This document shows positions 1 to 46,703 of a DNA stretch of 46,703 nucleotides, in pieces; position 1 is the stretch's first letter, and the number at the start of each line of letters is the position of its first letter. Below the pieces are notes generated by a model. The model ran no database searches. It was not told the origin of the DNA and worked only from the letters and a program-made list of their open reading frames with translations. The position numbers and the translations under genes were made by a program. This DNA is from Cyanobacteriota bacterium (GTDB lineage Bacteria > Acidobacteriota > Vicinamibacteria > Vicinamibacterales > UBA2999). The DNA lies in the NCBI GenBank assembly GCA_019752015.1, contig JAIEMQ010000049.1, positions 1-46,703 on the forward strand, in the 5' to 3' direction.

Positions 1-83
1 GGTGTGGGTCGCTAGCCCTTTACCGTATGACTCTTTCATTCACTACACCTCGCCGGTTTAACCCGGCGCACAAGGAGCACCCT

Positions 84-1190
84 ATGAACGGGAGACGTGT
101 GTCTACCGTGACCGACCGTACTGCTCATCGCGAATGGGCTTCACGCCCACCCGACGAGCGCTATACGAGCGTTCACGCACTCTACCTCTCGGCTCGCGAA
201 CGCCACGCCCGCCTCGAAGAGCGCGACACGGAGACGATCGATCTCAGGACCGAGGCGATCGATTCCGACGATGTCGTCATTCGCGACTCGTCGGGTCAGA
301 TCGCCGCTTTGACCCATTGGAGCTTCGGCCAGCTCGCGACCATCGCCGGCGCGCCGCCAAGCTACCTTCGAACGCTGCCCGCGTCGATCGCCGCCACGGC
401 GATCAATTACGGGCTGCAGCGGACCGACCGCGAACAGCATCAACTGTTTGTCGATCGGACCGAACCGAGGACCGTGCACGCGATCACATCACCGCGCTAT
501 GCACGCGTCCCGCATCACGAGCTGGCCGGCCGAGTGCTCGACCTCATGGCCCAACACCCGGCCTGGCACTTACCGCTCGGATACAAGGACGGCCAATTTG
601 GCGCTGAACGCGTTCCGTCCGGCGCCTATCTGGGAGACCGAGACATGTTTCTGTTCCTCGTGGACGGCAATCGCGATCTCGACGACCTCACCGACCAGAC
701 CCACGCCGGTCTGTTCCGCGGATTCATTCTCCGGAACAGCGATGTCGGTGCCGTCGCCCTCACGCTCGATCTGTTCCTCTTTAGGATGGTTTGTGGAAAT
801 CATCTGATTTGGGGATTTCAACACGTGGCTGGCTTCCGGCGCCGGCACGTAGGCGCGTCGATTCAAACCGCGTGGACGACATCACTCGATGACGTGCGCG
901 GCGCCCTCGACGCGGACACTGCGCGCGATCGCACCCTGGTCCTGCGGGCCACCACCCAGGAACTCGGGCCGACACGCGATGCAGTACTCGAGACGGCCGT
1001 GCGACGACTTGATGTCTCGCAGAAGCAGGCCGCCGAGGCGTACACGTTGGCGGAACAGCACGAGTCGAATCCACGATCGATCTGGGGCTATGTCCAGGGA
1101 CTGACACGACTCAGTCAACGGACGCCCTGGCAAGATGGCCGATTCGCACTCGACCGCGCCGCCACCCGCCTGCTGACCACGGTTCACTAG
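84..1190 (+). CDS. DUF932 (phage/plasmid-like) protein
   Basis: This 368-residue protein matches the DUF932 family, found on plasmids, phages and integrative elements; its biochemical role is unknown. The family core is visible at roughly residues 190-260, with the segments GLFRGFILRNSDVG and FRMVCGNHLIWGF that resemble the usual 'RGF..WNSEVG' and 'VCGNGL' blocks. I chose the ATG at 84 because AAGGAG lies 8 bases upstream; an in-frame start at 27 has no such site. No signal peptide or membrane segment is seen. It is the first gene of a + strand cargo run in the tRNA-Ser element, so an accessory role is inferred from context. Confidence 0.8.
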   Translation: MNGRRVSTVTDRTAHREWASRPPDERYTSVHALYLSARERHARLEERDTETIDLRTEAIDSDDVVIRDSSGQIAALTHWSFGQLATIAGAPPSYLRTLPASIAATAINYGLQRTDREQHQLFVDRTEPRTVHAITSPRYARVPHHELAGRVLDLMAQHPAWHLPLGYKDGQFGAERVPSGAYLGDRDMFLFLVDGNRDLDDLTDQTHAGLFRGFILRNSDVGAVALTLDLFLFRMVCGNHLIWGFQHVAGFRRRHVGASIQTAWTTSLDDVRGALDADTARDRTLVLRATTQELGPTRDAVLETAVRRLDVSQKQAAEAYTLAEQHESNPRSIWGYVQGLTRLSQRTPWQDGRFALDRAATRLLTTVH

Positions 1191-1323
1191 CCCTGGTCCG
1201 TCACCGCACGGGCACATTCCCGCGCGGTCCCATTCCACACCGCTAATCCGCGGGCGGTCCAGGCCCTCCGCACCTGACGACACGTGAGCATCGCTCGCGT
1301 GCCGACTCCGTGGAGGTGCTGCC

Positions 1324-1806
1324 GTGCGCGAGATCCATTCCGTCCCTTTCGAGGTCGATCAACAACTCGAAGCCGCCCTTCGGGCGAAACAACAGCTCGA
1401 TACCGAGCGGTGGCGGGCGGAGCTCCGTCCACGCGCGTTGCAATTCTTTGCGGCGCGCGCGAACCGGGTTCGATGGACTCGCGCACTCGTGACGCTCGTC
1501 GTCGAGGAACTCTTTCCTGACGATCTCTTCGACGAGCTCGTTGGTTCCCTCAAGCGCGTGCGGCCACGTGAGTGGCCACGCGTGCTCGCCATCGCCGTCG
1601 CGCTTCGCCACAGTTGGCGGCGCGACGGCCTGACGCGAATCGCTCGAAAGCTTCGCATCTCACTCGCGAGTGCCGCGAAGCACACACCAAAGGGGTCACG
1701 TCGATCCCAATCCCGACCATCACGTCGCGGATTGTCCGGCTCGCCTCGGCGCCGTCAAGACTCTCCGCTTCGCTCCGACCCCGCGAGGCGGGGCTCACGG
1801 TCTTGA
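1324..1806 (+). CDS. Hypothetical protein with basic C-terminal tail
   Basis: I do not recognise this 160-residue protein. It begins with GTG, 6 bases after a strong GGAGGT ribosome binding site (1312-1317), which makes the start convincing. Residues 1-120 look like a soluble helical domain with the segments ALVTLVVEELFPDDLFDELV and RVLAIAVALRHSW. From about residue 122 the protein turns into an Arg/Ser-rich tail of low complexity, which could be a disordered nucleic-acid-binding tail or out-of-frame reading after a frameshift. It sits in the integrated element between the DUF932 gene and another small unknown gene. Confidence 0.55.
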   Translation: MREIHSVPFEVDQQLEAALRAKQQLDTERWRAELRPRALQFFAARANRVRWTRALVTLVVEELFPDDLFDELVGSLKRVRPREWPRVLAIAVALRHSWRRDGLTRIARKLRISLASAAKHTPKGSRRSQSRPSRRGLSGSPRRRQDSPLRSDPARRGSRS

Positions 1807-1886
1807 CCGCGCCTCGGCCGAGCCAGGTCTGGCTCTTACGCGATGGTCGGGAAGTCATGAAGTTCGTTCACGAAAGGAGGACAAAT

Positions 1887-2258
1887 ATGCAGCGTCAACT
1901 GTCGATCACGCCCAGCATCACGGTGACGATCGGCCGCCACACGCGACAGTACTTCGCTTACGTCACTACGGCACCGGTCGAATTGGATTCACCGGCCACA
2001 CTCACGCTCCACGCGGGCACCTTCGCGGAACTTGTCGGGTTCGCCGCGGATTGCCTCACGGTCGCTGCGGATCAGGCGCGGATGCCTGGTCGCCTCGTCC
2101 TGGTCGAAGCCATGGAGCTGACTTGGCAACACGCCAAGTATCACGGCCATCACCATCCGCTATTCCGAGCGGATGCCGGACTCGTCGGACTCGACACGCT
2201 GCAGCACTGGCTCTGGCAACGCCTGCAGGCGTCCGTCACCAGGCCGGCGGCTGCATGA
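1887..2258 (+). CDS. Hypothetical protein
   Basis: A 123-residue protein of unknown family. The start at 1887 is supported by AAAGGAGG ending 6 bases upstream; the reading frame is open further upstream, but that part is arginine-rich and overlaps the preceding gene. The product has a beta-rich N-terminus (ITVTIGRHTRQYFAYVTT), a central segment with the pattern FAELVGFAADCLTVAADQAR, and a His-rich patch (WQHAKYHGHHH) that might bind metal. No signal peptide or membrane helix is present. It belongs to the cargo of the tRNA-Ser element. Function cannot be assigned. Confidence 0.6.
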   Translation: MQRQLSITPSITVTIGRHTRQYFAYVTTAPVELDSPATLTLHAGTFAELVGFAADCLTVAADQARMPGRLVLVEAMELTWQHAKYHGHHHPLFRADAGLVGLDTLQHWLWQRLQASVTRPAAA

Positions 2259-2314
2259 CTCGCAATGACTCGTTAACCGCTCGCCAAGGAGCGAGCTTTT
2301 CAGGAGGTCAGATC

Positions 2315-2620
2315 ATGATCGTCAAAATCATTCCGAACGACAAAGCGCAACCTGCCGGCAAACTCGCCGATGCCGAAGTGCACTTCACCGACGGCGTCTT
2401 CGACGGGCTGAAGCTGATTGGCTTCGCCATCTGGGAGCGTCGCAGCGGCACTGGTCGCAACGTCACATTCCCGTCTCGCACCTATTCGGTCAACGGTGAC
2501 CGACGGAGTTTCGCTCTGCTGCGTTCCATCTCGGACAACAGCGGTCAGGAACGCGTGCGTGATCTTGTGCTGCAGGCCTATGCCGAGCACGAGCAAGAGA
2601 CGGCTGTTGATGTCGCCTGA
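2315..2620 (+). CDS. Small hypothetical protein, faintly SpoVG-like
   Basis: A 101-residue soluble protein starting at an ATG preceded by AGGAGG (2302-2307). The centre reads GLKLIGFAIWERRSG followed by VTFPSRTYSVNGDRRSF, which recalls the layout of SpoVG-type nucleic-acid-binding proteins, where a strand ends in a 'PSR' turn; this is a weak visual resemblance only. The C-terminus is helical and acidic (LVLQAYAEHEQE). The gene follows the previous unknown gene by 56 bases in the same direction and is followed by a hairpin at 2636-2664, so the two may share a transcript. Confidence 0.6.
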   Translation: MIVKIIPNDKAQPAGKLADAEVHFTDGVFDGLKLIGFAIWERRSGTGRNVTFPSRTYSVNGDRRSFALLRSISDNSGQERVRDLVLQAYAEHEQETAVDVA

Positions 2621-2635
2621 CAGGAATCACGAGGT

Positions 2636-2664
2636 CCGGACGTCGCCCAAATGGCGGCGTCCGG
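2636..2664 (+). terminator. Hairpin after the small cargo gene
   Basis: Two 12-base arms (2636-2647 and 2653-2664) pair across a 5-base loop, with one G-U pair in RNA form. The arms start CCGGACG and end CGTCCGG. There is no run of T after the stem, so it may be an attenuator or a protected transcript end rather than a classical intrinsic terminator. Confidence 0.4.
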
Positions 2665-2725
2665 GCAATTCGCGAAGGGAGTATTCGACACTCCGTTGCT
2701 GAGTTTGACGCACTGAGGGAATCCG

Positions 2726-3016
2726 ATGACGTTCGCAGAACACCTTCACTTCGGCGAGAACGATGGCACGAACAGCGAACCGCTAACGAGCAGCGGCGAC
2801 GCCGCTGCCCAGGCGCACGCGGCCTTTGGGCGACACTATCGGATCGGCGAGCTCGCGGAGATGTGGAAGCTTGGCCGCGAGACAGTGCGGCTGCTGGTGA
2901 AAGACGAACCCGGTGTGATCAAGGTCCGCCTCGGCCGCAAGCGCGCGCACACCGTGTATTCGGTCCCCGAATCGGTGGCGCTACGCATCCATACCCGTCT
3001 GTTGAACAGCCGCTAA
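2726..3016 (+). CDS. Small helix-turn-helix protein (excisionase-like)
   Basis: A 96-residue protein with an N-terminal unstructured stretch and a C-terminal winged helix-turn-helix of the MerR/excisionase type: YRIGELAEMWKLGRETVRLL (about residues 36-55) is the helix-turn-helix and KVRLGRKRAHTVYSVPES the wing. Proteins of this shape often act as recombination directionality factors or small repressors. It lies tail to tail with the integrase gene, with only 22 bases between the two stop codons, which fits a role in controlling integration or excision. That role is inferred from position; a conserved helix-turn-helix alone does not prove it. Confidence 0.7.
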   Translation: MTFAEHLHFGENDGTNSEPLTSSGDAAAQAHAAFGRHYRIGELAEMWKLGRETVRLLVKDEPGVIKVRLGRKRAHTVYSVPESVALRIHTRLLNSR

Positions 3017-3038
3017 TGGCGCCCGCCGCGCAATGCCT

Positions 3039-4250
3039 TCAATGCGGCTTCGGTTGCCCCTGAAACGCGTCCTTCAGAATCTTTGTCAGCCGTGCCTGGC
3101 GTTCCGGCACCCACCTCGCGTAGTGATCGCGCACCGTCTTCTCATCGTCGCCAAGCAAGTCGGCCACATCCGCGACAGGGACGCCGCGCTGCAACAGAAT
3201 CCGCGCGAACGTATGCCGGAATCGGTGCGGAGTCGGCGGTTCGTCAAAGGCACCGGCAACCTTGAATGCCTTGGCAATCCGCCGGCGCCAGATGTTGGTG
3301 ACAGTTTCGAGCCGATCGGAGCGGCCGACGATGAAGGGCCTGGGACCGCAGCGCTCGGCACGCGAGAGCAAGCGATCGCGCAGCCAGTCCGGAATGTAAG
3401 CGAAGACGTCGCCACCGTTCTTGGTGGCTCGGATGAAGACTTGATCGACTTTCAGGCGCTTGACGTTGAAGTGCGTGGCATCCGAAATTCGAAACCCCGT
3501 GTAAACCATCAGCCAGATCAGATCCTTCAAATCTTCGCCGGTCCAGATGCCAGGGCCGTTTTCATTCTTCCATTCGACCTTCACGCGATCACAGGCCGCG
3601 ATGATGCGCTGGAGTTCCTTGTCGGTGAAGGGCGCTTTGTTGGCGGCCTTACTCGCCCCTTTCGGCGGCTTGATGTCGGTACTAACGGGCGATTCGGCGA
3701 TCCATTTCCGATTGACGCAAAAGCGGAAGAACGCGCGCAGCGTCGTGAGGCGCTTGCCCTTGGCTCGTGCGCCGAGTTTCCAATTTGCCCAGAAGCGATC
3801 TATGTCGTGCGGTGTGAACTGATCGATCATCACGTAGCCGCGGGCGTCGGCGTACGCCGTGATTTGTTTGGTGAAGGTACGGTACTTCCGCAAAGTCGCA
3901 GGCGCCAGTTCGGCCGATTCGCGATTCGTCAGAAACACCTGGCAGGCGTCGGTGATGCTGACACGACTCTCCGAAGGCGCGGGCTCAGGCGCAACGGGGG
4001 CGATCGTCGGCTGGCCGGTCCAGGAATCCGCCTGCTCGAATGCGTCGGCAATGCGACGGGCCTCGATCCAATCCGACGTGTTCGTCGCTTTGCGGGAAAA
4101 CTTCCGATCGAGCGTGCCCGACAAATGGATCTGACACTGACACTTTCGACCCCAGCCTTTGCGCCGTTCGTCATGCTCACCCGATCGCGAATCCTCGGGT
4201 CTCCCCGCTTCACATTCGAGGCGGTGCCGGCGGTAGAGATTGAGTTTCAT
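3039..4250 (-). CDS. Tyrosine recombinase / integrase
   Basis: A 403-residue site-specific tyrosine recombinase. After an N-terminal zone and a SAM-like core-binding domain (about 95-190), the catalytic domain shows Arg254 (TGFRISD), Lys277 (RATKNGG), the H-x-x-R pair His342/Arg345 (PHRFRHTFAR) and Tyr377 (RDHYARW). The usual His/Trp near 'LLGH' is Asp here (LLGDDEKT). I set the start at the ATG at 4250, with GGAG 6 bases upstream; the longer frame to 4388 runs through the tRNA-Ser gene and is not credible. The gene sits 90 bases from the tRNA 3' end, the classic arrangement of an integrase beside its attachment site. Confidence 0.93.
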   Translation of the reverse strand: MKLNLYRRHRLECEAGRPEDSRSGEHDERRKGWGRKCQCQIHLSGTLDRKFSRKATNTSDWIEARRIADAFEQADSWTGQPTIAPVAPEPAPSESRVSITDACQVFLTNRESAELAPATLRKYRTFTKQITAYADARGYVMIDQFTPHDIDRFWANWKLGARAKGKRLTTLRAFFRFCVNRKWIAESPVSTDIKPPKGASKAANKAPFTDKELQRIIAACDRVKVEWKNENGPGIWTGEDLKDLIWLMVYTGFRISDATHFNVKRLKVDQVFIRATKNGGDVFAYIPDWLRDRLLSRAERCGPRPFIVGRSDRLETVTNIWRRRIAKAFKVAGAFDEPPTPHRFRHTFARILLQRGVPVADVADLLGDDEKTVRDHYARWVPERQARLTKILKDAFQGQPKPH

Positions 4251-4276
4251 CTCGCGCTCCCGTATTTGCGAGTCTA

Positions 4277-4301
4277 GCACGCATTGCACGCTATCGCACG
4301 C
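4277..4301. repeat. Three iterated GCACGC motifs beside the attachment site
   Basis: GCACGC occurs at 4277, 4286 and 4296, spaced 9 and 10 bases apart, close to one helical turn. The cluster lies between the integrase start and the tRNA-Ser 3' end, where tyrosine integrases often have arm-type binding sites. A binding role is inferred from position and spacing. Confidence 0.4.
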
Positions 4302-4339
4302 TGGGGCGAATGAGTCCTCGTAAGTTATTGATTTTATTA

Positions 4340-4430
4340 TGGCGGAGAGGGTGGGATTCGAACCCACGTGCCGCTTTCGCGACAACACGCTTTCGAGGCG
4401 CGCCCGTTACGACCACTTCGGTACCTCTCC
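4340..4430 (-). tRNA. tRNA-Ser (anticodon CGA)
   Basis: On the minus strand the acceptor stem GGAGAGG (4430-4424) pairs with CCTCTCC, followed by discriminator G and an encoded CCA (4342-4340). The anticodon loop CTCGAAA occupies 4397-4391, giving anticodon CGA for codon UCG. A long variable arm and a T-loop GTTCGAATC are visible, as expected for a serine tRNA. Its 3' end faces the integrase, so it is the probable integration target of the element on its left. The gene is intact, meaning that the element restored the 3' end on insertion. Confidence 0.95.
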
Positions 4431-4466
4431 GCTCTGAGTGGACCGCGCCGATCGCAGGAACTTTTG

Positions 4467-4498
4467 ATTATACAGCAGCGCCGGCCAGACCTGGTCAA
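4467..4498 (-). promoter_or_regulatory. Probable promoter of tRNA-Ser
   Basis: On the minus strand there is a perfect -10 box TATAAT (4472-4467) about 36 bases before the tRNA, and a -35-like TTGACC (4498-4493). The spacer is 20 bases, longer than the ideal 17, so the -10 box carries most of the weight. Confidence 0.5.
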
Positions 4499-4577
4499 AC
4501 GCGCCGCTGAGCACCCACTTCAACCGGGCTGACGCCGTGCCATTTCCAATCGTTGCGCGCCGCGGACTACACTGCAA

Positions 4578-5585
4578 TTGTGGAACGCCACTGACGAGCT
4601 GAAAACAATCCGCGGCACCATCAGCGTTTTCCTGACGCTGCTCGTGCTGGTGAGCGGCGCGGCGTGTAATAAAACGCCGACCGCACCGACTCCTCCGCCT
4701 CCACCACCCATCGCGGAACCGCCGGAGCTGACCTGTCCGGCGCCGGTCACTGTCTCGGCGCGCACCAGCGCGGGCTCTCTTGTGTCCTACCCGCCTCCAG
4801 AGAGCCGAAAAGGTCAGGGCAGCGTCTCGGTGGTCTGCACGCCCGCGTCCGACACCACGTTCCCGATCGGCGTCACAGAGACGCAATGTGTCGCGACCGA
4901 TTCATTGAGCCGGACCGCGTCGTGCACGTTTTCGGTGACGGTCGCAGGGCCGCCGCGCCTGCGCCGCACGCGGATCATGGCGTTCGGCGACAGCCTCACC
5001 TTCGGCAGCACGCTGCTCACCAGCGATCCCTACTTGTTCTCGTTTCCGGCTGAGACCGCCTATCCAACCGTGCTGGGGCAATTGCTGTCGGCGCGCTACA
5101 CCGATCAAACCATCACGGTGTTCAATCGAGGCCTGGTCGGCGAACAGGCGTGGCGCGCGTTGTCGCGCTTCGGCGCGACCTTCTCCGCCGACGCACCGGA
5201 CGTCGTCGTGCTGCTGGAGGGCGTCAACGATTACAGGGTGGCCCTCGACGAAGGCACCACGGTTGGCGTCGACAACGCCGTGCTCGGGATGAGTCAACTG
5301 GCCGCCGAGGCCCGCCGCCGCGGCGCGCGTGTCTTCATCTGCACGCTGACCCCGGGCAGACCCGGGCGGATTCAGATCCCGGCGTCAGTCCTCGAGACGA
5401 TCAACGAACGATATCGGCAAATCGCGCGCGGCGAAGGCGCGGTGCTGGTCGACCTCTACACCGCCTTGCTGCCCGACTTGAACGGCAACGTCAGCATCGA
5501 CGGGTTGCACTTGACGCCGCTGGGCTACCGGCGGGTCGCGGAAACGGTATTCGCGGCGATTCGTGCCGACCTCGAAGTCAGGTAA
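4578..5585 (+). CDS. SGNH/GDSL hydrolase with N-terminal HYR-like domain, exported
   Basis: A 335-residue exported esterase-like protein. Residues 12-30 form a signal sequence ending in Cys30 (SGAAC), possibly a lipoprotein though the lipobox is imperfect; a proline-rich linker follows. Residues 50-123 resemble a hyalin-repeat (HYR) adhesion module with paired cysteines. The SGNH hydrolase domain then shows Ser139 in FGDSLTFG, a Gly block near 187, Asn217 in EGVNDYR, and Asp308/His311 in DGLHLTPLGY. The start given is TTG with no clear ribosome site, so the exact start is unsure. Only 10 bases separate it from a membrane acyltransferase, suggesting joint action on acylated glycans. Confidence 0.85.
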   Translation: MWNATDELKTIRGTISVFLTLLVLVSGAACNKTPTAPTPPPPPPIAEPPELTCPAPVTVSARTSAGSLVSYPPPESRKGQGSVSVVCTPASDTTFPIGVTETQCVATDSLSRTASCTFSVTVAGPPRLRRTRIMAFGDSLTFGSTLLTSDPYLFSFPAETAYPTVLGQLLSARYTDQTITVFNRGLVGEQAWRALSRFGATFSADAPDVVVLLEGVNDYRVALDEGTTVGVDNAVLGMSQLAAEARRRGARVFICTLTPGRPGRIQIPASVLETINERYRQIARGEGAVLVDLYTALLPDLNGNVSIDGLHLTPLGYRRVAETVFAAIRADLEVR

Positions 5586-5595
5586 GGGACCCGGC

Positions 5596-6744
5596 ATGAC
5601 GGCACGCACCGAGCGCGGGGTCGTGCCGGCGCTCGACGGCTTGCGCGGCATCGCGATCGTCCTCGTGATGCTGCACCATTCCACGTACTACCGCCCGACG
5701 TCCGGTATCGATGCCGTGATCGGCGACGTGCTGTTCTTCTTCTGGATCGGCGTCGATTTGTTCTTCGTGCTGTCGGGTTTCCTGATCACCGGGATCCTGC
5801 TCGACACCCGGGACGGCGATCGCTATTTCACGAATTTCTATGCGCGCCGCACGCTGCGCATCTTTCCCCTCTATTACCTGGTTCTGTTCGTCGCGCTCGT
5901 CGTCTTGCCGGAGTTTCCCGCCGTGAACGCGGTGCTGAACGGGCAGGACCATCAAGTGGCCCTGCCGGCGCAGTGGCCGTACTGGTCGTACCTGACGAAT
6001 TTCGCGATCGCCGATCGCGGCTGGGTGCACTGGGTCGATGTGGGCTGGTCGCTGGCCATCGAAGAACAGTTCTATCTGGTGTGGCCGCTCGTCATCTGGT
6101 TGTGCCCGCCGCGAAGGCTGGCGTGGCTGTGCACCGTGATCTTCGTCGCCGAGGTGTTCGCCCGTTCGTTCGCCCGGGCGTCCGAGGTGCCGGTGTTGCC
6201 GCTCTACGTCGTCACCTGGTTCAGGCTCGACGGGCTGATGATCGGCGCGCTGCTGGCCGTCTCGCTGCGGAGCGGCATCATGCCGTCGCTCAATCGCCTC
6301 GCGCCGTTCGTCGTGATTGCCGGAATAGCCGGCCTCATCGCCGTCACGATTCAGGGCGGTCACACCTGGTGGTGGAACCGGCGCATGCAGCAGTTCGGCT
6401 ACTCGCTGATCGCGGTCAGCGCCGGCGCGATGCTGGTCAGCGCCATCAGCCTGCCGGATAACAGCCGCTGGTCGCGGATCCTGCGAACGAAGTGGCTGCG
6501 CGCCTTCGGCCGATACAGCTATTGCCTGTACCTGATCCACCTGCCGGTCATGCGCGCCGTCCGCGAGTATGTGTTCAATCCCGAGGATTACACCGCGATG
6601 GCACCGTGGATCGGCCAGGTGTCGTTTTACATCGCGGCGGCAACACCGGCCTTCGCACTGGCGTGGCTGTCGTGGCGGTTGTTCGAGGCGCCGATTCTCA
6701 GGCTCAAGGCGCGGTTTCCCTATTCGCGGGTGGACCGGGAATAA
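5596..6744 (+). CDS. Acyltransferase family 3 membrane protein (OafA/YrhL-like)
   Basis: A 382-residue multi-pass inner-membrane acyltransferase. The family start PALDGLRGIAIVLVMLHHS contains the conserved His pair region, followed by FFVLSGFLITGILL, the RRTLRIFPLYYL block and WSLAIEEQFYLVWPL, all hallmarks of acyltransferase 3 proteins that O-acetylate cell-surface glycans or antibiotics. About ten hydrophobic helices are visible. The ATG at 5596 follows AAGGGA at a sensible distance; an upstream in-frame GTG at 5563 overlaps the hydrolase gene. Pairing with an SGNH hydrolase mirrors OafB-type proteins in which both domains are fused, so O-acetylation of surface polysaccharide is the likely job; the substrate is unknown. 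Confidence 0.9.
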   Translation: MTARTERGVVPALDGLRGIAIVLVMLHHSTYYRPTSGIDAVIGDVLFFFWIGVDLFFVLSGFLITGILLDTRDGDRYFTNFYARRTLRIFPLYYLVLFVALVVLPEFPAVNAVLNGQDHQVALPAQWPYWSYLTNFAIADRGWVHWVDVGWSLAIEEQFYLVWPLVIWLCPPRRLAWLCTVIFVAEVFARSFARASEVPVLPLYVVTWFRLDGLMIGALLAVSLRSGIMPSLNRLAPFVVIAGIAGLIAVTIQGGHTWWWNRRMQQFGYSLIAVSAGAMLVSAISLPDNSRWSRILRTKWLRAFGRYSYCLYLIHLPVMRAVREYVFNPEDYTAMAPWIGQVSFYIAAATPAFALAWLSWRLFEAPILRLKARFPYSRVDRE

Positions 6745-6808
6745 CTGAATCCGTCCTGGGGTTGATGAGTGACAGGAACAACGTTCACCTGCTTTCAGGA
6801 GACGAATT

Positions 6809-7351
6809 GTGAAGAAGGCATTTGCATTTGCAGTAATCGCGGCTCTCATCGCCGGCACGGCGGCGGCGCAGAAACCGGTCACGGTCGGCGGCGCGCCGAT
6901 GTATGCCAACAAGAACATCATCGAGAACGCGGTCAACTCGAAGGATCACACCACCCTGGTCGCGGCGGTGAAGGCGGCGGGTCTCGTGGACACGCTGCAG
7001 GGCGCCGGTCCGTTCACGGTCTTCGCGCCGGTCAACGCGGCGTTCGCGGCGCTGCCCGCGGGCACCGTCGACAACCTGCTCAAGCCGGAGAACAAAGGCA
7101 CGCTGACCACCGTCCTTACCTATCACGTCGTCCCCGGCCGCCTCGATTCGAAGGCGCTGGCGAAGATGATCAGGGACGGCAAGGGCAAGGCGGCGTTGAA
7201 GACGGTGCAGGGCACCGAGCTGTGGGCGATGATGAGCGGTGACTGGATCACCATCACCGACGCCAAGGGCGTCACCAGCAAGGTGACGATCTCGAACGTC
7301 AATCAGTCGAACGGCGTGATCCACGTCATCGACAAGGTGTTGATGCCGTAG
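6809..7351 (+). CDS. Secreted fasciclin (FAS1) domain protein
   Basis: A 180-residue secreted protein consisting of a signal peptide (residues 1-20, cleavage after AAA) and one FAS1 domain. The two conserved FAS1 blocks are present: FTVFAPVNAAFAALPAGT (H1) and the C-terminal NGVIHVIDKVLMP (H2), with the YHVVPG motif between them. Such proteins are usually involved in adhesion or cell-surface interaction. The start is a GTG 7 bases after AGGAG; two hydrophilic-basic residues then lead into the hydrophobic core. A good hairpin follows the stop, so the gene is probably a single transcription unit. Confidence 0.92.
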   Translation: MKKAFAFAVIAALIAGTAAAQKPVTVGGAPMYANKNIIENAVNSKDHTTLVAAVKAAGLVDTLQGAGPFTVFAPVNAAFAALPAGTVDNLLKPENKGTLTTVLTYHVVPGRLDSKALAKMIRDGKGKAALKTVQGTELWAMMSGDWITITDAKGVTSKVTISNVNQSNGVIHVIDKVLMP

Positions 7352-7366
7352 GCGCACGGCATCATC

Positions 7367-7408
7367 GGGCGCGAGCCGCACGTCCGGGTTCGCGCCCGCC
7401 TTTCTCTC
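7367..7408 (+). terminator. Intrinsic terminator-like hairpin after the fasciclin gene
   Basis: Arms GGGCGCGA (7367-7374) and TCGCGCCC (7390-7397) pair, with more pairing inside the stem, and are followed by a pyrimidine-rich stretch containing TTTCTCT. The position just after the stop codon and before the next gene supports termination. Confidence 0.55.
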
Positions 7409-7433
7409 GCACCAAATCGATATGATGCGTTGA

Positions 7434-8060
7434 GTGCGCTTCTATTACTTCGAGATGGTGGGCACGGCCGTCTTCGCCATCACCGGCGTCCTCGCCGTGA
7501 CGCGCCGCGGCCTGGACGTGTTTGGCGCGCTCGTCCTCGGCATCGTCACCGCGCTCGGCGGCGGAACGGTCAGGGACCTGATCATCGGGGCGCCGCCGTT
7601 CTGGATCAGCGATTTCAACTACGTGTCGGCAGCAAGTGCGGGCGCGCTGGCGGCGTTCTGGATCGGATCGCTCTTCCGTGACGCTTATCGCGGGCTGCTC
7701 TACCTCGACGCGCTCGGTGCCGCGTTATTCGCGATCACTGCGGCAAACAAGGTGCTGTCGCTGAATCTCAGCGCGCCAGTGGCGGTGACGATGGGCATTC
7801 TCACCGGCATCGGCGGCGGCTTGATTCGTGATGTCCTGGCCGGGCGGCCGACACTGCTGATGTCGCGCGAGATTTACGCGACGCCAATCCTGATGGGATG
7901 CGTCGCCTTCGTGCTGCTGTACGGTGCGACGCCGCCGGTGCCCTATGCAGCCGCGATCGGATTCACGATCATCTTCGGCGTGCGCGCTCTCGCCATCTAC
8001 CGGCATCTCGAAATGCCGGCGTGGCTCACGCATCGCGACCGTTCAGACGGCGATAGGTGA
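7434..8060 (+). CDS. TRIC-type cation channel (UPF0126 family)
   Basis: A 208-residue membrane protein with about seven helices and the internal duplication typical of UPF0126/bacterial TRIC proteins. Each half ends in the signature: GGGTVRDLIIG near residue 45 and GGGLIRDVLAG near residue 125, where the glycines kink the pore helices. Family members conduct monovalent cations. The start is GTG at 7434 with no strong ribosome site. The last 35 bases overlap, in the opposite direction, the end of a HAD-like remnant. Confidence 0.9.
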   Translation: MRFYYFEMVGTAVFAITGVLAVTRRGLDVFGALVLGIVTALGGGTVRDLIIGAPPFWISDFNYVSAASAGALAAFWIGSLFRDAYRGLLYLDALGAALFAITAANKVLSLNLSAPVAVTMGILTGIGGGLIRDVLAGRPTLLMSREIYATPILMGCVAFVLLYGATPPVPYAAAIGFTIIFGVRALAIYRHLEMPAWLTHRDRSDGDR

Positions 8061-9011
8061 ACCCGAGCTTGCGCGCGTATCCAGGATCCGCTGCGCCGTC
8101 GCCGATGTAGACGCATCGCAACGGATCGAGCTGATGACGCTGGATCATCAGCACGCCGAGACCCGGCAACGGTGTCCGGCACCAGCACGTCGGCGGGCCC
8201 GAAGGATGCGCGCAGTATTCGACCTCGATCGGAAATCCGGCGAGCTCGTTCATCCGTTTGAATACCGCGGCGGCACTCTCCGCCGTCCGCGCGCCGGCGG
8301 CAATCTCCGGTTGCCACGACAGGCCAAGGATCAGATTTCCCTCTTCGCGATCGCGACGAAGTGCTGCCGCTATTGCCTCGCCGATCTCCACAGCGTGCGC
8401 ATCAACCGGTGGTCGCTTTCGGCTCTTGCTCCGCACCAACACATCGTCAAGCCACACGATGACCGCGCGATTCGTATGCGCGACGGGCGGTGTCCGGACG
8501 AACGGCACGACCTCGATCGACGCGAAGCCTTCCGATTGATCCGCGCTTCTTCGGTCTGACCGACCGTGACATTGCAGAGGCCGATACGATCGATCAGGCC
8601 GCCGTGCTCAGCGCTGCCAGCGCCCTGACGCTCGTCGCCAACGGCGTTCGCGGATCAGGCGCGTGCAGTTGATAGAGCGCGATCCGATCGACGCCCAGTG
8701 CGCGACAGCTGCGTTCGCACGCCATCCGCAGATGCTTCGCGCGGCCGTCGGGCTCCCATCGGCCTTCCGGCCTGGTCATGCCGCCCGTGGTGGCGATCGT
8801 GATTCGCGGGTCGATCACCCGGCCACGTGGCGAGGGCGCGCGCGATCAGCCGCTCGTTGTGTCCAACGTCGCGATCGGCAAGGCAGTAGGCATCGGCGGT
8901 ATCGAGAAGCGTGACGCCGGCGCTGAAGGCGGCGTGGAGGACGTCGACCGATCGATCGTCGTGGCGATCGGGATCGGTCGACAGGCGCAGGCAGCCGATT
9001 GCAGTCGTAGT
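8026..9011 (-). pseudogene. Scrambled remnant: aldo/keto reductase joined to a HAD phosphatase module
   Basis: Reading the minus strand from 9011, one frame gives an aldo/keto reductase start (AIGCLRLSTDPDR, then GVTLLDTADAYC and HNERLIARALATW) with no start codon. Near 8823 the frame shifts to IDPRITIATTGGMTRPEG, RALGVDRIALYQLHAPDP. Near 8600 it shifts again to GLIDRIGLCNVTVGQTEEAR. Soon after, homology jumps to EGFASIEVVPF and a HAD-like module (open 8508-8026, 160 residues) ending in YCAHPSGPP, WCRTPLPGLGV and CVYIGDGAADP. I recall such HAD tails following a kinase domain in longer proteins; that middle part is missing here. The HAD piece alone is open and could still be translated, but its first motif reads LDDVLV instead of a clear DxDxT/V. 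Confidence 0.75.
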
Positions 9012-9505
9012 TATTTCTTACGCCGAACGTAGGTCACGTGCGTGACGCCCGTAATCTTGCCGTCCTTGTCCATCCGGATGTACTCGTTGCTGATGGTGTT
9101 GTTGTCGTCAGACAGCGTATTGATCACCACCTGATTCAAGACGCCATCGCGCTTGTTGTAGATGCGGATGCTCTTGTCGTTGATGATCTCCACCGCGGTC
9201 TCGGCACCCTGCTGGCCCTGCACCGGCCGGTAGACGCCGTCGAACATCGTCACGTAGCTCCAGTCGTTTGCGGGGTTGCTTGGGTTGCTGACCGTGAGCT
9301 TGCTCCCGGTCTTCTCATGGATCTCGTAGGTCATGACGTTGTTGGGATTGGTCGAGTTGTCCCACACGCCAAACCGCGCGGTGCGCGGATCGGTCGGCGG
9401 CCCGGCAGGTTTCTGGGTCCGGCCACCCTGGGCGGAAACCGGTGCGGCCAACGCAATGGCGGCGACGAAAGCGGCGGTGCAAACGAACAGTTTCTGATAT
9501 CGCAT
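9011..9505 (-). CDS. Small secreted protein of unknown function
   Basis: A 164-residue exported protein. The start at 9505 gives MRYQKLF and a clear signal peptide (hydrophobic core FVCTAAFVAAIALAAP, cleavage near VSAQ), with AGGA 8 bases upstream. The mature part is polar and beta-rich, with TARFGVWDNSTNPNN, VTMFDGVYRPVQG and a C-terminal VTHVTYVRRKK; it resembles short lipocalin-like or DUF-type secreted proteins common in acidobacteria, but I cannot name the family. It is on the same strand as the serine hydrolase upstream, 147 bases away. The scrambled aldo/keto reductase remnant begins at its stop codon. Confidence 0.75.
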   Translation of the reverse strand: MRYQKLFVCTAAFVAAIALAAPVSAQGGRTQKPAGPPTDPRTARFGVWDNSTNPNNVMTYEIHEKTGSKLTVSNPSNPANDWSYVTMFDGVYRPVQGQQGAETAVEIINDKSIRIYNKRDGVLNQVVINTLSDDNNTISNEYIRMDKDGKITGVTHVTYVRRKK

Positions 9506-9651
9506 CGATGGAATCCTCATGAACGGCGGCGACAGCCGCTTACCACGCGCCAGCATACTCAAAGAGCCGCCGCCGTTCGTATTTTTTTGTCGCCTCAGCA
9601 GCATGACGATGAAGTGCTGGGGTCGAACGGCCCGCGGGTCGCGCGCTGATC

Positions 9652-10977
9652 CTATTTCGTGCGCGTCGCCTTCATCTCGCGGCCGCCCTGGTGCAACACG
9701 AGCGACGAGCCATCGGCCGCGAACTCGATCTGCGCGTCGACGACCTTCAGGAAGAACAGCGTCTCGCTCTGGGGAAAGATCGGATTCGCGATCTGTCCGG
9801 TCAGCTGCGCCTTCAGCCGATCGCCATCGATCGTAATCATCATGCTGGCCGCCGGTGCGAGCTGATAGGTCCCGACGTATTTCGACTGCGTGGCGGCCGG
9901 CAGCGCGATCTCCTTGCGCTCGGACGTCAGCGTGACCGTGTCGCCGTGCATCAAGCCGGCAAGCTGCGGCACCAGCGTGTCCGGCACGGGGCCGTTGACG
10001 TTCGCCAGCACGATCACCACCGTCCTGGTGTCGGGGTAATACGCCATGCTGGAATTGAAGCCGTCAATGCCGCCGTTGTGCGAAATGACGCGGCGTCCCT
10101 TCTGCAGCGCCGAGATCAGTCCGAACCCATAGTCGTTCTTGAACGGCGTCGTCATGCGATCGAGCGACGCCTGCGACAACACCTTGCCGCCGAACAACGC
10201 CTGCTCCCACTTCAGCAAGTCTTCCGTCGTTGAGTACAAGGCTCCGGCGGCGTGAGGGATCGACATGTGGATGAAGCCGGCGTTGCGATAACCGGCGGGT
10301 GTCCTGATGTAGCCGCTCGCGCGCCTCTTGATGACCTCGGTGTTCGAGTCGTAGCCCGAATCGTTCATGCCGAGGGGCTTGAAGAAGTTGTCGGCGACGA
10401 ATTTCTCGTAACTCTGGCCGCTGACTTTCTCGATGATTGCACCGAGCACGATGTAGCCGGAGTTGCTGTAGCTGTAATTTTCTCCCGGCCCGAAATCGAG
10501 CACCTTGTCGCGGATCGCGGCGATCGCCGTTTCCGGTGTTCGCGGCGTCAGCTTGATCGTGTTGTAGTCGGCGAGCGCCGTGAAGTTGAAGATGCCCGAC
10601 GTGTGCGTCAGCAGGTTGAAGACGCGAATGCGATCCCACGCCGTCGGCGCGTCCGGCAGGTAGGTCTTCACAGGATCGTCGATCTTCAGTTTCCCCTGCT
10701 GCTCGAGCAGGAGAATGGCGGCCGCGGTGAATTGCTTGGTGATTGAGCCAAGCCGGAATTTGGTGGTTGGCGTGTTCGGGACCTCGAGCTCGAGGTTGGC
10801 CATGCCGTACGACTTGTTCAGGATCATCTTGCCGTCACGCGCCACGAGCACGGTGCCCATGAACGTGCCTGCCGACACGTGGCTCTGGATGACCTGCTCC
10901 ATGCGCGCGAGATCCTGGGCGGCCGCCGCCGACGCGGTCACCACGAGCGCAATCGCGATCCGGATGATCGTCATCAT
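9652..10977 (-). CDS. Class C beta-lactamase-like serine hydrolase, exported
   Basis: A 441-residue exported serine hydrolase of the beta-lactamase/penicillin-binding-protein superfamily. A signal peptide covers residues 1-20. The catalytic motifs are complete: Ser78-x-x-Lys81 (SITK), Tyr170-Ser-Asn (YSN) and HNGG at 301-304 in place of KTG. The C-terminal ~100 residues form a lipocalin-like beta domain (DUF3471-like) seen in many esterase-type family members. Such proteins are more often peptidases or esterases than antibiotic-resistance enzymes. The gene starts 9 bases after the stop of the molybdenum hydroxylase subunit with GGAG upstream, so it is in that operon. Confidence 0.9.
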   Translation of the reverse strand: MMTIIRIAIALVVTASAAAAQDLARMEQVIQSHVSAGTFMGTVLVARDGKMILNKSYGMANLELEVPNTPTTKFRLGSITKQFTAAAILLLEQQGKLKIDDPVKTYLPDAPTAWDRIRVFNLLTHTSGIFNFTALADYNTIKLTPRTPETAIAAIRDKVLDFGPGENYSYSNSGYIVLGAIIEKVSGQSYEKFVADNFFKPLGMNDSGYDSNTEVIKRRASGYIRTPAGYRNAGFIHMSIPHAAGALYSTTEDLLKWEQALFGGKVLSQASLDRMTTPFKNDYGFGLISALQKGRRVISHNGGIDGFNSSMAYYPDTRTVVIVLANVNGPVPDTLVPQLAGLMHGDTVTLTSERKEIALPAATQSKYVGTYQLAPAASMMITIDGDRLKAQLTGQIANPIFPQSETLFFLKVVDAQIEFAADGSSLVLHQGGREMKATRTK

Positions 10978-10986
10978 GGGAGTCTC

Positions 10987-13287
10987 CTACGTTTTCAGCG
11001 CCGCCAGCACGCGCGCGGGCGTGAACGGCACTCGCCGCATCCGCACGCCGGTCGCGTCGAACACGGCGTTCGCCACCGCCGCCATCATCGGTTTGCAAAC
11101 CGTCTCGCCCGCGCCGTAGTGGCGCAGGTCGGGGCGGCCAGGATTCGGATCGCCATTGACCTGGACGATCTCGATGCGTTCCGGAACGTCCGCGTGCGTC
11201 AGCGTCGGCGACGTGACCCAGTCGACGCTGCGCATCTTCGATCCGTCGAAGCGTGCTTCCTCGCACAGCACGCGGCTCACCGAATGCAACAGTCCGCCCT
11301 CGAGCGTGCGCGTCAACGCCTCGGGATTGATCACCAGGCCGCAGTCGTGCGCGCAGGCAATGCGCTTCACCCAGACCCGGCCGGTGCGGCGATTCACTTC
11401 GACTTCGACCATTTCGACAGCGACCGTTTCGCTGCGGTACGCGTAGGCGACACCACGTCCGGTGACCACATCGCCTGTCGCCCGCGCACGAGGCGAAGGA
11501 CGCGCCTCCCAGCCGAACGTCTGCGCCGCGGCCTTGAGGCACGCAATCGATCGGGCACGCTTGAAACCCGCGTCTTCGGTGCCGCGCTCGAGCAGGGCGA
11601 GACGAAACGCCACCGGATCGGCCGTCGCGGCGGCGGCGAGCTCGTCGATGAAGCTTTCCGACGCGAACGTCACCTGCGGCCCGTCGGGATCGCGCAGGTT
11701 GCCCATGCGGATCGGCGTCTCCCACGCCAGCGGCATCGGCACCACGCTGCCGGCCATGCGCCGGTTCGCAATGCCGTACTTGTCCGACGGGAACGACGCG
11801 CGGCCTCGCGCCGGCTGCGCCTTGCGCTTGCCCATCAACTGCGCGATCAGGACCGTATCGTGCTCGTTGTAGCCGACGTGATTGAAGTCCGCGGCGCGCG
11901 CGTCGTAGTCGAGCGCGATCAGCTGGCCGTTCGCATCGAGCGCGCCGCGCATGTTCACGGCGTAGGCCGGGCCCTTGGTGTCCCAGCCGGTTTCTTCCTG
12001 CCGCGACCACTGCATGCGCACCGGGCGCTGCAGCTGGTTGGCGAGAAACGCCGCTTCGAATCCGGCGTCTTCGGCCGCCGTGCGGCCGTAGGCCTGCGGT
12101 CCCTGCATCCACACCACGCGCACGTTCTCGCGCGGGATATTGAGAAACTGCGCCACGCCGTTGCGCATCCCGTACGACTTCATGTCGTTGGAATAGATCG
12201 TCAACTGTCCGTTTGATGGATCCGCAAGCGCATGCGCCGGACCGAATGCCGTGTGACCCTGGAACGGCACGTCGTACTTCGCTTCGACAATCGTCTTCGC
12301 GCCGGCGAATCCCGCCGCGACGTCGCCGACAGAAACGGGATCGCTGCTCGATGACGTGGCCGAACGCATGAACGTGAACAGGTCTTCTGATGCCGGGAAC
12401 GGCGCCGAAGCCGGCGGCGTCCATTCGACCTTCAACTGCCGCGCCGCTTGAATCGCCTGCTCCTCGCGCTCGCAGACCACCGCAACGTAGTTGCCGCGGC
12501 TGACGACCTTGACGAAGCCGGGAATCTTCGCCACCGACGCTTCGTCGATCGCCTTGAGCGTCGCGCCGACCATCGGCGGGCGGACGTTGCGCGCGTGCAG
12601 CATGCCGGGGACTTTCATATCCACCGCCCAGCGCTGCGTGCCGTTCACCTTCGCCGGAATGTCGTCGCGGCGCGGCGACTTTCCGACGTTCTTCATCTCC
12701 TGCACCGCCTTCAGCGGCGCCTGCCCCGTCGTCGCATCGATGTTGCGGCCGGTCAGCGTGACGTTGAATTTCTTCCCGCCGATCAACTCGCCGTAGGTGA
12801 TCTCGCGCTCGGCGGTGTCGCCGATGTTCGTCGAGATCACGCCCTCGCTGGCCACCAGCGACGTCACCGGTACCCGGAAATGCGTGGCAGCCATATCGAG
12901 CAGGACGCGTCGCGCCTCGGCGGCGACGCGGCGCATCGGATAGCCATCCGTCTGCAGCGCATCCGATCCTCCGGAGCCGCCCTGATCGACGGTGATGTCG
13001 GTGCTCCCCATCACGCACGTCGTCTTGTCGAACGCGATGTCGAGCTCGTCCGACATGATCTGACGGAACGCCGTTCCGGTGCCCTGCCCGAGATCGGTTT
13101 TCCCGACGAAGAACGTCGCGGTGTTGTCGGGGCGGATCACGATCCACGAATCGAGCTGCAGAAAGTCGGGATCCGGATACGGTCCGGACGCCGCGCGCTG
13201 CAAAAACGCTTCGACGCCTTCGATCGACATGGCCGCGACGGACGCGACAAGCATCCCGGACGTTTGGATAAATGAGCGGCGACGCAT
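10987..13287 (-). CDS. Molybdopterin-binding subunit of a molybdenum hydroxylase, Tat-exported
   Basis: A 766-residue catalytic subunit of the xanthine oxidase / isoquinoline-1-oxidoreductase beta type. The N-terminus MRRRSFIQTSGMLVASVAAM is Tat-like, placing the enzyme outside the cytoplasm. The N-terminal half carries the small aldehyde-oxidase domain (VGKTDLGQGTGTAFRQIM) and the large domain contains QGPQAYGRTAAEDAGFEAAF and, near the C-terminus, HYGAGETV with the Glu expected to act as base. The start ATG at 13287 overlaps the stop of the iron-sulphur subunit by one base. No FAD subunit is nearby, so electrons probably pass to a cytochrome rather than NAD. Longer upstream reading is antisense or out-of-frame with the partner and was rejected. 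Confidence 0.92.
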   Translation of the reverse strand: MRRRSFIQTSGMLVASVAAMSIEGVEAFLQRAASGPYPDPDFLQLDSWIVIRPDNTATFFVGKTDLGQGTGTAFRQIMSDELDIAFDKTTCVMGSTDITVDQGGSGGSDALQTDGYPMRRVAAEARRVLLDMAATHFRVPVTSLVASEGVISTNIGDTAEREITYGELIGGKKFNVTLTGRNIDATTGQAPLKAVQEMKNVGKSPRRDDIPAKVNGTQRWAVDMKVPGMLHARNVRPPMVGATLKAIDEASVAKIPGFVKVVSRGNYVAVVCEREEQAIQAARQLKVEWTPPASAPFPASEDLFTFMRSATSSSSDPVSVGDVAAGFAGAKTIVEAKYDVPFQGHTAFGPAHALADPSNGQLTIYSNDMKSYGMRNGVAQFLNIPRENVRVVWMQGPQAYGRTAAEDAGFEAAFLANQLQRPVRMQWSRQEETGWDTKGPAYAVNMRGALDANGQLIALDYDARAADFNHVGYNEHDTVLIAQLMGKRKAQPARGRASFPSDKYGIANRRMAGSVVPMPLAWETPIRMGNLRDPDGPQVTFASESFIDELAAAATADPVAFRLALLERGTEDAGFKRARSIACLKAAAQTFGWEARPSPRARATGDVVTGRGVAYAYRSETVAVEMVEVEVNRRTGRVWVKRIACAHDCGLVINPEALTRTLEGGLLHSVSRVLCEEARFDGSKMRSVDWVTSPTLTHADVPERIEIVQVNGDPNPGRPDLRHYGAGETVCKPMMAAVANAVFDATGVRMRRVPFTPARVLAALKT

Positions 13288-13751
13288 CACAGCATCCTCT
13301 TCGCCGCCAGCTTCACTGCAGCATTGATGCGGTAATAGGTCATGCAGCGGCACAGCGTGTTCTTCATGCCGTCGCGGATCTGCGCGTCGGTGGGGTTCGG
13401 ATTCTTGTCGAGCAGCGCCTTCGCGGTGAGCATCTGCCCGTTCTGGCAGAAGCCGCACGCCGGCACCTGTTCATCGATCCAGGCTTGCTGGATCGGATGG
13501 AGATCGCCGCCTTTCGACAGCCCTTCGAGGGTGGTGACCTCGACGTTCTGCGCCTGCGACACCGGCCGCACGCACGAGCGCACGGCCTCGCCGTTAATCA
13601 GGACCGTGCAGGCGCCGCACTGGCCGAGTCCGCAGCCGAAGCGCGGGCCGGCGAGATCGAGATCGTTGCGAAGAATGTAAAGAAGCGGCGTGGAAGGCTC
13701 AGCCTCGACGGTGTGCCGCTTCCCGTTGACCAGCAGGTTCATGGCAGCCAT
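13287..13751 (-). CDS. [2Fe-2S] subunit of the molybdenum hydroxylase
   Basis: A 154-residue electron-transfer subunit binding two [2Fe-2S] clusters. The plant-ferredoxin-type cluster is held by Cys40, Cys45, Cys48 and Cys60 (FGCGLGQCGACTV), and the second by Cys99, Cys102, Cys134 and Cys136 (ACGFCQNG and LCRCMTY). All eight cysteines are present and the length is normal for the family. It is the first gene of the unit and its stop codon overlaps the start of the catalytic subunit (TGATG), implying coupled synthesis. It lacks a signal of its own and is probably exported bound to the Tat-bearing partner. The start may be the ATG at 13751 or the one at 13742. Confidence 0.95.
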   Translation of the reverse strand: MAAMNLLVNGKRHTVEAEPSTPLLYILRNDLDLAGPRFGCGLGQCGACTVLINGEAVRSCVRPVSQAQNVEVTTLEGLSKGGDLHPIQQAWIDEQVPACGFCQNGQMLTAKALLDKNPNPTDAQIRDGMKNTLCRCMTYYRINAAVKLAAKRML

Positions 13752-13828
13752 GGGCCGAGATTATCCTCGACCCGCGGCTGATTTGATCCTCTCAACGGCA
13801 AACGATATCGCCGTCGCTGGAGATCCCC

Positions 13829-14371
13829 CTAAAAGCGGCGCAAGTAGGACGCTTTGATGAACAATCCGCGATTGATCATCAGGAAGCGATCACGCGCATC
13901 GACGGGCAGTCCGCTGCCGGGGACAGGCTCGACGGATCCAAAACCCTTCTCTTACAGCGATCCGTACCCGACGTGGAACACGGTGCCAGGCACGAACTCA
14001 TACGACGCGAGGAAGTCGGTCAGCACGCGATCGCGCGAGCTGTCGTATTGCGCGAGGAACCGCGCCAGGAAATGTTTGTCGAACTGATACGTAAAGGATC
14101 GACGGGCGTATCGCGTCGGCAACGACGTCAACGTGTTCGGCAATCGCGTCACGCGCGCGTTGCAGGCACCCAAGATCGACGGCGTCCTGGACGACGCGGC
14201 GTGGGCCCAGCTGGCGCCGATGCCGACGGGACAGTGGAGATCGTACAACCCCAACCGCGGCGACGACATGCCGGACATCTACAAGACCGAGGTCCGATAT
14301 TCAGCCTGCGACTGGGCGTGAGCAAGGGACGAGATGCAGAGACAGACACCGAGCGCGGCGAGAACCTTCAT
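13829..14371 (-). pseudogene. Rearranged remnant of a DUF5916 outer-membrane/CBM9-type gene
   Basis: Three pieces of one gene type lie together. At 14371-14300 (minus) an ATG begins a clean signal peptide, MKVLAALGVCLCISSLAHAQ. At about 14118-14302 the plus strand encodes the N-terminal carbohydrate-binding-like part, with PKIDGVLDDAAWAQL, YNPNRGDDMP and KTEVR. At about 14116-13829 the minus strand encodes the usual C-terminus: FTYQFDKHFLARFLAQYDSS, LTDFLASYEFVPGTVFHVGY and a final FIKASYLRRF. The C-terminal frame is broken by a TAA at 13954-13952 where a Tyr codon is expected. So an N-terminal segment is inverted and the large middle is lost. The start overlaps the upstream FAD oxidase stop as ATGA, so this was once the last gene of the operon. 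Confidence 0.75.
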
Positions 14372-16266
14372 TCGTGGGTTTGACGCGGTAACCCCGGAAT
14401 CGGTTGAGTCAGCCCCAAATGCTCCCGCCAGTACCTCGTCAGAAACAGTCCTTTCGGGTCGACGCGATCGCGAACGGCCTGCCATTTCTTCCAGCTCGGG
14501 TACAGCACGGTGAGACGATCGGGCCGGGCCGGGTCAGGCGCCGGCAGAAATTTGCCCCAGTGCAATCGATACCCGAGCGGTTCGAGCGCGTTCCAGAACT
14601 GCGGATAGAAGTCTGTGACCGGATTGCCGCGGTTGTGGCCAAACCAGAACACGTCGACGCGGAACGCGTGGCTCCCCGACGCGGGACTCAGGAAGAACTT
14701 GTCATCACGCTTGGCGACATACAGCTCGAATGCAAAGGCGCCGGTCGCCGCATAGGCGCCGCGCGCGGTGCCGTCGGCGTCAAAGCACCGCCGCAGCCGC
14801 GTGATGGCGTCCTGCAGCCGGCCATCACCCGGCGTGAACGGCACCCATAATTCGGTGAACCAGGTGGGCATCAGGAGATCGTCCATCTGATTGTCGAGCG
14901 GCAAGCCCATGAAGCCGCGATCGCAGAACTCCTGGATCGCCGCCGCGCCATCCTTGCCGGTGCTCACGAACAGGCTGAGCACCTCGTCGATGTGCTTCGG
15001 AACCAGCCCGCGCAGACGCGCCATCACGCCGCGCGGCAGCCGGCTTGCGATCACGCTGGCAAGCACGGCATCCACCGCGGTGGCCAGCAGTTGAATCATC
15101 CCCACCCAAGCCGCGCCGAGCACGATCGAATCCGGCCTCCCGCTGCGCGTTGTCGCGGTGTCGGAAGGATCGACGGGTCTCGTGATGCAGCCTTGCAGCC
15201 ATCGGCTCACGCCGCGCCAATCGGTATCCTTCCTGGCGTTGCGCATCCGGTTGACCTGGGCGATCGCGCGATCCGGCTCCTCGAGATTGCCGAGGACGGT
15301 GTAAATGATCGACGCGGCGACCTGCGAGGCCACCGGGAAGCGCCCGACTTGACGGTACGGATGGAGCTGACGCTGCGGCTCGAATGGCGCGCGTCGCGCC
15401 TGCCACACCACCAGGCGGTCGAAATTGCGTTGCGGCCACCACATCAACCGCGCGTAGTCGGCGTCGATCAGGAATTGCTCGAGCGACGGCAGCCCGCTGT
15501 CCGGGCGATCGCCGTAGAAATCGAGATCGCTCGAGCGCCTGGTGGCGCTGATCGTTTCACGGCCGACGATATCGAATGCCGGAATGCACCGGAACGTGAT
15601 CGTGCTGATGACGCCGCACAACCCCATGCCGAGGCCCGCGGCGTAAAACCAGTCGGGATCATCGCCGTCAGGCGTGAGCTCGACAACGCGGCCGCTGGCG
15701 TCGATGACTCGAAGCCTGGCGATGGCGTCGTGGATCGACCATTTCACCGTGCCCCCCGACGACCCCGTCGACACGTAGCCGGCTACGGTCTGATGCGAAA
15801 TGCCCCCGAGGTCGGGAAGCGCCAGCCGATCGCGGTGATGCAGCGTGGCCGTGAGGCTGTTGCTCCATGCGCCGTCGTGCCAGGGCGACGGCTCTCGAAC
15901 GGCGCTGCCTTCGGGTCGCTCGATGATGCGCGCCTGCGTGGGCCGTGCGGGCGACAGGCCGATGTGGCAGCCGGCCTGCACTTCGACCAGCCTGCCCTGC
16001 GGATCGGAGGGATCGATCTCCGCCTCGAACACCCTGACGTAGCGATCGAGCACTACAGGGAACTCGGCGGCCGGTGTCAGCGGACCGTTGAATTGATCGG
16101 TGACGATGGCGCGCCACACCGAGTGCGTCGATCCCATGACGCGCAGCTGCGTCCCGGACTCGTGCGCCTGCCGGATCAGCGCGGCGAGCTCGGACTCGGT
16201 GGCGGGGTGATAACACCCGTCAGCTTCGCGCGCGGGCAGCCGGGGGCACTCAGGCGACCAGGACAC
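14368..16266 (-). CDS. FAD-linked oxidase of the sugar-lactone oxidase type
   Basis: A 632-residue flavoprotein resembling D-arabinono/L-gulono-1,4-lactone oxidases. The FAD-binding PCMH domain starts near residue 25 (PATESELAALIRQAHESG, then RVMGSTHSVW, where a His in 'GSxHS' is the usual flavin-attachment position) and includes GGISHQTVAGYVSTGSSGGT. The C-terminal ALO-type region ends with RLHWGKFLPAP and DPKGLFLTRYWREHLGL. It is longer than typical ~430-residue members owing to inserts in the middle. The start is probably the GTG at 16266, overlapping the previous gene by 17 bases. In this operon it may oxidise the released product rather than a sugar lactone; that is inference. Confidence 0.8.
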   Translation of the reverse strand: MSWSPECPRLPAREADGCYHPATESELAALIRQAHESGTQLRVMGSTHSVWRAIVTDQFNGPLTPAAEFPVVLDRYVRVFEAEIDPSDPQGRLVEVQAGCHIGLSPARPTQARIIERPEGSAVREPSPWHDGAWSNSLTATLHHRDRLALPDLGGISHQTVAGYVSTGSSGGTVKWSIHDAIARLRVIDASGRVVELTPDGDDPDWFYAAGLGMGLCGVISTITFRCIPAFDIVGRETISATRRSSDLDFYGDRPDSGLPSLEQFLIDADYARLMWWPQRNFDRLVVWQARRAPFEPQRQLHPYRQVGRFPVASQVAASIIYTVLGNLEEPDRAIAQVNRMRNARKDTDWRGVSRWLQGCITRPVDPSDTATTRSGRPDSIVLGAAWVGMIQLLATAVDAVLASVIASRLPRGVMARLRGLVPKHIDEVLSLFVSTGKDGAAAIQEFCDRGFMGLPLDNQMDDLLMPTWFTELWVPFTPGDGRLQDAITRLRRCFDADGTARGAYAATGAFAFELYVAKRDDKFFLSPASGSHAFRVDVFWFGHNRGNPVTDFYPQFWNALEPLGYRLHWGKFLPAPDPARPDRLTVLYPSWKKWQAVRDRVDPKGLFLTRYWREHLGLTQPIPGLPRQTHE

Positions 16267-16684
16267 CAAACACTTTTCGATAGAGCCAGTTGATCGGCCC
16301 GAACGGCTGCACGAGCGAGCCCAGCGGATCGAAGTAGTCACGCAGGAACACCACCTTGCCGCCGCTGGCGCGGCACAGCGTCGCCATGTCGGTCCTGAAG
16401 TCGGGTCCGAAGCCGAAGGAGATCGTCATCGAGTAGGTGAGCGAGAACTGTTCGTCCGTGCCGATCACCTCGATGTCATGGAACTTGAACACCTTGTACT
16501 TGCGGAGCGCGGTATCCCAGGCTCCTCGAAACGCCACCAGCCCCTTCTCATCCGCCACCGGGTTGATGAAGTGCACCCGCTCGTCGTAGAGGTGCGGCAG
16601 CTCGTCGAGCGCCGCACGCCGCTCGACCGAGACGCGCTCGTAGAACTCTTTGATCCGACTGGGAAGACTCGCCGTCTGCAGCAT
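16250..16684 (-). CDS. NTF2-like (SnoaL-type) protein
   Basis: A 144-residue single-domain protein with the cone-shaped NTF2/SnoaL-type pattern: an N-terminal helix pair (RIKEFYERVSVERRAALDEL), the LYDERVHFINPV strand, and a later FLRDYFDPLGSLVQPFGP segment, which is common in nuclear-transport-factor-2-like proteins linked to oxidoreductases. These folds serve as cyclases, isomerases or binding proteins. It lies between an SDR and the FAD oxidase, which suggests a tailoring step. There is no signal peptide. The start ATG at 16684 has a GGAGAGCC-like sequence just upstream. Confidence 0.75.
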   Translation of the reverse strand: MLQTASLPSRIKEFYERVSVERRAALDELPHLYDERVHFINPVADEKGLVAFRGAWDTALRKYKVFKFHDIEVIGTDEQFSLTYSMTISFGFGPDFRTDMATLCRASGGKVVFLRDYFDPLGSLVQPFGPINWLYRKVFGVLVA

Positions 16685-16709
16685 CGTGGCTCTCCTGAAT
16701 CAACGCGCG

Positions 16710-17498
16710 TTACGCGCCGAAGTGACGCGCGATCAACGACTGGCCCGGTAGCACGTGCCGCAACCGCATCAGCCATTCCTGGGCCGCGGGGCCAACGACA
16801 TAACGGAATCGCGGCCGCGGGCTGCCGACAATGCGCGCGATCAAGCGCGCCAGCTGCTGCGGATCGGCGCCGGCACGCTCGTCGCGCGCGGCAATCTCGA
16901 GCGCACGGCTGCTGCGCTCCGCGTAGGCGCCGCCGTTGGACGGCACCGTGCGCCTGGCGTCGGTGAAGCCGGTGCGAAAATCGCCCGGTTGCACCAGCAC
17001 GACGCGGATCCCGAACGGCCGCACTTCGGCGCGCAACGCTTCGCTCAGTCCCTCGACGGCAAACTTGGTGGCGCTGTAGATGCCTTGAAACGGCAGCGAC
17101 AGCTCGCCCGCGATCGACGTGACGTTGACGATCAACCCGGCGCGCTCGCGTCGCATCACCGGAAGCACGCGTTGACACACGCGCATCACGCCGAAGACAT
17201 TGGTGTTGAACTGCGCCTGCGCCATCGGCAACGGCGTGTCCTCGATCGAACCGAACACGCCGTATCCGGCGCAGTTCACCACGACGTCGATGCGGCCTTC
17301 TCTCAGGAGGATGTGTTCAGTGCCGTCACCCACCGACTGGTCGTCGTCCACGTCCATCCTCAACGGCACCGCGTCGCTCAGCGGATCGACCGACCCGCGG
17401 CGGCTCGCCGCATACACCCGATGACCACTGGCGGCGAGCCATGCCGCCGTGGCCGCACCGAGTCCGGACGAGGCGCCGGTGACGAGCACGACCTTCAC
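16710..17498 (-). CDS. Short-chain dehydrogenase/reductase, possible keto-reductase after chain release
   Basis: A 262-residue classical SDR. The NAD(P) motif is TGASSGLG at residues 8-15, the NAG-type block reads VNCAGYG, and the active site has YSATK with Ser about 13 residues before (VTSIAG). An Arg pair after the second strand (AASRRGSV) favours NADPH. The GTG start at 17498 overlaps the oxoamine synthase stop as GTGA. Because oxoamine synthases make amino-ketones, an SDR translated directly after one recalls 3-ketosphinganine reductase, so reduction of the amino-ketone to an amino-alcohol is a reasonable guess. A general SDR role elsewhere in the pathway is not excluded. Confidence 0.85.
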   Translation of the reverse strand: MKVVLVTGASSGLGAATAAWLAASGHRVYAASRRGSVDPLSDAVPLRMDVDDDQSVGDGTEHILLREGRIDVVVNCAGYGVFGSIEDTPLPMAQAQFNTNVFGVMRVCQRVLPVMRRERAGLIVNVTSIAGELSLPFQGIYSATKFAVEGLSEALRAEVRPFGIRVVLVQPGDFRTGFTDARRTVPSNGGAYAERSSRALEIAARDERAGADPQQLARLIARIVGSPRPRFRYVVGPAAQEWLMRLRHVLPGQSLIARHFGA

Positions 17499-18769
17499 AT
17501 CGCCCTCGCGCGCAACAGGCCCTTCTCTCGCATCGCCGGCACGAACACGTCTTCGATGATCTGCAGCGCCTGGTCGAGCAGCGCGCGGGTATGCAGCGCC
17601 GTCACGCTGGCGCGAAACCGCGCCTGGTCGAGCGCCACGGTCGGGTAATCCACCGGCGTCACGAACAGTCCGTGCTCGCGCAGCTGATGGCCAAGCTGGT
17701 AAAGCAGCGCGCGGTTTTCGCCGACCACGATCGGCACGACGTAACTGGTCGACTCGCCGGTGTTGATGCCGAGCGATTGGAGTTGGGTCCTGAAATAGGC
17801 GGCGTTCTCCCAGAGCTGGGCGCGCCGCCAGGTCTCGGTCTGCATCACGTCGATCACCGCCGACGCCGCGGCCACGACCGACGGCGGCATGGCGCAGGTG
17901 AAGCCGTAGGTGTTGGCGTAGAAGCGCAGGTAGTCGATCAGGTCCGTCGACGCCGCCGCAAAACCGCCGCCGCACGAGAACGCCTTTGACAACGTGCCGT
18001 ACTGCACGCCGACTTTCGCGCGCATCCCGAAGTGTTCGACCACGCCGCCGCCGGTGTTGCCGCAGCAGAGGAACGAATGCGCCTCGTCCACGAGAATTCC
18101 GACGCCGTGACTCTCAGCCACCGCGATCAACGCCGGCAGATCGGCCAGGTCGCCGTCCATCGAATACAGTCCGTCGACGAAGATCAGCCGGCGCGCGCCG
18201 TTGTGCGCCGACAGCACTTCGTCGAGCGCGCGGGCGCTATTGTGCTCGAAGAACGCGATCTTCGCGCCGCCGACCTTCAGGCCGTCGACCATGGAAATGT
18301 GCGCGCGCGCATCGACAACGGCGACATCGCCCTTGCGCATCAGGCCGGCGGCACATCCCAGCGCGCCGCCGAAGCCGCTGTTGAACAGCAGCACCGCGGG
18401 ATAGCCGGTCAGCGCAGACAGCTTGATCTCGAGCGCCTGGTACAACGTGCTCTTGCCGGAAAGAATCGGCGAGCCGCACGCGCCAGTGCCGTAGTCGTCG
18501 AGCGCCTGCTTGGCTGCCGCGATCACCTTGGGATGGCGCACCAGGCCGAGATAGCCGTACGACGTCATGTTGATGACGCGCTGCTCGCCGGTCGCCGTGC
18601 GCAGCCGGTTGATCGGACCGGCCGGATCGCACAACACCGGCTCGTACAGCGACGTCGCCCACGCCGTATCGCGGCGCCACGCCACGTAATCGGCGGGCGG
18701 CGTGAGCGGACTATCCGAATCCGAGTAATAAAAATCCGCCAGGCTGAACTGGCTGGCTTCCCACGACAT
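17495..18769 (-). CDS. PLP-dependent alpha-oxoamine synthase (AONS/KBL/SPT family)
   Basis: A 424-residue fold-type I PLP enzyme of the family that condenses an acyl-CoA or acyl-ACP with an amino acid, releasing CO2 and giving an alpha-amino ketone. Family landmarks are MTSYGYLGL (about 69-77), YGTGACGSPILSG, the DEAHS block (Asp228-His231) and the PLP lysine Lys262 in YGTLSKAFSCGGG. The start at 18769 has GGAG 5 bases upstream. It follows the FabI-like SDR by 14 bases and overlaps the next SDR. With a dedicated carrier protein two genes upstream, it most likely offloads an ACP-bound chain, as in bacterial sphingolipid and prodiginine pathways. The amino acid used (Ser, Ala or Gly) cannot be told from the sequence. 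Confidence 0.92.
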   Translation of the reverse strand: MSWEASQFSLADFYYSDSDSPLTPPADYVAWRRDTAWATSLYEPVLCDPAGPINRLRTATGEQRVINMTSYGYLGLVRHPKVIAAAKQALDDYGTGACGSPILSGKSTLYQALEIKLSALTGYPAVLLFNSGFGGALGCAAGLMRKGDVAVVDARAHISMVDGLKVGGAKIAFFEHNSARALDEVLSAHNGARRLIFVDGLYSMDGDLADLPALIAVAESHGVGILVDEAHSFLCCGNTGGGVVEHFGMRAKVGVQYGTLSKAFSCGGGFAAASTDLIDYLRFYANTYGFTCAMPPSVVAAASAVIDVMQTETWRRAQLWENAAYFRTQLQSLGINTGESTSYVVPIVVGENRALLYQLGHQLREHGLFVTPVDYPTVALDQARFRASVTALHTRALLDQALQIIEDVFVPAMREKGLLRARAM

Positions 18770-18783
18770 CTCAACTCCGCCTT

Positions 18784-19608
18784 TCAACCGAGCGCCGGGG
18801 CCGCGAGCTCGACGCCAAGCGCATCGCGGCGCTCATAGATGTACGAAATGCCGTCGAAGAAGGTGTTGCCGCGATCGACCATGATCGTCTGGCCGCTGAC
18901 GCCGTCGAACAGGCCCGAGCACAGCGCAAACGCGGCGCGCCCGACTTCATCGGGCCTCATGAACCACTCCTCGGCGACGAACTGGTTGAGGAAACCGTAG
19001 AACTCCTGGCCGAAGGTCCCGTCGAACGACTCGGTCTTGATCGCGCGCGAGCGGAGCGCATTGATGCGCACGCCGTGATCGCGCAGGCGGTAGGCCGCGT
19101 ACTTCACCATCGTTTCGACAACCGCCTTGCCGGCGGCGACGAAGTCGTAGCCGGGAGTAAAACGATCCGGGCCGTCCGACGACATCACCACCACGTAGCG
19201 CGGATAGGCGCCGCAGATCTTGTGAATCTCGGTGAGGTACTCGAACGTCGGCCAGCCGGTGCCGCGCATGCTCTTCAGAAAGCCGCGCTCCGTGTAGTCG
19301 GCCAGGCCGCCGACCACCAGCGACACCGACGCGTTGCTGATCAGGGCGTCGACCTTGCCGAAGCGATCGCGTACCGCCGTCACCAGCGCGGTGGTGTCGT
19401 CGGACCGCGTCGCATCCGCCTGCACGACGAGCGGCGGCGGCCCGCCGGCCGCAACGATGCGATCGCTGACCTCTTGTTCGTCGGCGCTGCCCCACGCATG
19501 CGTCAGCACCAGCTGGGCGCCATGCGCCGCGAACACCAGCGCGGTCGCGAACCCGAGACCGCGCGTGCCGCCCGTGATCACGACCACGCGGCCGTCGTAG
19601 CGGGTCAC
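18784..19608 (-). CDS. FabI-like SDR (enoyl reductase candidate), copy 2
   Basis: A 274-residue SDR with TGGTRGLG near the N-terminus and a catalytic pair spaced as Tyr154-x6-Lys161 (GYDFVAAGK), the spacing typical of enoyl-ACP reductases of the FabI type rather than Tyr-x3-Lys of ketoreductases. It is a close paralogue of the SDR on the other side of the carrier protein gene: both share LTHxWGSADE and AAGGPPP. The GTG start at 19608 overlaps the carrier protein stop as GTGA. It probably reduces a double bond on the ACP-bound intermediate, perhaps the methyl-branched one. Substrate choice is inference. Confidence 0.85.
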   Translation of the reverse strand: MTRYDGRVVVITGGTRGLGFATALVFAAHGAQLVLTHAWGSADEQEVSDRIVAAGGPPPLVVQADATRSDDTTALVTAVRDRFGKVDALISNASVSLVVGGLADYTERGFLKSMRGTGWPTFEYLTEIHKICGAYPRYVVVMSSDGPDRFTPGYDFVAAGKAVVETMVKYAAYRLRDHGVRINALRSRAIKTESFDGTFGQEFYGFLNQFVAEEWFMRPDEVGRAAFALCSGLFDGVSGQTIMVDRGNTFFDGISYIYERRDALGVELAAPALG

Positions 19609-19871
19609 GGCTTGGCCAGCTCGCCCGTGTTGCTCTTGATGTCGTACAACAAGCCGACCAGGCCATCGAGGTTGGTCAGCTTGTTCAGCTCGGTCCGCGG
19701 CACCTTCACTTTCAACTCGCGCATCGCGCCCGAGACGACTTCGACGATATCGAGGCTGTTGGCGCCGTAGTCCTTCATCGATCGCATCGGATCGATCGTC
19801 TTGGGATCGAGGCCGTCGACAGATGAGGCGAGGTGGCGGGCAACAACGGCGAGCACTTCTTCACGGGTCAT
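19605..19871 (-). CDS. Acyl carrier protein
   Basis: An 88-residue carrier protein. Helix 2 begins with the phosphopantetheine site Ser39 in DYGANSLDIVEVV, a variant of the usual DSL motif with Asn before Ser. The rest shows four-helix spacing with a basic stretch (ELKVKVPRTELNK) that replaces the usual acidic helix-2/3 surface, hinting at dedicated partners. It overlaps the genes on both sides by four bases (ATGA and GTGA). As the only carrier protein of the operon it must serve chain extension, beta-branching and release, unless the primary fatty-acid ACP is shared. The longer upstream reading frame to 20183 is antisense-type noise. Confidence 0.93.
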   Translation of the reverse strand: MTREEVLAVVARHLASSVDGLDPKTIDPMRSMKDYGANSLDIVEVVSGAMRELKVKVPRTELNKLTNLDGLVGLLYDIKSNTGELAKP

Positions 19872-20686
19872 GGGTGTCTCCTGGTGACGATGGGATGAAT
19901 GTCTCGTTCCTGATACAGCCGGCTGAAGTTTTCGTACAAGCCCGCGCCGCGATCGACGGTCAGGACCTGGCCGCCGAGGGCGTCCATCAAGCCCGAACAG
20001 ACGCCGACAATCGCGTCGGCAATCTCTTCGGGCGACGAGAGCACATCGGGTTCGAATTGGCGGACGAAGGGAATGAAGTCCTCGCCGAAGGTGTCGGCAA
20101 GCGACGTGGTATCCACGAAACGCGTGCGGACGATGTTGACGGTGGTGCCTTCCTCGCGCAGCCGGTAGTGCAGGTAGCGGCACAGCGTTTCGAGCACCGA
20201 CTTCGCGGTGGCGATCAGGTCATAGCCGGCATGCATCGTGTCGATGCCGGCCGACGACAGGCCGACGACGTAGCGCGGCGCCTTGCCGAAAATCTTGCGC
20301 GCCGCCAGCGTGTGGGTGACGAGCGGCCACGCGGAGTAATTGATGCCGGCATCGAGCGCCTGCTTCGAGTAATCGTCGACACCGCGGACGGTCGCGCCGA
20401 ATGCGGCGTTGGAGATCAGCACTTCGAGACGCTCGTGATCGCGGCGAATGCCGTCCAGCACCGCCGCCACGTCGTCCTCGTTCGCGGCATCGGCCGGGAC
20501 GATTGACGGCGGCGGTCCGCCGGCAGCGGCGAAGAGCGCGGCGATTGCCGCTTCGTCGGCGGAGCCCCATTTGTGAGTCAGGGTCACGCGGGCGCCGCGC
20601 CGGGCAAAGGCCAGGCCGGTGGCCAGTCCGATGCCGCGGGTCCCGCCGGTGACGAGGACGGCGCGGCCCGGGAAGTCATTCCACAT
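19868..20686 (-). CDS. FabI-like SDR (enoyl reductase candidate), copy 1
   Basis: A 272-residue SDR with TGGTRGIG at about 13-20 and the FabI-type pair Tyr155-x6-Lys162 (GYDLIATAK). It is paralogous to the SDR just downstream of the carrier protein gene, and the two differ mainly in the substrate-loop region (100-130) and C-terminus. It starts inside the end of the second hydratase gene (11-base overlap) and its stop overlaps the carrier protein start (ATGA order reversed by strand). Two such enzymes suggest two different double-bond reductions, for example ordinary elongation and the beta-branch. Confidence 0.85.
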   Translation of the reverse strand: MWNDFPGRAVLVTGGTRGIGLATGLAFARRGARVTLTHKWGSADEAAIAALFAAAGGPPPSIVPADAANEDDVAAVLDGIRRDHERLEVLISNAAFGATVRGVDDYSKQALDAGINYSAWPLVTHTLAARKIFGKAPRYVVGLSSAGIDTMHAGYDLIATAKSVLETLCRYLHYRLREEGTTVNIVRTRFVDTTSLADTFGEDFIPFVRQFEPDVLSSPEEIADAIVGVCSGLMDALGGQVLTVDRGAGLYENFSRLYQERDIHPIVTRRHP

Positions 20687-21401
20687 AGCTGTCCTCGATC
20701 AGCCGCGAGGCGGCGGTGAGCGTGATCTGGTGCATCAGGGACTCCTGGGTGACCGAGGTCTCGAACGCGCGCCGCCGTGGCAACGACAGCGTGCGCTTGA
20801 GGGCAGTGACGGCCTGGCGCGGCTTCTCCGCAATGCGCGCGGCGAGGTCCATCGCCGCGATTTCGACTTGCCGGCGAGGCAGCACGTGATTGATTCCCGA
20901 GCCCGCGAACCGGCGCCCCCGCCGCAGCTCGCCCGTATACAGCAACTCGTGCGCGACCGCCGCCGAGAGCACGTGCTCGCAGAGCATCGTCGTCCCCATG
21001 CCCGGCGTGAAACCGAGATTCATGAACGTGAAACCGTAGCGGCTGTCCTCGGCGATCAACACGATGTCGGCCGCGAGGCCGAGGGCAAAGCCGCCGCCGG
21101 TCGCATGACCCGCCATCGCCGCGACGACAGGCACCGAACAATCAAGCAACAGCCTTGGCAACACGATGTCGGCCGGTCGCAACTCGCCCGCGGCGAGACG
21201 CAGCAGCAACTCGCGCGGCGCGCCCGATGAAAAGGTCTCACCCTCACCGGACATCACGACGACGCGCACCTCGGGATCGCGATCAATCGCGTCGAAGGCA
21301 GCCGTCAAGGCGTGGACCATCGTTTCGCCGAGGGCATTCGCGGAGGCCGGATCAGCGAGCACCAGCCGCGCGGTGCCGTCGCTCGTCGTCAGTCGGACCA
21401 T
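20676..21401 (-). CDS. Enoyl-CoA hydratase/isomerase family protein (beta-branch decarboxylase candidate)
   Basis: A 241-residue crotonase-fold protein. Seen are the oxyanion-hole segments GEGETFSSGAPR (about 52-63) and GHATGGGFALGLAADIVL, followed by GFTFMNLGFTPGMGTTMLC. The position where hydratases have a catalytic Glu ('PE') reads MNLGFTPG, so one of the two acidic residues of hydratases is missing; PksI/CurF-type decarboxylases also lack hydratase glutamates. It is the second of two adjacent crotonase-fold genes after the HMG-CoA synthase-like gene, the order known for the dehydratase/decarboxylase pair of beta-branching cassettes. The decarboxylase role is inferred from order and from that missing residue. 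Confidence 0.8.
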   Translation of the reverse strand: MVRLTTSDGTARLVLADPASANALGETMVHALTAAFDAIDRDPEVRVVVMSGEGETFSSGAPRELLLRLAAGELRPADIVLPRLLLDCSVPVVAAMAGHATGGGFALGLAADIVLIAEDSRYGFTFMNLGFTPGMGTTMLCEHVLSAAVAHELLYTGELRRGRRFAGSGINHVLPRRQVEIAAMDLAARIAEKPRQAVTALKRTLSLPRRRAFETSVTQESLMHQITLTAASRLIEDSYVE

Positions 21402-22102
21402 GGCGACTCCCCGGCGGCGAAGGATTCCCAGCGGCGCTGCACCGATGGTTGGCCCACCATCGCGCCCGTGATCGCGGCGCCGCGGCGAAGCGCGGCGGGA
21501 AGATCATCGTGGCGGGACTCGCGCGCCCAGCTTCGCAGCCGCTGCAACGCTGCGGGATCGAGACGCCGCAGCGTCCGCAGGCCGCGCGACATGCCGCGAT
21601 CGAGGTGATCGTGCGGCACGAGATCGTCAACCAGTCCGGCCGCCTGCGCTCCGGTGGCGGAGCGTGAATGTGCAGACACGGTCCACTGACGCACCACGTG
21701 CGGGGCCATGCGATCAGTAAGGACGGGCCAGATGATCGCGGGCACCAGTCCCCACAACAATTCGGGGAGCGCGAACGTCGCGCGTTCGGTCGCGACCACC
21801 CAGTCGCAGGCGCACGCCAGTCCCATGCCGCCGCCGATCGCGCGACCGTCAACGATCGTCAGCAGCGGCTTCGGTGATCGATGGAGCGCGCTCAACAGAT
21901 CGGAGAAAGCGAACGTCGCCGCGCCGCCGGAGCTCGAGCCGATCGCCATGCCGAGGCAATAGGTGTCCGCATCCGCACCGATCAGCATGACGATCGGCGC
22001 GGGCGAATCGAGCGCCGCCTGCAGCTCGCGCGTCAGCTTCGCCATCGACGCCGCGTCGAGATCGATCGGCAGTCGCACGGTCGCCGTGTGCATCAGCTCC
22101 AT
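21389..22102 (-). CDS. Enoyl-CoA hydratase family protein (beta-branch dehydratase candidate)
   Basis: A 237-residue crotonase-fold protein. The core is recognisable: DGRAIGGGMGLACACDWVVA forms the second oxyanion-hole strand and helix, and TFALPELLWGLVPA keeps the conserved 'PE' glutamate of hydratases. The first oxyanion-hole segment is divergent (ADADTYCLGMAIG). The gene overlaps the HMG-CoA synthase-like gene by 10 bases and the next crotonase gene by 13. By analogy with PksH/CurE it would dehydrate an HMG-ACP-like adduct. The C-terminal third is unusually Arg-rich and shorter than in typical 255-residue members. Confidence 0.8.
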   Translation of the reverse strand: MELMHTATVRLPIDLDAASMAKLTRELQAALDSPAPIVMLIGADADTYCLGMAIGSSSGGAATFAFSDLLSALHRSPKPLLTIVDGRAIGGGMGLACACDWVVATERATFALPELLWGLVPAIIWPVLTDRMAPHVVRQWTVSAHSRSATGAQAAGLVDDLVPHDHLDRGMSRGLRTLRRLDPAALQRLRSWARESRHDDLPAALRRGAAITGAMVGQPSVQRRWESFAAGESPWSD

Positions 22103-23319
22103 GCGTACTCCCGGTAGTAATTCCGCGTGCCGCGGAACACCAGCTTGTGCTGACCGGCGTAATGCGAGTCGTAGAGCGAAGGGAGGAGCTCAGCCGGCGG
22201 TGTCCAGTCGCTCGCGCACGTCGCTGCCGATGTCGCGCGCTCGCACGCTTCGTATTCGTGCACGGTCACCGGGCGCCGGTTGGCGAGCTGCGGCCCGACG
22301 CGCGCTTCCGCAATCGCGATGCGCGCCTCCGCGCCAAGGGTCCCGCTGTAAAACTCGGCGCACGATCCCGAGCCGTAGCTGTAGATGCCAATGCGATCGC
22401 CCCCCGCGAGCGACGGATGGGTGTCGATGAGGCCGGCCAATGCGAGAAAGGTGGCCGCACCGTAGACGCCGCCGGTGCGGCGGTTATAGGTGAGCGATGC
22501 CTTGGATTTCCTGCACCAGTGCTGCTCCGCTTCGGCCTTCGACAGCGTCATCTCGCGCCGCGCGAGCCGGAAGTGCGCGCGTTGCGCGAGGCCGCCGAAC
22601 GGCACGTGATAGATGTTGGCGGCGAAAAACTGATCGAAGTCAATCGCGTGCCCGACGCGCGCGACATACGCGTCGTAGGTCAACTCCACCGCGTCGAGGT
22701 ACGACAGCAGGCTCTCGTCGGCATCGCCGGTCTCGACGCCTGGCGCGGGACGGAAGATGTCGGCGACTTCATGCGCGTAGACGCCGTTCCAGCCGGGATC
22801 GAACTCGATGATGCGCGGGTTGTTGGAGACGAGCAGCGCCACGCCCGCGGCGCCGAGCACCGGTTCCTGCGGTCCCTCGAGATGCATCAAGGCGTGATCG
22901 GCGTTGACGATCAGCGCCTTCGCCGCCGGATCGCCCGACGACCGCAACCAGCCGGCCGCGACGTGCAGCGCGCCGGTGGCGCCGTAGCAGGCGTGCTTCA
23001 CTTCGAAGTTGCGGCAATCGGAACGGAGGCCGAGAAAATGGTGGAGCCAGGAACTGACGGGCTTCTCCTGATCGGGCGAGGACTCCGTCGCGACGATCAG
23101 CAGCCGAATCGCGTCACGATCGGCGCCGGTCAGCATCGTCAGCGCCGCGTTGACGCCGAGGGTGACGACGTCTTCGAACGGCCCCATCACCGACCGTTCG
23201 TCGCACAACAACCGGCCGCAGAAGTTTGCCGCATCGAGGCCGCGCGCGTCGCACAGCTCGGCGATGTCGAGCGACAGCGCGCACGGGTAGACGCCGAGTT
23301 TCTCGATGCCGATGCCCAT
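22093..23319 (-). CDS. HMG-CoA synthase-like enzyme (beta-branching type)
   Basis: A 408-residue thiolase-superfamily enzyme of the 3-hydroxy-3-methylglutaryl synthase family. The catalytic triad is complete: Glu79 (ATESSPD), Cys111 (VKHACYGATGAL) and His238 (IYHVPFGGL), with spacing very close to that of bacterial MvaS. The start is the ATG at 23319, 2 bases after the FabG stop; upstream reading to 23451 is antisense noise. No other mevalonate gene is nearby, whereas two crotonase-fold proteins, a ketosynthase and a carrier protein are, so I favour a beta-branching function on an ACP-bound beta-keto chain. An HMG-CoA-derived isovaleryl starter route is an alternative. Confidence 0.92.
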   Translation of the reverse strand: MGIGIEKLGVYPCALSLDIAELCDARGLDAANFCGRLLCDERSVMGPFEDVVTLGVNAALTMLTGADRDAIRLLIVATESSPDQEKPVSSWLHHFLGLRSDCRNFEVKHACYGATGALHVAAGWLRSSGDPAAKALIVNADHALMHLEGPQEPVLGAAGVALLVSNNPRIIEFDPGWNGVYAHEVADIFRPAPGVETGDADESLLSYLDAVELTYDAYVARVGHAIDFDQFFAANIYHVPFGGLAQRAHFRLARREMTLSKAEAEQHWCRKSKASLTYNRRTGGVYGAATFLALAGLIDTHPSLAGGDRIGIYSYGSGSCAEFYSGTLGAEARIAIAEARVGPQLANRRPVTVHEYEACERATSAATCASDWTPPAELLPSLYDSHYAGQHKLVFRGTRNYYREYAWS

Positions 23320-23321
23320 GG

Positions 23322-24071
23322 CTAGTGCAACCAGTCCAGCCCGCCGGTGACGCCCAGCTCCTGGCCGTTCACGAACGACGCGCCATCGCTGGCGAGAAAC
23401 AGCACCGCGGCCGCCACTTCCGGCACCTGGCCGATGCGGCCGACCGGACAATGCGCCGTGTAGAATTCCCGGTTCTTCGCCGAGAGCTCCTTCATCGTCA
23501 TCTCGGTTTCGAACAAGCTCATCAACAACGCGTTGCTGGTGATGCCCTTGCGGCCGTACTCCTTTGCCAGCGCTCCCGACAAGCCGAGCATCCCGGCTTT
23601 GCTGGCGCTGTAGGCCACGTCGCCCGACATGCCGTTCGCCGCGATCGACGACATGAAGATGAAACGGCCATAACCGTTGGCGAGAAACGCCGGCAGGAAT
23701 TGCCGGGCCACGAAGAACGATCCGGTGAGATTGGTGTCGACGACCGCGCGCCAGTCTTCATCGGACGCGGCGATCGCCATGCCGGCATGCGTGATCGCGG
23801 CATTGGCCACCACCACGTGTACCGTCTCGAACGCGTCGAGCACCTGGTCGCCGACTCGTTCCACCGCAGCCGAGTCACGCACATCGAGTTGATAGGCTGC
23901 GCACCGCGCTTCCGGTGACTCGGCTCGCACCGTCGCCAGCAGGGTTTCCGCCGCATCGCGCCGTTCGCGGTAGGTGAATGCCACGTCGTAACCGCTGCGG
24001 GCCGCCGCCGCCACCACGCCGGCGCCAATCCCGCGCGATCCTCCGGTGATGAACAGCACGCGCCGCGTCAT
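23322..24071 (-). CDS. 3-oxoacyl-ACP reductase (FabG-like SDR)
   Basis: A 249-residue FabG-type ketoreductase. TGGSRGIG at 9-16 binds NADP(H); NAAITHAGM, MSSIAANGMSG and YSASKAG supply the Asn-Ser-Tyr-Lys tetrad; the C-terminus FVNGQELGVTGGLDWLH resembles FabG 'VTGGM' endings. I prefer the ATG at 24071, which overlaps the ketosynthase stop as ATGA, over the upstream in-frame start at 24089. It probably reduces the beta-keto group during each extension round. A Met/Glu-rich loop (LFETEMTMKELSAKN) differs from housekeeping FabG and suggests a dedicated substrate. Confidence 0.92.
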   Translation of the reverse strand: MTRRVLFITGGSRGIGAGVVAAAARSGYDVAFTYRERRDAAETLLATVRAESPEARCAAYQLDVRDSAAVERVGDQVLDAFETVHVVVANAAITHAGMAIAASDEDWRAVVDTNLTGSFFVARQFLPAFLANGYGRFIFMSSIAANGMSGDVAYSASKAGMLGLSGALAKEYGRKGITSNALLMSLFETEMTMKELSAKNREFYTAHCPVGRIGQVPEVAAAVLFLASDGASFVNGQELGVTGGLDWLH

Positions 24072-25348
24072 GACTGGTAGGTGCGCCACAAGCTGACGCA
24101 GTTGATGCCGCCGAATCCGAACGAGTTCTTGAGCATCACGTCGGCCGCGTGATCGACCGGACCATCACGGCACACGTCGAGATCAACTTCCGGATCGAGC
24201 TCGTCGATGTTGATCGATCGATGCAGCTTCCCGGCGCGGAGCTGCAGCAGGCCGGCCACGGTTTCCACGGTCGGCGCCGACCAGCAGCAATGACCGAGCA
24301 TCGACTTGGGCGCGTTGATGCGCAGCCGCGTCGCATGCTTGCCGAAGACGCGCTTGATCGACCGCAGCTCTGTCAGATCGCCGAGCGGCGTCGACGTGGC
24401 ATGCGCGTTGACGTAACCGATGTCTTCAGGACGGAGCCCGGCATCGGCGATGACGCGCGTCATCACGTGGGCTTGCCCTTCTTCCGAAGGCTGCGGCAAA
24501 TGGTTGCCGTCAGAGTTGGCCGCGCAGCCAAGCACTTCCGCATAGATGCGGGCGCCGCGTCGCTTTGCCGCCTCGAGCTCTTCGAGCACCAGCGTCGCGC
24601 CGCCATGCGCCGGCACGAAGCCTTCGCGCCGCGTGTCGTAGGGACGGCTGGCGCGCGCCGGCTCGTCGTTGAATTTCTGGAATGCGATCGCGCCCATCAG
24701 GGCCATCGCGTGCACGTCGATCGGCGCAAATTCCAGGACCGCGCCGACCACCATCGCGACCTCGGCGCCGTGATGGCGAATCTCGTCCACCGCCGCGCGC
24801 AACGAGACGTTGCCGCTCGCGCATGCCGCACCAACCGTATAGATCGGGCCGCGCGCCTGCAGCACTTCCGAGACGCAGCCCGCATGGTCGGTATCGAGCG
24901 AATAGAGCGACGTCATCCCGTCGATGAAGTCGGGCTCCTCCTCGAACTGGATGCGGGTGTTGAATTGATACAGCGCGTTCAGGTTGTGCCCGGCCACGAT
25001 CACGGCCTGGCGGTGCGGGTCGTGGCCGCTCTCGAACAACCCGGCGTCGCGCCAACCGTCGGCCGCGAGCAGCATCGACAGCTTCGTGGTCCACGGCACC
25101 TTGCCCACCAGCTTGCGCAGGCGCTTGTGCACGTCGGGAGGAATCAGCGGCTCGAGGGCGGACAGCTTGGCGGCGACGTTGTAGGCGGACAGATCGCCGC
25201 CGACCTTGCTGTAAATCCGATCGGTAGAAAATGCCTGCCACTGGGAAATCGCCGACCGGCCGGCCATCAAGGCGTCGCTGAACCCGTCGAGCGTGTCGCC
25301 GATCGCAGTGTTGACGCTCATACCGGTGACGACGATCCGCTTATTCAT
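24068..25348 (-). CDS. Beta-ketoacyl-ACP synthase (KAS II-like, divergent)
   Basis: A 426-residue ketosynthase with the Cys-His-His triad intact: Cys176 (GAACASGN), His316 (NAHATSTPLGD) and His353 (MLGHCCWSAP). The last block is unusual, since most family members read 'GHxxGAAG'; here CCWSAP follows the His. Because the active-site Cys is kept, it should condense as well as decarboxylate, unlike the Cys-to-Ser decarboxylases of many beta-branching cassettes. It overlaps the dehydratase gene by 8 bases and FabG by 4. No chain-length-factor partner is present, so it probably works as a homodimer. Confidence 0.92.
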   Translation of the reverse strand: MNKRIVVTGMSVNTAIGDTLDGFSDALMAGRSAISQWQAFSTDRIYSKVGGDLSAYNVAAKLSALEPLIPPDVHKRLRKLVGKVPWTTKLSMLLAADGWRDAGLFESGHDPHRQAVIVAGHNLNALYQFNTRIQFEEEPDFIDGMTSLYSLDTDHAGCVSEVLQARGPIYTVGAACASGNVSLRAAVDEIRHHGAEVAMVVGAVLEFAPIDVHAMALMGAIAFQKFNDEPARASRPYDTRREGFVPAHGGATLVLEELEAAKRRGARIYAEVLGCAANSDGNHLPQPSEEGQAHVMTRVIADAGLRPEDIGYVNAHATSTPLGDLTELRSIKRVFGKHATRLRINAPKSMLGHCCWSAPTVETVAGLLQLRAGKLHRSINIDELDPEVDLDVCRDGPVDHAADVMLKNSFGFGGINCVSLWRTYQS

Positions 25349-25874
25349 CGACGAGGACCTCAGAGATGGCGAACGCGGCCAGCGTGTCGCCGCGCCAGGC
25401 CTGGCCGGTGGCGATCATCGTGTAGTCGTCGTGCGCGACCCGCGCGCACAGCGTGATTTGGTCGCCAGGGTGTAGCGGCGCGACGAAGCTCGCGTGGTGA
25501 ACATGGATGGCGCGCACCGCCTTCGGTGCGAGATCGTCGGGCACGTCGGTGCGCCGGCCCCCGACGAAGTGTGACAAGGTGAGCGCGAGCTGACCTATCG
25601 CCTCGACGAGGAGCACGCCCGGATAGATCGGCGCGGCCGGAAAATGACCCGCGAACCCGAGATCGTCCGCCCGCAACAACCGGTGGCCGCGCACACCGCC
25701 GCTCTCGAGATCGACGATGTCGATGCCGTCGACGAGCAGCATCGGCGCACGGTGCGGCAGGAGCCGCTGCAGGCCGTCGATGCCAATCGACACCGTCGCG
25801 CCCGATCCCGCCGGGACCAGCGGACCGCGCTTCGCCGCGGCGATCAGCGGCCGCAGCCGATCGGGCTCAAGCAC
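25341..25874 (-). CDS. FabZ-like 3-hydroxyacyl-ACP dehydratase
   Basis: A 177-residue hot-dog-fold protein. The FabZ signature is clear: LLPHRAPMLLVDGI, then GHFPAAPIYPGVLLVEAIGQ with the catalytic His in GHFP and Glu in VEAIGQ. It is longer than FabZ (~150) by about 25 residues at the N-terminus. The start is GTG at 25874, inside the end of the acyltransferase gene (8-base overlap). It should remove water from beta-hydroxyacyl-ACP to give the enoyl substrate of the FabI-like reductases. Confidence 0.9.
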   Translation of the reverse strand: MLEPDRLRPLIAAAKRGPLVPAGSGATVSIGIDGLQRLLPHRAPMLLVDGIDIVDLESGGVRGHRLLRADDLGFAGHFPAAPIYPGVLLVEAIGQLALTLSHFVGGRRTDVPDDLAPKAVRAIHVHHASFVAPLHPGDQITLCARVAHDDYTMIATGQAWRGDTLAAFAISEVLVDE

Positions 25875-26871
25875 GGAGCGCCTCCATGGTGGCGGACCAG
25901 TGCGCGCGTGGATCGATCCCCTCGGGCGCGTCGACCCGCACCCGCGGCGTGCCGCGCCAGGTGCGGCCGATCATGTTGTGCAGCACGCCGCCCGGTCCAA
26001 CCTCGATCAAGACGGTCTCCGGGTCAGCCGCGACGATGCGATCGATCGAGTGCTGCCACAACACCGGCTCGCTGACGTGACGCGTCAGGTGTGAAACGAA
26101 CGCGCTCGCGGTGGGATTGGCGATTGGCGCGCCGCCAACGTTTGGCTGGTAGGCCCGCGACGGCACTCGCCACGGCGCGCGCTGCAGCGCCGGCGCGAAG
26201 GCCTGCGCGACCGGCGCCATCATCGGCGAGTGCATCGGCACGCGCCGCTCGATGATCGTAATGTGCGCGAGGTGCTCGTCCTCGAGTGTCGCGGCGGCCC
26301 ACGTCACGGCCGCTGCCGCGCCGGCGATCACGTGCTGCGTCGGCGCATTGATATTGCTGATCGCGATCGGTCCGTGCACGCGCGCCCGCTCGACCACGGC
26401 GGCGACGCTGTCGCGATCGACCGCGAGTACTGTCGCCATGATGCCGGGCGGCGCTTCGTCGTAGCAGCGGCCGCGCTCGTCGACGAGGCGCAAGGCGTCT
26501 TCGAAACCCAGCGCGCCGATGTGGACCAGGTGGCTGTATTCCCCCAGGCTCAGCCCGAGAGAGCCGCCGGCCTCGATGCCTTCGGCCTGCAGCGCCGCCA
26601 GATACATTTGTGTCGCCAGGAAGACGGTGATCTGCGTGTCGCGATTGCTGCGCAGCGTCGCCTCGTCGGCGCCGAGATAGACGGCGGCGCGCTCCTCGCC
26701 CAGCACCTCCCGCGCACGATCGGCAACCTGGTCGGCGGCCGGATGGACGCGTCGCGCCCGCGACAAAATCGTCGCGCCGCCCGAGCTCTGGCCGGGGAAC
26801 ATGAACCACCGCGAGGCCGTTGCCGGCGGCGCGGTGCGCGCCTCGTTCCGATGTAGGATGTGGGTGCCCAT
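25867..26871 (-). CDS. Malonyl-CoA:ACP acyltransferase (FabD/trans-AT type)
   Basis: A 334-residue acyltransferase and first gene of the operon. Seen are FMFPGQSS near residue 23, the nucleophile elbow Gly106-Leu-Ser108-Leu-Gly110 (GLSLGEY, where FabD usually has GHSLGE), a carboxylate-binding Arg candidate at 133-135 (ERGR) and the partner His214 (PMHSP). Loss of His before the Ser is uncommon. It would load malonyl units onto the carrier protein. The gene is divergent from the ECF sigma factor gene with 106 bases between starts, so its promoter must lie there. The start has no clear ribosome site. Confidence 0.9.
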   Translation of the reverse strand: MGTHILHRNEARTAPPATASRWFMFPGQSSGGATILSRARRVHPAADQVADRAREVLGEERAAVYLGADEATLRSNRDTQITVFLATQMYLAALQAEGIEAGGSLGLSLGEYSHLVHIGALGFEDALRLVDERGRCYDEAPPGIMATVLAVDRDSVAAVVERARVHGPIAISNINAPTQHVIAGAAAAVTWAAATLEDEHLAHITIIERRVPMHSPMMAPVAQAFAPALQRAPWRVPSRAYQPNVGGAPIANPTASAFVSHLTRHVSEPVLWQHSIDRIVAADPETVLIEVGPGGVLHNMIGRTWRGTPRVRVDAPEGIDPRAHWSATMEALRA

Positions 26872-26977
26872 CTGACCGGACTATCAGTGGGTATACGCGC
26901 GGCCCCGCCCCGCGGGAAGAAACCAGAAACTAATTTTTTGGCATTCTTCCGAACGCACCTCCTAATTCGTAATTGAG
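26872..26977. promoter_or_regulatory. Shared divergent intergenic region between the operon and the sigma factor gene
   Basis: These 106 bases must hold the promoters of both the minus-strand operon and the plus-strand sigma/CHAT unit. On the minus strand a weak -10-like TATACC, with a 17-base spacer to TTCCCG, ends about 20 bases before the operon start. The plus-strand side has an AT-rich run (AACTAATTTTTTGG) and no clear housekeeping boxes. A motif for the adjacent ECF sigma factor cannot be recognised by eye. Confidence 0.35.
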
Positions 26978-27448
26978 ATGGATTTCGAGTCGCTCTACCG
27001 ACAACATGTGCAGGCGGTGTTCCGTTTCGCAATGAGCATCACGCGGCGCCGCGACATCGCCGAGGACCTCACGTCGGAGGCGTTCCTGGCCCTGCATCGG
27101 GAGATCGACTCGATCGATCCGGCGCAACTGCCGGCGTGGCTGCTGACGGTCGTGCGCAACCGCGCGCGGGACCTGTGGCGTCATCAAGCGATCGAGGAGC
27201 GATACGCCATCGACAAGAAACCTGCCGCGACGCCGGCCGCGCCCCCGCCGTCATCGTTGGAAGAGTGGATTCTGGAGGGCGCCGGACTGAAACCGATTCA
27301 CCGGTTGTGCGTGATGCTGCGCTACGTCTCCGGCATGACGCGGGCCGAGATTGCCGCTGAGATCGGCATCAGCGAGACGCAGGTGAAAGGCCATTTGCAA
27401 TACGCGTTGTCCCTGCTTCGGAAGGCGCATGGAGTGCGCCAGGTATGA
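26978..27448 (+). CDS. ECF-type RNA polymerase sigma factor
   Basis: A 156-residue sigma-70-family factor of the extracytoplasmic type. Region 2 covers residues 1-62 (FESLYRQHVQAVFRFAMSIT, EDLTSEAFLALHR, WLLTVVRNRARDLWR) and region 4 covers about 100-150, with the helix-turn-helix MTRAEIAAEIGISETQVKGH. A proline/alanine-rich linker joins them. Its last bases overlap the next gene (ATGA), so the sigma factor and its partner are made together. In this group the partner usually senses envelope state and holds the sigma factor inactive. Its regulon is unknown, though the divergent operon is an obvious candidate. Confidence 0.93.
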   Translation: MDFESLYRQHVQAVFRFAMSITRRRDIAEDLTSEAFLALHREIDSIDPAQLPAWLLTVVRNRARDLWRHQAIEERYAIDKKPAATPAAPPPSSLEEWILEGAGLKPIHRLCVMLRYVSGMTRAEIAAEIGISETQVKGHLQYALSLLRKAHGVRQV

Positions 27449-28386
27449 GCGAGCCGCGCGATTGGGACGCTGACGAACGCGAGGCACTGGAGGGGCTCGG
27501 CGACGAGCTGGCGGCGATCCGGCGAAAGCACCAGGATGCCCCCTCGCTCGAAATGCTGCGCGCCGCTGAAGCCGACGCCTTGCCGCCGGACCTGAAGGCG
27601 CGCGTCGAGCGTCACCTGCAAGACAGCGCCTGGAGCCGCGCCGTCGTCGACGGCCTGCGCGAGACCGGCGCTGACGATCGTCTCGATGCGCCGTCGGAAG
27701 ATCGGCTGCTCGAGCGGATCATGCGAGCCGCGCAGGCGACGCCGCGCACGCCGTCGCGCCGGTGGGTGCCGGCCATCGCGATCGGCGGTCTGGCACTGGC
27801 GGCAACAGTGTTGATGGCCGTCATGGTGCCACGCCCGGGGCGCGAGACCGCCGTCGCACCGAATGCCGCGCCTGCGCCACCTGGCGTGCAGCCGGCCATC
27901 GTCGACAACGCGCCGATCGCAAAGCCCGATCGGTTCCGGCTCGCCTACGCGAAACCTGACGTCAAGTTGAGTCCATCGGCACTGGCGTGGCGCGGCGACG
28001 CGGCGGCCAACCCGTTTCTGCGCGAGCTCGCCCCTGCGTTCGAGGCGTATCGGGCCGGCGATTACCCGCGCGCGGTCGCGGTCTTCGATCGGCTGTCGGC
28101 CGTGTATCCCGAATCAATCGAAGTGCTGTTCTACCAGGGCGTCAGCCAGATGCTGGCCGGGAACGACGCCGCTGCGATCGGCCCCCTCGAGGCCGCATCG
28201 CGGCTGCGCAACACGACGTTCGCCGATGATGTCGCCTGGTATCTTGCCATCGCGCAGCAGCGGTCCGGGACCGCGAACGCGCGTGCCAGGCTCGTGGCAC
28301 TGTGCCGCGACCCGGGCGTTCACGCGCCGGCCGCGTGCGCGGCGGTCGCGCAACTCGATGCTTCGTCGCCGGCGCCCGGGAAATGA
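27445..28386 (+). CDS. Membrane-anchored TPR protein, probable anti-sigma factor
   Basis: A 313-residue single-pass membrane protein. Residues 1-105 are cytoplasmic and charged, residues 108-129 form one transmembrane helix (WVPAIAIGGLALAATVLMAVM), and a proline/alanine-rich linker leads to a periplasmic part with TPR-like helices (AFEAYRAGDYPRAVAVFDRL, VLFYQGVSQMLAGNDAAAIG). No HxxxCxxC zinc motif is present, so it is not a classical zinc anti-sigma factor. Overlap with the sigma gene and the topology argue for an anti-sigma role; the TPR part may bind the downstream CHAT protein. Confidence 0.75.
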   Translation: MSEPRDWDADEREALEGLGDELAAIRRKHQDAPSLEMLRAAEADALPPDLKARVERHLQDSAWSRAVVDGLRETGADDRLDAPSEDRLLERIMRAAQATPRTPSRRWVPAIAIGGLALAATVLMAVMVPRPGRETAVAPNAAPAPPGVQPAIVDNAPIAKPDRFRLAYAKPDVKLSPSALAWRGDAAANPFLRELAPAFEAYRAGDYPRAVAVFDRLSAVYPESIEVLFYQGVSQMLAGNDAAAIGPLEAASRLRNTTFADDVAWYLAIAQQRSGTANARARLVALCRDPGVHAPAACAAVAQLDASSPAPGK

Positions 28387-31034
28387 TGCGGCGCCGATCG
28401 TTCGCAGGGGCCGTGGTGATTGTGGCCCTGGCCATTGCCGCCGATGCGGCGCAACAGGATAATGCGCAGCTCCTCGACCGCGCTGAGGGCCTGCTGCGCT
28501 CGTCGAATTTTTCCGAGGCTCGGCCACTTTTCGAACAAGCCCTCAAGACCGCGCGCGATGCGGATGTCGAGCCCGACATTGCGCGTGCGCTGCTCGGATT
28601 GGGCCAGGTGGCCCGAGGCGATCGACGCGTGGCCGACGGACGCAGCGGCGTCGTCGAAGCGATCGCCATCCTCGAGCGACTCGACGATCACGCCAGGCTC
28701 GCCGAAGCCAGCAACCTGATGGCGGCGATCGAACAGGCCGCGCGCAACGTCCCCGCGGCGATCCTGCATGCCGAGCGCGCGCTCGCCGTATCCGAGGCGA
28801 ACGGGAATCACCTCGGTATTGCCCACGCGGCGTTTCACCTCGCCGAATTGTCCGGCGACACCGAGGCGCAAGGCCGCCTCTTCGAGCGCGCCGCGGCCAG
28901 CGCGAATGCCGCGGGAGACGAGGCCCTCGAAGGCGTCGCGCTACACCGATTCGGCGATCGGTTGTTCACGGTCGGCCGTTACGAAGAATCGCTGCAGCTG
29001 CTGACCCGCGCCGCGGCCGTCTTCGAACAGGCCAAGCAGACGCTCGATCTCGGCACCGTTTACAACAGCATCGGCCGGGTCTATCGCGCCCACGGCCGTT
29101 ATGACGAGGCGCTCAGATACCAAAAAGCGGCGTTGGAGCTGCACCGTCCTTTCACCACCTCGTTTGCACTGCTGCAAAGCCTGAATGCGGTCTCGTCCGT
29201 TTACCTGCGCTTGAATGATGTGGCCGCATCGAGGTCCTATCTGGATCAGGCACTCGCCCTGGCCGCGTCGCTGCCACCGGGCCCGGCCGTCTCCCGCGCC
29301 GCTGACTTCCTCCGCGCCAACATGGCGGCGCTGTTGATCGATGCGGGCGACATGGCGGCGGCGGCGAAGACCCTCGAAGAGGTGATCGCGAGCGGCCGCG
29401 ATGACTTTCCGACCGTTCGATATGCGCATCTTTCGCAGGCCTACCTCGGCCTCGGTCGTCCCGAGGACGCGTTGGTGGCGGCAGAGCGGTCGGTGGCCCT
29501 GTGCGGCAATGCGATCGTCGAGTGCGTAACCGCTCACAACGCGCTCTCAGATGCGCAAGCTGCGGTCGGCAATCGCGACGCGGCCCTCGCCGAGCTCGCG
29601 CTGACTCTGCGCGGCATTGAAGACCAGCGCGCGCAACTGGTGCCCGCGGATTTCTTCAAGCAGGACTTCTCCGCATCGTACGAACGCGCCTACGGCAGCG
29701 CGATCGCGCGTCAACTCGACGCCGGCGAGGAGCTCGAGGCGTTGCAAACCGGCGAGCTCGCCCGATCGCGTGCCTTCCTCGATTTGCTGGCGAGCAAGTC
29801 GATGGCGCCGGCGAGCGCGTCGGTGCCCACACTGCCGTTGACCTCGCGCGGCGAAGAGTCCCGGGCCGCGTCGCCGTGGACGATGACGCCGTCAACCGCG
29901 GCGGATCTGGTTCGCACCGCCGCGCGATTGGGATCGAGCCTGTTGGTCTACTGGGTGAGCGCGGACGAAACGGTGATCTGGGTCGTCTCGCCGGACGGCC
30001 AGGTCAATGCCCGGCGCGTCAAGGTCACGCGCAGCAAATTGTCGTCGTTGATCCAGGCGACCGCGCCGTTTTCCGACTCGAGGCCCGCAACCGCGGCACC
30101 AATGCCAATGGTGCTGCGTGAATCACCTCGCGCGTGGCGGGAGCTGCACGCGTTGTTAATCGCGCCGGTCAAGCCGCTGTTGCCGAAGACCAGGGGCGCG
30201 CTGCTGACCATCGTGCCGCACGATGCGCTGACGAACTTGAGCTTTGCCGCCCTGAAGGACGAGCGCGGGCGCTACCTGCTCGAGGATTACGCGCTGCATT
30301 ACGCGCCCGCCGGCGCGCTCCTGCAGTTCACCGCGTCGCAGCGCCGCCCGTCACCCCGCAGCGGCGGCATGCTGATGGTGGCGGATCCTGATCCGGCCCG
30401 ACGCTCACGGCTCGATCCCGTCCTGCCGCGGTTGCCCGGCGCGCGCACCGAAGCCGCGGCGATCACGCGACAGATCACTGCCGGCCGCGTGGTGTCGCTG
30501 AACGGAGCGGCCGCCACGGAATCGGCGATCCGCGAACAGGCGCCCGGACGATCGATCCTCCACTTCGCCGCGCATACCGTCGTCAGAGACGACGATCCGT
30601 TCGCGTCGTATCTCGCGCTCGGTCGATCGGCCGGAGGTGAAGACGCTGACGGCATCCTCACGGCGCAGGACGTCTACGGGCTGAAGCTGCGGTCCGATCT
30701 CGTCGTGCTCAGCTCGTGTCGATCGGCGAGCGGCACCATTGCCGGTGATGGCGTCGCGACCTTCGCGCGGGCGTTCTTATACGCCGGCGCCGCGTCGATG
30801 ATCGCGAGCACGTGGGAGGTCGCCGATCAACCGGCCGACCGGCTGCTGCCGGAGTTTTATCGCGCCTGGTTCAACGGCGCCAGCAAAGCCGTGGCGTTGC
30901 GGCAGGCTCAGCTTGGATTGCTGGCGGATCTACGGAACGGGCGCGTTCGGGTCGCGACCGCGATCGGCCCGGTGCCGGTCCCGGAACATCCGGTGTTCTG
31001 GGCCGGCTTCATTCTTTACGGCGAGCCTCAGTAG
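28383..31034 (+). CDS. Secreted TPR-CHAT protein (caspase-like peptidase)
   Basis: An 883-residue exported protein. After a signal peptide (MMRRRSFAGAVVIVALAIAA), roughly residues 30-440 are tetratricopeptide repeats (for example YNSIGRVYRAHGRYDEALRY), followed by a spacer and a C-terminal CHAT domain. The clan CD dyad is present: His731 in ILHFAAH and Cys779 in VLSSCRSASG, plus the family blocks FARAFLYAGAASMIASTW and PVFWAGFILYGEP. It is therefore probably an active caspase/separase-like protease. It overlaps the upstream membrane protein gene (ATGA), forming a sigma/TPR/CHAT unit. The start could be either of two adjacent ATG codons; its substrate is unknown. Confidence 0.9.
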   Translation: MMRRRSFAGAVVIVALAIAADAAQQDNAQLLDRAEGLLRSSNFSEARPLFEQALKTARDADVEPDIARALLGLGQVARGDRRVADGRSGVVEAIAILERLDDHARLAEASNLMAAIEQAARNVPAAILHAERALAVSEANGNHLGIAHAAFHLAELSGDTEAQGRLFERAAASANAAGDEALEGVALHRFGDRLFTVGRYEESLQLLTRAAAVFEQAKQTLDLGTVYNSIGRVYRAHGRYDEALRYQKAALELHRPFTTSFALLQSLNAVSSVYLRLNDVAASRSYLDQALALAASLPPGPAVSRAADFLRANMAALLIDAGDMAAAAKTLEEVIASGRDDFPTVRYAHLSQAYLGLGRPEDALVAAERSVALCGNAIVECVTAHNALSDAQAAVGNRDAALAELALTLRGIEDQRAQLVPADFFKQDFSASYERAYGSAIARQLDAGEELEALQTGELARSRAFLDLLASKSMAPASASVPTLPLTSRGEESRAASPWTMTPSTAADLVRTAARLGSSLLVYWVSADETVIWVVSPDGQVNARRVKVTRSKLSSLIQATAPFSDSRPATAAPMPMVLRESPRAWRELHALLIAPVKPLLPKTRGALLTIVPHDALTNLSFAALKDERGRYLLEDYALHYAPAGALLQFTASQRRPSPRSGGMLMVADPDPARRSRLDPVLPRLPGARTEAAAITRQITAGRVVSLNGAAATESAIREQAPGRSILHFAAHTVVRDDDPFASYLALGRSAGGEDADGILTAQDVYGLKLRSDLVVLSSCRSASGTIAGDGVATFARAFLYAGAASMIASTWEVADQPADRLLPEFYRAWFNGASKAVALRQAQLGLLADLRNGRVRVATAIGPVPVPEHPVFWAGFILYGEPQ

Positions 31035-32567
31035 CTAACCGCGCATCGCGCGCTCGTGAATGAACTTGAGCGCCTGCCATCCTGCCGAGATGGCGCCTTC
31101 CTGCCAGTCCGGCTCCGAGTGCGGCGTCACCGCGGCTGAGCCGACGACAATGCGGTTGTCGGCCTTGGACAGCCTGGCGCGGCGCTCGGCATTGCGGCCG
31201 CTCGCGTAACCGCCCTCGTTGTATTTCACCTTGCGCCACCACACGGCGTAGGCGCTTTCGAACTCCTGGCGGATCTGCGGATGCACCTTGCTCGCGTGTG
31301 TCAGCACGTGCTCGACACGCGCCGCGACCGGTTGATCCATCAGGTTACCGATCGGGCCGTTCGAGTAGAGACCGAGCAGCACGCCCTTCTTCGTGAAGTA
31401 GTCGTACGACGGATACGAGAATTCGCCGATCGGCAGGTTCGAATAGAGGTGGCCGCCGAAGATGTGATCGTCCTCTTCCCAGAAGCGGCGCTTCATCTGC
31501 AGGCCCATCTTCGCGCTGTTGCTGTAGTTGACGGCTTTCACTTCGGCCATCAGCTCCGGCGAGATGTTGATGTCGAGCCGCGCCACCAGGTTGAGCGGCA
31601 TGCACAGCACGACGTAATCGGCGCTGATCTCGACCGGCTTCTTCGATTTCGTATCGAGATACGTGACCGTCACGCCGGTATCGCTCTGCAACACCTTCTG
31701 CACTTCCGCGTTGAAGGTGATCCGCTTCGCATCCATCGCGCGCTGGAAGCCCCTGGAGATCTGATCCATGCCGCCGACCGGCTGGAACATCGGCGCGGCG
31801 GTCGTGCCTTCGATCGCCGGCACGGATCGGAGGCGGTTCGCGAACGGCCCGCGCAGCAGATCCATCAGCGCATACGGATCGCCTTCGCCGCGATTCTCGA
31901 ACGCGCGATAGCTGCGCGTGTTGGAATCGAGATAGCCCTGGCCGATGAGGTAATTGCTGATCCGTTTCTGATCGTCGGCAGTCAGCGGCAGATCGAGCTT
32001 GCCCTGGTCGAGCGCCTTCACGAACAGCTCGTTGATCTGGCCGGTGACGTCGGCCTTGATCTCGCGCAGGCGCACTTTCTTGTTCGACAGCGGACCGGCG
32101 CTGCCTTCGACGTAGAAATAGTTCGCGTCCGATTCGTTGAGGAACACCTGCACGGGAACGTTGAGCTCCCTGCAGTAGTTCAGCACCGCTTCGTGCGAAT
32201 AGGGAATGCGCCACGGTCCGGCGTTGATGTATTGCCCTTCGTCGAACGCGCAGATCTGGCGCTCGCCGCCAACTTCGGTGTGCTCCATGCCGCGCTTCAC
32301 CGCCCACTGCAGGCCGCCGACGCGGTCGCGCGCTTCGAGCACCTGGTAGTCGTAGCCAAGCTTGCCGAGCTCGTAGCCAACCACCATGCCTGACAGGCCG
32401 CCGCCGAGCACCAGCACCTTCGATTTCGCGGGTCGTCCGGACAGCTCCGGCTTCTGGCCGGCCGATCCGGCCATCAGCTCCCAGGACGTCATGGCGCTGA
32501 ACACGAGCGACGATCCGCCAACGGCGCCAAGCTGCTCGAGGAAGCGCCGGCGCGTCAGAATATCCAT
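31035..32567 (-). CDS. Flavin-containing amine oxidase, exported
   Basis: A 510-residue flavoprotein of the monoamine / L-amino-acid oxidase family. The N-terminus LTRRRFLEQLGAVGG is a Tat-type signal. The FAD dinucleotide motif is VLVLGGGLSGMVVGYELGKL (about 51-70), followed by EARDRVGG; the C-terminus has VGSAAVTPHSEPDWQEGAIS, the usual second FAD contact that ends in the 'W.EGAI.SG' block. Substrate could be a primary amine or amino acid. The stop codon directly abuts that of the CHAT gene on the opposite strand, with no base between them. Confidence 0.9.
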   Translation of the reverse strand: MDILTRRRFLEQLGAVGGSSLVFSAMTSWELMAGSAGQKPELSGRPAKSKVLVLGGGLSGMVVGYELGKLGYDYQVLEARDRVGGLQWAVKRGMEHTEVGGERQICAFDEGQYINAGPWRIPYSHEAVLNYCRELNVPVQVFLNESDANYFYVEGSAGPLSNKKVRLREIKADVTGQINELFVKALDQGKLDLPLTADDQKRISNYLIGQGYLDSNTRSYRAFENRGEGDPYALMDLLRGPFANRLRSVPAIEGTTAAPMFQPVGGMDQISRGFQRAMDAKRITFNAEVQKVLQSDTGVTVTYLDTKSKKPVEISADYVVLCMPLNLVARLDINISPELMAEVKAVNYSNSAKMGLQMKRRFWEEDDHIFGGHLYSNLPIGEFSYPSYDYFTKKGVLLGLYSNGPIGNLMDQPVAARVEHVLTHASKVHPQIRQEFESAYAVWWRKVKYNEGGYASGRNAERRARLSKADNRIVVGSAAVTPHSEPDWQEGAISAGWQALKFIHERAMRG

Positions 32568-32591
32568 AATTGATAGTACCCTTTCGCCCGG

Positions 32592-34259
32592 ATGCGCGGG
32601 CGACGCCTCGAATGGATCGGCACGGCGCTGGTGCTCGCTGCCGCCGCCTGGTACTGGCTGCAGTACTTCAATCGCTCCACCAATCTGCTCGACGAAGGAT
32701 CGACCGCCGCGCAGGCCATGCGCATCGTCAACGGCGAGCTGATCTATCGCGACTTCTTCACCGTCGTCACGCCCGGCTCCTACTACACGGTGGCGTGGCT
32801 GTTTCAGATCTTCGGCGCCAGCCTGATGGTGCTGCGATGGACGGCGCTCATCACCGGCCTGGCCATCCTGCTGGTCACTTTGACGGTGGCAAGACGCGTG
32901 ATGGCTTGGCCCTTCGCCGCGGCAGCTGCGCTGTTGACCACGGTGTGGGGCTGGTTCCTGGTGACTCCTAATTTCTATTCGCTCGAAGCGGCGCTCTTGT
33001 CATTAATTGCACTCGCCTGCTACGTCCACGGCGCGCCCTCCTTCGCCAAGGCTACGGAGCGCCAGCCTTCGGTGCGGTGGATGATCGCGGCGGGTATGGC
33101 GGCGGGACTGACGGCTATGGTGAAGCAGAACGTCGGCGCGTATGCCGCGGCCGGACTCCTCATCACGATCTGGGCGTCGCGATTGTTCGACGACATGCCC
33201 GGCTGGCGCGGCCGCCTGAAGTTGAGCGGGCAATTCGTTGCGGGGATCGCGGTCGCGGTCGCGCCGGTTGTGCTGTGGCTGATGGCATCCGGCGCGGGCC
33301 CGTATTTGTACGAGAGCTGGCTCTACTATCCGCTCGTCAAATACACCGAGCGCTTTGCGCGGCCGTTTCCCGATTTCTTCCCGCTCGCTGAAAACGATCC
33401 GTTCGATCTCTGGACCAAGCTCGTCATCTATCTGCCGATGGTCGTCTACCCGTTCGCGGCGATTGCCATCACCGTCCTGTCGCGCAAGTATCAGCGCCAT
33501 CGAGATGGCGACGCCAAACGCGAAGGGCATGCGCTGCTGGCGATCACCATGGTCGGCGTCCTGACGTTGCTGCAGGCATGGCCACGAGCGGACGTGCCGC
33601 ACATCCTGTTCGGGCTGCAGCCAACCTTCGTGCTGTTTGCATACGTGTTGTTCTGCGCGTGGAGAATGCTGGCGAAGATTCCGGGCCCAGGCACCGTGGT
33701 TGCGGCGGTCGCGATGATCGCCATGCTCGCTCCCGCGATCACGCTGCTGTGGAAGGGCTACCAGCGCACCGACTGGGAATACCAGAACTACATCGTCGCC
33801 GTGCGAACGGATCGGGCGAGGAACATCGTTACCGGCGGGCTCGAGGCGCAGCGCATCGACGTCGTCACGAAATACATTGTCGAACACACAACGCCTGACG
33901 ATCCGATCTTCGTCGTGCCGTGGGCGTCGGGATTCTATTTCCTCGCCAATCGATCGAATCCGACCCGCACCGACTTCATGCTGTTCGAGGATCCCGAAGC
34001 GTATCCCTGTCTGCTGTCACGGCTCGATGCGCGCGCGCCCAAGTACGTGATTTACGGCTACACCTGGGATGTCGACGACCGCCATTTCCGGGATTACGCC
34101 GCTCCGATCGATCGCTACATCCGCTCGCGCTATGCGATCGAATTCACGACGGACGGCTATGAGATCTGGAGGCGCCTTGACGAGGCGCCTCCAGTGACGA
34201 GGAGTTTTCACTACGCCTGCCGGCCGCGGCCGTTCAGGCTGCGCGACTTTACCGGGTAG
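32592..34259 (+). CDS. GT-C (family 39-like) membrane glycosyltransferase
   Basis: A 555-residue polytopic protein with about ten transmembrane helices and a C-terminal periplasmic domain. NLLDEGSTAAQ near residue 31 is the acidic loop-1 motif of dolichyl/undecaprenyl-phosphate-mannose-type glycosyltransferases, followed by GELIYRDFFTVVTPG. It probably transfers a sugar from a lipid carrier to a surface glycan or lipid. Residues about 149-157 (APSFAKATE) are encoded by a short palindromic repeat embedded in the gene. Its start lies 24 bases from that of the divergent amine oxidase. The final codons overlap the end of the BON gene on the other strand by 11 bases. Confidence 0.85.
   Translation: MRGRRLEWIGTALVLAAAAWYWLQYFNRSTNLLDEGSTAAQAMRIVNGELIYRDFFTVVTPGSYYTVAWLFQIFGASLMVLRWTALITGLAILLVTLTVARRVMAWPFAAAAALLTTVWGWFLVTPNFYSLEAALLSLIALACYVHGAPSFAKATERQPSVRWMIAAGMAAGLTAMVKQNVGAYAAAGLLITIWASRLFDDMPGWRGRLKLSGQFVAGIAVAVAPVVLWLMASGAGPYLYESWLYYPLVKYTERFARPFPDFFPLAENDPFDLWTKLVIYLPMVVYPFAAIAITVLSRKYQRHRDGDAKREGHALLAITMVGVLTLLQAWPRADVPHILFGLQPTFVLFAYVLFCAWRMLAKIPGPGTVVAAVAMIAMLAPAITLLWKGYQRTDWEYQNYIVAVRTDRARNIVTGGLEAQRIDVVTKYIVEHTTPDDPIFVVPWASGFYFLANRSNPTRTDFMLFEDPEAYPCLLSRLDARAPKYVIYGYTWDVDDRHFRDYAAPIDRYIRSRYAIEFTTDGYEIWRRLDEAPPVTRSFHYACRPRPFRLRDFTG
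33038..33059. repeat. Short imperfect palindrome (REP-like) inside a coding region
   Basis: The 22-base unit begins CTCCTTCGCC and ends GCTACGGAG. Units of this kind, encoding SFAKATE in one direction and LRSLGEGG in the other, recur in acidobacterial genomes as far as I recall. Here it is translated in frame in a loop of the glycosyltransferase. Whether it is repeated in this genome cannot be checked from the window. Confidence 0.5.
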
Positions 34260-34959
34260 TGCCGACTCGCAGGTTGTCCTTTACGCCCTTCACGCCGTCG
34301 GTGCCCTTGGCGATCGACACGGCCTTGGCCTTCGCCACCGCCGACTTCACGGTGCCGTTCAGGGTCACCATGTTGTTCTGCACATCGATGTCGATGTCAC
34401 TGTCGTCGAGCACGGTGTTCCACTCGGTCATGTACTGCGCGTAGATCTTCGACTTGATCCAGCCGTCATCGATCGCGCGGCCGGTCTTCTTCGCGCCGCT
34501 CGCCGTCTTGTCGCCGGCCTTGTCGAGCTTGTCTCCGGTCTTGTCGGCCGCCCTGGCCATCTTGTCGCCGGCCTTGTCGGCGGCATGGGCGGTCTTGTCG
34601 GCAGCGTGCGCGGTCTTGTCCTGCGCGCGATCGACCTTGCCGTTGTCGCGCACGGCCGGCGCGATGCGCAACTGATCGACCACGTTCTTGACGCCGTCGT
34701 TGTTCTTCGCGGACTGGATGGCGCGGGCGCGCGCCGCTTCGCTCGGGACGGTGCCCTGCAGCGTGACCACGCCGTTCTTCACGTCCACGTCGATGTTGCT
34801 GCCGCTGAGAACGTCCTCATCGACGAACTCCGAGTGAATCTTCATGACCAGCCAGCCGTCCTTGATGGCGTTGACCTGTGCTTGAGCTGGCGCCGGCACG
34901 AACGTCAGTGTGAGAACCGCGAGGGCAAGAGTGCCCAGTGAACGACCCAGATATGACAT
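34249..34959 (-). CDS. Secreted protein with two BON domains and a repeat linker
   Basis: A 236-residue exported protein. The start at 34959 gives a signal peptide (MSYLGRSLGTLALAVLTLTF, cleavage after AQA) with GGAG just upstream; the longer upstream frame is rejected. Two BON domains (about 30-100 and 175-235) share DxDVxNxxVTLxGTV, the family core that binds membranes or phospholipid. Between them lies a Lys/Ala/Asp-rich linker with repeated DKTAHAADK-type units, probably an extended helix. Such proteins (OsmY-like) protect the envelope in osmotic stress. The linker repeats are the odd feature. Confidence 0.9.
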   Translation of the reverse strand: MSYLGRSLGTLALAVLTLTFVPAPAQAQVNAIKDGWLVMKIHSEFVDEDVLSGSNIDVDVKNGVVTLQGTVPSEAARARAIQSAKNNDGVKNVVDQLRIAPAVRDNGKVDRAQDKTAHAADKTAHAADKAGDKMARAADKTGDKLDKAGDKTASGAKKTGRAIDDGWIKSKIYAQYMTEWNTVLDDSDIDIDVQNNMVTLNGTVKSAVAKAKAVSIAKGTDGVKGVKDNLRVGTTR

Positions 34960-35060
34960 TTCCAAGCTCCTGTGAGTCCCGCTATTGAGACCTTGTTCCA
35001 TCATTGCAAGGTCGGCGCCATCTCTTGCGTGGCCGGGAGAATCGAGGATAGGGTTACCCG

Positions 35061-35294
35061 ATGCGCTCATCCCTGCTGGCCGCCGTCCTGTTGTCAGTTG
35101 CCGCCGTTGCAGCTCAGCCGAAGTCATCGCGTCTCACCGGCACCGTGATCGCCGTCCATCAGCAGTCCGACAGCGTTACGCTGATCGATCTGAAAACAAT
35201 GGAGGCGTATCGCCACGTGCGGGTGGTCGGCGGCCCGCACGAAGCGGCGGTGTCGACTGACGGACGCACCGTCGTGGCGACCGGACAGCGGTAG
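35061..35294 (+). pseudogene. Truncated YncE-like beta-propeller protein
   Basis: A 77-residue product with a signal peptide (RSSLLAAVLLSVAAVAAQ) followed by one beta-propeller blade of the YVTN/quinoprotein type (SDSVTLIDLKTMEAYRHVRV, GGPHEAAVSTDGRTVVATG). Full-length relatives have several blades and more than 300 residues, so this looks like a 5' remnant ending at a stop codon. The amidase gene starts just 2 bases later. It may still be expressed as a short secreted peptide or may only serve as a leader for the amidase gene. Confidence 0.6.
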
Positions 35295-35296
35295 CC

Positions 35297-36850
35297 ATGC
35301 GATTCCGGCCGGCCTCGATCGTCGCCGCCGTCGCCGCGCTGGCGCTGACGGTGCAGGCACAGGGCCGCACCTTCGATCTGCTGACCACTGGCATTGACGA
35401 CATCCAGACTGCAGTAGATGCCGGCGCGCTCACCTACGAGCGTCTGGTGCGGATGTATCTCGATCGCATCGACACCTTCGATCGGCGCGGACCGCAGCTG
35501 CGCGCGATCATCGCCACCAATCCGCGCGCGATCGAGACGGCGCGCACGCTCGACGCCGAGCGCAAACAGCGCGGCCGCCGATCGCGGCTCCACGGCATTC
35601 CGATCGCCGTCAAGGACAACATTGATTTCGGCGGCATGCCCACGACCGGCGGCAGTGCCGCCTTCGCCGGCTCCTATCCGCCGCGGGACGCGACCGTCGT
35701 CCAGAAACTGCGCGAGGCCGGCGCGATCATCATTGCAAAGACCAATCTCGACGAGCTCGCCAGCGCTTCCCGCGGCCTGAGCACGGTCGGCGGCCAGATC
35801 CTGAATCCATACGACCTGACACGCAACCCGGGCGGATCGAGTGGCGGCAGCGCCGTGGCCGTCGCGAGCGGCTTCGCGACCATCGCCCTCGGTACAGAGA
35901 CCGGTTTCTCGATTCGCAGTCCCGCGAGCAATACCGGGATCGTCGGCGCGGTACCGACCCGCGGTGTGATCAGCCGCGGCGGCGTGATGCCGCTCTCGTT
36001 CACGCAGGATCGGGTTGGCGTCCACGCGCGAAGGGTGGACGATGCCGCCACGGTCATGCAGGCGATCCGCGGCTTCGACGATCGCGACGCGATCACCGAG
36101 CAGAGCCTGACGGCGTCGCAGGCGCCGCTGCGGCCGATTCCGGACGCCAGGGGCCTGCGCGTCGGCGTGCTGATCGAGATGTTCCGGGAGGGGGAACAGT
36201 TCGCGGCCTTCAACACGGTCGTCCTCGCGCAGCGCGATGCGCTCACCCGCGCCGGCGTGACGGTCGTCGACGATCTCTCGACCGGGAGCCGTCTCATCGC
36301 GTTGATGCCGGACCTGCGCGTCAACAGCTTCGAGCTGCGCACCGCGTTCGATGCGTACTTGAGCGCCCGCGGGCCTTCCAGTCCCGTGAAAACCTTCGCG
36401 GATCTCGTCGCCGGCGGCAAGTATCTGCGCGGCGGCTCGCTGGAACGGCGCATTCAAGAGACGGTGCAGATGAACGATTTGAAGGCGAACGCGGATTATC
36501 AGCAGCGTTTGAAAATGCAGGCGTCACTACGGGCGCAAATCGTCGCGTTGATGGAGAAACACCAGCTGGCCGCGCTGATGTATCCGGTGAAGTCGCTGCC
36601 GGCGCCGCCGATTGGCACGTCGGATGACGGCGACCGCGACAACAACATCAGCGCCGTGACCGGCCTGCCGGCGATCGTCGTGCCGGCGGCGCTCGACCGC
36701 ATGGGGTTGCCAATCGCCGTCGAATTCCTCGGCGCGCCATTCTCGGAGGCCCGCCTGTTCGCGGTGGCGGCCGCCTATCAGAAGATCAATCCGATCCGCG
36801 TCGTGCCGCCGACGACGCCGGTGCGGCCCGTGGACACCGTGCGCTATTGA
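35297..36850 (+). CDS. Exported amidase (amidase signature family)
   Basis: A 517-residue amidase-signature enzyme with a signal peptide (residues 1-22). The Ser-cisSer-Lys triad is visible: Lys106 (IAVKDNID), the cis-Ser in NPGGSSGGSA (181/182) and the nucleophile Ser205 in TETGFSIRSPAS, where the common GGSIR has Phe instead of the second Gly. The family hydrolyses amides including peptide-amide, aryl-amide and fatty-amide substrates, and is not the GatA subunit judging by its export signal and isolation. It starts 2 bases after the broken propeller gene. Confidence 0.9.
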   Translation: MRFRPASIVAAVAALALTVQAQGRTFDLLTTGIDDIQTAVDAGALTYERLVRMYLDRIDTFDRRGPQLRAIIATNPRAIETARTLDAERKQRGRRSRLHGIPIAVKDNIDFGGMPTTGGSAAFAGSYPPRDATVVQKLREAGAIIIAKTNLDELASASRGLSTVGGQILNPYDLTRNPGGSSGGSAVAVASGFATIALGTETGFSIRSPASNTGIVGAVPTRGVISRGGVMPLSFTQDRVGVHARRVDDAATVMQAIRGFDDRDAITEQSLTASQAPLRPIPDARGLRVGVLIEMFREGEQFAAFNTVVLAQRDALTRAGVTVVDDLSTGSRLIALMPDLRVNSFELRTAFDAYLSARGPSSPVKTFADLVAGGKYLRGGSLERRIQETVQMNDLKANADYQQRLKMQASLRAQIVALMEKHQLAALMYPVKSLPAPPIGTSDDGDRDNNISAVTGLPAIVVPAALDRMGLPIAVEFLGAPFSEARLFAVAAAYQKINPIRVVPPTTPVRPVDTVRY

Positions 36851-36876
36851 TTCGCTCGTGAGAAACTAGCGCCCGC

Positions 36877-37437
36877 ATGGGCAAAGGGCGACTCGAAGCA
36901 TTCAGCGACGGCGTGATCGCGATCATCATCACGATCATGGTTTTGGAATTGAAGGTCCCGCACAGCGAGACGCTCGAAGCGCTCGTGCCGCTATGGCCGG
37001 TCTTTCTCAGCTACGTTCTGAGCTTCGTCTACATCGGCATTTACTGGAGCAACCATCACCACATGATGCACGCCGTGAAGCACGTCAACGGCGGCATCCT
37101 GTGGAGCAACATGCACCTGTTGTTCTGGCTGTCGCTGACGCCGTTCACGACGGCGTGGATGGGCGAAAACGACTTCGGCACGATCCCGGTCGCGGTCTAC
37201 GGCGTGGGCCTGTTGATGAATGCGATCGCCTATACGATCCTGGTGCGGTCGTTGATCAAACGCCATGGCCGCGACTCCGAGTTCGCGGCGCGGATTGGGC
37301 GGGACATGAAGGGATACCTGTCGCTCGCGCTGTACGTCACCGCGGTCGGGATGGCGTTTGTCAATTCGTGGATTTCTCTGGCGATCTATTTCCTCGTCGC
37401 GCTGATCTGGCTGATACCCGATCGTCGATTCGAGTGA
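36877..37437 (+). CDS. TMEM175-like (DUF1211) potassium channel
   Basis: A 186-residue membrane protein with about six helices. The family signature R-x3-FSDG is at residues 5-12 (RLEAFSDGVIAIIITIMVLEL), the pore-lining helix of bacterial TMEM175 channels, followed by YWSNHHHMMHAV, also conserved. Bacterial members conduct potassium and related cations as tetramers. The gene ends directly against the end of the convergent DUF4230 gene, with no spacer. Confidence 0.9.
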   Translation: MGKGRLEAFSDGVIAIIITIMVLELKVPHSETLEALVPLWPVFLSYVLSFVYIGIYWSNHHHMMHAVKHVNGGILWSNMHLLFWLSLTPFTTAWMGENDFGTIPVAVYGVGLLMNAIAYTILVRSLIKRHGRDSEFAARIGRDMKGYLSLALYVTAVGMAFVNSWISLAIYFLVALIWLIPDRRFE

Positions 37438-38055
37438 TCACTCGTCGCGAAACTGCACCGACTTGAAACCGAGGCCCTGAAGCAGCGTCGTGAGCGTCGC
37501 GCGCGCATTGGCGTTCGCCGCCGTGAGAATGCCGCCGTCGATCGCCGCCTGGCGAATCTGCCGTTCCGCCTCGCGGCGCGCCACCGATTCGAGATCGGGA
37601 TCAGGGCGAACCAGCAGGCCGGTCTCGCGCGAGTAGACGCGTGTCTTCTCGTTGTCGATTCGCGTCGAGAACACATCAGGCTCGGGCAGGTTCAGCTCGA
37701 TGCTTTCACCTGACACCGTGAGATGTGATGGATCGAGTGCGGCGAGATCGATGCCCGCGGTCACTTCGCCGTGCACGATCAGCAGGATGCGATCGCCGGC
37801 CAGCACTCGCGGCAGATACGGCGTGTCCTGGCTGCCGCTGACGATCTTTTCGAGGGTGTAGACCACGGTCTGCAGCCGCTGCAGCTGCTGGATCTTCATG
37901 ACCACCGTCGGCTGGCTCAGATCGAGCCGCGCGCCGGGCCGCGACCACACCAGCCAGCCCACGACGAACGCGAGGACGCTGGCGATCACGAAACCAGCGC
38001 CGAACATCGTGATCAGGCTGAAGCCGCCGATCGGCCGTGATGTCTGCGACGACAT
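37438..38055 (-). CDS. DUF4230 membrane-anchored protein
   Basis: A 205-residue protein with one N-terminal transmembrane helix (residues 13-38, FSLITMFGAGFVIASVLAFV) and an extracytoplasmic domain that matches DUF4230: VVMKIQQLQRLQTVVYTLEKI, then GEVTAGIDLAALDPSHLTV and the ELNLPEPDVFSTRIDNEKT block. The function of the family is unknown. It shares its upstream side with tadA, which lies 28 bases downstream in transcription order of the opposite unit, so co-transcription with tadA is possible (both are on the minus strand). Confidence 0.88.
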   Translation of the reverse strand: MSSQTSRPIGGFSLITMFGAGFVIASVLAFVVGWLVWSRPGARLDLSQPTVVMKIQQLQRLQTVVYTLEKIVSGSQDTPYLPRVLAGDRILLIVHGEVTAGIDLAALDPSHLTVSGESIELNLPEPDVFSTRIDNEKTRVYSRETGLLVRPDPDLESVARREAERQIRQAAIDGGILTAANANARATLTTLLQGLGFKSVQFRDE

Positions 38056-38083
38056 CCTCGGATCCTACCGCACGGTAGGAGCG

Positions 38084-40156
<2,073 letters not shown>

Positions 40157-40165
40157 TGTAATCAG

Positions 40166-40292
40166 CCACAGATTTCGCAGATTTCACAGATACGAGGCCC
40201 GCGGGCGGCCTCCGGCCGCGGGCCTGCATCATTGTAAGCGCGACGTGCGTTTCCAACTGTGGAATCTGATGTGTAATCTGTTTAATCTGTGG
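40166..40292. repeat. MITE/REP-like element with inverted ends and a central palindrome
   Basis: The ends at 40166-40188 (CCACAGATTTCGCAGATT...) and 40270-40292 (its inverse) are 23 bases long with four mismatches. Inside lies a perfect 10-base inverted repeat, AGGCCCGCGG at 40195-40204 and CCGCGGGCCT at 40216-40225. The unit fills nearly all the space between the TPR gene and the PQQ dehydrogenase gene and could act as a terminator for the former. No coding sequence is present. Confidence 0.6.
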
Positions 40293-40305
40293 ATAAACTT
40301 CGCGG

Positions 40306-42198
40306 ATGAAGCGAACGCTTTCGATCGCCGCCGTCTGTGGATTGACACTCACGAACGCCGCCGCGCAGCAGTGGCCTCAACCTGCCGGCGATCAGGGCGC
40401 ATCGCATTACTCGGCGCTCGACCAGATCACTCCCGCGAACGTCAATCAGCTGAAGGTGGCGTGGGAATGGCGGCCCAACGAAAAAGATCTGCCGCAGTTC
40501 GGCACGCGGCCGGGCGCGTTTCAAGCCTCGCCGATCGTCGTCGACAACGTGATGTACGTCAGCACGATGTACTACGGCGTCGCCGCGCTCGATCCGGCGA
40601 CCGGCAAGGAACTGTGGCGCTACGATTCGAAAGCATATGAAGACGGACAGCCCGCCAACGGCACCGGCTACGTCCATCGCGGCATCGTCGCATGGCGCGA
40701 TCGCGGCGAGCGGCGCATTTTTCTCAACGCGCGCCACCGGCTGATTCAGCTCGATGCGAAGACCGGAACACCGGTATCGACATTCGGCACCAACGGCATC
40801 GTCGATCTGAGCGAAGGCCTGGTCTGGGCGATCAACAAGAAGCACTACACCAACACGTCGCCGCCGGTGATCTACAAAGACCTGATCATCGTCGGCAACG
40901 GCGTCGGCGATCGTCTGATGTACAAGAACGATCCGCCTGGCGACGTGCGTGCGTTCAACGCGCGGACCGGAAAATCAGTGTGGACGTTCCGCACCATACC
41001 GCAACGCGGCGAGTTCGGCAACAACACCTGGGACGGCGGCTCGTGGCAGTTCACCGGCCACACCAACGTGTGGGCGCCGATGAGTCTCGACGAAGCGCGC
41101 GGCCTGCTCTACATGCCGGTCAGCACACCGAGCAACGATTACTACGGCGGCCGGCGGCCCGGTCAGAATCTGTTCGCGGAATCGATCGTCTGCCTCGATG
41201 CGAATACCGGTGAGCGCAAGTGGCACTTCCAGATCGTCCATCACGGCTTGTGGGATTACGATCCGGCGTCGCCGCCGAATCTCGTCACCATTACCGTCGA
41301 TGGCAAGCGCATCGACGCCGTCGTGCAGCTCACCAAGCAGGGATTCGCGTTCGTGTTCGATCGCGTCACGGGCCGGCCGGTCTGGCCGATCGAAGAGCGG
41401 CCGGTCCCGCGCAGCGACGTTCCCGGTGAGGCATCGTGGCCCACGCAACCGTTCCCGACGAAACCGCCGGCGTTCGAATCGCAGGGCGTGACGCTCGACG
41501 ATGTATTCGATGCGACGCCGCAATTGAAGGAGCGCGCGCTTGCGGAATTGAAAAAGTATCGACTCGGTCCGCTCTACACGCCGCCGTCGATGCAGGGCAC
41601 CGTGGTCCTTCCCGGCGTCATTGGCGGCGCGAACTGGGGCGGCGGCGCCTTCGATCCAGCCACCGGACGTTTGTTCGTGAAGACCAGCCGCCAGCCGGCG
41701 ATCTTCAAGATCGAGAAGTTCGACATCTCGACGCAGGCCAGGGACCGGCTCGACGAAGTAGACGCCGAATATGTCAATCGCAGCCAGCCCACGTCGATCC
41801 AGGGCGTGCCGCTTCTCAAACCGCCGTACGGGAACCTCGTCGCGATCGATCTCAATCGCGGCGCGATCGCGTGGAAGGTGCCGTTCGGCGACATGCCGCA
41901 ACTGCGATCGAATCCGGCCTTGAAGGACGTTGCCTTGCCGCCGCGTCTCGGCGCCGCCGGCGCCGCCGGCGTCATCGTCACCAAATCGGGGCTCGTCATC
42001 GGCGGAGGCAACGACAGCGCGCTGAACGTCTTCGACGCGAACGACGGCCGCGAGCTGTGGCGATACGTCCTACCTCGAGAAGCCGGCGGCACCCCGGTCA
42101 CGTATCTCGACGCCAATGGCCGGCAAGTTATCGTGATCGCGACCGGCCGTGGTGAAGACACCGCGCTCGTCGCTTTTCGCATGGAGGATCGGCCGTGA
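40306..42198 (+). CDS. PQQ-dependent (quinoprotein) dehydrogenase, exported
   Basis: A 630-residue eight-bladed quinoprotein of the glucose/alcohol dehydrogenase type without a membrane domain. A signal peptide occupies residues 1-20. The family start WPQPAGDQGASHYSALDQIT leads into repeated tryptophan-docking motifs such as ALDPATGKELW, CLDANTGERKWHFQ and VFDANDGRELWRY. The segment HHGLWDYDPASPP is conserved in this group near the PQQ site. It would oxidise a sugar or alcohol in the periplasm. No PQQ synthesis genes or cytochrome are in the window. The next small gene overlaps its stop as GTGA. Confidence 0.92.
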   Translation: MKRTLSIAAVCGLTLTNAAAQQWPQPAGDQGASHYSALDQITPANVNQLKVAWEWRPNEKDLPQFGTRPGAFQASPIVVDNVMYVSTMYYGVAALDPATGKELWRYDSKAYEDGQPANGTGYVHRGIVAWRDRGERRIFLNARHRLIQLDAKTGTPVSTFGTNGIVDLSEGLVWAINKKHYTNTSPPVIYKDLIIVGNGVGDRLMYKNDPPGDVRAFNARTGKSVWTFRTIPQRGEFGNNTWDGGSWQFTGHTNVWAPMSLDEARGLLYMPVSTPSNDYYGGRRPGQNLFAESIVCLDANTGERKWHFQIVHHGLWDYDPASPPNLVTITVDGKRIDAVVQLTKQGFAFVFDRVTGRPVWPIEERPVPRSDVPGEASWPTQPFPTKPPAFESQGVTLDDVFDATPQLKERALAELKKYRLGPLYTPPSMQGTVVLPGVIGGANWGGGAFDPATGRLFVKTSRQPAIFKIEKFDISTQARDRLDEVDAEYVNRSQPTSIQGVPLLKPPYGNLVAIDLNRGAIAWKVPFGDMPQLRSNPALKDVALPPRLGAAGAAGVIVTKSGLVIGGGNDSALNVFDANDGRELWRYVLPREAGGTPVTYLDANGRQVIVIATGRGEDTALVAFRMEDRP

Positions 42199-42542
42199 CT
42201 GATCGGTACACCAAGATCGTGCTGACCGTGATCGCCTGCGCGCTTGTCTATCTCTGCGCGGTGATGACGCCCTTCCCCGCCGCCCAGGCCCAGGGCACAA
42301 AGCGCGCGGGCGAAATGATCACCACTCCGATCGAAGCGGTGATCGTCGGATGGAAGCTGACCGAGCCGCTGCAAATCGCCACGAGCCGTCCGCTGCCGGT
42401 CCAGACCGAGCGCAGCACCGGCGCTGCCGATCGCGTCGTGATTGTCGGGTGGGAAGAAAACGCGGCGCGCGATCGCACCACGGCAATGGTTCCGATCATG
42501 ACCAACCGCGGGCAAGGCGTACCGGTCAAAACCTATCCATAG
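42195..42542 (+). CDS. Small membrane-anchored protein of unknown function
   Basis: A 115-residue protein beginning with GTG that overlaps the PQQ dehydrogenase stop. It has one N-terminal hydrophobic helix (IVLTVIACALVYLCAVMTPF), probably an uncleaved anchor or signal, followed by a short polar domain with two VIVGW repeats (AVIVGWKL and VVIVGWEE) that suggest an internal duplication. Coupling to the dehydrogenase suggests an accessory role, but nothing in the sequence names it. The same type of 'VIVGW' small protein is otherwise unknown to me. Confidence 0.65.
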   Translation: MTDRYTKIVLTVIACALVYLCAVMTPFPAAQAQGTKRAGEMITTPIEAVIVGWKLTEPLQIATSRPLPVQTERSTGAADRVVIVGWEENAARDRTTAMVPIMTNRGQGVPVKTYP

Positions 42543-42608
42543 GGCTTGCCCGCCGGAGCGCAGCGCGGAGGAGGGTACGGTGTTTGCTGATCGTCGAGTG
42601 GAGGAATC

Positions 42609-42854
42609 ATGACGACTCGACGGACCGAACCGACTCACGAAGCCGATCAGGCGCCCCGCGACGCCGCATCCGGTGTTGAAAGCCCGAGCGCCGATCGCAT
42701 GCAGGGCTCGAATGGCCCGCTGCATCAGCCGGATCCTGACGACACCAATCCGGCCGGCGATCAGGACATCGATACCGCCGGGACCGACGCCGACGATCAG
42801 AGCCCGACCAAAGCCATGGGTACGGGGATTGCTCCGCCTCGAACCAGAGGTTGA
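42609..42854 (+). CDS. Small acidic disordered protein
   Basis: An 81-residue polar protein with no hydrophobic core, rich in Asp, Pro, Ala and Thr (DPDDTNPAGDQDIDTAGTDADD). The ATG at 42609 has GGAGG 5 bases upstream (GGAGGAATC), which supports translation. The composition is that of an intrinsically disordered, possibly stress-related protein. It is the first of three tiny genes in a row, all of which are charged and of unknown function. Confidence 0.5.
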   Translation: MTTRRTEPTHEADQAPRDAASGVESPSADRMQGSNGPLHQPDPDDTNPAGDQDIDTAGTDADDQSPTKAMGTGIAPPRTRG

Positions 42855-42858
42855 GCTC

Positions 42859-43050
42859 ATGGCAGATCAAGACCCAAAACCAGACCGCCAGGACCGCAAC
42901 ATGGAAGAGCCGGGCGATACCAACGCCGGCGATATTGTCGGCCGCACCGGCGAGCAAATGCCGAGGCAGAGTCACGACGGTCTCGAGGCCGAGCATCGCG
43001 ATCGCGTGCGTGATGACGATGTGCCGGCAGAGGGCGAAGACCGTGAGTGA
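42859..43050 (+). CDS. Small charged disordered protein
   Basis: A 63-residue highly charged protein (MADQDPKPDRQDRN at the start, RDRVRDDDVPAEGEDRE at the end) with a centre reading TNAGDIVGRTGEQM. Start at 42859 lies 4 bases after the previous gene's stop; AGAGGTTGAG upstream is a possible ribosome site. No domain is recognised. It is too short for many gene finders but composition and position resemble its neighbour. Confidence 0.45.
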   Translation: MADQDPKPDRQDRNMEEPGDTNAGDIVGRTGEQMPRQSHDGLEAEHRDRVRDDDVPAEGEDRE

Positions 43051-43213
43051 CCGGGTCGTCCTCCACCTTCCGCCAATGCCGCAGCCGAAGGACTTCGGCC
43101 TGGATGCGGGCGTGAAGAACGACACGCCGGCAGCTGAGCGCTACTACAACGCGCTCAAAGTCTGGGAACGCGTGGTCAGCGACATCTCCAAGCGCATTGG
43201 GAGAAGGAAATAA
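43043..43213 (+). CDS. Very small hypothetical protein
   Basis: A 56-residue product starting at a GTG that overlaps the previous gene by 8 bases. The sequence has a hydrophobic start (VVLHLPPMPQPKDF) and a helical basic C-terminus (YNALKVWERVVSDISKRIGR). No known domain. Support comes from the overlap and the protein-like C-terminal helix; coding status is uncertain. Confidence 0.35.
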   Translation: MSDRVVLHLPPMPQPKDFGLDAGVKNDTPAAERYYNALKVWERVVSDISKRIGRRK

Positions 43214-43319
43214 CCAACAGTAGGCATATCGCGCCACCAGAGCTGATCCGCAGGACGCGAATACACCGGCAAACCTGGTCGGTACACCTTATGCAGTTTC
43301 GGAGAGTGGAGGGATTTCT

Positions 43320-44480
43320 ATGTTTTCGCGTACTTTGGTGCTGACGTTTGGCTCGCTGGCTCTCGCATCGACGAGCCTGATCACGTCACCCGCCACGGTT
43401 GAGGCGCAGGCCCGGATGCGGTTCCAGCGCATGGACGGAAACAACGACGGCGTGATCACCCGCGATGAGTGGCAAGGATCGCAGCGGTCGTTCGACGCCA
43501 ACGACTGGAACAACGACGGCCGGCTCTCGGGCGACGAACTGCGCCCCGGCGCGCAACGTAACTCCCGTTGGGAGCAGGCCGATCACACCCCGAGCTCGAC
43601 GGAGCGCAATTTGTCATGGACGCAAAGCGCGTTCTCGAATCTCGACCACAACCGCGATGGCCGCCTGACCTCGAATGAATGGCACTACGACCTCGAGACG
43701 TTCCGCCGCGTCGACCGCAATCGTGACAACGCATTGAACAGGACGGAATTTCTCGGCCAGGGTGTCGACGACGCCCGCGGCGACAACTTTGACGATATGG
43801 ACTACAACAACGACGGCTGGGTGTCGCGCACGGAATGGAATGGCGGCACCAGCGAATTCGACTGGCTGGACGCCAATCGCGACGGCCGCCTGACCCGTTA
43901 CGAGGTCGTCGGTTCGCAGACCGGCAGCCTCACCACTTACAACGAGTTCGAGAATCTCGACCATGACCGCAACGGGCGCCTGGCGCGCAGTGAGTGGCAC
44001 TGGTCGAACGCCAGCTTCAACCAGCGCGATACCAACGGCGACGGCATCCTGACGGCGCCGGAATTCGACGTCAGCGGCGGCGCGCCCGGCACGATCGGCG
44101 CGCTCGGCAGCCAGAACGTCGCCGGCGAAACGATCCGCGTCAATTCGCAGATGCGCTGGACCGACACCGGCATCACCGTTCGCCAGGGCGACGCGATCAA
44201 CTTCCAGTCGAGCGGCCAGGTGCAGCTGAGCGACAACGGCAGCGACATGGCCGGCGTGGCCGGCTCGGTCAGCCGCCGCACCGCGCCCGACGCGCCGATC
44301 AGCGGCGTCTACGCCGGCGCGTTGATCGGCCGCATCGGCGCGTATTCGCCGTTCGCCATCGGCGACCAGGCCACGATCACGGCGCCGGTCAGCGGCCGCC
44401 TGTATCTGGGCGTGAACGACGATTACCTGACGGACAACCGCGGCGAGTTCGTCGTGGCGCTCAGCGTCAATCGCCGTTAG
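43320..44480 (+). CDS. Secreted EF-hand protein with a C-terminal PA-IL-like lectin domain
   Basis: A 386-residue secreted protein. A signal peptide (about 1-30) is followed by eight EF-hand-type calcium loops between residues 38 and 250, for example DGNNDGVITRDE, DWNNDGRLSGDE, DYNNDGWVSRTE and DTNGDGILTAPE; one loop (DRNRDNALNRTE) has Asn in place of the central Gly. The C-terminal ~120 residues (from GETIRVNSQMRWTDTG) resemble the PA-IL/LecA galactose-binding fold, ending GALIGRIG, SGRLYLGVNDDYL and GEFVVALSV. Calcium-dependent sugar binding at the cell surface is the likely role. A strong terminator follows. Confidence 0.85.
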   Translation: MFSRTLVLTFGSLALASTSLITSPATVEAQARMRFQRMDGNNDGVITRDEWQGSQRSFDANDWNNDGRLSGDELRPGAQRNSRWEQADHTPSSTERNLSWTQSAFSNLDHNRDGRLTSNEWHYDLETFRRVDRNRDNALNRTEFLGQGVDDARGDNFDDMDYNNDGWVSRTEWNGGTSEFDWLDANRDGRLTRYEVVGSQTGSLTTYNEFENLDHDRNGRLARSEWHWSNASFNQRDTNGDGILTAPEFDVSGGAPGTIGALGSQNVAGETIRVNSQMRWTDTGITVRQGDAINFQSSGQVQLSDNGSDMAGVAGSVSRRTAPDAPISGVYAGALIGRIGAYSPFAIGDQATITAPVSGRLYLGVNDDYLTDNRGEFVVALSVNRR

Positions 44481-44575
44481 TCGCGCCGAAGCGCGACGGC
44501 GCGAAGGCGGATAGTTGCGCGACTGGAGGTGGCTGCCGGGTTCCGGCGGTCGGGGACTCCTCACAGCTCGCAAAC

Positions 44576-44608
44576 AAGGGCCACAAGTTTCCGCTTGTGG
44601 CCCTTTCT
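44576..44608 (+). terminator. Intrinsic terminator after the EF-hand gene
   Basis: Arms AAGGGCCACAAG (44576-44587) and CTTGTGGCCCTT (44594-44605) form a perfect 12-base stem with a 6-base loop, followed by T-rich TTTCTCT. It lies about 95 bases after the stop codon and just before the DUF1326 gene. Confidence 0.8.
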
Positions 44609-44657
44609 CTGTACGGTCATCCGGCCGCTATAATGCCGCCGGATAGGAGTCCACACC

Positions 44658-45131
44658 ATGGCGGCAGGAACGCAGTGGCAAATGCGCGGCACCGGTTACG
44701 AGTTCTGCAATTGCGATTTCGGCTGCGGCTGCAACTTCGGCGGCTTCCCGAACTCGGATGACGGCAGCTGTCACGCGCTGGTCGGGATGCACATCGCCAC
44801 CGGCACATGCGGCACCGTCATCCTCGACGGCGTGAAGTGCGCCGCCCTCGTCAAATGGCCGAAGGCCATCCACGAAGGCAACGGCAAGTGCGTCTTCGTC
44901 GTCGATCCCTCGACCACCGATGCGCAAATCGATGCGCTTGCAAAAATCTTTTCCGGCAGCCTCGGCGGGCTGCCGTGGGAATTGCTCGGACCGACCATGC
45001 AGGTCGTCGGCCTCGAGAAAGCCAAGATCACCATCGACGGTTCGGGCGTGAAGAGCACCTTCAAGATCGCAGGCATTGGCGAAGCGCGCGGCGAGACGCT
45101 CAGGAACAACAAGGACGCCGCCGCGGCGTAA
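44658..45131 (+). CDS. DUF1326 domain protein (Cys-rich)
   Basis: A 157-residue soluble protein of the DUF1326 family. The N-terminus carries the family Cys cluster (YEFCNCDFGCGCNFGGFP), a likely metal-binding site, followed by GSCHALVGMHI and VKWPKAIHEGNGKCVFVVD. The ATG at 44658 has GGATAGGAG upstream. It is convergent with the DUF2182 gene, and the two families are often neighbours, so they probably act in the same metal-related process. The exact metal and role are unknown. Confidence 0.88.
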   Translation: MAAGTQWQMRGTGYEFCNCDFGCGCNFGGFPNSDDGSCHALVGMHIATGTCGTVILDGVKCAALVKWPKAIHEGNGKCVFVVDPSTTDAQIDALAKIFSGSLGGLPWELLGPTMQVVGLEKAKITIDGSGVKSTFKIAGIGEARGETLRNNKDAAAA

Positions 45132-45135
45132 CCTG

Positions 45136-45155
45136 CCCCGAGCGAAGTCGAGGGG
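45136..45155. repeat. Short palindrome (REP-like) between two convergent genes
   Basis: The unit CCCCGAGCGAAGTCGAGGGG folds with one bulged base and fills the 24-base gap between two convergent stop codons. Very similar 'CGAGCGAAGTCGA' units are, to my knowledge, widely dispersed in bacteria of this type. It probably terminates transcription from both sides. Confidence 0.55.
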
Positions 45156-45935
45156 CTAGCGAAGCGCCATCCATCCGCTGAGGGCGAGCAGCAGCGCGGC
45201 GCCGACCCGCGCGCCCTGCCGCCCGAAGGGCGCGAGTTTTTCGATCGCCACCCACAGCGTCAGCGCGAGGATCACGGTCAGGTTCATCACGCCGCCTGCG
45301 AACAGCAGCAACATCAGCGCCCAGCAGCACCCGAGACAGTAGAGGCCGTGCGACGCGCCCATCCGGAACGCGCCGGCCATGCCTTCGCGCCACTTCGCCG
45401 ACAGTAGTGAGACCGGCGATCGACACGCGTCGAGGCAGACGTTCTTGAACGGCGTCAGCTGATAGACCCCGGCGAGAATCAAGAGTCCGGCGGCAAACCT
45501 GGAGTCCGACGGCTCCATCATCATCGTCAGCCACGACGTTGCCGCCAGCAGGCGTTGCAGAATCGTCGCGGCGACGCTGAACGCCGACCAGAGGACGAGA
45601 TAACCGGCGGCCATCGAGTAAATGCGCGCGCCGGCATTCCGCTGTCCGTCGCGGTTGCGCATCGCGCGCGCGTACAGGATCAGCAGCGGCGCCGCGGTCG
45701 GCATCATCATGCCGGCCATCATCGCCGCCCACATCGCCCAGAGCAGTACGAGACGCGGCGTGTCCCACGTGACCGTCATCATCCAGGCCGAGGCGCCGCT
45801 CATCGGGCCGTACATGTCGCGCGCCATGGCGACGACCCACAGCCAGCAAGTCAACGGCAGCACGATGAGGACGACGACAAGGCCGGCTCGCGGCCGCGCG
45901 AGGACGGTTTCAATGGCTGACGGAGGCCGTGGCAC
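45156..45935 (-). CDS. DUF2182 integral membrane protein
   Basis: A 259-residue protein with about seven transmembrane helices and the DUF2182 hallmarks: AMWAAMMAGMMMPTAAPLLI near residue 68 (a Met-rich helix), YQLTPFKNVCLDACRSP, and GASHGLYCLGCCWALMLLLF. The Met/Cys/His pattern suggests copper or another soft metal. It is convergent with its usual partner DUF1326, separated by a short palindrome. Its start is 31 bases from the tRNA-Arg fragment, so that tRNA's promoter must overlap the start of this gene. Confidence 0.9.
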   Translation of the reverse strand: MPRPPSAIETVLARPRAGLVVVLIVLPLTCWLWVVAMARDMYGPMSGASAWMMTVTWDTPRLVLLWAMWAAMMAGMMMPTAAPLLILYARAMRNRDGQRNAGARIYSMAAGYLVLWSAFSVAATILQRLLAATSWLTMMMEPSDSRFAAGLLILAGVYQLTPFKNVCLDACRSPVSLLSAKWREGMAGAFRMGASHGLYCLGCCWALMLLLFAGGVMNLTVILALTLWVAIEKLAPFGRQGARVGAALLLALSGWMALR

Positions 45936-45964
45936 CGTCAGATATGTTAGGATCGAAAGTCTGT

Positions 45965-46008
<44 letters not shown>

Positions 46009-46053
46009 CCCGTCCGTCCGCGAAGTCCGCTGATTTCCTAACAAATTTGAAGA

Positions 46054-46091
46054 TTTACGCTGCCAATAGCTAAGCGTAAAGTCAGCGTAAA
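46054..46091. repeat. Three copies of AGCGTAAA before the integrase gene
   Basis: The octamer occurs inverted at 46054-46061 (TTTACGCT) and direct at 46073-46080 and 46084-46091, the direct copies 11 bases apart. Position between the attachment site and the integrase start suggests arm-type integrase binding sites or an autoregulatory operator. Confidence 0.45.
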
Positions 46092-46099
46092 ATCGCGCG

Positions 46100-46630
46100 G
46101 TGATTTCCCTGACGAAACACCACGACCAACGCTACACCGGGTTCGACGGAAAGCTCTATTTGGAGTTGCGTCCGAACCTGAGTCCCTACTGGCAAGCCAG
46201 AACCAGTTTCCAATCTAAGCAGGCGACAAAGAGCACGAAGTGTTCGGACCTCCGAGCCGCGGCAGACGTTGCAGAAAACTGGTACCTCGACATTCGCTAT
46301 CGGCTGTCCAAGGGAGAACCAATCGACGTCCGTTACACGATGACCCGTGCATACCGCGAGTTCATGAAGTGGCAACGGTCGTTGATTGTGACCGGCGAGA
46401 GCAACGAAAAGAAGTGCAGGCGTTACGAGGCGACGTGGAACGTCGTCAAAGGGTTCTTCGGCGACCTCGCGGTGCAATCTGTCTCAACACCCAAACTCGA
46501 CGAGTTCAAATCATGGCGCGTATCGAACGCAAAGAAACCGCTCAGCGCGAAGACCATCCACGGCGACTACATTCTCGTCCGCCAAATCCTCAAACGAGCA
46601 GAAGTCACCGGGAACATGAAGGGAATTTAG
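46100..46630 (+). pseudogene. Truncated tyrosine integrase (N-terminal domain only)
   Basis: A 176-residue product starting with GTG. It has an N-terminal strand-rich arm-binding-like part (TGFDGKLYLELRPNLSPYWQ) and a SAM-like core-binding domain (about 80-176: RYTMTRAYREFMKWQ, YEATWNVVKGFFGDL, LSAKTIHGDYILVRQILKRA). It stops right after VTGNMKGI, where full integrases would go on to the catalytic domain with the R-K-HxxR-Y residues; none of that is present. An IS-like end lies 3 bases after the stop, so an insertion probably cut the gene. The rest may lie beyond the window, after the insertion. Confidence 0.8.
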
Positions 46631-46633
46631 GCC

Positions 46634-46703
46634 TGATCCGATTCAGTGGACGGTTTAGTTACGCTGTTTGAGTTCTTCGTCGTTCTTTCTTCGTTCTCAT
46701 GAT
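46634..46703. mobile_element. Probable end of an IS3-family-like insertion sequence
   Basis: The sequence from 46634, TGATCCGATTCAGTGGACGG, resembles terminal inverted repeats of IS3-type elements, which begin TGA and often contain AGTGGAC. It interrupts an integrase reading frame. Only 70 bases are in the window, so transposase, the other end and target duplication cannot be seen. Confidence 0.5.

Follow-up and report, generated by a model that had tools for sequence, protein, structure and literature searches.

Beta-branching is known from modular polyketide factories, and the locus described here raises the question of what its enzymes would make when they are encoded as separate proteins, beside a fatty-acid-type chain-building set and a pyridoxal phosphate (PLP)-dependent alpha-oxoamine synthase (AOS). 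We propose that the operon is probably a dedicated type II chain synthase, whose beta-methyl-branched acyl-ACP would be taken up by an SPT-like AOS to give a branched sphingoid-type base. No description of this operon was found among the titles and abstract beginnings retrieved, a search with most subscription journals and all preprints outside its scope.

The window, the whole analysed stretch of 46,703 nucleotides, carries a minus-strand operon of 14 genes at positions 14368-26871, all of them intact in a check of their open reading frames. Chain-building functions come first: a malonyl/acyl transferase (AT, MdcH/FabD-like, 25867-26871; PF00698, 5e-18), a FabZ/FabA hot-dog dehydratase (DH, 25341-25874; PF07977), a condensing enzyme of the PRK07103 (PksF-type) branch (KS, 24068-25348) and a FabG-type ketoreductase (23322-24089; TIGR01830, 197 bits). 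They are followed by the HMG-CoA-synthase-like enzyme assigned to beta-branching (HCS, 22093-23319), a dehydratase-type crotonase (ECH1, 21389-22102; PF00378) and a decarboxylase-type crotonase (ECH2, 20676-21401). Next come two enoyl-reductase-like short-chain dehydrogenases (SDRs), ER1 (19868-20686) and ER2 (18784-19608), both PF13561, which flank a stand-alone ACP with a GANSLD motif (19605-19871; PF00550). The AOS (17495-18787; PF00155), a third SDR resembling 3-ketodihydrosphingosine reductase (16710-17498), a SnoaL-like small protein (16250-16684; PF12680, 26.2 bits, gathering score 27) and an FAD-linked oxidoreductase of the sugar-lactone-oxidase type (14368-16341; PF04030 and PF01565, TIGR01678 below its cut-off) complete the set. 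The first-pass annotation had begun the operon at 13829; no gene recognisable as part of the set lies in 13829-14367, where a 108-aa ORF (13952-14278) has no match in Pfam or NCBIfam.

The genes had also been described as overlapping by a few bases, which holds for 10 of the 13 joins (4-22 bases, best starts used), including the GTG start of the third SDR, which overlaps the AOS stop. The remainder are a 2-base gap between FabG and HCS (HCS ATG at 23319), a 25-base gap between SDR and SnoaL, and a 92-base overlap, as called, between the SnoaL and FAD-oxidase genes. This last overlap probably reflects a start called too early, the true FAD-oxidase start lying about 70 bases further on; alternative starts occur at codons 24-25.

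Pfam and NCBIfam concur with the family names given at first pass, and scores against individual NCBIfam models place most proteins below the curated thresholds. ECH2 alone passes one (NF005496, PRK07110, polyketide type; 235 versus 215 bits). Best models fall short for KS (NF005490, PRK07103; 355 versus 445 bits), ACP (PRK07117; 48.5 versus 79), HCS (TIGR01835; 253.7 versus 360.35) and ECH1 (NF005498, PRK07112; 91 versus 250); for AT, the MdcH (150 bits) and FabD (146 bits) models are both below their cut-offs. The FabL model is best for ER1 and second for ER2, at 93 and 98 versus 328 bits. Catalytic residues, which had been reported as in place for most of the enzymes, are present in the window and conserved across related loci, counting the window plus one best match per locus and excluding 10 loci labelled modular or otherwise non-operon. 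They include the AT serine (31 of 33 rows, two gaps) and histidine (33/33), the DH histidine and glutamate (49/49), the FabG tyrosine (64/65) and lysine (65/65), and the phosphopantetheine-motif serine of the ACP (51/51). The Y-x6-K motif, which we take to mark ER1 and ER2 as Y-x3-K marks FabG, is kept in 48 of 49 ER1 and all 20 ER2 rows. A modular polyketide synthase (PKS) remnant was rejected, as each enzyme has its own intact gene and the set recurs elsewhere.

Taken by itself, annotation at family level (HMG_CoA_synt, Aminotran_1_2) would permit a mundane reading, in which a mevalonate-type HMG-CoA synthase and a glycine C-acetyltransferase (KBL) lie side by side amid fatty-acid genes. The HCS argues against the first half of it. 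Its PDB ranking is led by CurD (262 bits) and PksG (248), followed by 8s81, whose chain is named HMG-CoA synthase-like (232), with HMG-CoA synthases at 186 bits or less. In the tree, it groups with PksG and CurD, apart from two mvaS proteins that score above the NCBI cut-off, and its own TIGR01835 score gives no mevalonate HMG-CoA synthase assignment. A grouping with mevalonate enzymes, named beforehand as counter-evidence to a beta-branching HCS, was thus found in neither analysis. Cys110, Glu78 and His237 (numbered from residue 1 of 22093-23316) are present in 71 of 71 rows. The pair of crotonases expected in a beta-branching cassette is, by sequence, complete: ECH2 has CurF ECH2 and PksI as best PDB matches, and ECH1 is closest to 4nnq, with PksH (3hp0) lower in the ranking.

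The second half of that reading depends on the AOS, a member of the PLP oxoamine-synthase family with catalytic lysine, aspartate and histidine (Lys268 in 42 of 44 rows, two gaps). It scores below all curated SPT cut-offs (289, 256 and 218 versus 640, 500 and 670 bits) and below those of KBL (278.9 versus 460) and BioF. A branch with SH-aLRT 99 separates all 45 operon rows, representing the window and 43 loci of which L079 gives two, from the KBL, SPT and BioF rows, in a quick-mode, unrooted tree that, like that of HCS, carried long-branch warnings. This tree excluded L139, L140 and a duplicate, L126, and used the last 420 residues of L121, L124 and L125; the separation holds in a repeat tree for which long rows were trimmed and BioF and two short rows, L057 and L083, were dropped as well. 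The AOS thus sits apart from known SPT, KBL and BioF groups, and it was not named an SPT outright, given its scores and its place outside the SPT groups. In these unrooted trees, one group unites 37 operon rows, the window among them, and the other eight (Bacteroidota, L052, L074, L081 and one L079 copy) lie apart on a long branch that drew a program warning, so that the operon AOSs need not share a single origin. A KBL-type gene is encoded elsewhere in the genome (L002, 491 bits versus a cut-off of 460), and the AOS does not show the grouping with KBL that had been named beforehand as counter-evidence. Between the HCS and AOS trees, this separate gene and a co-occurrence repeated in distant phyla, a chance adjacency of mevalonate and threonine-breakdown genes was rejected as highly improbable.

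How far, then, does the cassette resemble its modular counterparts? The HCS cassettes of pksX (PksF-PksI/AcpK) and curacin (CurB-CurF) share the same HCS, ECH1, ECH2, KS and ACP families; the operon differs in lacking a modular synthase, in its free-standing AT, FabG, DH and enoyl reductases, and in the presence of an AOS. Two hallmarks of classical modular beta-branching are missing as well. Firstly, the KS keeps its Cys-His-Lys-His motif, and the active-site cysteine is retained in 52 of 52 operon-type rows (calls of 350-520 aa), none being of the Cys-replaced SHH type. Secondly, tryptophan is absent from 50 of the 51 operon ACP rows, with valine or isoleucine at what is presumably the flag position. 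In modular systems, according to the excerpt available of one source, decarboxylating KSs carry SHH and acceptor ACPs are marked by a conserved tryptophan (PMC9600693). The operon also encodes a single ACP, whereas an HCS requires donor and acceptor acyl-ACPs.

The retained cysteine disfavours a role of the KS as a pure decarboxylase, and the KS might prime the chain as well. This would suit a doubtful but conceivable variant of our proposal, compatible with it, in which the cassette acts once, on acetoacetyl-ACP, to give a 3-methylcrotonyl- or isovaleryl-like starter and then an iso-branched long-chain base. Enzymes of the HMG-CoA synthase family act on an acetoacetyl thioester, and iso-branched bases are common in bacteria.

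The distribution of the operon bears on whether these genes act together at all. Two genomes of another genus carry the AT-to-ER2 set plus AOS in the same order (60-82% identity), and diverged versions occur in another family of the phylum and in several phyla; this recurrence exceeds chance. Among 111 relatives of the HCS, of which the best 80 loci were retained, an AOS adjoins the cassette in 43, from Acidobacteriota, Myxococcota, Spirochaetota, Bacteroidota and one Pseudomonadota record. This pairing, with the AOSs apart from KBL, SPT and BioF, supports the initial suggestion that cassette and AOS work together as free-standing enzymes. A further 23 of the 80 hold KS, FabG and HCS with no AOS; more than 2.1 kb is available on both sides only in L020, L025 and L029, where the cassette has no adjacent AOS. 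The presence of related sets in several unrelated phyla makes an undescribed lipid pathway probable, as opposed to a single-genome curiosity. Among nine genomes of the genus, a flanking protein (window 28302-31034) has a match at E ≤1e-100 in the window's genome alone, so no comparison with an empty insertion site was available.

The gene after the AOS may point towards the kind of product. Among 214 models, its best match is NF049977, 3-ketodihydrosphingosine reductase (KdsR), at 273.8 versus a cut-off of 400 bits; a KdsR-like SDR would fit an amino alcohol. KdsR is only the second-best model for the corresponding SDR in the relative L009, and in three Bacteroidota loci the SDR that follows the AOS lacks it among its 25 best models. 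This SDR had not been singled out in the first-pass annotation.

Genes beside the related loci extend the link to sphingolipids. Members of the bCerS (YghO-type) family lie inside 17 of 45 examined loci, against about 0.16 expected from 61 matches in about 303.5 Mb, in a sample that was chosen mostly for holding an AOS, is mutually related and supplied 15 of the 17 members to the profile. Two of these genes, in L062 and L087, escaped the rough gene calls and were detected in later searches; the 15 gene-called members share 31-35% identity over nearly their full length with YghO of E. coli BL21, which is described in the part of the source available as a ceramide N-acyltransferase homologue (PMC9386255). 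No bCerS was found in the window's genome (best E 0.116), nor one of the YghO family in the two closest operon-bearing relatives; because the genome lacks a YghO-type synthase, ceramide is not claimed as the product of this organism.

The lack of bCerS in this genome is one of several observations that could favour a secondary metabolite, in which a short or functionalised branched chain would be released as an alpha-amino ketone and turned into a signal, pyrazine or pyrrole-type product, rather than a membrane sphingoid base, with SnoaL and the FAD oxidase as tailoring enzymes. Carriers are patchy (three among 43 genomes of the family and four among 396 of the phylum, the window's genome counted), tailoring genes vary from carrier to carrier, and the FAD-oxidase gene is found, among 43 genomes, in the window's genome only. 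Against this stand bCerS in related loci, the KdsR-like SDR within the operon, a complete fatty-acid cycle with two enoyl reductases, and a core conserved across several phyla, and we consider such a metabolite unlikely. As to the FAD oxidase itself, its PDB matches to galactonolactone dehydrogenase are weak, and a DprE1/DprE2-like role for it and the SDR is conceivable at most, the similarity being likewise weak.

For the branched sphingoid-type base that we favour, we infer the order of steps, the branch, the amino acid and the product from what is observed directly, namely gene content, conservation, tree positions and intact catalytic residues. AT would load malonyl onto the operon ACP, and KS, FabG, DH and the enoyl reductases would extend the chain in cycles like those of fatty-acid synthesis. 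In one cycle or more, the beta-keto-acyl-ACP would be diverted to HCS, ECH1 and ECH2; acetate addition, dehydration and decarboxylation by these enzymes would yield a beta-methyl enoyl group that an enoyl reductase could saturate. The AOS would then condense the branched chain decarboxylatively with an amino acid, most likely serine, with alanine or glycine possible, and so free it from the ACP. Reduction of the 3-keto group by the KdsR-like SDR would give a branched sphingoid-type amino alcohol, and in relatives with bCerS beside the operon, ceramide would follow; in the window's genome, the SnoaL-like protein and the FAD oxidase may take part in later steps.

Parts of this route have parallels elsewhere. 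In prodiginine and fumonisin (Fum8) synthesis, an AOS releases a PKS- or carrier-bound chain, as it would here; to our knowledge, those systems are multidomain PKSs with no HCS cassette. Similarly, we know of no dedicated chain-building or beta-branching operon for the sulfonolipid/capnine pathway of Bacteroidetes. That pathway, as far as the available part of its description goes, starts with an SPT-like enzyme and leads to a long-chain amino lipid, as proposed here (PMC9304779). The bacterial sphingolipid pathway of Caulobacter and E. coli BL21 (SPT, AcpR, AasR, epi/CerR, aca/bCerS) shares with the operon a PLP oxoamine synthase and a dedicated ACP, a pairing of SPT and ACP for which the excerpted source gives precedent (PMC9386255), and shares bCerS with the operon relatives noted above. 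The operon differs in that its chain seems to be made de novo, not from an AasR-activated free fatty acid, in an AOS outside the SPT groups, and in the lack of bCerS in the window's genome.

A broader proposition, which we hold tentatively and at a little under an even chance, is that this is an undescribed, horizontally spread pathway in at least five phyla, in which long-chain bases with beta-methyl branches, and so isoprenoid-like, are made de novo by a dedicated type II synthase and released by a new AOS group. Polyketide beta-branching chemistry would thereby have entered the synthesis of membrane sphingolipids. If true, branched sphingoid-type lipids, of a kind that lipidomics searches usually pass over, may occur in many bacteria, the cultured carriers Nannocystis, Plesiocystis and Enhygromyxa among them. 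The AOS group would serve as a sequence marker for likely producers, and the small one-ACP enzyme set would allow study of when a chain-building system branches.

In the window's genome, a CerR-like profile gives 15 epimerase-type matches and is too broad to single out a CerR. Weak AcpR-like and AasR-like genes adjoin L034 and L041; AasR-like ligases are found in cyanobacterial modular loci too, which makes the AasR link unspecific. In counts that are lower bounds, as rough gene calls missed or fused genes in high-GC loci, fatty-acid hydroxylase, PAP2, CDP-alcohol transferase and phosphopantetheinyl transferase genes recur near some loci. CerR-like genes adjoin eight related loci, with 26-29% identity to BL21 epi and 35% for one fragment.

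The genome to which the window belongs measures 5.9 Mb, and the window is its contig C40. It encodes intact enzymes that form a conserved set, arranged like an operon. Fourteen open genes run in series on the minus strand from 26871 to 14368, in the order AT, DH, KS, FabG, HCS (an HMG-CoA-synthase-like beta-branching enzyme), the crotonases ECH1 and ECH2, the enoyl-reductase-like SDR ER1, ACP, a second such reductase (ER2), AOS (an alpha-oxoamine synthase), a 3-ketosphinganine-reductase (KdsR)-like SDR, SnoaL and FAD oxidase. At ten of the 13 joins neighbouring genes overlap by 4-22 bases, and at two others they are separated, by 2 and 25 bases; the last, SnoaL/FAD oxidase, is a 92-base overlap that probably reflects a too-early start call. 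Pfam gathering scores are exceeded by the first 12 genes and narrowly missed by SnoaL (26.2 of 27); the FAD oxidase, of sugar-lactone-oxidase type by Pfam, is found among the 43 family genomes in the window's own only. ECH2 alone among the 14 exceeds an NCBIfam cut-off, among the models listed. G+C is 0.669 in the operon and 0.636 and 0.644 in its flanks. Across a 106-bp spacer from the operon start, divergently oriented genes at 26978-28386 encode an ECF sigma factor and a protein with weak TPR matches; they may have a regulatory role. Just downstream of the operon lies a 108-aa ORF (13952-14278) with no Pfam or NCBIfam match, the end of which looks similar to the final strands of a barrel protein of the outer membrane and which is possibly a gene remnant. 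A molybdenum hydroxylase pair (2Fe-2S and MoCo subunits, 10987-13751) adjoins the operon end, and a comparable pair occurs in the related locus L011/L090, where an HCS cassette that lacks an AOS lies nearby. Farther away, a tRNA-Ser gene (4340-4430) is overlapped by a tyrosine-recombinase-like ORF (3039-4388, minus strand, judged by eye). The pair suggests that an integrated element has its boundary here and extends leftwards, away from the operon.

The first-pass annotation had proposed a beta-branching cassette, naming a mevalonate-type HCS beforehand as the finding that would overturn it. Three lines of evidence place the HCS elsewhere, and on this count the proposal stands. Firstly, CurD (262 bits) and PksG (248) head its PDB ranking, followed by 8s81, named HMG-CoA synthase-like (232), and by HMG-CoA synthases at 186 or below. 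Secondly, it falls below the NCBIfam cut-off for prokaryotic HMG-CoA synthase (253.7 of 360.35). Finally, a 90-row tree sets the over-cut-off HMG-CoA synthases L146 and L147, together with five more HCS-like proteins encoded elsewhere in the genomes searched, apart from the other 83 rows (SH-aLRT 99), among which are the operon HCSs, PksG, CurD and cyanobacterial modular clusters. Within this tree the window HCS groups with L016, L017 and L018 (support 100; judged by length, L016, L017, L060 and L090 are the contigs of L008, L009, L010 and L011). All 71 HCS rows examined for residues carry the Cys-Glu-His triad.

The operon KS is nearest the PRK07103 model, with the active-site Cys in all 52 operon-type rows. 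Since it keeps this Cys and lacks SHH, described in PMC9600693 as characteristic of decarboxylating KSs, it looks condensation-competent from its sequence. Acetyl-ACP may additionally come from decarboxylation by this sole operon KS, or else from a housekeeping enzyme. The window's genome has two other full-length matches to the PRK07103 model, many spirochaetal and Aminicenantes loci have a second KS (that of L054 exceeds the FabF cut-off), and L070 also has a FabH over cut-off. A Competibacteraceae record (L071, 1-9269) carries ACP, KS, HCS and ECH1, its KS having Ala for the active-site Cys, as expected of a decarboxylating KS. ECH2 best matches CurF ECH2 and PksI in the PDB, and ECH1 best matches 4nnq and other crotonases, with PksH further down. 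Y-x6-K is found in ER1 (48 of 49 rows) and ER2 (20 of 20), and FabG has Y-x3-K. The operon ACP lacks Trp in 50 of 51 rows, departing from the Trp rule for beta-branching ACPs as cited in PMC9600693. KdsR is the best model for the window SDR (273.8 of 400 bits) and the second-best for its counterpart after AOS in L009 (206 bits), and is not within the best 25 for those in L032, L043 and L091.

The window AOS scores under every curated cut-off, including TIGR01825 (316 of 535), BioF (316 of 426) and glycine C-acetyltransferase (KBL; 279 of 460). Another family member in the same genome, L002, exceeds both TIGR01825 (572 of 535) and glycine C-acetyltransferase (491 of 460). A 76-row tree (45 operon AOSs, 18 KBL-like, 10 Bacteroidetes-SPT-like, two rhodobacterial-SPT including E. 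coli BL21 SPT, and E. coli BioF) has a branch (99) parting the operon AOSs from all others. A KBL role, the other outcome named as adverse, is thus disfavoured by both tree and cut-off. Filing the AOS as a serine palmitoyltransferase (SPT) was also rejected, because it misses three SPT cut-offs (289, 256 and 218 of 640, 500 and 670) and the SPT rows lie across the branch. The operon side itself divides in two, a group of 37 rows to which the window belongs (99) and a long-branched group of eight (100); omitting BioF and two short rows left this three-way split unchanged. Because this tree has no root, descent of all 45 from one ancestor can only be called likely. Of 44 rows, 42 retain the PLP Lys, the Asp, one His and the Arg (two gaps), 43 the other His, and 42 a Ser just before the PLP Lys. 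One locus (L079, 11206-17516) carries two AOS genes, one from each group.

Enzyme families suggest the following pathway. Malonyl would be loaded on the single operon ACP, on which condensation, reduction and dehydration would iterate; a beta-keto intermediate, either once at the outset or at a later point of chain growth, would be diverted via HCS, ECH1 and ECH2 to a beta-methyl enoyl, which would then be saturated. AOS would release the chain by joining an amino acid, and the KdsR-like SDR would reduce the released product, so that the predicted product would be a branched sphingoid-type base. This prediction is specific and open to testing in cultured myxobacteria. All enzyme families of the operon are already known, as are SPTs fed by a dedicated ACP (PMC9386255). 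In literature searched without most subscription journals, we found no description of a free-standing beta-branching chain synthase coupled to an SPT-like enzyme, nor of the operon AOS group or its cross-phylum spread.

Searching with the window HCS at E 1e-30 gave matches in 3 of 43 family genomes, and at E 1e-60 in 4 of 396 phylum genomes, the window's own genome counted each time. Two genomes of another genus keep the AT-to-ER2 block in the same order (60-82% identity); next comes a gene resembling fatty-acid hydroxylases, for which the ornithine-lipid hydroxylase OlsE is the best model (186 of 475 bits), and after it AOS. One scan of genome contigs gave 111 HCS relatives, the best 80 of which were analysed as loci: 43 have AOS within the locus (tblastn), 23 have KS, FabG and HCS without AOS, and 14 show neither pattern. 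All but three of those 23 (L020, L025 and L029) have at most 2.1 kb of sequence on at least one side. AOS-bearing loci occur in Acidobacteriota including Aminicenantes, Myxococcota (Nannocystis, Plesiocystis, Enhygromyxa), Spirochaetota, Bacteroidota, one Pseudomonadota record, FCPU426 and unclassified bins. The records analysed are mostly MAGs and may be mis-binned, a possible case being L031, named Saccharibacteria but placed among Bacteroidota in the HCS tree. L092 (Parachlamydiaceae) and L095 (Byssovorax) have HCS, FabG, ECH2, ER, ACP and KS in a different order with no AOS seen, a second, more distant beta-branching arrangement.

Clustering of unassigned neighbour genes suggested a link to sphingolipids. 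Members of the largest cluster (15 loci, five phyla, Aminicenantes counted as Acidobacteriota) are 31-35% identical to E. coli BL21 YghO in alignments of 356 residues or more (E 6e-60 to 1e-73). PMC9386255 groups yghO, as the acyl-CoA N-acyltransferase (aca), with the ceramide-synthesis genes spt, acpR, epi and aasR; bacterial ceramide synthase (bCerS) acts after SPT (PMC11087976). A profile from the 15 members gave 61 hits in 49 genomes (about 303.5 Mb), and the family lies inside 17 of 45 loci examined (0.816 Mb), where about 0.16 would be expected, the 17 not being independent events because the loci are related. The family in itself is not uncommon, occurring in 52 of 199 genomes from the phylum of the window; the profile search found none in the window's genome, G009 or G011. 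In a Nitrospinota genome (G437, C208), a hit in two pieces directly follows an SPT-like gene. Eight members of an NAD-epimerase cluster match BL21 epi (CerR) at 26-29%, with one fragment at 35%. L034 and L041 have weak AcpR-like ACPs and acyl-AMP ligases 36-37% identical to AasR, a kind also found in cyanobacterial modular loci. Other clusters, with family names resting on Pfam for one or two members each, are PAP2 (five loci), fatty-acid hydroxylase and desaturase (three each) in Bacteroidota, CDP-alcohol transferase beside L019 and L054, and phosphopantetheinyl transferase beside seven loci. Nine cassette-bearing Spirochaetota, Aminicenantes and Nitrospinota genomes also have a separate SPT-like gene (L116-L124), which scores 473-584 bits against an NF047600 cut-off of 640; these genomes may thus have two long-chain-base systems side by side.
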